A stretch of DNA of 35,444 nt from Planctomycetaceae bacterium (GCA_020426515.1 JAGQPW010000033.1:1-35444), one strand, 5' to 3'. Shown: positions 1 to 35,444, numbered from the stretch's first letter. Numbers and translations are program-made. The notes: generated from the letters alone by a model not told the origin.

Positions 1-93
1 TGCCATCATCGCTATTCTCATCGCCCTGTTACTGCCTGCTGTCCAGCAGGCCCGTGAGGCGGCCCGTCGTTCGCAGTGCAAGAACAATCTGAA
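1..93 (+). repeat. Near-identical copy of 1770-1862 (DUF1559 N-terminal coding block)
   Basis: Comparing bases 1-93 with 1770-1862, I count 89 identical positions. The four differences (at 31, 67, 70 and 73) are all synonymous. Identity then falls off quickly inside both genes. This is a paralogous repeat inside coding sequence, not a mobile element; it covers the prepilin helix and the start of the DUF1559 domain. Confidence 0.85.
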
Positions 94-949
94 ACAGATT
101 GGACTCGCCATGCACAACTATCACGACACGCATGGCGTATTCCCGCTCGGGAATGCTCCATCGGCGATTGATGCAGGCGGTGGCTCACTCAGCGGAAACT
201 TCAATCCCTATTACGGATTCAGCGCGCATGTGATGATGCTGCCATTTCTGGATCAGGCCCCGCTGTACAATCAGTTCGATTTCAACACAATTACAACCAT
301 CGCCCCCAACAATACGGCGAAGCAGACCAAACTATCCGCATTCCGATGCCCTTCCGACCTCGACTATGCTGGAACCGAACCGGGCAATAACTATGTGGTG
401 TGCGGTGGCCCGTCTCTTTGGTGGAAGGTTTCCCAGGCTGATCAGGTAGGGATGTTCAACTACCTGAAGGTGACCCGATTCCGAGACATCACCGATGGTT
501 CTTCCAACGCGATCGCTGCATCTGAGTCGCTGATTGGCGGCCATACCAACGGATCGACCTACTCGGACGTTGCCAAAGGCATCTCAATGACCGGCCCCAC
601 TGTGTTCAAGAGCCAAAGTGACATCGCCACGATTGCCGCGGCAGCCATTGCAGGACTTTCCGGCAACCGCAACAACGGCGTGCGTCGGGACTGGGCGGTT
701 GGGACATGCGGTCAGACGGTCTTTGACACTCAAGCAGTCCCGAACTGGAAAGCGCCCGATGCGTTCGCCTGTGGCGGATGCGGAGCATTCGACAATGTGG
801 GCGTGTTCGCTGCCCGCAGCCGACATGTGGGTGGGGTTCACATCCTGATGGGTGATGGAGCCGTTCGTTTCGCCAGCGAGAACATCGATTTCAACACGTG
901 GCAGCGTCTGGGCCACATCAGCGACGGCAACGTCCTCGGCGAATTCTAA
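2..949 (+). CDS. DUF1559 pseudopilin-like protein, 5'-truncated by window edge
   Basis: The reading frame is open from base 2, so the gene enters from the left; by comparison with the intact copy at 1723 about 16 codons are missing. The visible start carries the end of a prepilin-type hydrophobic helix ([21 protein letters not shown]), followed by the family motif [18 protein letters not shown]. The C-terminus has the DUF1559 H-X9-DG signature ([13 protein letters not shown], about 35 residues from the end). DUF1559 proteins are expanded to dozens of copies in Planctomycetes and resemble type II secretion pseudopilins; their exact role is unknown. The gene ends 117 bases before a small lipoprotein gene, with a strong hairpin between. 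The first in-frame ATG, at 110, lies inside the conserved region and is not the true start. Confidence 0.93.
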
Positions 950-963
950 GAGTCTGCTCCCAA

Positions 964-995
964 CGAGGCTGGAAGTGAAGCAATTTCCAGCCTCG
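964..995 (+). terminator. Hairpin after first DUF1559 gene
   Basis: Perfect 11-bp stem (964-974 with 985-995, arm CGAGGCTGGAA) and a 10-base loop. A T-rich stretch, CTCTTTT, follows a few bases later. An outer CCCA/TGGG pairing (958-961 with 999-1002) could extend it. It starts 15 bases after the stop codon and 72 bases before the lipoprotein gene. It could be a terminator, a partial attenuator or an mRNA-stabilising element setting the ratio of the two products. Confidence 0.6.
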
Positions 996-1066
996 ACTTG
1001 GGCTCTTTTCACGTTCCAGTTTCTTTGCGAAACGACATACTCTTCTAACGCTTACGGACTTGTCCG

Positions 1067-1396
1067 ATGAATGTTTTCCTGACTCAATTTGCCTGTGCAC
1101 TCCTGCTGGTCGCCGCGATGTTGGGAACCAGTGGATGCAGCAGCCCGGAATCTCCCGAAAGCCAGGTCAAAACTGGTGATGCCACTTCCGCTGCAGAACT
1201 CAAGCAGTGGCTGAATCTGATCGCGGAATCTGGCGAAGGCGGCAGTGCCTTCGAAGGGCTCGAGGCATCCATCGACAAGATTGAGGTCGATGCAGCAGTC
1301 AAGGAAAGCCTCAAGCAGGACCTTACCGAACTGCTCAAAGCCCGCACGCCGAACAAGATCAAGGAAATCGCCAAACGCATGGACGAACGGCTGTAA
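1067..1396 (+). CDS. Small lipoprotein, first copy (109 aa)
   Basis: A 109-residue protein with a short N-region, a hydrophobic stretch (residues 8-20) and a cysteine at 24 in the context GTSGC, which looks like a signal peptidase II site although position -3 is Thr rather than the usual Leu. The mature part is about 85 residues, mostly helical and charged, with the motif EGGSAFEGLEASIDKIE. It is a clear paralogue of the protein at 2908: both have GEGGSA in the middle, an acidic/lysine-rich helix, and end in a short amphipathic helix. I do not recognise a named family. Each copy follows a DUF1559 gene, so the pair probably acts together at the cell envelope; this is inferred from context only. 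The SD is weak (CGGAC). Confidence 0.8.
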   Translation: MNVFLTQFACALLLVAAMLGTSGCSSPESPESQVKTGDATSAAELKQWLNLIAESGEGGSAFEGLEASIDKIEVDAAVKESLKQDLTELLKARTPNKIKEIAKRMDERL

Positions 1397-1722
1397 ACGC
1401 AGCAAAGGCGATCCTCAGGTACGGCACGTAGTGGTCTCACCGCTTTTGGTCTCCCGACGATGCGCGTCGCATTCCGTATCTCTTCCCCGGAAGAGGCTGG
1501 CCGTGGTTGCTCCCCGTCGAGCCGACCATCGGTAGTATCGGGACGTCAACAGCACTGCGATCAAACAGACAGCCCTACTCATTCAAGTTGACTTGTTTAT
1601 TTGTCAGCGTAAACTGTGTTTGCTAGTCACTTTTGGTTGCGCTGCCATTTTGTTCCCTTGCCGAGTTCGTTGTTCCATTGACGGAACCACTGCTCGGATA
1701 TTGACCTGCCGGAGAGAAGGCC
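1397..1722. other. Intergenic region, 326 bases, between the two cassettes
   Basis: No convincing gene. It holds two short hairpins (ATGCG/CGCAT near 1470-1482 and CTCTTC/GAAGAG at 1480-1495), which might end transcription of the first cassette, and a promoter-like pair of hexamers at 1588-1615 ahead of the second DUF1559 gene. The small ORF that can be drawn across the left part is an out-of-frame continuation from the lipoprotein gene. Confidence 0.6.
1588..1615 (+). promoter_or_regulatory. Putative sigma-70-type promoter of second DUF1559 cassette
   Basis: TTGACT (1588-1593), 16-base spacer, TAAACT (1610-1615). The spacer is AT-rich compared with the surroundings. It lies about 107 bases before the DUF1559 start at 1723. 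Good match to the general bacterial consensus, but planctomycete promoters are poorly defined. Confidence 0.4.
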
Positions 1723-2778
1723 ATGTTTCGTCGTCGCGGTTTTACGCTGATTGAACTGCTGGTGGTCATTGCCATCATCGCTATTCTCATCGCCCTGTTG
1801 CTGCCTGCTGTCCAGCAGGCCCGTGAGGCGGCCCGCCGCTCCCAGTGCAAGAACAATCTGAAGCAACTCGGGCTGGCGCTCCACAACTACCACGATACGC
1901 ACGGGTTGTTTCCGCGAGGGAATTTTGAGAAGGAAGACACCGCCACCTACGGCTATGGAAATTACTCGTACTTCGCTTTTTCTGCCCAAACGATGCTCCT
2001 CCCATTCATCGATCAGGCACCGCTGTACAACCAGTTCAATTTCAGCCAGGCCCCCAACTGGAGCACGAACGACACACTGAAACGCACGGTCATACCCGCA
2101 TTCCTCTGCCCGTCCGACACCCTCAAAATCCCCAACGGTGGGGGATACAACCTCGGTCCCGGAAACAGTTACGTAATGAGCGCCGGTCCCTCAGTTTTCT
2201 GGTTTGGTTGTGCCCCCGGGACACCCAACTGCTGGAGTGGGAACCTGAACGATATGGTCGGCATGTTCAACTACCGCAAGAGCGTGCGCATGCGGGACAT
2301 TACTGACGGCACGTCCAACACCATTGCTGCCTCGGAACACATGATGGGCGACGGAAGCTCGGCAGCGGGTGGTTACAGTGTTGGCGACACGGTCCGCGGA
2401 GTTGGTCAGGTTGGCCCCAATTCATTCCCGACTCAGGCCAACCTCGACTCTTGGGGCAACAATGCCAAGGCAAAGACCGGCGACACTACTTACCCTCCGC
2501 GCGGTGACACCGGATCCAACTGGGCGTACGGAAATATCGGTCTGACCGTATTCAATACGCTGTTGAATCCGAATTCGGAGTACCCGAACTGTGTAACCTG
2601 CGCGGGCTGCGGGACGAACGACGGACGTGGGCTGTTTGCCGCACGCAGCCGGCATACCGGAGGTGTCCATACTCTGATGGGCGACGGAGCTGTCCGGTTT
2701 GTCAGCGACAGCATCAACAACCAGACATGGCAGAATCTGGGCGCAGTGTCCGATGGCAGTGTGCTCGGCGAGTTCTAG
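1723..2778 (+). CDS. DUF1559 pseudopilin-like protein (351 aa, complete)
   Basis: The N-terminus [18 protein letters not shown] is a textbook type III (prepilin) leader: basic residues, Gly6 as the likely cleavage site before Phe7, Glu at +5 and a long hydrophobic helix to about residue 30. The DUF1559 domain follows ([18 protein letters not shown], then [22 protein letters not shown]). The end carries the H-X9-DG motif [13 protein letters not shown]. Length is typical for the family. Start choice is supported by GGAGAG at 1711-1716, seven bases before ATG. It is expected to be processed by a prepilin peptidase and held in the inner membrane or exported as part of a pseudopilus-like structure; function is not established for the family. 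It forms a cassette with the lipoprotein gene at 2908. Confidence 0.95.
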
Positions 2779-2809
2779 TGAATCTTGAGTCTCCTTGACT
2801 CCTCGAAAA

Positions 2810-2832
2810 TGCGGGGGCACAGAGCTCCCGCA
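2810..2832 (+). terminator. Hairpin after second DUF1559 gene
   Basis: Eight-base-pair stem with one G-U pair (2810-2817 with 2825-2832, arm TGCGGGGG), seven-base loop, then a pyrimidine-rich run (CTTCCTTTCTTCC). It occupies the same place as the hairpin at 964-995: between the DUF1559 gene and its lipoprotein partner. Candidate terminator or attenuator. Confidence 0.5.
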
Positions 2833-2907
2833 GCTTCCTTTCTTCCTCCTCGCATCCAGTGGATGCCACCTTTACCCGCTCACTTTGAGATCTGAGGGAA
2901 TTTGACG

Positions 2908-3222
2908 ATGTTCTCGAAAGTCGCGTCGACCCTGCTGACTGCAATTCTGTTCGCGACGCTGGCTGGCTGCGGGGGCGGTGAACCGGTCGTTGACAACTCA
3001 GCCGATGCTGTCGTTGAATCGATCCGGACATCGTTGACCGGTGTTGCCAGTCACGGCGAAGGGGGCAGCGCTCTCGACTCTCTTCGCAACGACTTCGAAC
3101 GCTTGCGTGAGGCTGATGCAGCGAAAGCTGGCGAGATTGAAGCGGACCTGAAGAAGTTGTTGACTACCGGTTCGAGCGACCAGCGCAAGTCTCTGGCAAC
3201 CGACATTCTCGGCAAGCTGTAG
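2908..3222 (+). CDS. Small lipoprotein, second copy (104 aa)
   Basis: Start chosen at ATG 2908 rather than the in-frame TTG at 2902, because GAGGGA lies at 2894-2899, eight bases upstream. The leader MFSKVASTLLTAILFATLAGC has a good lipobox (LAGC, Cys21), followed by a Gly-rich tether GGGEP. The mature domain is about 80 residues, helical and acidic (GEGGSALDSLRNDFERLRE, then DLKKLLTTG). It is homologous to the lipoprotein at 1067 and sits 129 bases behind its own DUF1559 gene. No named family recognised. Likely anchored in a cell-envelope membrane. The gene converges on the next one (stop at 3330, opposite strand). Confidence 0.83.
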   Translation: MFSKVASTLLTAILFATLAGCGGGEPVVDNSADAVVESIRTSLTGVASHGEGGSALDSLRNDFERLREADAAKAGEIEADLKKLLTTGSSDQRKSLATDILGKL

Positions 3223-3329
3223 ACCTCGCTCTTGATCGATCCAAACATCTGGCAGTCGCTGCGCCGCATTCACACCTGAGTGTGGCTGATCATCCGATCC
3301 CCCTCAGCAACCTGCCCTTCTGATCGCCT

Positions 3330-5051
3330 CTACACGAGCCACTCAGGCTTGAACAGCATCACCAGCCCCAAAGCGAGGATGACCAGGCCGCTGATCAGTT
3401 TCAGCCAGCGTCCCTGCGTTTCCTGCAGGCGGGTCTTTTGCATCGTCAGCACGACGACCAGCACCATCAGGCTGTCGTCGAACATGTACGCCACGTTGTA
3501 CAGGGCCAGATAGGCGTAGTTCTTCCATGGCGGGAGCTGCTGCACGGTGAGGATTTCGGTGTACAGCGCGGGCAGCCCGGCGGTGCACAGCAACTCCACA
3601 ATATTGACCAGCACGGCCAGTACGATCACGCCAGCCATGGCACCGGCCAGCTTCTCGGCGTGAATGATTTGTCGCACTCTCGCATAGATTCCGGGCTTGG
3701 CCGATTCGGGAATCGAGAGTGTCAGCCCCTTGTGAAACGCAAAGAAGTCCTTCACATGGACGCTCCCCACAAAGATCGCCAGCACCGCCAGGGCAATCTG
3801 TACCGGACGCAACAGCCCCACAAACATGAACACGCTCAGCCACGCGGCCATGAACATGAAGTAAACCACACCACTGACGAGAACAAACGTCCCTGCGATC
3901 GCCAGCATTCTCCAGCGGCTGCGAATATTGACCAGGATGGACAACAGAAACACCAGCACCCACATCGCGCAGGGGTTAAATCCATCCACCAGTCCGATCG
4001 CAATGGTGAACATCGGCAGTCCGGTCGACCGCAGATCGATGGTGCCAAAGATTGGCAAGGTCACCGCATTGGGAGACTCTTGCGGCGACATCTCATCCGT
4101 TGAATCGCCCGGCAACGGCAGATCGTCGCCGGGCAGTGGTAACTCCCCCGGCAACGGTAACTCCTCTCCGGGCAGAGGCAGTTGCTCGTCAGAAGTCACA
4201 CTTGGAGGGGCCGTTGGACTGCCGGCGCTTCGGGATTCCTCCACATCGGCTGGCTCCTCGGAAACCTGGGTCGCATTTGTGAGTATCCACGCCGCAGGCC
4301 ATGTCACCGTCGCCAATGTAGCCGCCCGACTCTGAAAGGGGCGACGAAAATTCGTTGTCGATTTTGACTCCTCCGCCTTCACAACATGCGACCAGCGATT
4401 GAGCTCCTGTTCGATTCGTTGTGTCGTGCGCGTGAGTTCATCAAAGCCGACAATCAACCGACCGCAGAAATGGAACATCGGGACACTGGTCGCGCCTTGC
4501 CGATACCTTGCGGCCACACTGCGCATTTCGGCTGCGGCATTTGAATCCTTAATGATGTCGTGAAACTCAATCTCCAGGCCGGGATAATTTTTCTGCAACT
4601 GCGGTAAGTACCTCTTCGCTGCAGCGCAGTGCGGACAGCCCGCCCGGCCATAGATGTCCATTTTCAGCATGGCCCGGACATCGCGGCGTATGAGCCCCTC
4701 ATTGGCCCAGCTGTTGTGATACTGATTGCAGCCATACAGCGCGGGAACAACACTGGGATCGGCTTTGAAATACGGAGCAATCTTGGCCAGACGCGGCGCA
4801 GCCGAGGCCAGTGTTTCGATGTCGTAATCGATCAGCCGTACGCCCGCGCGGTCCTTCAGTTCCTCATGCACCGCTTTGAGATACTGGCGGTCCTGCTCAA
4901 CCGAACCACGGTAGTACAGCTCGATCGAAAATCGTCGCGAACCCACCGCGGCAGGTCCCTCCGCCATTGAGACGGCTGCCCCTAGCAAAAGACCAGCGAT
5001 CGCCACGATGGCGATGCGATTGGTTGTCCGGAGACCTGTGTCTACCACCAT
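3330..5051 (-). CDS. Glutaredoxin-like / CcdA-DsbD-like membrane fusion protein
   Basis: Start taken at ATG 5051, preceded by a GGGGGG tract and giving a clean signal peptide (RIAIVAIAGLLLGAAVSMAEG); ATG 5120 or GTG 5129 would add up to 26 residues without an SD. The protein is 573 aa. After the signal come a thioredoxin-like segment without CXXC (about residues 40-120) and a glutaredoxin-like domain with CPHC at 139-142 and the cis-Pro motif TSVPMF. An acidic linker holds four LPLPG units (about 291-316). The C-terminal half has six or so membrane spans with DGFNPCA (Cys361) and ELLCTAGLP (Cys489), the paired cysteines of the CcdA/DsbD transporter family. Those proteins pass electrons from cytoplasmic thioredoxin to extracytoplasmic thiols. 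The fusion suggests donor and acceptor in one chain. Probably a single-gene unit behind acs. Confidence 0.85.
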   Translation of the reverse strand: MVVDTGLRTTNRIAIVAIAGLLLGAAVSMAEGPAAVGSRRFSIELYYRGSVEQDRQYLKAVHEELKDRAGVRLIDYDIETLASAAPRLAKIAPYFKADPSVVPALYGCNQYHNSWANEGLIRRDVRAMLKMDIYGRAGCPHCAAAKRYLPQLQKNYPGLEIEFHDIIKDSNAAAEMRSVAARYRQGATSVPMFHFCGRLIVGFDELTRTTQRIEQELNRWSHVVKAEESKSTTNFRRPFQSRAATLATVTWPAAWILTNATQVSEEPADVEESRSAGSPTAPPSVTSDEQLPLPGEELPLPGELPLPGDDLPLPGDSTDEMSPQESPNAVTLPIFGTIDLRSTGLPMFTIAIGLVDGFNPCAMWVLVFLLSILVNIRSRWRMLAIAGTFVLVSGVVYFMFMAAWLSVFMFVGLLRPVQIALAVLAIFVGSVHVKDFFAFHKGLTLSIPESAKPGIYARVRQIIHAEKLAGAMAGVIVLAVLVNIVELLCTAGLPALYTEILTVQQLPPWKNYAYLALYNVAYMFDDSLMVLVVVLTMQKTRLQETQGRWLKLISGLVILALGLVMLFKPEWLV

Positions 5052-5178
5052 GCCAGCCCCCCCTGTTCCAACCGGAATTGCCCCACTCGCAGTTCGCCTC
5101 CTATTCGCCAGGAAGCTCATTGCCAGCACAAGACTGTTTATTCAGGGTACAAGGACGGCAACAACCATGCCAACGCAG

Positions 5179-5197
5179 TCGTCCCGAGAAGGGACGA
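5179..5197 (-). terminator. Small hairpin upstream of redox fusion gene
   Basis: Seven-base-pair perfect stem TCGTCCC/GGGACGA with loop GAGAA, in the gap between acs and the redox fusion gene. It may form part of the acs terminator or of the leader of the next gene. Confidence 0.3.
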
Positions 5198-5231
5198 TCC
5201 GCAGAATTTTCGCAGCGCAGGGCTCCTACTC

Positions 5232-5265
5232 ATGCACAGTGTGCGCATTCTCGCACACCGTGCAT
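5232..5265 (-). terminator. Strong hairpin downstream of acs
   Basis: Fourteen positions in each arm (5232-5245 with 5252-5265) with a single mismatch and a six-base loop; core arm GTGTGCG/CGCACAC. It begins 27 bases past the acs stop codon on the minus strand. No T-run follows on that strand, so it may act as a Rho-linked or 3'-end protecting structure rather than a classical intrinsic terminator. Confidence 0.5.
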
Positions 5266-5291
5266 TCCAACCCGTTCATCAGACCGGAGAA

Positions 5292-7244
5292 TCAGCCTTC
5301 AGTATCTTCCCGCAGTTTGGCCAGCACGCTGAAATCCTCCAGCGTTGTGGTGTCGCCAGCGCTCTCCTTGCCAGCCGCGATATCACGCAACAGACGACGC
5401 ATGATTTTGCCGCTGCGTGTTTTGGGAAGTGCAGTGGTAAACCGCACCTGATCGGGAGTCGCCAGGGCACCAATCTGCTCGCGAACGTGCTTGATCAGTT
5501 CCTTCTTGGCCTCATCGGCAGGGATTTCTCCCTTGGGGATCACAAAACAGCAGATGCCCTCCCCTTTGAGTTCGTGCGGGAACCCGACCACAGCCGCTTC
5601 GGCCACGAGGGGATGGGAAACGAGCGCCGACTCCACTTCCATCGTGCTCAGGCGGTGACCGGATACGTTAATGACATCGTCGACTCGGCCCAGCACCCAG
5701 TAGTAGCCGTCCTTGTCGCGTCGGGCTCCGTCGCCAGCAAAGTAGTACTTGCCACCGAACTTCCCGAAGTACACATCGACAAATCGTTCGTGATCCCCAT
5801 AGAGCGTTCGCAGCATGTGCGGCCAGGGCTGCGTCATTACCAGCAAACCGCCCTCGTTCAGTCCGAGTGGTTCGCCCTGTTCGTTGACGACGGCCGGCAC
5901 GACACCGGGCAATGGCATCGTGCATGAGCCGGGCTTGGTCGCAGTCACACCCGGCAGCGGCGAGATCATGATGCCGCCCGTTTCGGTCTGCCACCACGTA
6001 TCGACGATGGGACAACGTTCGCCGCCAATCGTCCGGTGATACCACATCCACGCCTCGGGATTGATGGGCTCACCCACGCTCCCCAGCAGTCGCAGAGAAG
6101 AGAGGTCGTATTTCTGGGGCCACTGATCGCCCCACTTGATGAACGCGCGAATGGCCGTGGGAGCGGTGTAGAAAATATTGACGCGATACTTCTCGATAAT
6201 CTCCCAGAAGCGGCCTTCATCGGGCCAGTTGGGAGCCCCTTCGTACATCACGCTGGTGGCTCCGTTTGCCAGCGGGCCATACACGATGTAACTGTGACCG
6301 GTCACCCAGCCGATATCGGCGGTACACCAGTAGGTGTCTTCGTCCTTCAAGTCAAACACCCAGCGGGTCGTCATCTGGGCCCCCAGCATGTACCCCGCGG
6401 TTGTGTGCAGTACCCCCTTGGGCTTTCCGGTGCTGCCCGACGTGTACAGGATGAACAGTGGATGTTCGCTGTCGAGTTGTGCGGCTTCGTGATCGGCCGA
6501 CTCCCCTTCCATGAGATCATGCCACCAGTAATCCCGATCAGGCACCATATCGACGTCGCCGCCGGTGCGTCGCAGCACGACGACCTTCTCCACGGACGGT
6601 GACTTTTCCAGTGACTTGTCGACATTCGCCTTGAGCGGAATTTCCTTCCCGCGCCGCCAGCCGCCATCAGCGGTCACAACCAGCTTGGCCTGAGCGTCGT
6701 TGTTGCGGTCCGCAATCGCATCGGCACTGAAACCGCCAAAGATGATGGAGTGCGTGGCCCCAATGCGGGCACAGGCGAGCATGGCAATGGCCAGTTCGGG
6801 CACCATTGGCATGTACAGCGTAATGCGGTCTCCAGCCTCGGCCCCGAGCTTTTGCAGGACGTTGGCGAATTTGCAGACTTCATGATGCAGCTGCTGATAG
6901 GTCAGAGTGCGGGTATCGCCGGGTTCCCCTTCCCAGATGATGGCCGCCTTGTTCTTTCGGGCCGTCTTCAGATGCCGGTCAAGACACTGGTACGAGGCAT
7001 TGATCTTTCCCCCCGTGAACCATTTAGTGTCCGGCATGTCCCCTTCCATGACGTGTTCAAAGGGCTGAAACCAGTCCAGTTCCTTTGTCGCCAGATCCCC
7101 CCAGAATCCGGTGGGATCGTCCTTCGCCCGCTGCCACATGGCCTCGTACTGTGCCTGGCTGGAGATATTTGCCCGCGCCGAGAACTCGGCTGCTGGCGCA
7201 AAGAGACGATCTTCGTGAAGGACAGATTCAATGGCGTCGGACAT
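5292..7244 (-). CDS. acs: Acetyl-CoA synthetase (AMP-forming)
   Basis: Makes acetyl-CoA from acetate, ATP and CoA through an acetyl-AMP intermediate, in the cytosol. The start at ATG 7244 gives 650 aa, matching the usual length of about 650; the frame stays open upstream but that extension resembles nothing in the family. Visible motifs: nucleotide-binding loop [10 protein letters not shown] (268-277), WWQTETGG (417-424, with the Trp that limits the acyl pocket to acetate), the hinge region [13 protein letters not shown] (519-531), and the C-terminal [12 protein letters not shown] with Lys613, the position acetylated by Pat-type enzymes in other bacteria. The acetate-specific Trp argues against a propionyl-CoA synthetase. 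It lies in a minus-strand run downstream of proB, 120 bases away, and is followed by a strong hairpin. Confidence 0.97.
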
Positions 7245-7364
7245 GAGATTGAGCAAATACGAGTCAGTTGAGAGTCCACGGGACAGGAAAAACCGCTGCG
7301 ATGCTATCGGGCCGGTCCTCATGGATCAACCAACATGGATCAGCACAGCCGCTCTTGGATGCAG

Positions 7365-8498
7365 CTACCGGAGAACGCACAGATTGTCCCGATGAATCAC
7401 CTCAGGCGAGAAATCCGGCCCCAGCAGGTGAAAAAGGTCCTCGCTCCGTTTGCCGGCGATTCGCTCCAGGGTGGACGAGTCGTGGCTGGACAGGCCTCGG
7501 GCGATTTCCCGACCGCTGGAATCTACCAGAGAAACCAGCTCACCCGCCTCGAAACTCCAGTCGACACGCGTCACGCCAATGGGCAACAGTGACTTCCCTC
7601 CGCGTTCCACCGCCTGCACAGCCCCGGCATCGAGATGCACCTTGCCGCGTGGTTCGACCGTGTAGCCAATCCAGCGCTTCCAGGCGGGAATCATCGGTCC
7701 GCTGGGCAAGAACAACGTCCCGAGATCCTCTCCGTTCAAGATACGGGAGACGATTTGAGGCGTTGATCCGTTGGCAATGAATACACATTCCCCCACCGCT
7801 GTGGCCGTGCGAACGGCCTGCAGCTTTGTCTGCATGCCCCCCGTGCCGCGCGAGCTCTTCACATCGGCGGCCAGGCCCAGCAACTGATCATCCCAGCGGT
7901 TCACAATCGGAATTCGCTTTGCGGAGGGTTCGCGCGGATCTCCATCGAACAAACCGTCAATCACAGACAGGATGATCAACAGCGGATCTTCCAGCAGATT
8001 CGTCACCATGGCAGCCAGCCGGTCGTTGTCACCGAACTTGATTTCCGCCACGCTGACCGTGTCGTTCTCATTGATGATCGGGACCACACCATATTCAAAC
8101 AGCGTGTTGATGGTGTTCCGCACATTGAGATACCGCTTGCGACTACGGAAGTCATTGGCGGTCAGCAGCATTTGAGCGGCATGATAGCCGAACTTGCGAA
8201 GTGCATCATCGTAGACCCGCATCAGGCGGGCCTGTCCGGTCGCCGCTGCCGCCTGGAGGTGAGGCAAGTCGGTCGGTCGCGACTTCAGCCCCAGCAGTCC
8301 AATCCCCGCCCCCACGGCTCCGCTGGAGACCACAACCACCCGCCGTCCGCTCTCGCGAATCTCATGAATCTGTGCCGCCAGCGACGCAATTCGCTCCTCA
8401 TCGAGACTGTCGTCCGCGCGCGAAAGCACGTTCGTCCCGCACTTGATGACGATCGTGCGGGCCGATTGAAGAACTTCCTGTCGAACAAGGTTTTGCAT
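7365..8498 (-). CDS. proB: Glutamate 5-kinase
   Basis: Phosphorylates glutamate to gamma-glutamyl phosphate, the first step of proline synthesis. From ATG 8498 the protein is 377 aa, close to the 367 of the E. coli enzyme; an in-frame start 33 bases upstream is possible. The amino-acid kinase domain shows [10 protein letters not shown] at the N-terminus, [16 protein letters not shown], the substrate motif [17 protein letters not shown] and the nucleotide motif GTGGMQTKL. The last 100 residues match a PUA domain ([25 protein letters not shown]), found in most bacterial ProB. proA is not next to it; its neighbours are the TGS protein (105 bases upstream) and acs. No clear SD. Confidence 0.96.
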
Positions 8499-8603
8499 GA
8501 ATGGGCAGACGTTGAAAAGAAATTGCGGCACGCATGGAGCACTGGCAAGTGAGTTGCCTGCGGCCCCGGAGTTCTGTGCCAGTCCCTCCGAAGTTCCATT
8601 GGG

Positions 8604-9593
8604 CTACGTATGTAACTCAACAACGTCCCCGTCGGCAAGGACGTATTCGCGACCGACCGATTCTCCCGATTTCCCGGAATCACTCCAGATCCTGGCCGAC
8701 TTCAGACGCGCGGCCAGTTCCGCATGCACCTGCTCGGCCAGATCCTGAACGGTCGATCCAATCGGTACGGTAAACGGGTCCACTTTGTTCACTGGTTCAC
8801 CAGGGCGTTTCGTATAGATCCGCAACACCTGCAGCCCGTCGAAAACGACCTGGCCGAGACGCTGCACATCCCGGGAGCGGTCAAGATCCACAAACAGTTC
8901 GACACCAGGCACATCCACAAGTTCGCTCAACATTTCCCGTCGCACATCGGCCCCCTCTTCGCCGCCGCGAGTGACCACAAGCAACGTCCGGACATGCACG
9001 ACTGAGAGATCCTGTTCATCGAGCCCCGTGCGATTCGAGAGCACCGTCTTGCGATGCTGCAGAAGTTCAAAGACGTCGGCCGTTTGCTGCGGCGCATCGT
9101 CCGAAGAGCCATCCATGCAGAGCAAGACCAGATCTGCGGTCCGGGCGAAGCTGACGAGATACGGCTCCAGGTGGCCGACGGCAATGGGAGGCGTATCGAC
9201 CAGTTGAATCGTGATCCCTTCCCAGGACATGATCGCAGGCAGCGGCTCTCGGGTTGTGTAGGGATAAGGCGCGACCTCTGGCTGAGCATTGGTCAGTTCG
9301 GCCACCACGCGACTCTTTCCCGAATTGGGCCCCCCCAGAACAATGACCGTCCCCGCCCCCTGCCGGGCAATGCGGTAGCTCTTGCCCTTGCGTGGCGAGG
9401 AGGCTTCCGACAACAGGTCATCGCGGGCTTCCTTGAGCCGTGTCTTCAAATCCGCCTGCAGCTTTTCGGTCCCCTTGTGCTTGGGAATCTGCTGCAGCAT
9501 CTGCTCAAGGCAGCGCAATCGTTCCTGTGCCGTCTGCGCGCGGCGGTACGCCTCTTCAGCCTTTTGATACTGCAGTGTGAGATTGGCGGCCAA
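8604..9593 (-). CDS. TGS-domain protein with degenerate DRG/Obg-like GTPase domain
   Basis: The only full-length start is TTG 9593; the frame upstream runs into a stop that overlaps the previous gene's TGA, and the first ATG (9500) would cut into the N-terminal helices. The 329-aa protein has a charged helical region (1-65), a P-loop GGPNSGKS (87-94), a segment resembling DRG proteins (EVAPYPYTT, ITIQLVDTPP at 128-136) and a C-terminal TGS domain (258-329; RIYTKRPGEP through YVLADGDVVEL). Canonical G3 would be DXPG, here DTPP; an NKXD G4 motif is absent, TRGG occupying the likely place. GTP specificity is therefore doubtful. DRG/Obg proteins act on ribosomes or tRNA. It is 21 bases behind the membrane protein gene, so the two are co-transcribed. 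Confidence 0.82.
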   Translation of the reverse strand: MAANLTLQYQKAEEAYRRAQTAQERLRCLEQMLQQIPKHKGTEKLQADLKTRLKEARDDLLSEASSPRKGKSYRIARQGAGTVIVLGGPNSGKSRVVAELTNAQPEVAPYPYTTREPLPAIMSWEGITIQLVDTPPIAVGHLEPYLVSFARTADLVLLCMDGSSDDAPQQTADVFELLQHRKTVLSNRTGLDEQDLSVVHVRTLLVVTRGGEEGADVRREMLSELVDVPGVELFVDLDRSRDVQRLGQVVFDGLQVLRIYTKRPGEPVNKVDPFTVPIGSTVQDLAEQVHAELAARLKSARIWSDSGKSGESVGREYVLADGDVVELHT

Positions 9594-9614
9594 CGAACCA
9601 GGAACCTTCGAGAA

Positions 9615-10805
9615 TCAGGAATCGGAATCGTCGGCCGTCGCCTGGCGAGCGGCTTCCCGTCGAGCAGCAGCCGGAACGCCCACCAGCGGCAGTCCGCTTT
9701 GAGGCGGGGTATCCATGTCAACCACATCCAGGGGGGTCGAGTCTTCGCTCTTTCGCAAGAGCAGATAGACAATCGTCATTGCTGTCCAGAACAGGCTCAC
9801 CGCGAATGCCAGCGGAATGCTGCCCAGCAGCGACTTCCAGAAACTCAGCCAGCCATCGGGGAGCGCTGCCAGCCCTCCCCCCATGGCAACAGTCGACACG
9901 GTAATCTGCCACGTGAGCAGGACCATGCCTTCCACGAAGTACAGCAGCAACCCGCCATACATCAACAACAGCAGCATCAGGAACAGGGCGTACCATGGTC
10001 GCACAAACAGGTAATTGTAGCTGCGACTCAGCCCATCAAACGGGTCGGTCCCTTCGGTGCTGGTGGTGCAAATCATCAGCGGCCAGCTGATTGTGAACCC
10101 GACAACCAACATGGCCAGAAAGACTCCCGAAACCAGCGCCAATGGCCACCCCAGCCAGATCAGGTACGGTCCCATTCCAGGGATGCAACCAATCACTCCC
10201 AGTAACGCATTGAGTGCCGCAAAGAACAGGAAACCGCACACCACGGTCAGTGGTCCACCCAGGTAGGAAATCGCGTGGCGAAACACATAGCCGACCGCCG
10301 ACCGCAGCGATGCCTCGTGATGCTGCGTCACCTCCAGGGCCGCCATGCGGCTGATCAGCCCGCCCGCCAACAGGGTCCATCCCGCCAGCCAGAGCCAGTT
10401 CAACAGCTGCGGCATCCGGTGTTCGGAATCAATCACCTTCCAGCTTTGTCGCAAGATCTCCTGCAGCGGATACAATGCTCGGGTCGTGAGCAGATGAGGA
10501 CTCAACTCGTGCCACGGATTTTGCAGCAACTCCACGAAAGGCGGTTGAGGCTCATCCAGGGACGACTCGAAATCCGGGAGTGCGACTGGATCGCCAAACA
10601 TCCAGTTCACACCAGCCGTCCCGGCAATCACCAGCCACACAAAGGCAATGCCGACAAACATTCGCCGGTAGTGAATGGCCACCCGGAACGCACGAAACAG
10701 CAACAGCCACGGAAGCCAGCGTTTCAGACGCGCAACATCCGTCAGCAGAAAATCTTCTTCGAGCTCCAGACCTGGCCGAGAGGGACTCACGATGGTCACA
10801 TCCAT
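9615..10805 (-). CDS. Multi-span membrane protein of unknown function (396 aa)
   Basis: Start chosen at ATG 10805 (MDVTIVSPSRPG); the open frame runs 39 codons further but that part is basic and unlike a membrane-protein N-terminus. Hydrophobic segments are visible around MFVGIAFVWLVIAGTAG, WLWLAGWTLLAGGLI, a long double span LTVVCGFLFFAALNALLG and YLIWLGWPLALVSGVFL, LFLMLLLLMYGGLLLYF, and IPLAFAVSLFWTAMTIVYLLL, so about seven spans. The C-terminus is a soluble tail. I recognise no catalytic or transport motif. It is the first gene of a pair with the TGS protein (21-base gap) and is divergent from the peroxiredoxin gene; the 225-base gap between them should hold both promoters. Confidence 0.8.
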   Translation of the reverse strand: MDVTIVSPSRPGLELEEDFLLTDVARLKRWLPWLLLFRAFRVAIHYRRMFVGIAFVWLVIAGTAGVNWMFGDPVALPDFESSLDEPQPPFVELLQNPWHELSPHLLTTRALYPLQEILRQSWKVIDSEHRMPQLLNWLWLAGWTLLAGGLISRMAALEVTQHHEASLRSAVGYVFRHAISYLGGPLTVVCGFLFFAALNALLGVIGCIPGMGPYLIWLGWPLALVSGVFLAMLVVGFTISWPLMICTTSTEGTDPFDGLSRSYNYLFVRPWYALFLMLLLLMYGGLLLYFVEGMVLLTWQITVSTVAMGGGLAALPDGWLSFWKSLLGSIPLAFAVSLFWTAMTIVYLLLRKSEDSTPLDVVDMDTPPQSGLPLVGVPAAARREAARQATADDSDS

Positions 10806-10925
10806 GCTGAACAATTTGAAAACCGAAACACGAGGGCCATCCCTCAGCCACAGTCTAAGCACTCTGCCCTGCGGACTCGACCGAATCAATTCTCGTAATA
10901 GAACGATCTGAACGAATTGCACGAC

Positions 10926-10953
10926 TTGAAGCGAATTCGAGGCGGACTATACT
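10926..10953 (+). promoter_or_regulatory. Putative promoter of peroxiredoxin gene
   Basis: TTGAAG (10926-10931), 16-base spacer, TATACT (10948-10953), a good match to the sigma-70 consensus. Transcription would begin near 10960, giving a leader of about 70 bases before the ATG at 11031. Confidence 0.5.
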
Positions 10954-11030
10954 CCGCTGAACACAACGCTCGACCCGGCGGTTGCTGCTCCGCTGTGATT
11001 TTATGCCCCTCTCTCTGGAGAATTGACACC

Positions 11031-11573
11031 ATGAGTGCCCAAGTTGGACAACCCGCTCCCGCCTTCGATGTCCAGGCCTACGACCGAACGAAAGATGGCT
11101 CGGACGATCAATTCCGCAACATTTCGCTGGAAGATTACAAGGGAAAGTGGGTTTGCCTGTTCTTCTACCCGCTCGACTTCACCTTCGTATGCCCGACCGA
11201 ACTCGTCTCGTTCAACGACAAGCTCGGTGAATTCGAAGACCGGGACACCGTTCTGCTGACCGCCAGCACCGACAGTGTGTTCTCGCACAAAGGCTGGTGC
11301 GACAGCCACGATGACCTGAAGAAGCTGAAGTACCCAATGCTGGCTGACACCACGCACAGCCTGTCCAGTTCCTACGGCGTGCTGAAAGAAGATGCCGGAA
11401 TCGCGTACCGCGGTATCTTCCTGATCGATCCCAATGGCGTGGTCCGCTGGTCCGCCGTGCACGACCTGAGCGTTGGACGGAATGTCGATGAAGTCCTGCG
11501 GGTGCTCGATGCCCTGCAGACCGACAAGCTGTGTCCCTGCAACTGGAAAAAGGGTGAGGAAACCCTCAACTAG
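11031..11573 (+). CDS. Typical 2-Cys peroxiredoxin (AhpC/Prx type)
   Basis: Reduces hydrogen peroxide and organic peroxides in the cytosol. Start at ATG 11031 is set by GGAG at 11017-11020 and by the conserved N-terminus (VGQPAPAFDVQAY); the frame is open further upstream but reaches into the promoter. The 180-aa protein has the peroxidatic site FYPLDFTFVCPTE with Cys54, and a C-terminal CPC (168-170) in KLCPCNWKKGEETL that supplies the resolving cysteine. It lacks the GGLG motif linked to sensitivity to over-oxidation, so it is likely a robust form. The next gene, 95 bases on, is AhpD-like and may reduce it, as AhpD does for AhpC in mycobacteria. A strong hairpin lies between the two. Confidence 0.95.
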   Translation: MSAQVGQPAPAFDVQAYDRTKDGSDDQFRNISLEDYKGKWVCLFFYPLDFTFVCPTELVSFNDKLGEFEDRDTVLLTASTDSVFSHKGWCDSHDDLKKLKYPMLADTTHSLSSSYGVLKEDAGIAYRGIFLIDPNGVVRWSAVHDLSVGRNVDEVLRVLDALQTDKLCPCNWKKGEETLN

Positions 11574-11596
11574 TTTTCCCGGTCGATGATGATTCG

Positions 11597-11634
11597 CTGC
11601 CGCGATTGGTAACGCATGTGACCGGTCGCGGCAG
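11597..11634 (+). terminator. Hairpin between peroxiredoxin and AhpD-like genes
   Basis: Left arm 11597-11610 and right arm 11621-11634 pair over 14 positions with two G-U pairs (outer nine bp CTGCCGCGA/TCGCGGCAG are perfect), 10-base loop, then TTCTATTT. Candidate terminator or attenuator giving more peroxiredoxin than AhpD mRNA. Confidence 0.6.
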
Positions 11635-11668
11635 TTCTATTTACACGTTCAACATGTGAGCTGTTGTC

Positions 11669-12304
11669 ATGGCGATGCTCTCCCCTCTCACTGACGATCA
11701 GACCCCGGAAGCCGTCGCTCAAGTGCTCGGTCGAGTTCGCGACATGTTCGGCGAGTCTCCGCTGCCAGAGATGTTCCGCGTGTACGCACATGTGGAACCG
11801 TTCCTGCGCGACTTCTACATGAACTTCAAGAAGTTTGTGTTCAGCAGTGGTGCTCTGGACGCTCAACAGAAAGCAGCCATCGCCCTGGCCGTGGCCGCCA
11901 ACGCGAAATGTCCCCCGTGGATCAACTGGCTCTCCAACCGTTGCCAGGAACTGGGATTCAGTTCCCCGCAGGTGGCCGAAATCCTGGCCGTGGGGGCGAC
12001 GAACGCCATGTACAACACCTTCTTCAAATTCCGAGACCTGAGCGGCAGCTCCATTTTTGAGGGCATGGGTGTCGGGCTGCGAGCCCACACGTTCAACAGC
12101 GTATCACTCGGCGAGCCGCTCGTTGAACTGATCAACATCGCAATCAGTGACATCAACGCCTGCAAACCCTGCACAACCGGACACGTGGAAAAAGCCCGTC
12201 AACTCGGGATCTCGAACGAGCAGTTACTGGAATGCGTGCAATGCGCGGCAACGATTTATGCCGGCTGTCAGTTTCTCAACGCTGCGGAAAGCTGTACCGG
12301 TTGA
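11669..12304 (+). CDS. AhpD-like carboxymuconolactone decarboxylase-family protein
   Basis: A 211-aa helical protein. The second half has the AhpD active-site pattern ELINIAISDINACKPCTTGH, with CKPC at 165-168 and His172 and an acidic residue about 12 positions before, as in alkylhydroperoxidases that use a CXXC pair to reduce AhpC or peroxides. The first half looks like an ancient repeat of the same fold (AAIALAVAANAKCPPW, with CPPW at 81-84), in which the second cysteine is Trp. Length is slightly above the 175-180 of mycobacterial AhpD. ATG 11669 has GTGAG a few bases upstream. Pairing with the peroxiredoxin gene just before it strongly suggests an AhpC/AhpD couple; reduction by dihydrolipoamide, as known elsewhere, is inference here. 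Confidence 0.9.
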   Translation: MAMLSPLTDDQTPEAVAQVLGRVRDMFGESPLPEMFRVYAHVEPFLRDFYMNFKKFVFSSGALDAQQKAAIALAVAANAKCPPWINWLSNRCQELGFSSPQVAEILAVGATNAMYNTFFKFRDLSGSSIFEGMGVGLRAHTFNSVSLGEPLVELINIAISDINACKPCTTGHVEKARQLGISNEQLLECVQCAATIYAGCQFLNAAESCTG

Positions 12305-12545
12305 CACGTGGTTTCCCAGCCCGCAGGAGCCGACTGACCCGTTTTCAAAGTCAACACGCAATCCCCCTTTTTCTCGAAAACAAACTTTGCGGCGCTTGAA
12401 CATCAAAGTTTCTGCCGATACGTTGAAACTATTGAGATTGGCATTAGGCCTCACGCGGTGCCCCGCTCTTTGCCAACCCGTTCGTGAAGTGACTCGAACA
12501 CAGAGTGCGACTCGTGAAGGTCCAGCCCTTTTGAGGAGGTTTCCA

Positions 12546-12713
12546 ATGGCAACGTCGATGGTCATGGATCCCGAACTGAGCGTTGATCCCGTTGAGGAGA
12601 TTCGCCTTCGCGTTTGGGCTCGCCAGCACTATGTACCTGCTGGAGAACGTCGCAACTTGCACCCCGTCATTCTGGACGAAATGCGCCGCCGGGACGAAGA
12701 ACTCGCCGAGTAG
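12546..12713 (+). CDS. Small acidic protein (55 aa), unknown function
   Basis: An ATG at 12546 follows a near-perfect SD, GAGGAGGT at 12533-12540, by far the best in the window. The product is 55 residues with no signal peptide or membrane span. The core RVWARQHYVPAGERR is followed by LHPVILDEMRRRDEELAE, rich in Arg and Glu and probably helical. A strong hairpin begins 40 bases after the stop, so it is a complete one-gene unit. The frame is open for another 130 codons upstream, but that part is a shadow of the AhpD-like gene. I believe similar short proteins occur in other Planctomycetes, but cannot search; no function is known to me. The SD and terminator suggest strong expression. Confidence 0.75.
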   Translation: MATSMVMDPELSVDPVEEIRLRVWARQHYVPAGERRNLHPVILDEMRRRDEELAE

Positions 12714-12752
12714 GGGAAATCATCTCCACGACAGGATGTCTCAGCACACAGC

Positions 12753-12788
12753 AGCAGGAGAAGGCCTAGCCAAAGGCCTTCTCCTGCT
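12753..12788 (+). terminator. Terminator-like hairpin after the 55-aa gene
   Basis: Perfect 15-bp inverted repeat (12753-12767 with 12774-12788, arm AGCAGGAGAAGGCCT) with loop AGCCAA, followed by TGCGTTTA. The T-run is poor but the stem is the longest perfect one I found in the window. It also separates this unit from the next gene. Confidence 0.75.
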
Positions 12789-12887
12789 TGCGTTTACGAC
12801 TGACCGAATGTGCCCGACCAAGTTTCATCTTGAGGGATCCTCCCCAAAGCCACTAAGCTGCCCCCTCGGTTCGTGTCCTACCAGGGA

Positions 12888-13634
12888 ATGGATTCCCTCA
12901 TGTCTCGCTGGCCCGCGCTGCTGCGCGACCCCATCTTCCTCGGTCTGATTGCCGCCTCGGTCTTCCTGGGCAGCCAGGCACTCGCATGGGCTTTTTTGCC
13001 GATGAGCGGCATTCTGGCCGGAGGTTTCCTCGCCGGGATTGCTTTGCTGCTTCAACAGCGTCGCGCCACGCCGGGTCGCTGGATCGGGCTGCTGGCGAGC
13101 CTTGTCGTTTTGTTGACCGCATCCACGCAGACATCGTCTCTGCTGACGCTCACGCTTGCTGGCATGACGGGCTTGATTCTGGCCGCTGCTGTGCAGGCTC
13201 CACCAATCCCCGCTCCCGTGGCTGCCACTGTCGTCGCCAAAGATGACACCTTCCCCATGGACGGTCTCGCCGCAGAAGAACTCGAAGCACCGGACGAAGA
13301 GTCCGATTCAGAGCAATCTGGTGAATTGCTCCAGCAATGGGAGCGTCGACGGCTCGCGACTGGCGAAGAAGTGATCGAAACCACGATCAAGCTGACATTT
13401 GCCGCAGGTGAGCGGGCTCAGACCCTCCATCTGCCGCTGCATCCTCCGCTGATGGGGATTGAGCACGTCCACTGCGAAGTCGTTGATGGGGCCGACCTGG
13501 CCTGCGATGTCGATGCGATCCGCGCGTTCGGGATTCGCATCGCCGTGCGTCGTCGCGGTGCTTGTCAGCTGCCACTCGACTCGTACGTCTGGGTTGCCGT
13601 ATCGGCTTCCCGTGCCTCCACCCGAGCGGCCTGA
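12888..13634 (+). CDS. Membrane protein of unknown function (248 aa)
   Basis: Several starts are possible: GTG 12873, ATG 12888 and ATG 12900; I chose 12888, but 12900 has an AGGGA at a more workable distance. The first 110 residues contain four or five hydrophobic segments (FLGLIAASVFLGSQALAWAF, GILAGGFLAGIALLL, IGLLASLVVLLTAS, LAGMTGLILAAAVQ). Then comes an acidic linker (AAEELEAPDEESDSEQSGE) and a soluble C-terminal domain with beta-like pattern (VIETTIKLTFAAGERAQ, then IEHVHCEVVDGADL). No family recognised. It converges with the pil-like operon, whose last stop codon is about 100 bases away on the other strand. Confidence 0.75.
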   Translation: MDSLMSRWPALLRDPIFLGLIAASVFLGSQALAWAFLPMSGILAGGFLAGIALLLQQRRATPGRWIGLLASLVVLLTASTQTSSLLTLTLAGMTGLILAAAVQAPPIPAPVAATVVAKDDTFPMDGLAAEELEAPDEESDSEQSGELLQQWERRRLATGEEVIETTIKLTFAAGERAQTLHLPLHPPLMGIEHVHCEVVDGADLACDVDAIRAFGIRIAVRRRGACQLPLDSYVWVAVSASRASTRAA

Positions 13635-13737
13635 TCCCGCCATACGGGATACGGCTGACGGCCAATCAGTCGCGCCCCGGTTCGGAACACACGATCAACA
13701 AACGGTGAGTTGCAGCCAGCACAGTGACGCAGCGCCG

Positions 13738-15957
13738 TTACTGAAAGGACCCCTCGCCCATCATCAACTTGGAGCGCTTGCTGCGTCCACGACGCAGCAC
13801 GTTCTTCTGGCGGGAACTGGCCCCGCCATACTCATCCATCATCGCACTTTCCGCGCTCCCCAATCCATAGGGATCCAGTTCGCTACCAACTCCGACATTG
13901 GCCAGGGCCTCCTGAGCCTTCTTGATCCCCTCAAAATACTCTGCCTGCTGCTTCTGATGGCTGGTCAATGCCTGGAGTTGAGCGCGCCGCGAATGTCCGT
14001 CGTACAGTTCCAGTCCCGCGGGCGTTGCCACAAGGACCTGTCCCATCGCCAGCATATATCCGTTCGCTCCACGCAGCAGTTTGACAGCCTCCTTGCCTTG
14101 CCCATGGAATGTGGGGTCAACTTCCAGATCGCCAATCACGTCCGCAACGAAATCCGTTGACTTGAACTTGTACTTTTCTTTTTCAAACACGTTTTCCGCG
14201 GGCTTGATCACTTCCGTTTCCACCTCGCCAGCGATTTCCTGTCCGCTGCGGACCTCAAGCTTGGCGTTCATCGTTGTGCCATACCGATTGTCCCACTGGA
14301 AAATCTCCATGGAAGCCGATGGCGCCAGTTCATTGTTTCGCGTGCGATTCGGTTCATGAACCCCGGCGAGAAAATAGTCCACGTTGCTCGGCACCGCGGC
14401 TGGCTCAGTAATGTTGCTCCATTCCGTCTCGCGGGTTTCCCCTTCGACGACATGAGCCAGTCCGTCCGCTTCAGAAATGCGTCGACCAAAATTCGGATTG
14501 GGAATCTTGAATCGCACTCGATAGCGATAGGTCTTTCCTGGCTCCACGCTGAAATCCATGTAGCGGAACAACAGCAACTCTCCGTCGGCCTTAGCCCGCT
14601 CCTGAATCCATCCTCGCAGCGCTTCTTTCCGTTCCTTGTCGTTCTTATCAACCAGTTTTTCCAGCAACTGATCCATCCCGGCCGTCGGGGCATTGCCCGC
14701 CTGCGGTCCACGAGAGCCTCGAGGTCCGGGCATTCCCGCTGGCATGGACGACTCCATCATATAGGCGGATGAATCGTAGACTGACTCAGAGCCCATCAAC
14801 TGCGACTGAATTTCGTTCGACCCAAACGACATCGAGGCAAATCCACCTCGCTGCACGGCGGTCTTCTTCACTGCTTTCCGTTCTTCAATCGCCTTCTCGA
14901 GCATCAGCGAATTGAGTTCCATTTCCAGCTGAATCTGCTTGTCATCCAGCACGAAGTTCTTAATCCGCGGATGCGTCGCCTGTGAGTACCAGCGCCCGGA
15001 AATTCTCATTGGCAATGGCATTGTCACCACCGGGTCGGTGATGGCGCTGTTCACCACATCCGCATCGTAGCCGGCACTGCGGGAGAGAATGTCCGTGGCC
15101 ACTTCAATCTGTACCGGTTCCCATTCCGACCACGTGGTTGCGGACTGCAACTCCTGCCGCTCCAGTTCAAAGTCAATGATGTAGAACTGACGGGCCGCTT
15201 CGGCAAACGGGACATGCATGGCGTCCGCGAAACGCGCAATCTGTTCGCGCACTGGAAACACTGCCCGCACAGAAACAAACGGGAACCCTTCCCCGTTCTT
15301 GGTGGGGAGGGCAACACCGCCGCCCAATGGGTCCAGCAGATCCATGCCCGGACCAACGCCTGTGACATCGACGTTCTCGGCATTCCGCATCGCGTCGAGT
15401 TCAGGAGCGTAATACTCATCTTCAAGTCCGCCGGGGCCACCGCCCAGATTCCCCGGTCGTTTGCGGAATTCATCGGCAATGTTGGGATCTTCTTCGGGCA
15501 TCGGTTGAGCCGACATCGCCAGTTCACCAGCCGCATCGGACTCATCGACTTCCGGCAGCAATTCAATCAGCACGCGCCCTGTAGTGGCAATCAGTTCTTC
15601 CGGGGCCTTCTTTTCAATTTCCCTCAGCGGCTCCTTGCCACCTGCCGGATCAACGGAGAATCGGGTGGAAGGCTCGTACTGCGCCGGGCTGATAGAAACG
15701 AAGAGTTCGTCCCGCACCACCTGAGACGGTGCGGTCTCCGGAGTGAGCGCGTACTTGGCACGCTCTTCCTCCGGCCACACGCTCAATGCCAGATTGTTTC
15801 GAGCCTGCTCCACCTTCTGCGTGATCTCACGAGGAGTCCCTTTGTAGGACGACCAGTCGGTGGTCACCAGACCGAACAGGACGATCAGGATCACCATGCC
15901 GAACAGGATCTTTTCGACGTGATCAACCGCCGCTTTTTTGAAGTCGAATTTTGCCAT
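13738..15957 (-). CDS. Large single-span protein of pil-like operon (739 aa)
   Basis: The N-terminus MAKFDFKKAAVDHVEKILFG is followed by one membrane span (about residues 19-33, ILFGMVILIVLFGLVTT), so most of the chain lies on the outer side of the inner membrane. There are a predicted coiled region, a Gly/Pro-rich loop (about 185-200), a Met/Gly/Pro-rich stretch near 400-425 and, after that, a region with beta-like character (KTYRYRVRFKIPNPNFGRR). The C-terminus is basic (RRGRSKRSKLM). ATG 15957 has GAGG upstream (CGCGAGGTT). I recognise no domain. It is the last gene of an operon with PilM-N and another bitopic protein, 71 bases behind the latter, which suggests a role in pilus or secretion-platform assembly. 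Confidence 0.85.
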   Translation of the reverse strand: MAKFDFKKAAVDHVEKILFGMVILIVLFGLVTTDWSSYKGTPREITQKVEQARNNLALSVWPEEERAKYALTPETAPSQVVRDELFVSISPAQYEPSTRFSVDPAGGKEPLREIEKKAPEELIATTGRVLIELLPEVDESDAAGELAMSAQPMPEEDPNIADEFRKRPGNLGGGPGGLEDEYYAPELDAMRNAENVDVTGVGPGMDLLDPLGGGVALPTKNGEGFPFVSVRAVFPVREQIARFADAMHVPFAEAARQFYIIDFELERQELQSATTWSEWEPVQIEVATDILSRSAGYDADVVNSAITDPVVTMPLPMRISGRWYSQATHPRIKNFVLDDKQIQLEMELNSLMLEKAIEERKAVKKTAVQRGGFASMSFGSNEIQSQLMGSESVYDSSAYMMESSMPAGMPGPRGSRGPQAGNAPTAGMDQLLEKLVDKNDKERKEALRGWIQERAKADGELLLFRYMDFSVEPGKTYRYRVRFKIPNPNFGRRISEADGLAHVVEGETRETEWSNITEPAAVPSNVDYFLAGVHEPNRTRNNELAPSASMEIFQWDNRYGTTMNAKLEVRSGQEIAGEVETEVIKPAENVFEKEKYKFKSTDFVADVIGDLEVDPTFHGQGKEAVKLLRGANGYMLAMGQVLVATPAGLELYDGHSRRAQLQALTSHQKQQAEYFEGIKKAQEALANVGVGSELDPYGLGSAESAMMDEYGGASSRQKNVLRRGRSKRSKLMMGEGSFQ

Positions 15958-16028
15958 AGCAAACCTCGCGAATCAGGACGCAGAGGACAAATTGATAGTC
16001 ATGTACGAATCGGGCCACTCAAGACCAC

Positions 16029-17684
16029 CTATTCAGGTGGCCCCGCCGGCGCAGGTTCGGGAGTTTCGGCAGCCGCCGGGGCAGCTTCAGCAGGACTTGC
16101 TGGAGCCGCCGGATCAGCGGCCGGTGCCGTCGGGTCAGCAGGATCTGCGGGGTCGGCTGGCGTCGCTGGCGTTGCCGCAGGGTCGGTCGCGGCTGGAGCT
16201 CCTGGATTTTCCGGAGCCCCCTCTTCAGGTTCGGCCGGCAAGTCGGGATCAACAAGCGCTCCTGTTTCTCCTTCGGTTGCGACCGCTTCAATTTCCGGTT
16301 GCTTGTAAATCGTAATCACACCACACAGATGAATGATCACCAGGTCGGGATGATTCATCGCCTCGCTGGCGAAGTTCGGCAAATTGGTCTGATACTTGGC
16401 CAGCCACTTGGTGTTGGCAGCCGTCGCCCCCATCATGCCGCCTCCGGATTCGGACGAACCGAAACCACCGCCACCAAAGCTTGGATTTCCAAACCCACCG
16501 CCTCCAAAAGATGGTCCGCCAAATGCGGGTCCACCAAAGGATGCTCCTGCTCCCAGATCGGAGCCAAACTCGCTGCCTGGCCCCATTCCTGGTCCAAACT
16601 GACCCGCAGGGCTTTGACGACGGGCATACGGGTTTTGCCCGACATGAAACCTCGTTACACGCACTGGCCAGTCGGAGTTCGCCAGCTCAACAATGAAGTC
16701 GGGAATCTTCGACTGCATCATGACCAGCGTCAGATAGAACCCCCGTTCCAGATAGGGAGCTTCTTCACTTTCGCCGATGTACCGGATGCGCGGGGCATTG
16801 GCTGCCGCCGTGGTTGCCATTCCCATTCCCATGTCCATCATCTCACCGCCGCTGCCTCCCGCAGGCGCGGCATTCGGATCGAGATCCGATCCGTATTCTT
16901 CAACCGGGTCAAAGGGCAGGCTGCTGGTCACTCCGGCCTGAGGACCTGCAGATGACAACATCCCGGGGTCCATCATTTCCCCGCCGAAATCTCCGCCCCC
17001 CATCCCCTGCGGGGCCTCCAGTTGGGGTTCGCCTGAGCCGCCAAACAGCTTCACCTGATCAATCCGTCGGATCACCGATTCGGTAATGGTGTCTTTGCCT
17101 TCGTTGGTCTTGGCAATCGCATCGAACAGCAGCTGCGTCAACCAGATGTCGACCTGTGCAGCCCACACATCCTTCGATGGTGGAGCCACTTCGGCCGCCC
17201 CCAGTTGCACCTGTGGAATCGATGAAGCCAGCCACACTTTCTGCTTTTGACTGGGAGGCAACTGCTTCTGATAGGAGAGTGCGACCACCGGCTCGACCGA
17301 CTCCACCAGCTTCGTCAGAGCGCGCTCGTATTCTCCCTTGTAGACATAGCACGTTTCGATGGCGATATCTCCCAGAAACTTCTTGGGGATGTCGTTCGCA
17401 ACGAGAGCGGGCCAGATCATACGAGGTTGCTGGTTTTGCCACAGCCCCTCAACCTGCTTCTCCACCTGCTTTTCGTATTCCGCATTCAACGCAGAGAGCT
17501 TCCGCGAATAATCTTCGTTTGCGTCCAGGCCTGAAGGAACGCCGCTCTTGACGCCATCCAATGCCGTTTCCCGGGCCGTCGTCTCGGACTTCATCGCACT
17601 ATTGGCGCTGTAGTAGCCGTAGATCGCCATCGGAAAGATGAGGAACGTCAAAATCCAGAAGTGGTGTCGGATCAGTTTATCCAT
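16029..17684 (-). CDS. Single-span, PilO-position protein with Gly-rich and Ala/Pro-rich tail (551 aa)
   Basis: One N-terminal membrane helix (residues 8-26, HFWILTFLIFPMAIYGYYSA) then a helical, coiled-coil-like segment (YSRKLSALNAEYEKQVEKQVE): the layout of PilO, and the gene occupies PilO's position after pilM-N, though at 551 aa it is more than twice PilO's size and I see no sequence motif proving homology. Residues about 380-415 are Gly/Phe-rich (repeats of FGGG and FGNPSFGGGG); the last 70 residues are almost only Ala, Pro, Asp and Glu. GGAGAG lies eight bases before ATG 17684. It is 48 bases behind the pilM-N gene. Confidence 0.87.
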   Translation of the reverse strand: MDKLIRHHFWILTFLIFPMAIYGYYSANSAMKSETTARETALDGVKSGVPSGLDANEDYSRKLSALNAEYEKQVEKQVEGLWQNQQPRMIWPALVANDIPKKFLGDIAIETCYVYKGEYERALTKLVESVEPVVALSYQKQLPPSQKQKVWLASSIPQVQLGAAEVAPPSKDVWAAQVDIWLTQLLFDAIAKTNEGKDTITESVIRRIDQVKLFGGSGEPQLEAPQGMGGGDFGGEMMDPGMLSSAGPQAGVTSSLPFDPVEEYGSDLDPNAAPAGGSGGEMMDMGMGMATTAAANAPRIRYIGESEEAPYLERGFYLTLVMMQSKIPDFIVELANSDWPVRVTRFHVGQNPYARRQSPAGQFGPGMGPGSEFGSDLGAGASFGGPAFGGPSFGGGGFGNPSFGGGGFGSSESGGGMMGATAANTKWLAKYQTNLPNFASEAMNHPDLVIIHLCGVITIYKQPEIEAVATEGETGALVDPDLPAEPEEGAPENPGAPAATDPAATPATPADPADPADPTAPAADPAAPASPAEAAPAAAETPEPAPAGPPE

Positions 17685-17732
17685 GATTCATCACTCTCCG
17701 GCAGAAGCCAATCGAAAGGATCCGTACCGTTT

Positions 17733-19871
17733 TCATTCGGTCCCCCCTGCCGCTTCGGTCGTTGCAGCGTCGTCAGCAGCTGGTTCCTCGCCTTCGGTCA
17801 CAGCCGTGAGATCCTCACGCTCTTCCTCGGGCTTGTATTGCAGCACAAACTGAATTGTAAATGTCGTTCCGGGGTACACTTTCACATCCGCAGACCCTGG
17901 TCGGGCCGCCCCGGACCCGGGCTCCAGGCCCGGCGCAGCGCCGGGAAATTCAGGGACTGCTGAACCGGCAAATTCGTCTGGCGAGCCGGGCGCCCCGGGA
18001 CCGCCGGGAGTACCGAACCGGTTCGTGCCGCTCAATGTGCGGGAGGCTGTCAGGTCCCGCCCCTTGACGTCAATCTGCAGTGGAACGGCCTGCCCCTGCT
18101 CCATGATCGTGGCGTGATGAATTCCCAACCTCCGAACATCGCGCGTGGGATACCCTTCGCGATGAATCTGCTGCTGATGGAGGTTATTCAGGAACGTGTT
18201 CTTAACAAACAGGATCCCGGCATTCGTGGGCTCATCGGGATTGTTGTAGTAGTGCCGCCCTCGAACGGTCACGACATAGCCTTCACCGGAAGGTGGATTG
18301 GCCTGATCGTCAGCCGTCATGTACTTCAGCTGGGCTTCAGGAACCTTGCCAAACCAGTTGGAAACATCCGATTCCTTTTTGGCACTGAATTCGTCCAGCG
18401 TGACCAACGGCTTCAGGTTGATCGATTCCGGTTCTGGAGCCCCTTCGGGCAGACGCGGCAAACAATCGACAATCGCGTTGTACACATCAAGCCAGTGCAC
18501 ATCGCGGCGTCCCTCGATCAACGTCGAAAGTCGAGCTTCCGCCGCGCCACGGCGGCCGACTTCTCCATCGTAAGCTGCCTTCAGTGAAGACACCTTGCTC
18601 CCCAGATCCTGAGCCTCTTTCTCGGCTTTCGCGAACTCAGGCGTATGCACCACACTATTGGTGTAGGCATTGCCTGCAGTGGAGAGCGTGTAGCCCAGCA
18701 GCAGTGATGCTGCCGCGGCCACTGCCCAAGGCTTCTTGCGCTTGATCGTGCGTGCCGTCTGGATTTCCGGCGGCAGCAGCGACGTGCGAATTCGGGTCAG
18801 TTTAAGCGTTTGCAGAGCGAGCCCGTATGGAACGGCAAAGCTCAAAATGTTGTCGGCGAACAGTGGCGAATTGACGACCGCATCGCCAGCCAGCGTGCGG
18901 AACGCATCCGGCCGATCAACTTCGTACTGCAGGTTCTGCTGCAGGAACTTCTGCAGACCGGCGAGCTTGAAGCCGTTCCCCAATCCAACCACCTTGGCGA
19001 TCTTGGCCTGTCGCTTCACACTGGAGAAGTAACCGACGGATCGCTGAATTTCCGAGACGTAGTCGTTGAACACCGGTCGCAGAGCCTGGAACACGGCTCG
19101 CGGATCAGGTGACTTGGTCGCGTTGCACTTCAGGTGCTCGGCCTTGGCGAAGCTGAGCTTCATTTCCTTGGTGAGTGCCCGCGTGAAGTGATTGCCCCCG
19201 ATGGGGACGTTACGAATCCAGATGCTGTAGCCATTGGTAACCAGCAGCGTGGTGTTGTCGCAGCCCATGTCGAGGATGATGTAGTAATCATCTCCGGCTT
19301 CACCATCCGCATCGCGACGAATGCCGAGTTCGTCGAAGCTGAGCATGTTGTACAGCGACAGCGGCGCCGCTTGAATCAGTTCGACTTCGACCTTGGCGTT
19401 GTTGTACGGACGCAGGTACTGGGCAATCTGATCGCGTTTCATCGCGAACAGGCCGACCTCGGCATCCAGCAGGAACCCGCTCTGCTCGGCTCCGGCACCA
19501 AGAGGCTGATAGTCCCAGATCACGTCTTCCAGCGCGAAGGGAATCTGCTGACGGGCCTCGTACTTCACGATCTCATGCAGCTTGCCCGCTTCGACCGGGG
19601 GCAACTGAATGAATCGCGTGAGGGCCGACTGTCCCGGCACACTGATGCCGACGAGATTCCCCTTGAGATTGTTCCGTCCCAGAAACGTTTCCATCGCCTG
19701 CGGGACGATCTCCTCGGGGATCGCATCCGGCTGACTCAGAATCTTGGGAAAGGCGATGTAGTCGAACGCTTCGGCGACAACCTGTCCTGCCGATTCGATG
19801 TAGCGCAGCTTGATTGCTTTCAGAGCGGATTGACCAATATCAATCCCCCATGCCGCACGCGTTTCCGCCAT
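17733..19871 (-). CDS. pilM: PilM-PilN-like fusion, pilus assembly ATPase-fold protein
   Basis: Start at ATG 19871 (MAETRAAWGIDIGQSALK) is supported by GAGG seven bases upstream; an earlier in-frame start would only add a basic tail. The first 370 residues are the actin-like PilM fold: phosphate loop GIDIGQSALKAIKL, the PilM hallmark YEARQQIPFALEDVIWDYQ near 108-126, second phosphate loop DMGCDNTTLLV near 205, and GLGNGFKLAGLQ. After SLLPPEI the chain has one membrane span (KKPWAVAAAASLLLGYTLS, about 385-403), a coiled coil and a periplasmic-side domain, i.e. the arrangement of PilN fused to PilM; total 712 aa against about 350 for PilM alone. PilM and PilN form the inner-membrane alignment complex of type IV pili. 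The tail ends in a Gly/Pro-rich, acidic stretch. Confidence 0.88.
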   Translation of the reverse strand: MAETRAAWGIDIGQSALKAIKLRYIESAGQVVAEAFDYIAFPKILSQPDAIPEEIVPQAMETFLGRNNLKGNLVGISVPGQSALTRFIQLPPVEAGKLHEIVKYEARQQIPFALEDVIWDYQPLGAGAEQSGFLLDAEVGLFAMKRDQIAQYLRPYNNAKVEVELIQAAPLSLYNMLSFDELGIRRDADGEAGDDYYIILDMGCDNTTLLVTNGYSIWIRNVPIGGNHFTRALTKEMKLSFAKAEHLKCNATKSPDPRAVFQALRPVFNDYVSEIQRSVGYFSSVKRQAKIAKVVGLGNGFKLAGLQKFLQQNLQYEVDRPDAFRTLAGDAVVNSPLFADNILSFAVPYGLALQTLKLTRIRTSLLPPEIQTARTIKRKKPWAVAAAASLLLGYTLSTAGNAYTNSVVHTPEFAKAEKEAQDLGSKVSSLKAAYDGEVGRRGAAEARLSTLIEGRRDVHWLDVYNAIVDCLPRLPEGAPEPESINLKPLVTLDEFSAKKESDVSNWFGKVPEAQLKYMTADDQANPPSGEGYVVTVRGRHYYNNPDEPTNAGILFVKNTFLNNLHQQQIHREGYPTRDVRRLGIHHATIMEQGQAVPLQIDVKGRDLTASRTLSGTNRFGTPGGPGAPGSPDEFAGSAVPEFPGAAPGLEPGSGAARPGSADVKVYPGTTFTIQFVLQYKPEEEREDLTAVTEGEEPAADDAATTEAAGGTE

Positions 19872-20305
19872 GTGATGCCTCGTCGCTGAAAAGCATTCCA
19901 ATTGCCGGTGAGGTGAACCCTCGTGGGAGTCCGGCAAATCGTATCAGGTCACCAAGGCGACCTGAAGTCTGGGAACTCTTTAAGTTTATGCCAGATGGAC
20001 CGGGATCGCCAAGCCGATACCTCGTCATTTATTTCAAATCGCGGCCACATCCCCGGCAGACCGCACCACTGAACTTTCGGCTCATCAATTGCGGCCTGTC
20101 GAGCCCATCTGCAGTTTGGACGCAGCTCACCACAGGATAGTTCCCGGCCATTCTCCGAAAAGTCCACGACCGCGCCAGGCCAGCCCAGATCTACAAACGG
20201 TACATCCAGTACAACCGGCGCCGCTTCTTGTTCCACGCGCAGGTGGCCGATACGCTGCGGTCTTTCCCGCACGCAAAGCTCGTTTCTCCCAAGCCTGGAC
20301 GCCAA
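19872..20305. other. Divergent intergenic region, 434 bases
   Basis: Lies between the divergent pilM-N and bestrophin genes and should contain both promoters. I see a short inverted repeat CAGGTC/GACCTG (19945-19950 with 19959-19964). There is no convincing promoter consensus. ORFs drawn through it extend neighbouring genes or run antisense and show no protein-like composition. Confidence 0.55.
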
Positions 20306-21172
20306 ATGCTGACGCAAGAGTTTATTCGTCCTGTCCTGCACAGCCGCACGTTGCGTGGGGTAGCTGGGCTGGCTCTTGTCGTTGGCCTGTACGCGATCCT
20401 TGCGGTCTGGAAGGAGAACTCCCCCTACAGCGAAGTCGGAGACATCCCCTCTGAGGTCCACACTTCGCTCACAATGGTCCTCGGATTCCTGCTGGTTTTT
20501 CGCACCAACGCCGCCTACAGCCGCTGGTGGGAGGCACGGACGCTGTGGGGCGGACTTGTGAATGCCAGCCGCAACCTGACCATTAAGATTTCCACATTGC
20601 CCCGCTCCCCGCGAGATGAGGTGGAGGCCACGGGCCAGCTCATCGCGGCGTTTCCCAAAGTCCTCAAGAATCACTTGCGAAGCGAAGCTCCCGACGATCT
20701 TGCCCCCTGGCTGGTTGAGGAATTGCATCGTGTTCAGCATGCCCCGGGATTTCTCGTCTCCATGCTGTACACGCGGCTCAGCCACTGGAAGCAACAGGGC
20801 TGGATCGACGGCGATGAGTTGCGAGTCATCGACCGGGAACTCGCCCGACTGCTCGACATCTGCGGCGGTTGTGAGCGGATTCTGCGGACACGGATTGTCC
20901 GTTCGTACCGGACCTTTGCCCGTCAATGCGTGCTGATCTTTCTCCTGACCCTCCCCTGGGGCATAGTGAACACCTTCCAGTGGTGGACAATTCCGCTCAC
21001 CGCCATCACGGCCTATTTCATGCTGGGTATGGAAATCGTGGCGGAACACGTCGAAGAGCCATTTGGGTACGATGATGACGACCTCGACCTGGATGGCCTG
21101 TGCCACACAATCGAAGCCTCCGTAACAGAACTCCTTTCTTCAACTAGACTTTCGAACACCACCACAACGTAA
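20306..21172 (+). CDS. Bestrophin-family anion channel
   Basis: Start at ATG 20306 (MLTQEFIRPVLHSRTLRG) gives 288 aa, normal for bacterial bestrophins (YneE/UPF0187); an in-frame TTG 78 bases upstream is less likely. Signature motifs are clear: GFLLVFRTNAAYSRWWEAR followed by LWGGLVNASRN (about residues 60-90), a second hydrophobic pair near the end (LIFLLTLPWGIVNTFQWW, IPLTAITAYFMLG), and the conserved EEPFGYDDDDLDLDGLC ahead of the C-terminus, equivalent to the acidic cluster of the family. Bestrophins form pentameric membrane channels; eukaryotic ones conduct chloride, some bacterial ones sodium, so ion choice is open. Single gene, divergent from the pil operon. Confidence 0.94.
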   Translation: MLTQEFIRPVLHSRTLRGVAGLALVVGLYAILAVWKENSPYSEVGDIPSEVHTSLTMVLGFLLVFRTNAAYSRWWEARTLWGGLVNASRNLTIKISTLPRSPRDEVEATGQLIAAFPKVLKNHLRSEAPDDLAPWLVEELHRVQHAPGFLVSMLYTRLSHWKQQGWIDGDELRVIDRELARLLDICGGCERILRTRIVRSYRTFARQCVLIFLLTLPWGIVNTFQWWTIPLTAITAYFMLGMEIVAEHVEEPFGYDDDDLDLDGLCHTIEASVTELLSSTRLSNTTTT

Positions 21173-21578
21173 ACATCGACAACGCCGCATGCCGGACGGG
21201 GACATTCCGGGCCGATAGACGGTTGGCATGACCGACGTCGACACAACGATTGAGCGGGACAATCTCAGGCCTTCGCAAGATGTACTGGCCACAATTCGAT
21301 CAACCGCACCCGGGAATCGAGATCACCTGGCCCTGCCAGGACCACATTGGACAATCGCATCCGGTATTGCTATCTGGCCGACCGATCAACAAAATTCATT
21401 AAGTCGTTTCTTCCACAGCACATTTTTCACAGAGCGTTGGCAATTCCAGCCAGCCAGCCCCAAGGTTCTTTTGGGGCTGTGCCGACAAAAAGGTAGACGG
21501 AAAGTCGTCCGTGGCTAGAATCGCCCCGGCAATGTTGAGTTCATGACTTAAGCGCGAGATTCGGATGAAGGACGCAGG
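21173..21578. other. Leader region before the export operon, 406 bases
   Basis: No convincing gene; a 96-codon ORF (21228-21518) has no recognisable features. An AT-rich spot (CATTTTTCAC) at 21421-21430 precedes the hairpin at 21455-21479. The promoter of the export operon is presumably here but no clear consensus was seen. Confidence 0.55.
21455..21479 (+). promoter_or_regulatory. Hairpin in leader of export operon
   Basis: Nine-base-pair perfect stem CAGCCCCAA/TTGGGGCTG (21455-21463 with 21471-21479), extendable by a G-U pair, loop of seven bases. It sits 99 bases before the ABC gene start. It could be a terminator of the bestrophin transcript or a leader element; no T-run follows on the plus strand. 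Confidence 0.4.
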
Positions 21579-23711
21579 ATGACGGCACAGAAGATCGGGC
21601 AGCTCGACCTGGAACGCGTGGCCTGGCTGTTGGAGCAGCTGGGACGGGAGTTTGGTCATGAACCCGAACGTGGCGAACTGCGTCGATCACTCGAAGAATC
21701 GCGTGCCGCATGGACCGCGATTGATGATGGGAACTGGTGGAAGGCGTTTGTCGAAGCCGGAGAAGGGCAAAACCTGAGGTTTCGCCTTTCCGACTGTACT
21801 GCCGGGGAACTGCGCAGTCTGCTCGACGACGGCGCGTGGGTCATTGCCCCCACACTCACACATGGGATTGCCTCCATCGGACCGTCTTCGGGCCGCAAGT
21901 ACCGCATCGTCGCCCCGGATTCTGGTCGGCGATTGAGGTTCGGCAACTTGCTGTCGGAGCTGTCTCTCCGCGTTGACGATGGCCGATATCGCTGTCTGGT
22001 GGTCATCGCTCACTCCACGCAGCCACATGGCCACCATCTTTCGCCACTGCGACGACTCTGGACTCTGCTGCGTCCGGAAACGGGCGACATGTGGACAGTT
22101 TTCGCCTTCGCCCTTGTTACCGGATTACTCGGTCTGGCCACGCCGCTGGCCGTGGAGGCGCTGGTCAACACGGTTGCCTTCGGGCGATTGTTCCAGCCCG
22201 TTGTGATTCTCTCCGTAATGCTGCTGGCGTTTCTGGCGTTCCAGGCAGCCTTGCGGGCATTGCAAACCGTTGTTGTCGATATTCTGCAGCGTCGACTGTT
22301 TGCACGTGTCGCCGGAGACATTGCCTACCGAATGCCACGCACGCCCATTGCTGGCCTGCACGGCGAATCGGGACGGGAACTCGTGAACCGGTTCATGGAA
22401 ATCGTCACCGTGCAGAAGGTCGCGGCACAGTTTCTGATGGATGGGATCAACCTTGTGTTGAGCACGATCATCGGGATGACTGTGCTGGCGTTTTACCATC
22501 CGTGGCTGCTCGGCTTCGACGTCATTCTGCTGGGGCTGATTGTGTTTGGCACCTTGCTGCTGGGTCGCGGAGCCGTCCATACAGCCATCAATGAATCCAA
22601 AGCGAAATACGACACTCTGGCCTGGCTGGAAGATCTCGGCGGCACCGAATTGACGTTTCGCCACGGTGGATCACATGACTTTGTACTCGAGCGGACCGAC
22701 AGGCTGACGTACAAGTACCTCATGGCCCGCCGCGAGCACTTCCACATTCTGATGCGGCAGATCATATTCGCTCTGGGTCTGCAGGCCGTGGCCAGCACAC
22801 TGCTGCTGGGTCTGGGTGGCTGGCTGGTCATCAATCAGCAGTTGTCCCTGGGCCAGCTGGTGGCGTCCGAACTGATCGTCGCCACAATCGTGGGGGCGTT
22901 CGCGAAGCTCGGGAAGCACTTTGAAAGCTACTACGACCTGATGGCTGCGATCGACAAACTGGGCCATTTGTTCGACCTGCCCATTGAAGATCAGGGAGGA
23001 CTGCTCAGCTTTCCGGACGACCAGCCGGCGGAAATTGATGTTCACGGCGTCAGCTATACCGGACAGGTTGGCGGTCAGGCATTGGGACATGTCAATCTGC
23101 ACCTGGAATCGGGAGCCCGCGCCGCTCTGCGGGGCCCCAGCGGCAGTGGCAAAAGCCTGCTGCTGGACCTGTTGTTTGGTATTCGCGAGGCATCAACCGG
23201 GCATATTTCCGTCAATGGCATTGATGTCCGCGACTTTCGCCCGGATGTGTACCGTCGGCATGTTTCCCTGCTCCGGGAAGTGGAAGTGTTCGAGGGAAGC
23301 GTCGCCGAGAACATCCACCTCGGTCGCCGGGACATTTCCTCCGCAGATGTCCGTCTGGCCCTCAGTGCGGTTGGCCTGCTCGACGATGTCCTGCGGCTGC
23401 ACCAAGGAATGCAAACGGAATTGGGACCTCATGGAACACCACTTACGTCCAACCAGTTACGCCGCCTGATGCTCGCCCGCGCAATTGTCGCCAAGCCAAG
23501 GCTGCTGTTGATTGACGGACTTCTCGACGCCCTGCCGGATGAAACTTCGCGTGACCTGATGACCATGCTGTGCCGTAGCGACCAACCCTGGTCATTGCTC
23601 ATTGTCTCTGGACACGAACTGCTGCGGCGAGGACTTCGCCAGATCCATCTGCCTGGCCCGACGACGCAAGCTCCCTCTTCGGAATCGGAGGCTTCTCACC
23701 ATGTCGGTTGA
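21579..23711 (+). CDS. Type I secretion-like ABC protein with degenerate ATPase motifs
   Basis: Start at ATG 21579, with AAGGA upstream. The 710-aa chain has an N-terminal region of about 155 residues of unknown type (no C39 peptidase Cys/His motif seen). Then come an ABC exporter membrane domain (about 165-450; spans include FAFALVTGLLGLATPLAV, VILSVMLLAFLAF, LVLSTIIGMTVLAFY) and a nucleotide-binding domain (about 485-690). Walker A is intact: GPSGSGKS (519-526). The Q-loop Gln is replaced, probably by Arg566. The signature reads LTSNQ (622-626) instead of LSGGQ. Walker B is LLLID with Asp646, but the catalytic Glu is Gly647; H-loop His679 is present. Such a site should bind ATP but hydrolyse it poorly. 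It overlaps the next gene by 11 bases (ATGTCGGTTGA), so translation is probably coupled. The substrate is unknown. Confidence 0.88.
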   Translation: MTAQKIGQLDLERVAWLLEQLGREFGHEPERGELRRSLEESRAAWTAIDDGNWWKAFVEAGEGQNLRFRLSDCTAGELRSLLDDGAWVIAPTLTHGIASIGPSSGRKYRIVAPDSGRRLRFGNLLSELSLRVDDGRYRCLVVIAHSTQPHGHHLSPLRRLWTLLRPETGDMWTVFAFALVTGLLGLATPLAVEALVNTVAFGRLFQPVVILSVMLLAFLAFQAALRALQTVVVDILQRRLFARVAGDIAYRMPRTPIAGLHGESGRELVNRFMEIVTVQKVAAQFLMDGINLVLSTIIGMTVLAFYHPWLLGFDVILLGLIVFGTLLLGRGAVHTAINESKAKYDTLAWLEDLGGTELTFRHGGSHDFVLERTDRLTYKYLMARREHFHILMRQIIFALGLQAVASTLLLGLGGWLVINQQLSLGQLVASELIVATIVGAFAKLGKHFESYYDLMAAIDKLGHLFDLPIEDQGGLLSFPDDQPAEIDVHGVSYTGQVGGQALGHVNLHLESGARAALRGPSGSGKSLLLDLLFGIREASTGHISVNGIDVRDFRPDVYRRHVSLLREVEVFEGSVAENIHLGRRDISSADVRLALSAVGLLDDVLRLHQGMQTELGPHGTPLTSNQLRRLMLARAIVAKPRLLLIDGLLDALPDETSRDLMTMLCRSDQPWSLLIVSGHELLRRGLRQIHLPGPTTQAPSSESEASHHVG

Positions 23712-25176
23712 TACCACCATCCCCCAGAAAGCGACCCATCCCCGGCCTAAGAACGGACTCAGCCCGGTTGCCTACGACGAAGGAATGATGCCAGCTCTGC
23801 GCCTGGCTCGCTCATCCCGGCTGGCCCGACGGATCGCACGATTCCTGTTCTTCGGACTGGTCGCGACGATCGTGGTCATGGTCTACGCCCCGTGGCAGCA
23901 GTCAATCACTGGAACCGGAGACGTGATCGCCTTCGCGCCCGCCGAACGTCAACAAACCATTGAGGCTCCGATCAAAGGACGGATTGAGCGTCTGGGAAAT
24001 GACCTCGCGGAAAACACGTTTGTTCGCAAGGGGGACCTGATTGCCGTCATCTCCGATTTGGACGAAGGCTATGCCGTGCGTCTGCAGCAACAACTGCTCA
24101 ACAGCCGCCAGGCGGCCATGGCCGCTCATCAGCAGTTGGAATCGGCGCACGCGGCCGTTGACTCAGCACATCTGGTCGTCGAATCCCTGCAATCCCAGGT
24201 CGTCGCCTATTCAAAAGTGAAGTCTGAAACGATCGCTGCACAGGATGCTTACGTCGAGATGGCAGAGAAGAAAATCTTCGCCTATCAGCAACAACTCGTG
24301 GAATACGAATCCGCCCTGCCCCAGCTGGAAGCGGAACTCAGCCGACTTGAGATCTTGCACCGGGAAGGAAACATCTCCCTGCAAAAAGTACAGGAAGTGC
24401 AAGCCAAGTTGCGGGGGCAGCAGGCCAAAGTCGCCAAAGCCCAGGCTGACCTCGAAGGTGCCCAGGCCGAATTGATCGGCAAGCAGCGGGAACGGGTCGC
24501 GAAAATCGAAAAGGCACAAGTCGACATCGACTATGCCGAAGCGTCTCTCCGCAAGGCCATGCAGGATGTCTCCAAGGCCCGACAGGAGGTCGGCAAAGCG
24601 ACCCAGGAGACCAACAAGGCCGAAAAAGATGTACTCGAGTCAGAAACCAAACTGGCCCGGCAGGAACAACAGGTGATCACGGCTCCGTTTGACGGATACG
24701 TCGTGCAGATTCTCCCGAATAATGGCACGGCCATCCTCAAGGAAGGCGATCCCATCTGCACCATCGTCCCCGCCACCAGCGAACGGGCCGTGCAGATCTG
24801 GGTCAATGGCAACGATGCGCCGCTGATTGAACCTGGCCGGCACGTTCGGCTGCAGTTCGAAGGCTGGCCTGCCATTCAATTCTCGGGATGGCCATCAGTC
24901 GCCGTGGGAACATTTGGAGGATACGTCTCCTCAATCGATTCCACCGACAACGGGAAAGGGAAGTTCCGGATTCTCGTCCGCCCGGATGAAAATGATGATC
25001 CCTGGCCGGATGACCGCTACTTGCGCCAGGGAGTGCGGGCCAATGGATGGGTACTGCTCAATCAGGTTCCTCTCTGGTTCGAGTTCTGGCGCAGCCTGAA
25101 TGGCTTCCCTCCGTCCGTAGCGGCTCCGGACAGCGACAAAGCCAAGAAAAGCAAGCCTCCCAAACTTCCCAAGTAG
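23701..25176 (+). CDS. HlyD-family periplasmic adaptor (membrane fusion protein)
   Basis: The start at ATG 23701 overlaps the end of the ABC gene; the frame is open upstream inside that gene but only as a shadow. The 491-aa protein has a cytoplasmic N-region of about 40 residues, one membrane span (about 44-62, RFLFFGLVATIVVMVYAPW), a first half-lipoyl segment (QQTIEAPIKGRIERLG and VRKGDLIAVISDLDE), a long coiled-coil hairpin (about 120-315, e.g. AKVAKAQADLEGAQAEL), the second half-lipoyl segment (ITAPFDGYVVQILPNNGTAILKEG) and a beta-barrel domain (LIEPGRHVRLQFEGWPA). The C-terminus is Lys/Pro-rich. This is the classical adaptor layout bridging an inner-membrane ABC exporter and an outer-membrane TolC-type channel, both encoded next to it. 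Confidence 0.95.
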   Translation: MSVDTTIPQKATHPRPKNGLSPVAYDEGMMPALRLARSSRLARRIARFLFFGLVATIVVMVYAPWQQSITGTGDVIAFAPAERQQTIEAPIKGRIERLGNDLAENTFVRKGDLIAVISDLDEGYAVRLQQQLLNSRQAAMAAHQQLESAHAAVDSAHLVVESLQSQVVAYSKVKSETIAAQDAYVEMAEKKIFAYQQQLVEYESALPQLEAELSRLEILHREGNISLQKVQEVQAKLRGQQAKVAKAQADLEGAQAELIGKQRERVAKIEKAQVDIDYAEASLRKAMQDVSKARQEVGKATQETNKAEKDVLESETKLARQEQQVITAPFDGYVVQILPNNGTAILKEGDPICTIVPATSERAVQIWVNGNDAPLIEPGRHVRLQFEGWPAIQFSGWPSVAVGTFGGYVSSIDSTDNGKGKFRILVRPDENDDPWPDDRYLRQGVRANGWVLLNQVPLWFEFWRSLNGFPPSVAAPDSDKAKKSKPPKLPK

Positions 25177-25352
25177 TGCTGCCACTCCCGCGTCCAGCGC
25201 AGTTCAGACTTGGGAAGTGGTACCGATTGTATGGTTTGCAATGGCTTTCGGGACGGCAACCAATAAGCACACCGTATCGAACAATTGCCCACGGGACGCG
25301 GTCGATCGACTCGAGACACGGCGTCAATTGAGACGATCAGAAGGAAGCTGCA

Positions 25353-27047
25353 ATGTGCAAGCATTCCTCCCGATTCTCTCAGTGTAACGGTTCTCCGGTG
25401 ATGACCGCCCGAATTTTCCTACGGACGCGCCTGACTCCGCTGCTGTTGTTCGTGCTGTCCATTTGTGGTTGCGCAACCCGTAACCACAGTGTTCAAAGCG
25501 AGGTGCAGCCCAAGGATCGTGATCCGATTTCCATCGCAGCTCAGTCACCACCAAAGGTCGATGGTGACAGCGATCATGCTCAGGAAACGCAATCGTCCAT
25601 TCGCCTCACAGCGACCGACGAATCAGATCTGCTGGGGCCATCGATCGTCGCCCCGGAATCCGAATTGCCTCCCGCACCTGGGCCAGCCACCGATGAGTTG
25701 CCCGATCCGGTAACGGCAGTCACGCTGGACAAAGTGATTGAGTCGGTCTACTTCAGCTATCCATTGCTGGAATCGGCTCTGTATTCGCGGAACATTGCCG
25801 AGGGCGAGCAGCTCGCCGCATGGGGAGAGTTTGACCTCAAACTCAAAGCCTCCACAGCGAATGGTCCGGTAGGATACTACGAGACCTATCGCCACACGAT
25901 TGGTGCAACGCAACCGACCTGGAACGGGGGGGAGGTTTTCGCCGGATATCGCGTGGGGCGTGGCTACTATCAACCCTGGTACCTGGAACGCCAGACCAAC
26001 GATGGCGGTGAGTTCAAAGTCGGTGCCAGTATTCCGCTGTTGAGAAACCGAGATATCGACGATCGACGTGCCGGTGTCTGGAACAGCGATTACGGTCGGC
26101 AAATCGCCGAACCGGACATTCAGGCCCAGCTCATTGGATTCGTGCTGGAAGCTTCCTATGTATACTGGGATTGGGTTGCCGCATCGCGCAAGCAGGAAAT
26201 TTACAGCAACCTTCTCCGTCTGGCCGAAGACCGCATGGAACGAATTCGGCGGCAGGTGGAAGAGGGCTTCCTCGATCCGCCTGAGCTGACGGACAATCGT
26301 CGGCTCGTGGCTGATCGAAAAGCCAAACTCGCCGACGCCCAGCGGAAGTTTCAGCAGACAGGCATCAAGCTGTCGCTCTTTTATCGCGACGCAAACGGGA
26401 AATCGATTATCCCCAGCATCGACAGCCGCCCCACGTTTCCACAGCCGCAACCGATTTCGGAAGACCAGCTCGAATCGGACCTTCTGATTGCCTACCAGAA
26501 CCGTCCTGAACTGGTCCATCTGGACCTGAAGCGACAGCAGCTCAACGTTGATTACGCGAATGCAGAGAATGACCTGCTGCCGAATCTCGATGCCGTCATC
26601 ACCGGATCACAGGATGTCGGACTGCCCACCAGCAGCAAGCGAGACAAGTCACCCTTCGAACTGGAAGCCGGATTGTTTGCCGATGTGCCATTGCAGCGTC
26701 GCAAAGCCCATGGAAAGCTCGCGGCGATTGAAGCCAAGCTGGCGCAGCTGCAAGCCAAGCGGCAACTAACCACAGACAAAATCGCCGTTGAGGTCCGCAA
26801 TGCTTATGTCGCCCTCGACAAGGCATATCAACAGGTCCTGGAAACTCGATTGGCAGTGGCTCTGGCTGAAGATCTTGCACGCCGGGAATCGCGGAACGAG
26901 GAACTTGGGCTGTCCGATATGCTCAAGGTCTCACTGCGCGAACAATATGCTGTGGAGTCCGCTGTGAAGCAGGTTGACGCTTTGACTCAATATCACAAAG
27001 CTCAGGCTGACTACCGCGCCGCGCTGGCCCTCGACCAGCTAAACTAA
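25353..27047 (+). CDS. TolC-family outer-membrane efflux protein, lipoprotein leader
   Basis: Third gene of the export operon, 176 bases after the adaptor. ATG 25353 has AGAAGGAAG upstream, so I kept it, although ATG 25401 would give a more usual leader. The hydrophobic stretch LLLFVLSICGC ends at Cys40, a likely lipidation site. A Pro/Glu-rich linker of about 80 residues follows, then two outer-membrane-efflux repeats with long helices (e.g. EIYSNLLRLAEDRMERIRRQVEEG, LAQLQAKRQLTTDKIAVEVRNAYVALDKAYQQVLETR). The pattern DLLPNLDAVITG and PLQRRKAHGKL matches the TolC superfamily. TolC forms the outer-membrane exit duct for type I secretion and efflux. 564 aa, longer than average because of the linker. 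It converges with the RsbW-like gene. Confidence 0.9.
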   Translation: MCKHSSRFSQCNGSPVMTARIFLRTRLTPLLLFVLSICGCATRNHSVQSEVQPKDRDPISIAAQSPPKVDGDSDHAQETQSSIRLTATDESDLLGPSIVAPESELPPAPGPATDELPDPVTAVTLDKVIESVYFSYPLLESALYSRNIAEGEQLAAWGEFDLKLKASTANGPVGYYETYRHTIGATQPTWNGGEVFAGYRVGRGYYQPWYLERQTNDGGEFKVGASIPLLRNRDIDDRRAGVWNSDYGRQIAEPDIQAQLIGFVLEASYVYWDWVAASRKQEIYSNLLRLAEDRMERIRRQVEEGFLDPPELTDNRRLVADRKAKLADAQRKFQQTGIKLSLFYRDANGKSIIPSIDSRPTFPQPQPISEDQLESDLLIAYQNRPELVHLDLKRQQLNVDYANAENDLLPNLDAVITGSQDVGLPTSSKRDKSPFELEAGLFADVPLQRRKAHGKLAAIEAKLAQLQAKRQLTTDKIAVEVRNAYVALDKAYQQVLETRLAVALAEDLARRESRNEELGLSDMLKVSLREQYAVESAVKQVDALTQYHKAQADYRAALALDQLN

Positions 27048-27159
27048 CTCGAAGCGCAAGCGAGAGAATCAAAATCTGCCCGAAACGCAGGCGAAGGAAA
27101 ACCCAAGCGTCGCAGGCAGGGTAAACGCGCTACGACCTCTTGCCTGGGCTACGGGAACT

Positions 27160-27708
27160 TCACTCCGAGTGACACTGCATTGTCGGGAACTCTGGGTCCG
27201 ACCCGACCGCGACGGAAGCATTCCGCTTAATCAGAGTGACTTCGTTGCCCTTGGAGTTGTATACCACCTCGTCCATGAAGGACCGCATCAGCAGCATGCC
27301 GCGCCCACTGGGCCGATCGAGCGTCTCATCATCTGTCGGATCAGGAATCTGCGAGACGTCAAACCCCGGCCCCTGATCGCGGATTGTGAAGCATCCTTCG
27401 GCCCCGGAAATCCGGCAGTGCAGCCGAACTCGGCGGCGATGAAAGCGAGGATCCTCCTGACGCTGCGCGATCGTTTGTTCAAACAGGTCGTCGCCACTCT
27501 CCCGAAGATCCGAGCTGACCTCGAGATTGCCATGCACAATGGCATTCACCAGCGCCTCTTCTAATGCCACGCTGATTCGAAATCGCCCAGCCAGATCACA
27601 CAGACCCGCGGCTTCGCAGGCATCAAGCAACAGCTCAACGGTCGGCGTGACCTTTGACTTGTCGTTGTCGAGTTCGAACTCGAATCGGTGATCATTGGAT
27701 GGGGACAT
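27160..27708 (-). CDS. RsbW-like ATP-binding (anti-sigma/serine kinase) protein
   Basis: From ATG 27708 (MSPSNDHRFEFEL; AGGGAAG upstream) the protein is 182 aa; starts at ATG 27732 and TTG 27747 are also in frame. It has the GHKL fold of HATPase_c_2: N-box EEALVNAIVHGN (50-61), G1 box DQGPGFD (111-117) and G2 box SGRGMLLMRSFMDEV (134-148). Members act as serine kinases of anti-anti-sigma factors, anti-sigma factors or output partners of stress and polarity switches. An insertion of about 25 residues (ESGDDLFEQTIAQRQEDPRF) sits between the N-box and the G1 strand. No anti-anti-sigma (STAS), phosphatase or sigma-factor gene is adjacent, so its partner must be elsewhere. Confidence 0.9.
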   Translation of the reverse strand: MSPSNDHRFEFELDNDKSKVTPTVELLLDACEAAGLCDLAGRFRISVALEEALVNAIVHGNLEVSSDLRESGDDLFEQTIAQRQEDPRFHRRRVRLHCRISGAEGCFTIRDQGPGFDVSQIPDPTDDETLDRPSGRGMLLMRSFMDEVVYNSKGNEVTLIKRNASVAVGSDPEFPTMQCHSE

Positions 27709-28183
27709 GGAGGCACACTTCCCTGAGATCATCTCGCCACTGGGCAAGAAGCACCAATTTTACTCAGGCAGTTGGTTAGGTTGCCGACAGGACAATACAA
27801 AAATCGCTGCTGGCAACAGGTGATGGAAACTTCGAACGAACTTTCACATCGACAGCCATCACTATTATCGGCTGCCCTCAATTCGTGACCTGCGTCGAAT
27901 GGCCGAAAGGTCGAAGCCTGGATGGGAAATAACGACGGAAATCACGTACAGAGCACGATTTTATACGGATTGTAGCACTCAATTGTCACTCTTTCCTTCC
28001 GAAACTCACCCCGGTTTGTCCCTTTCGAGACCGGGGGATGTTCAACTTTGCCACACTCTTTCGTCTGTAAGCAGCACAACATCAAGCCTTTCGAAACGAC
28101 GAGCCGGAACCTGTTTCGCCTTGTTTGGACTGGAATCTGCGGCCTGATGAAAACCTCGAAGGCCTCTCGCAACGGTGGTCGGT
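27709..28183. other. Intergenic region, 475 bases
   Basis: Lies between the RsbW-like start and the DUF456 stop, both on the minus strand. It should hold the RsbW-like promoter and the DUF456 terminator. It is more AT-rich than its surroundings around 27780-27990. One 82-codon ORF (27899-28147, plus strand) has no SD, no recognisable motif and low-complexity Ser/Thr; I do not call it. No strong hairpin seen. Confidence 0.55.
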
Positions 28184-28738
28184 TTAGCCCATGAAACTCG
28201 AATACGTCACAATCAGCACCATCACAGCGCCCACCACCAGTCGCGAGATCAGCTCCAGTCCTTGCGTCACCTGGTGGTTCATTTGTGGCGGAGACGCGGT
28301 CTCCCGGTAACGTCTGCGTGAATACAGCGTCCCCAGATAGGCACCCGCAGCGGCTCCGGTGATTGCTCCCAGCAACGCGAGTATCGTCCCGATCAGCGGG
28401 ATCCACAGCAGCATCAGTGCCCCAAACAATCCCCCGCTGCCAGCCCCGATGACAGTGTTCTCCAGGCCGGCCAACTGGTTCTGGCGAGCCAGTCGCTGCC
28501 GATGTCTCGCTGCATAGGCCAGCGATTCCCCGAGCAAAGCCAGTGTCGCCAGGAACGCGACCGACCAATAACCAAACCCCAATCCATTGGGTCTGGCCGG
28601 GAAGAAGCTGGCATACAGGGCTGCGAAAGCGACGAGCATCCAGTTGCCAGGCAATCGGCAGACGTTCCCCGCCCAGATCGCCACATTGACAACGATCAGT
28701 CCCAAGCCGCTCAGGTAGTACGCCCAGTCAGGAAGCAT
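28184..28738 (-). CDS. DUF456-family membrane protein (184 aa)
   Basis: Five or so hydrophobic segments: YYLSGLGLIVVNVAIWAG, NWMLVAFAALYASFF, YWSVAFLATLALLGES, a long Gly-rich central pair (GAGSGGLFGALMLLWIPLIG, LALLGAITGAAAGAYLG) and LVVGAVMVLIVTYSSF at the end. The LPGNW near the start and the GXXXG-rich middle with PLIG are the pattern of DUF456 proteins. Function of the family is unknown. ATG 28738 is the only good start. It is 139 bases after the giant cytochrome gene on the same strand, and could be co-transcribed with it. Confidence 0.87.
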   Translation of the reverse strand: MLPDWAYYLSGLGLIVVNVAIWAGNVCRLPGNWMLVAFAALYASFFPARPNGLGFGYWSVAFLATLALLGESLAYAARHRQRLARQNQLAGLENTVIGAGSGGLFGALMLLWIPLIGTILALLGAITGAAAGAYLGTLYSRRRYRETASPPQMNHQVTQGLELISRLVVGAVMVLIVTYSSFMG

Positions 28739-28877
28739 GCGCAGTGAGTCAAAACATTTCCCTCGCGCAGCTTATCGACCGCGGGGGAAGCGATGCGACA
28801 GTAACATCCCCCGCCCCGGAGTCAACGACGTCACAGTCCCAAGCGGAACTGCGACATCGTCACCACCTGAAACCCAA

Positions 28878-31800
28878 CTAACGATTGAACAAGAACGCCG
28901 GGCTGTTGATCAGAGCCCAGGTCAGATCCTGTGCTGTCGTCAACCGGATGTCCTTCAGTTGGCCCGCACTCAACCCGACCGCCCGTTCCAGCCGAGCCAG
29001 TCGCGGGTCCCTGGGTAGCGGCTGACTGACCTCGTCGAGAACCTTCTTCAATTCAACCAGTTTGGGGTCCTCTGGCCGCGGCTTACTCACCTCGGCCAAC
29101 GTCTTCTCCAGCCTGGAGTATTCAGAATCCATCTTGCGATGGTATTCGCTCAGCTCTTTCTTCTGCTCCTCGGTGCGTTCGGCTTCAGCCGTCTGAACGA
29201 TCTTCAAAATGTTCTCCGGAATTCCGAAGTTGATCGGCGGAGCGGCGTTGGTCACTGAGAGGCGGAATCGACCAATCGTGTGATCCTTTCCCTGATACAT
29301 CTGGTCTAAGGTGAAGTGCAAAACGATCTCACCTTCCAGTGTCAGTGGTTCCTTCAACTCAAAGGTCGCCACGCGGTTCTTACCGATTTCCGGACTGGTC
29401 GCCCAACCATTGGCTGAGCTCTTCTTCTCTCCGTCGATGGTCGTGGCCACATCATAATTTTTCTGACTGAAATCGGCCTGGGCATTCTGGAGCACAAGCG
29501 TTTGCTTCTCTTCGGGCTTCCCCTTCGACCAAGCCTCGACAGTGAACTCCGTCAGCACAAAGTTGCCGTTACTTGCTCGCCCCGGGCCATTCGAAGGCAG
29601 GCGCGGATCCGCAAACAACTGCAACTTGATCCCCGTAATCCCCGTCAGGCTGGTTTCCGCAGTGACAGTGTAGTTCCCGGTCCGGTCATTGGGCCCCGTC
29701 ACAAAGATGGAGTTGTCCTCTTCACGTTCCAGCTTGGCCTTGGTGGTGGACTTCAGCTCGCGTGGCTCAAGAATCGTCCATTCCGTCTCTCCGGAAGCAA
29801 CCCCCTGCTCCCAGGCGGCCAGCTTCTCCGGCAGAGACGCCTTGTAGTCTTCCAAGGCCTTCGTCGCGGCGGCAATCTTCTCCTGACGAGCCTTCTCGGC
29901 TGCCTCTTCCCGCTCACGAATCGGCTCCCAGTAGGCATCGTATACCTGCTGTGCAGCCGCGATGGCCTGCTCCCGCTTCGCTTCCTTTAGTGCCAGCACC
30001 GGAGCGATCGACTCGCGATAGGCCGCCAGTTCCTGCTCCAGTTGCTGATGCCCGGCCTGCAGGTCCTGCATCAACTGCACGGTCGCGGCAATCTCATCCG
30101 AGTGAGCCGGACGGTTCAGAACCCGCATGAAGATCTCATTGATCAGATCCGCATCGTCGGGAATCTCTTTCACGAGTTTCGCGATGGCATTGTCCGGCTG
30201 AGAAATTGCCTCACTGACCGTCGGGCCGTTCATCAGCGACATAATTGGCCCCAGTTGCAGATCAGCCGACCGTTCGCATTCGCAGGCCGACTCCCGGACG
30301 GGACGCCCCAGCGTCGCCAGGAAATTGTCCGCCAACTCCACACCGACATCGGGCAATGCGGCGGCACGTGTTCCCGCAGGCACACCGGGAATCGTCATGC
30401 GGGCTCCGGTCACCGTGTAAACCGAATCGTACAGCACCTCGGCTGGCAGTCGTTTCGGCATGCCATGGGAATAGTTGGTCACATCGTCGGCATTCCAGTC
30501 GTTGGTGGCGACCGACAGCTGGTAGGTGCGGCTCTGGCAAATCGTGCGCATCAGGAATCGAACATCGAATCCAGACTCAATAAACCGCTCGGTCAGCCAA
30601 TCGAGCAGTTCCGGATTCGAGGGCGGATTTCCAGCACGAATGTCGTCGATGGGTTCAATCAGCCCTACCCCCAGCAGGTAGCCCCAAATTCGGTTGGCAT
30701 AGCTGCGGGCAAAGTAGTCGTTATCGGGATTGGTGATCCAGGTCGCCAGATGCAACCGCCGAGTCCCCTCCTCGGCCACTGGTATTTCGCGGTCGTACGG
30801 CACAAGAGGAGCCGTCACTTCCCCGGTGCGGTCATGCTTGATCTCGCCGCTGTCGTTGTCAAAGACCACTTCCCACAACGGCTTGGCTCCCTCGACGGCC
30901 GTTCCGCCAATGTTGCCGTCCTTGTTCTCTGGATCCCGTTTCAACCCCACCTGACTGAAGAACGCAGCCGTCTGGTAGTACTGGTCCTGGGTCCAGCGTT
31001 CGAATGGATGGTCGTGGCACTTGTTGCAATTGAACCGCACTCCGAGGAACAGGTGCGTTGTGTTCTCCATCATTTCCGTCGGCTCGCGAAGAATCTTGTA
31101 GTACGACGCGGCCGGGTGAACTTTGTTTGACCCATCAGCGATGAGAATCTGACGGCAAAACTCGTCATACGGTGTGTTCGCCGCAACCTGTTCGCGAATC
31201 CAGCCGCGGAACAGCTTCGCCCCTTCCGCCCCAAGAAACTTCCGGTTGACCTGCAGCAGGTCCGCCCACTTGTTGGTCCAGTAATCGACAAACGCTTCGG
31301 AACCAATCAGTTCATCAACCAGAGCATTTCGCTTTTCCCGGGTGGGACGCGAATCGGCCAGGAACGCACGCACGGCGTCGGCCGTTGGAGGCAATCCCGT
31401 CAGGTCCAGCGAGACACGACGAATGAACTCATCATCCGTGCACAGGCCCGAAGGCGCAATCTTCATCCGCTGCCACTTCGCTTCGACGAGTTTGTCGATT
31501 TCATTCCAGGTTTCCGGTTCCTGCCATACAAATCCCGTGCGATCTCCCATCACGGTCAGTGTGGTGGCGGCGTAACGCCCTTCAAAGCGAGCCAGCAGTG
31601 GCGATTCTCCGCGACGGATGGCGGTCACAATTCCGGCCCGGTTGATTTCGGCACATTCGGTGTTGCCACTATCGATGTAGGCTTCTCCGGACACATCGCG
31701 TATGGAACCGTCTGAATATGTCGCCACGACGCGCATCTGCTGACGGGCCCCAATCCGCTGCACCACCGGGTTCTCGGGCTCCAGGCGAATGCTCTCCACG

Positions 31801-33989
31801 CGCGGAACATTCAGATCGAGCTGAGCCCCTTCGGCAATCCAGCGCCGGACGGTTTCATAATACGGATGCCCGGGCGTAGTGAGCTGACCACCAAAATGGG
31901 GGACCGCTCCGGTAGCTTTCAGCAACATCAGGCTGTTGTCAGGCGACGCCACATTTGTTCGACGAGACTTCACATCATCAGTAAAAGCCCGCACATCGTA
32001 GATGGGATCATATCCACGCAGAGAAAGCTTAAATCCGTTCTTGCCATCTTTCGCACCGTGGCAGGTTCCCTGATTGCACCCCATCCGGGACAGCAAAGGG
32101 TTCACATCTTGAATAAAGCTGACGGGGCCGGAATTCGTCTGACCGGAAACCTTGATGGGGATCACAACAGTTTGCCCATCGAGAGCGACAGTCAATGTTG
32201 CCTCACCATCCTTCAATGCCGTCACGCGACCACGAGAGCTCAAACTCGCTGCATCGCCCGAAAGCGTCAACTTGCCGATGCGAGTCACGTCCACCGCGTC
32301 TCCCGTATCGAGCGTCGCGGTCACCAGTACCTGGGCGTAAGCATGCGGTCCATGCAGGTCAACCTGCTGTGGAATGACCGTCAATTGCGTCACCTTCGTC
32401 CCCGAGGGAAGTGCCTCGGGCGCGGGAACGCCGTCGCCAGCTTCAGCATGAGCAGGATTGTGCTCCGCCTGAGTCAGTCCGTCACCGGGCGACAATTCGA
32501 TCGGAGCAAACTCCTTCACGATCGTCCCATCAGCTGGATTGAGCAGTCGAATGGTGCCATCGGCACCGGCTGCCGCGATCGCGGATCCATCGGGCGCGTA
32601 GCTTAGGGCATACACACCGCCCGGAATCTCTGTCTGGGTCAGTACACCAACATCTGCTGTCACATAGGCTTCCAGCTTGTCCTTCTCTTCCTGGTTCTGT
32701 TGAGACACGGTCTTCTGAACGATGCCCTTGATGTCATCGGGCATCGCCGGATCAAAGTCCGCCTTGCATGTGAAGACCTGCCCTTTCCCATCCAGGCTGG
32801 ACCCGCAGGCAACAGACTTGCCATCCGGAGCATACGCCACGCCATAGATGCGTCCCACCATGGGAGGGAAGCGTCGAATCAGATTGGCATCATCACCAAT
32901 CACGCGTTTCGTAATGCGTTCCATGCGATAAATGCGAGGCACTCCGTCCGAACCGCCCACGAGCACTTCATCTCGCTCGGGATGTCGGGCCAGTGCGGAG
33001 ATGCCCCCTTTCAGGGCACCGGGCGTAATGGATGTCACGTTGTCGACAAACCGCTGCGTTCCCACTTCGTACAATTTGGTCGCCATGTCCCGACCCACCG
33101 AGACGATCTTCGAACCATCAACCGAAAAGACCGTCGCCAGCGGCCAGTCATCATGAGCCCCGTTGAAAAAGACCTGTTCCCCCGTTTCCGCATTGAACCC
33201 GCGAACTGTGTTGTCCACACAGCCAATCGCAACCAGTGTCCCATCGGGTGACCAGCTCACACCATAAGTGGTGTCGAAGGTGACCGGCACAGACAGCGCC
33301 AGCTTGGGGCTTGTCCCGGCTGGTTCGCCGAGATTCCAGATCTGCAATTCCCCCATCCGACCGGGCTTGCCGCCGCTCACGGCGAGTCGCTTGCCATCCG
33401 GAGAAAACGCAACGGCTTCAATGCGTTCGGAAACCCCAATCAAACGGGCTACGAGCCCCGAGCCGTCAGCGCGATGCAGCAGCACTTCGTGGAATCCGGA
33501 AATCGCCAGCAAAGTTTTATCCGGCGAATACGCCAGCGACGTCACAATCGGCGGGCGGGTATACATGGGGGGATGTTCGAGATCGTAGCGCTGCCGGGCA
33601 TTGTCCGGCGTATCGTCCTTTGCCCCCTGGGTGATCCAGCGGCGAACCAGTTCGATTTCCGGCGCCGTCAACGCAGGTTTCCCCTTGGGCATTTCTGCCT
33701 CGCCGTCGGCATTGGGCGTAATGAGACTCAGCAGATAACTCTCTTCTGGATTTCCCGGAACGATCGCTGCATCGCCGCTCTCGCCTCCTTTGATCAGGTC
33801 GGCCATGTCCGTCATGACATAGGCACCACTCGACTTCGCCGGCTGATGACAGCCCTGGCAATGGGCCTGAAAAATCGGCCGCAGGTCTTTGTAGTAGCTG
33901 ACCGGAGCAGACGGCTCATCGGCGGAGACAATCCAGGGGCCGCAGCAAACAGCAAAGGCCCACAACGTGAGAAGTCGTTGCATTGACAT
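28878..33989 (-). CDS. Giant secreted cytochrome / WD40 / DUF1549-DUF1553 protein (1703 aa)
   Basis: Signal peptide at 1-23 (LLTLWAFAVCCGPWIVSADE). The first heme-binding domain (PSCyt1) has CQGCH at 44-48. WD40-type repeats follow (about 145-490; motifs such as AVAFSPDGKRLAVSGG and GVSWSPDGTLVAIGCVDN), then Ig-like (BIG2) segments around 530-620 and 725-800. A second cysteine motif CNQGTCH lies near 637-643 (C-X4-CH). DUF1549/PSCyt2 (about 830-1040) has CNKCHDHPFERW near 986, and DUF1553/PSD1 starts about 1090. DUF1553 seems interrupted: after FMRVLNRP (about 1287) come a coiled coil, a beta-rich region and another helix, before the usual ending LTWALINSPAFLFNR. These proteins are abundant in Planctomycetes, often near sulfatases or DUF1501 genes, and are thought to act in extracytoplasmic carbohydrate or redox chemistry; function is unproven. 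ATG 33989 and 33983 are both possible starts. Confidence 0.93.
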   Translation of the reverse strand: MSMQRLLTLWAFAVCCGPWIVSADEPSAPVSYYKDLRPIFQAHCQGCHQPAKSSGAYVMTDMADLIKGGESGDAAIVPGNPEESYLLSLITPNADGEAEMPKGKPALTAPEIELVRRWITQGAKDDTPDNARQRYDLEHPPMYTRPPIVTSLAYSPDKTLLAISGFHEVLLHRADGSGLVARLIGVSERIEAVAFSPDGKRLAVSGGKPGRMGELQIWNLGEPAGTSPKLALSVPVTFDTTYGVSWSPDGTLVAIGCVDNTVRGFNAETGEQVFFNGAHDDWPLATVFSVDGSKIVSVGRDMATKLYEVGTQRFVDNVTSITPGALKGGISALARHPERDEVLVGGSDGVPRIYRMERITKRVIGDDANLIRRFPPMVGRIYGVAYAPDGKSVACGSSLDGKGQVFTCKADFDPAMPDDIKGIVQKTVSQQNQEEKDKLEAYVTADVGVLTQTEIPGGVYALSYAPDGSAIAAAGADGTIRLLNPADGTIVKEFAPIELSPGDGLTQAEHNPAHAEAGDGVPAPEALPSGTKVTQLTVIPQQVDLHGPHAYAQVLVTATLDTGDAVDVTRIGKLTLSGDAASLSSRGRVTALKDGEATLTVALDGQTVVIPIKVSGQTNSGPVSFIQDVNPLLSRMGCNQGTCHGAKDGKNGFKLSLRGYDPIYDVRAFTDDVKSRRTNVASPDNSLMLLKATGAVPHFGGQLTTPGHPYYETVRRWIAEGAQLDLNVPRVESIRLEPENPVVQRIGARQQMRVVATYSDGSIRDVSGEAYIDSGNTECAEINRAGIVTAIRRGESPLLARFEGRYAATTLTVMGDRTGFVWQEPETWNEIDKLVEAKWQRMKIAPSGLCTDDEFIRRVSLDLTGLPPTADAVRAFLADSRPTREKRNALVDELIGSEAFVDYWTNKWADLLQVNRKFLGAEGAKLFRGWIREQVAANTPYDEFCRQILIADGSNKVHPAASYYKILREPTEMMENTTHLFLGVRFNCNKCHDHPFERWTQDQYYQTAAFFSQVGLKRDPENKDGNIGGTAVEGAKPLWEVVFDNDSGEIKHDRTGEVTAPLVPYDREIPVAEEGTRRLHLATWITNPDNDYFARSYANRIWGYLLGVGLIEPIDDIRAGNPPSNPELLDWLTERFIESGFDVRFLMRTICQSRTYQLSVATNDWNADDVTNYSHGMPKRLPAEVLYDSVYTVTGARMTIPGVPAGTRAAALPDVGVELADNFLATLGRPVRESACECERSADLQLGPIMSLMNGPTVSEAISQPDNAIAKLVKEIPDDADLINEIFMRVLNRPAHSDEIAATVQLMQDLQAGHQQLEQELAAYRESIAPVLALKEAKREQAIAAAQQVYDAYWEPIREREEAAEKARQEKIAAATKALEDYKASLPEKLAAWEQGVASGETEWTILEPRELKSTTKAKLEREEDNSIFVTGPNDRTGNYTVTAETSLTGITGIKLQLFADPRLPSNGPGRASNGNFVLTEFTVEAWSKGKPEEKQTLVLQNAQADFSQKNYDVATTIDGEKKSSANGWATSPEIGKNRVATFELKEPLTLEGEIVLHFTLDQMYQGKDHTIGRFRLSVTNAAPPINFGIPENILKIVQTAEAERTEEQKKELSEYHRKMDSEYSRLEKTLAEVSKPRPEDPKLVELKKVLDEVSQPLPRDPRLARLERAVGLSAGQLKDIRLTTAQDLTWALINSPAFLFNR

Positions 33990-34113
33990 AGTGCGTTGAA
34001 TCAGGACTCAAGAGGCAGGAAACTGCCCGGGGTACCTCGCGGCACCACAGGCCATGAGTCACCAGTCCACCATCCAGGACGCAGGAGGGGTAGCCGTTCT
34101 ATCGGCAGGCGGG

Positions 34114-34130
34114 GCCCTCACAGGGAGGGC
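34114..34130 (-). terminator. Small hairpin between NagA-like gene and giant cytochrome gene
   Basis: Six-base-pair stem GCCCTC/GAGGGC with a five-base loop, 30 bases past the NagA-like stop on the minus strand. No T-run on that strand; weak candidate. Confidence 0.25.
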
Positions 34131-34159
34131 TGACAGGCCGTCCGTCGACGACCCATCAA

Positions 34160-35386
34160 CTAACAGTTATACACGTCCCCCGAGGCACAAGCAAGAGTTT
34201 TGAAGTCGGCTGCAACTCCTCGACTATAGACTTGCCGAACTCGTAATCGCGGGCTCAGGACCAGCAAATCCGCTCGCTTGCCGACGGTGAGACTTCCCGT
34301 GTCCTCATCAATGCCCGTTCGCTCCGCCGGAGTGAGGCTGGCCATTCGCACCACTTCCGGCAAGGTCGCCGTCGTGGATCGTGACATCTCGCGAACCATG
34401 TGATCCATCCCCTGCACCGAACTGGCCAGCGAACCATCAGCAGTGCAGCCCACGGCCCCGGTATTCTCGAACAGCGAGCCGGTGTCCGCCGGTCCAAATC
34501 GATACTCGCCGGGTGGCATGTCGAGTGCTCGATTGCAGTCGGTCACCAGGCACAAGCGGCCCGGGCCCAACATGCGAAAGGCAAACTCCAGCAGTTCGGG
34601 AGCCAGATGCTGTCCATCGGCAATGACTTCGGTACTCATTTCGGGATGCATCAGCACAAATTCGGCCATGCTCCCCTGCATCGGCGTTCCCAATCGCTGC
34701 CGCAGCGCCGGCACGGAACTCATTGCACACCAGAAGTGATCCACATGCCGCATACCCAACTTGAACGCCCGAGCCATCTCCGACCAGCTGGCATTCGAAT
34801 GCCCGCAGGTGATCAGGCACCCGGCCCGCTGCGCCGCCTTATAGAACGCATCCGCCCCGGGCAGCTCCGCGGCACAGGTCGCAATCCGAATCAGCCCCGT
34901 GGCAAAGTACGTCTTGAACTCCTGAGGCGTCGGACTCCGTCGCCCCGCCTGTGAATGACATCCCACCTTGTCCGGCGCAAAATACGGCCCATACAGATGC
35001 ACGCCGGGAATCGTCGGCAGGCCCGGCACATCGGCCTGTTGAACCTGCGCGCAGGCGTGCAAAAAGGCATGCAGCTCTTCGGGAGTACCGGTTGTGCTCG
35101 TGGGAAAGATTGTCGTCGTGCCATGGCGCAGGTGGGCGCAACACGCCTGGTGGACGGCCTGTGGCGTTCCATCCATGAAATCCGCCCCGGCTCCGCCATG
35201 GACATGCAGGTCGATGAATCCCGGCGAGATGTATCCTCCCTTGGCATCCACCACCTCAACTCGTTGAGGCAACTTCGCACTCTGCCCCACATAGGTGATG
35301 CGGTCTCCCACACAGCGAACAACACCTCGCTCCAGCAGTCTGTCCGGCAGAATGACAGTGCCGTTGACGAATGCAATCTCACGCAT
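34160..35386 (-). CDS. nagA: NagA-like amidohydrolase (N-acetylglucosamine-6-phosphate deacetylase family)
   Basis: NagA removes acetate from GlcNAc-6-phosphate in amino-sugar recycling. ATG 35386 follows GGGGGAG. At 408 aa the length fits the family (about 380-400). Motifs: PGFIDLHVHGGAGADFMDGT with the HXH metal pair (His61, His63), GHSNAS with His196, HFWCAM with His217, ADGQH (256-260) and catalytic Asp283 in LVTDC. Two family residues are changed: where E. coli NagA has HLEGPF, with Glu131 binding the metal, this protein has HLYGPYF (Tyr132), and HLFNAM is HFWCAM. The fold assignment is firm; substrate and metal use are less so. nagB is not visible in the window. The gene symbol is by family membership only. 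Confidence 0.82.
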   Translation of the reverse strand: MREIAFVNGTVILPDRLLERGVVRCVGDRITYVGQSAKLPQRVEVVDAKGGYISPGFIDLHVHGGAGADFMDGTPQAVHQACCAHLRHGTTTIFPTSTTGTPEELHAFLHACAQVQQADVPGLPTIPGVHLYGPYFAPDKVGCHSQAGRRSPTPQEFKTYFATGLIRIATCAAELPGADAFYKAAQRAGCLITCGHSNASWSEMARAFKLGMRHVDHFWCAMSSVPALRQRLGTPMQGSMAEFVLMHPEMSTEVIADGQHLAPELLEFAFRMLGPGRLCLVTDCNRALDMPPGEYRFGPADTGSLFENTGAVGCTADGSLASSVQGMDHMVREMSRSTTATLPEVVRMASLTPAERTGIDEDTGSLTVGKRADLLVLSPRLRVRQVYSRGVAADFKTLACASGDVYNC

Positions 35387-35444
35387 GACTTGCTCCCCCG
35401 TTGTTGAATCCGCTGCTCTTCTTCAACACGTTACAAAGACTGAC

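Follow-up and report, generated by a model that had tools for sequence, protein, structure and literature searches.

The window, a stretch of 35,444 nucleotides from a Planctomycetaceae bacterium (GCA_020426515.1, JAGQPW010000033.1:1-35444), carries three genes in the order ABC, HlyD and TolC on the plus strand at positions 21579-27047. The genes and their features are as follows, with residue numbers referring to the ABC protein.

21579..23711, + strand: ABC-exporter-like protein of 710 aa with a C39-like N-domain, a six-helix exporter transmembrane domain (TMD) and a degenerate nucleotide-binding domain (NBD) (Pfam, AF2, Foldseek)
21579..22013, + strand: N-terminal C39-like domain, residues 1-145, without conserved peptidase residues, 24% mean identity (AF2, Foldseek)
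22026..23003, + strand: TMD, residues 150-475 (cross-phylum alignment)
23034..23648, + strand: degenerate NBD, residues 486-690 (Pfam, motif alignment, AF2)
23133..23156, + strand: Walker A GPSGSGKS (519-526), intact here and lost in 25/127 homologues
23265..23291, + strand: Q-loop region SLLREVEVF (563-571), one residue shorter than canonical and without Gln
23442..23456, + strand: signature motif LTSNQ (622-626) in place of LSGGQ
23502..23519, + strand: Walker B LLLIDG (642-647), with Asp646 kept and Gly647 for the catalytic Glu
23604..23618, + strand: H-loop region VSGHE (676-680), with Gly678 at the switch position and H679 one residue downstream
23701..25176, + strand: HlyD-family periplasmic adaptor (start ATG 23701; Pfam HlyD_3, 3.8e-11)
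24343..24378, + strand: RLS-type TolC-docking motif of the HlyD adaptor, RLEILHREGNIS, R-x3-L-x6-S (adaptor alignment, pattern count)
25353..27047, + strand: TolC-family outer-membrane channel (Pfam OEP, 1.8e-28)

The gene set for type I secretion (ABC exporter, HlyD adaptor and TolC-type channel) is therefore present as a preliminary description of the window had reported, and the three genes are found together in nearly all homologous loci. The HlyD start codon overlaps the end of the ABC gene, stop codon included, by 11 bp, and initiation of the TolC gene at a further in-frame ATG downstream (25401) would produce a signal like that of a lipoprotein. The ABC protein matches Pfam ABC_tran (9.8e-18) and, marginally, ABC_membrane (2.3e-6; 27.9 bits against a cut-off of 28). 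Its best NCBIfam matches are the NHLM, HlyB and LssB exporters, all far below cut-off, and against the curated type I models it scores 152 bits where 725.55 are required (TIGR01846) and 149 where 693.1 are required (TIGR03375).

In the NBD of the window protein the only motifs left are Walker A, the Walker B Asp and the D-loop Asp650. The position of the Q-loop Gln falls at about R566, with a one-residue deletion. A gap-free alignment with relatives that keep ...ITH-D assigns the switch position to Gly678; in most relatives the H679 site is occupied by Arg. The H-loop His, which the preliminary description had taken to be retained, is hence off by one residue; its account of an LTSNQ signature, Gly647, a missing Q-loop Gln and an intact Walker A agrees with the alignment throughout, as does its claim that the sole ATPase domain of this type I-like export operon is catalytically impaired.

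In order to follow these motifs through the family, we scored 127 distinct planctomycete homologues. An LSGGQ-like signature was found in none of them, nor was the full motif set, and the Gly at the fourth position of the signature occurs in only 22. The catalytic Glu is present in 21 and the switch His in eight; the Q-loop Gln was scored in three, which look spurious, none being convincing. The Gln, the fourth Gly of the signature, the Glu and the His are all missing in 91 homologues, 17 of which also lack Walker A. Walker A GK[S/T] is kept in 102 (80%) and absent from 25, the Walker B Asp is found in 126, and D-loop Asp650 is 98% conserved. The residues at the Glu position include G (79), E (21), S (8), R (5) and Q (5), and those at the switch His position G (64), S (18), N (13) and H (8). 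Eight members retain Walker A, the signature Gly (LSxGQ-like), the Glu and the His, with the Q-loop Gln missing, and these residues suggest that ATP hydrolysis may be possible there; repeated loss from an ancestor resembling those eight would be likelier than the joint regain of several motifs.

As a control we used 30 orthologues, from the same genome set, of a conventional ABC exporter encoded in the window's genome. These keep the motifs, with 29 complete and one cut before the end of Walker B. Because the degeneration recurs in the 127 homologues and in 13 more from two other phyla (see below) while the control exporter keeps its motifs, it is not due to chance, and sequencing error or a local mutation is ruled out. 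The preliminary description had named canonical motifs in close homologues as the outcome that would count against it, and the homologues instead share the defect.

The TMD presents a different picture. Twelve of its residues (P189, F241, N270, R271, Q279, K280, G299, H307, S340, K343, G413 and G425) are invariant over three phyla, and most of these are missing from the canonical control exporter. Over 15 matched genomes the mean identity of the family is 60% in the TMD and 42% in the NBD, compared with 50% and 58% for the control exporter, which gives NBD/TMD ratios of 0.70 and 1.18, respectively, and hence an inverted gradient. Median dN/dS values for close pairs are 0.044 for the TMD, 0.087 for the NBD and 0.12 for the N-domain, showing that the NBD is constrained, though less so than the TMD. 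Conservation within the NBD is highest at N578, A633, R634, P640, D646, L622 and D650, and the Walker A Lys takes rank 29 of 214. On a quick TMD tree, parsimony gives 13 state changes for Walker A, seven for the Glu and three for the His, counts that serve as indications given the uneven support and weak root of the tree.

The full-length single-chain AlphaFold model has a pLDDT of 87.4, and its best Foldseek match is HlyB of the HlyB/D complex (8dck, E=1.4e-25). The NBD is predicted to fold, with pLDDT mostly 90-98 in the AF2 block. Modeled alone, the N-domain (pLDDT 87.5) matches PCAT1 (7n87, E=1.3e-4) and the HlyB CLD (3zua, E=2.7e-4). Residues 1-155 had been described as having no recognised family; this holds at the level of sequence and fails at the level of fold, where the Foldseek search finds a C39/C39-like match. 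That the domain is not a C39 peptidase agrees with our alignment of 18 N-domains, which contain no invariant Cys or His; W53, D72 and R138 are invariant among them and R36 nearly so. The annotated Sphingomonadales members are too short for a C39-like N-domain. In HlyB the proteolytic site of the C39-like domain is degenerate (PMC8277102), and secretion requires this domain, which acts by contacting the substrate (PMC11026475).

The R and L of the adaptor's docking motif are kept in 14/14 aligned adaptors, and the R-x3-L-x6-S pattern matches 79 of 103 adaptor ORFs as against 30 after shuffling. An RLS motif has been described for TolC docking in adaptors (PMC3391258).

A clear orthologue of the ABC protein (E<1e-90) was found in 35 of the 58 relatives searched, the next ABC proteins lying near E=1e-33; the few matches between these values are second pieces of the same split matches. 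Orthologues occur in 100 of 170 genomes of the window's own family and in 55 of 392 genomes of a phylum-wide sample; the window's genome itself appears planctomycete in its gene content. With a TMD profile, 44 of the 392 planctomycete genomes give matches, every one of them at E<1e-106, and the range from there to 1e-12 is empty; a contig scan with the single ABC protein as query gave one distant match only. As judged from these sequence comparisons, the TMD is an isolated family, far from all other exporters.

Members in other phyla were sampled from plasmid records only. There, tblastn showed the ABC-HlyD-TolC order in the Bacteroidota Persicobacter, Aureibacter and Riemerella and in the Sphingomonadales Novosphingobium, Sphingobium, Sphingomonas and Croceicoccus. 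One carrier is Novosphingobium aromaticivorans DSM 12444, on plasmid pNL2. When the TMD alone served as query, 22 matches were obtained on plasmids, and the 13 that were fetched are all family members with a degenerate NBD. The same NBD motifs are missing from these 13, and nearly all have the same gene order; one is cut short beside an IS3 transposase gene. Their NBDs are more eroded than those of the planctomycetes: most lack Walker A, and the Walker B Asp is mostly replaced (by Asn, Ser, Lys or Gly). Several members of the family are annotated in public records merely as ‘ABC transporter ATP-binding protein’, a generic label that hides their oddity, and we found no description of the family in the open-licence literature.

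We found no conserved candidate substrate gene in the neighbourhoods, where the clusters of neighbouring ORFs are mostly antisense shadows of the operon or local synteny. LysR regulators of NhaR type adjoin the operon in several families; of three tested, two pass the NCBIfam NhaR threshold (219 bits) and one falls just short of it at 218.6. In the 392-genome sample, 8 of about 26 NhaR genes of operon-bearing genomes are found either immediately at the end of the operon or no more than about 4 kb away, whereas the number expected, computed with 27 genes and a 12-kb span, is near 0.05. NhaR is next to the operon in 7/55 operon-bearing genomes, with two more cases in G022 and G052, and the window's genome has no NhaR gene. 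In E. coli NhaR answers to sodium, and by analogy these neighbours give a hint, no more, of salt or alkaline stress as the context of the operon. An OxyR-like LysR gene is close by in several sphingomonad loci.

The operon resembles HlyB/HlyD/TolC in the order of its C39-like, TMD and NBD domains, in its adaptor and channel genes and in its RLS/RLT docking motif, and HlyB is both the best structural match (8dck) and the best PDB match for the TMD sequence (E=3e-14). It differs from HlyB in the loss of the catalytic Glu, switch His, Q-loop Gln and LSGGQ and in its family-specific TMD residues. The N-terminal C39 fold and the overall architecture are shared with the peptidase-containing exporters (PCAT/AMS) PCAT1 and ComA; unlike those, the family has no conserved catalytic C39 residues and its NBD is degenerate. 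TAP and TM287/288, heterodimers with one degenerate site, also lack the catalytic Glu in an NBD, but in the present family a single chain has lost both the signature and the catalytic residues, and there is no linked partner gene. Type I-like adaptor genes without a working ABC motor are known from the SecA_DEAD-associated HlyD modules of Planctomycetes (Kamneva et al. 2015, PMC4452313), loci in which those authors saw no ABC transporter and which encode a SecA-like ATPase and M50 proteins, neither of which is present in the operon at 21579-27047. A SecA-type motor as in those loci is ruled out, since they are without any ABC protein.

Transport powered by ATP is what defines type I secretion and ABC efflux. 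On its sequence the operon is type I-like; because no working ATPase is apparent and no curated type I model is reached, we do not count it among the type I secretion systems.

The explanation that we favour, and to which we give slightly better than an even chance, is a hydrolysis-independent tripartite conduit in which the NBD serves as a structural or gating module. An inner-membrane exporter dimer with C39-like domains would join the HlyD adaptor and the TolC channel in a type I-like envelope conduit, its ABC subunit having no meaningful rate of ATP hydrolysis. The conserved TMD dimer would form the inner-membrane part of the conduit or its gate, and the degenerate NBD would be retained as a folded dimerisation or coupling module that may bind nucleotide in some lineages without this being required. 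Movement, or whatever other task the machine may perform, would be independent of hydrolysis, with movement either downhill or driven by another gradient, and the gate could respond to substrate, to the adaptor or, where Walker A is present, to the binding of nucleotide. We infer that ATPase activity is little or absent, that the conduit assembles and that something other than ATP hydrolysis drives it. In many members the binding of nucleotide is probably still of importance, given the retention of Walker A in 80% and of the Walker B Asp in 126/127 sequences. A laboratory precedent exists in a TAP1 D-loop mutant that transports without ATP hydrolysis (PMC4242082). The broader proposition, that ABC-fold tripartite exporters across phyla gave up ATP hydrolysis altogether and became gated, ATP-independent conduits from the cytoplasm to the outside with the NBD as scaffold, we put forward tentatively, at somewhat less than an even chance.

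Among the other explanations, the likeliest is a homodimer for which ATP is a switch: the conduit would open or close as the nucleotide is bound and released, while hydrolysis is very slow or does not occur. Regulatory or channel-type ABC proteins are comparable, and the conservation of Walker A, the Walker B Asp and D-loop Asp650 is in its favour; however, the family no longer has the signature, by which the site is closed over ATP, and Walker A changes 13 times on the tree and is gone in most members outside the phylum, which argues against a family-wide mechanism. Such a switch, suggested in the preliminary description, accordingly fails as a rule for the family but may hold for the window protein, and overall we think it unlikely. 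The same description had raised pairing with a second, intact ABC protein. An obligate heterodimer with an intact half-transporter encoded elsewhere, which would supply hydrolysis, has parallels among exporters with one degenerate site such as TAP and TM287/288 (PMC4242082), and the window's genome does have other ABC proteins. Across 59 neighbourhoods, however, no second ABC gene belongs to the operon; another ABC gene is near in just four, and the match at L074 is a fragment of the family gene itself. Moreover, since a single chain lacks both the Glu and the signature, a 1:1 heterodimer with a canonical partner would have neither composite site canonical, and the TMD is far from that of all other exporters. 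We regard this arrangement as improbable.

Less probable again is an active ATPase with non-canonical catalysis, other residues standing in for the Glu, Gln, His and signature. Purifying selection on the NBD and its predicted normal fold would fit, but the replacements at the Glu and His positions vary in a way unlike an alternative active site, and Walker A itself is lost in some lineages. A decaying, non-functional operon has very little to recommend it: the NBD does evolve faster than the TMD, and isolated broken copies occur (L116 is truncated, L074 has an internal stop and L214 is apparently IS-interrupted), but intact three-gene operons are found in dozens of genera of three phyla, and dN/dS is well below 1 in all domains. 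The dN/dS values and the conservation of the operon rule out a pseudogene.

If the motor has indeed been eroded while the TMD, adaptor and channel are preserved, nature would have supplied in this family a test of whether substrates can be moved by the ABC exporter fold when no ATP is hydrolysed, and of which parts of the cycle depend on ATP.

The operon that encodes the degenerate ABC protein, its HlyD adaptor and its TolC channel is flanked in the window by the following genes:

17733-19937, (-), strand opposite to the operon: PilM-like type IV pilus assembly protein
20228-21172, same strand as the operon, ~400 bp upstream: Bestrophin-family channel
27160-27747, (-), convergent with the operon: HATPase_c_2 protein, anti-sigma/RsbW-like
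28878-33989, (-): putative multidomain protein of 1703 aa, the start of which resembles a secreted haem-binding planctomycete protein

Among the loci with homologues of the operon (L numbers, with locus-internal coordinates), L116 in genome G459 retains the ABC gene only as an N-terminal piece of 310 aa (8854-9783), and HlyD and TolC were absent from the 19 kb read there; the piece is probably a remnant. On the Sphingopyxis plasmid (L214:4953-6386) the ABC gene ends early, within the nucleotide-binding domain, and adjoins an IS3-family transposase gene. At L074 an in-frame stop near the Q-loop divides the ABC gene into two abutting frames (8840-11095), with intact HlyD and TolC genes downstream. 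A single open frame of 1211 codons spans ABC protein and HlyD adaptor at L058:8955-12587, either as a natural fusion or through a missing stop.

The window's genome has no NhaR-type LysR regulator gene. Such genes lie beside the degenerate-ABC operon at:

L048:14829-15740
L051:14199-15197
L056:7903-8883
L057:12108-13052
L119:12280-13239
L126:3277-4227 and L126:10766-11962 (two genes)
L128:10505-11431

This adjacency recurs in different families, far more than expected by chance.
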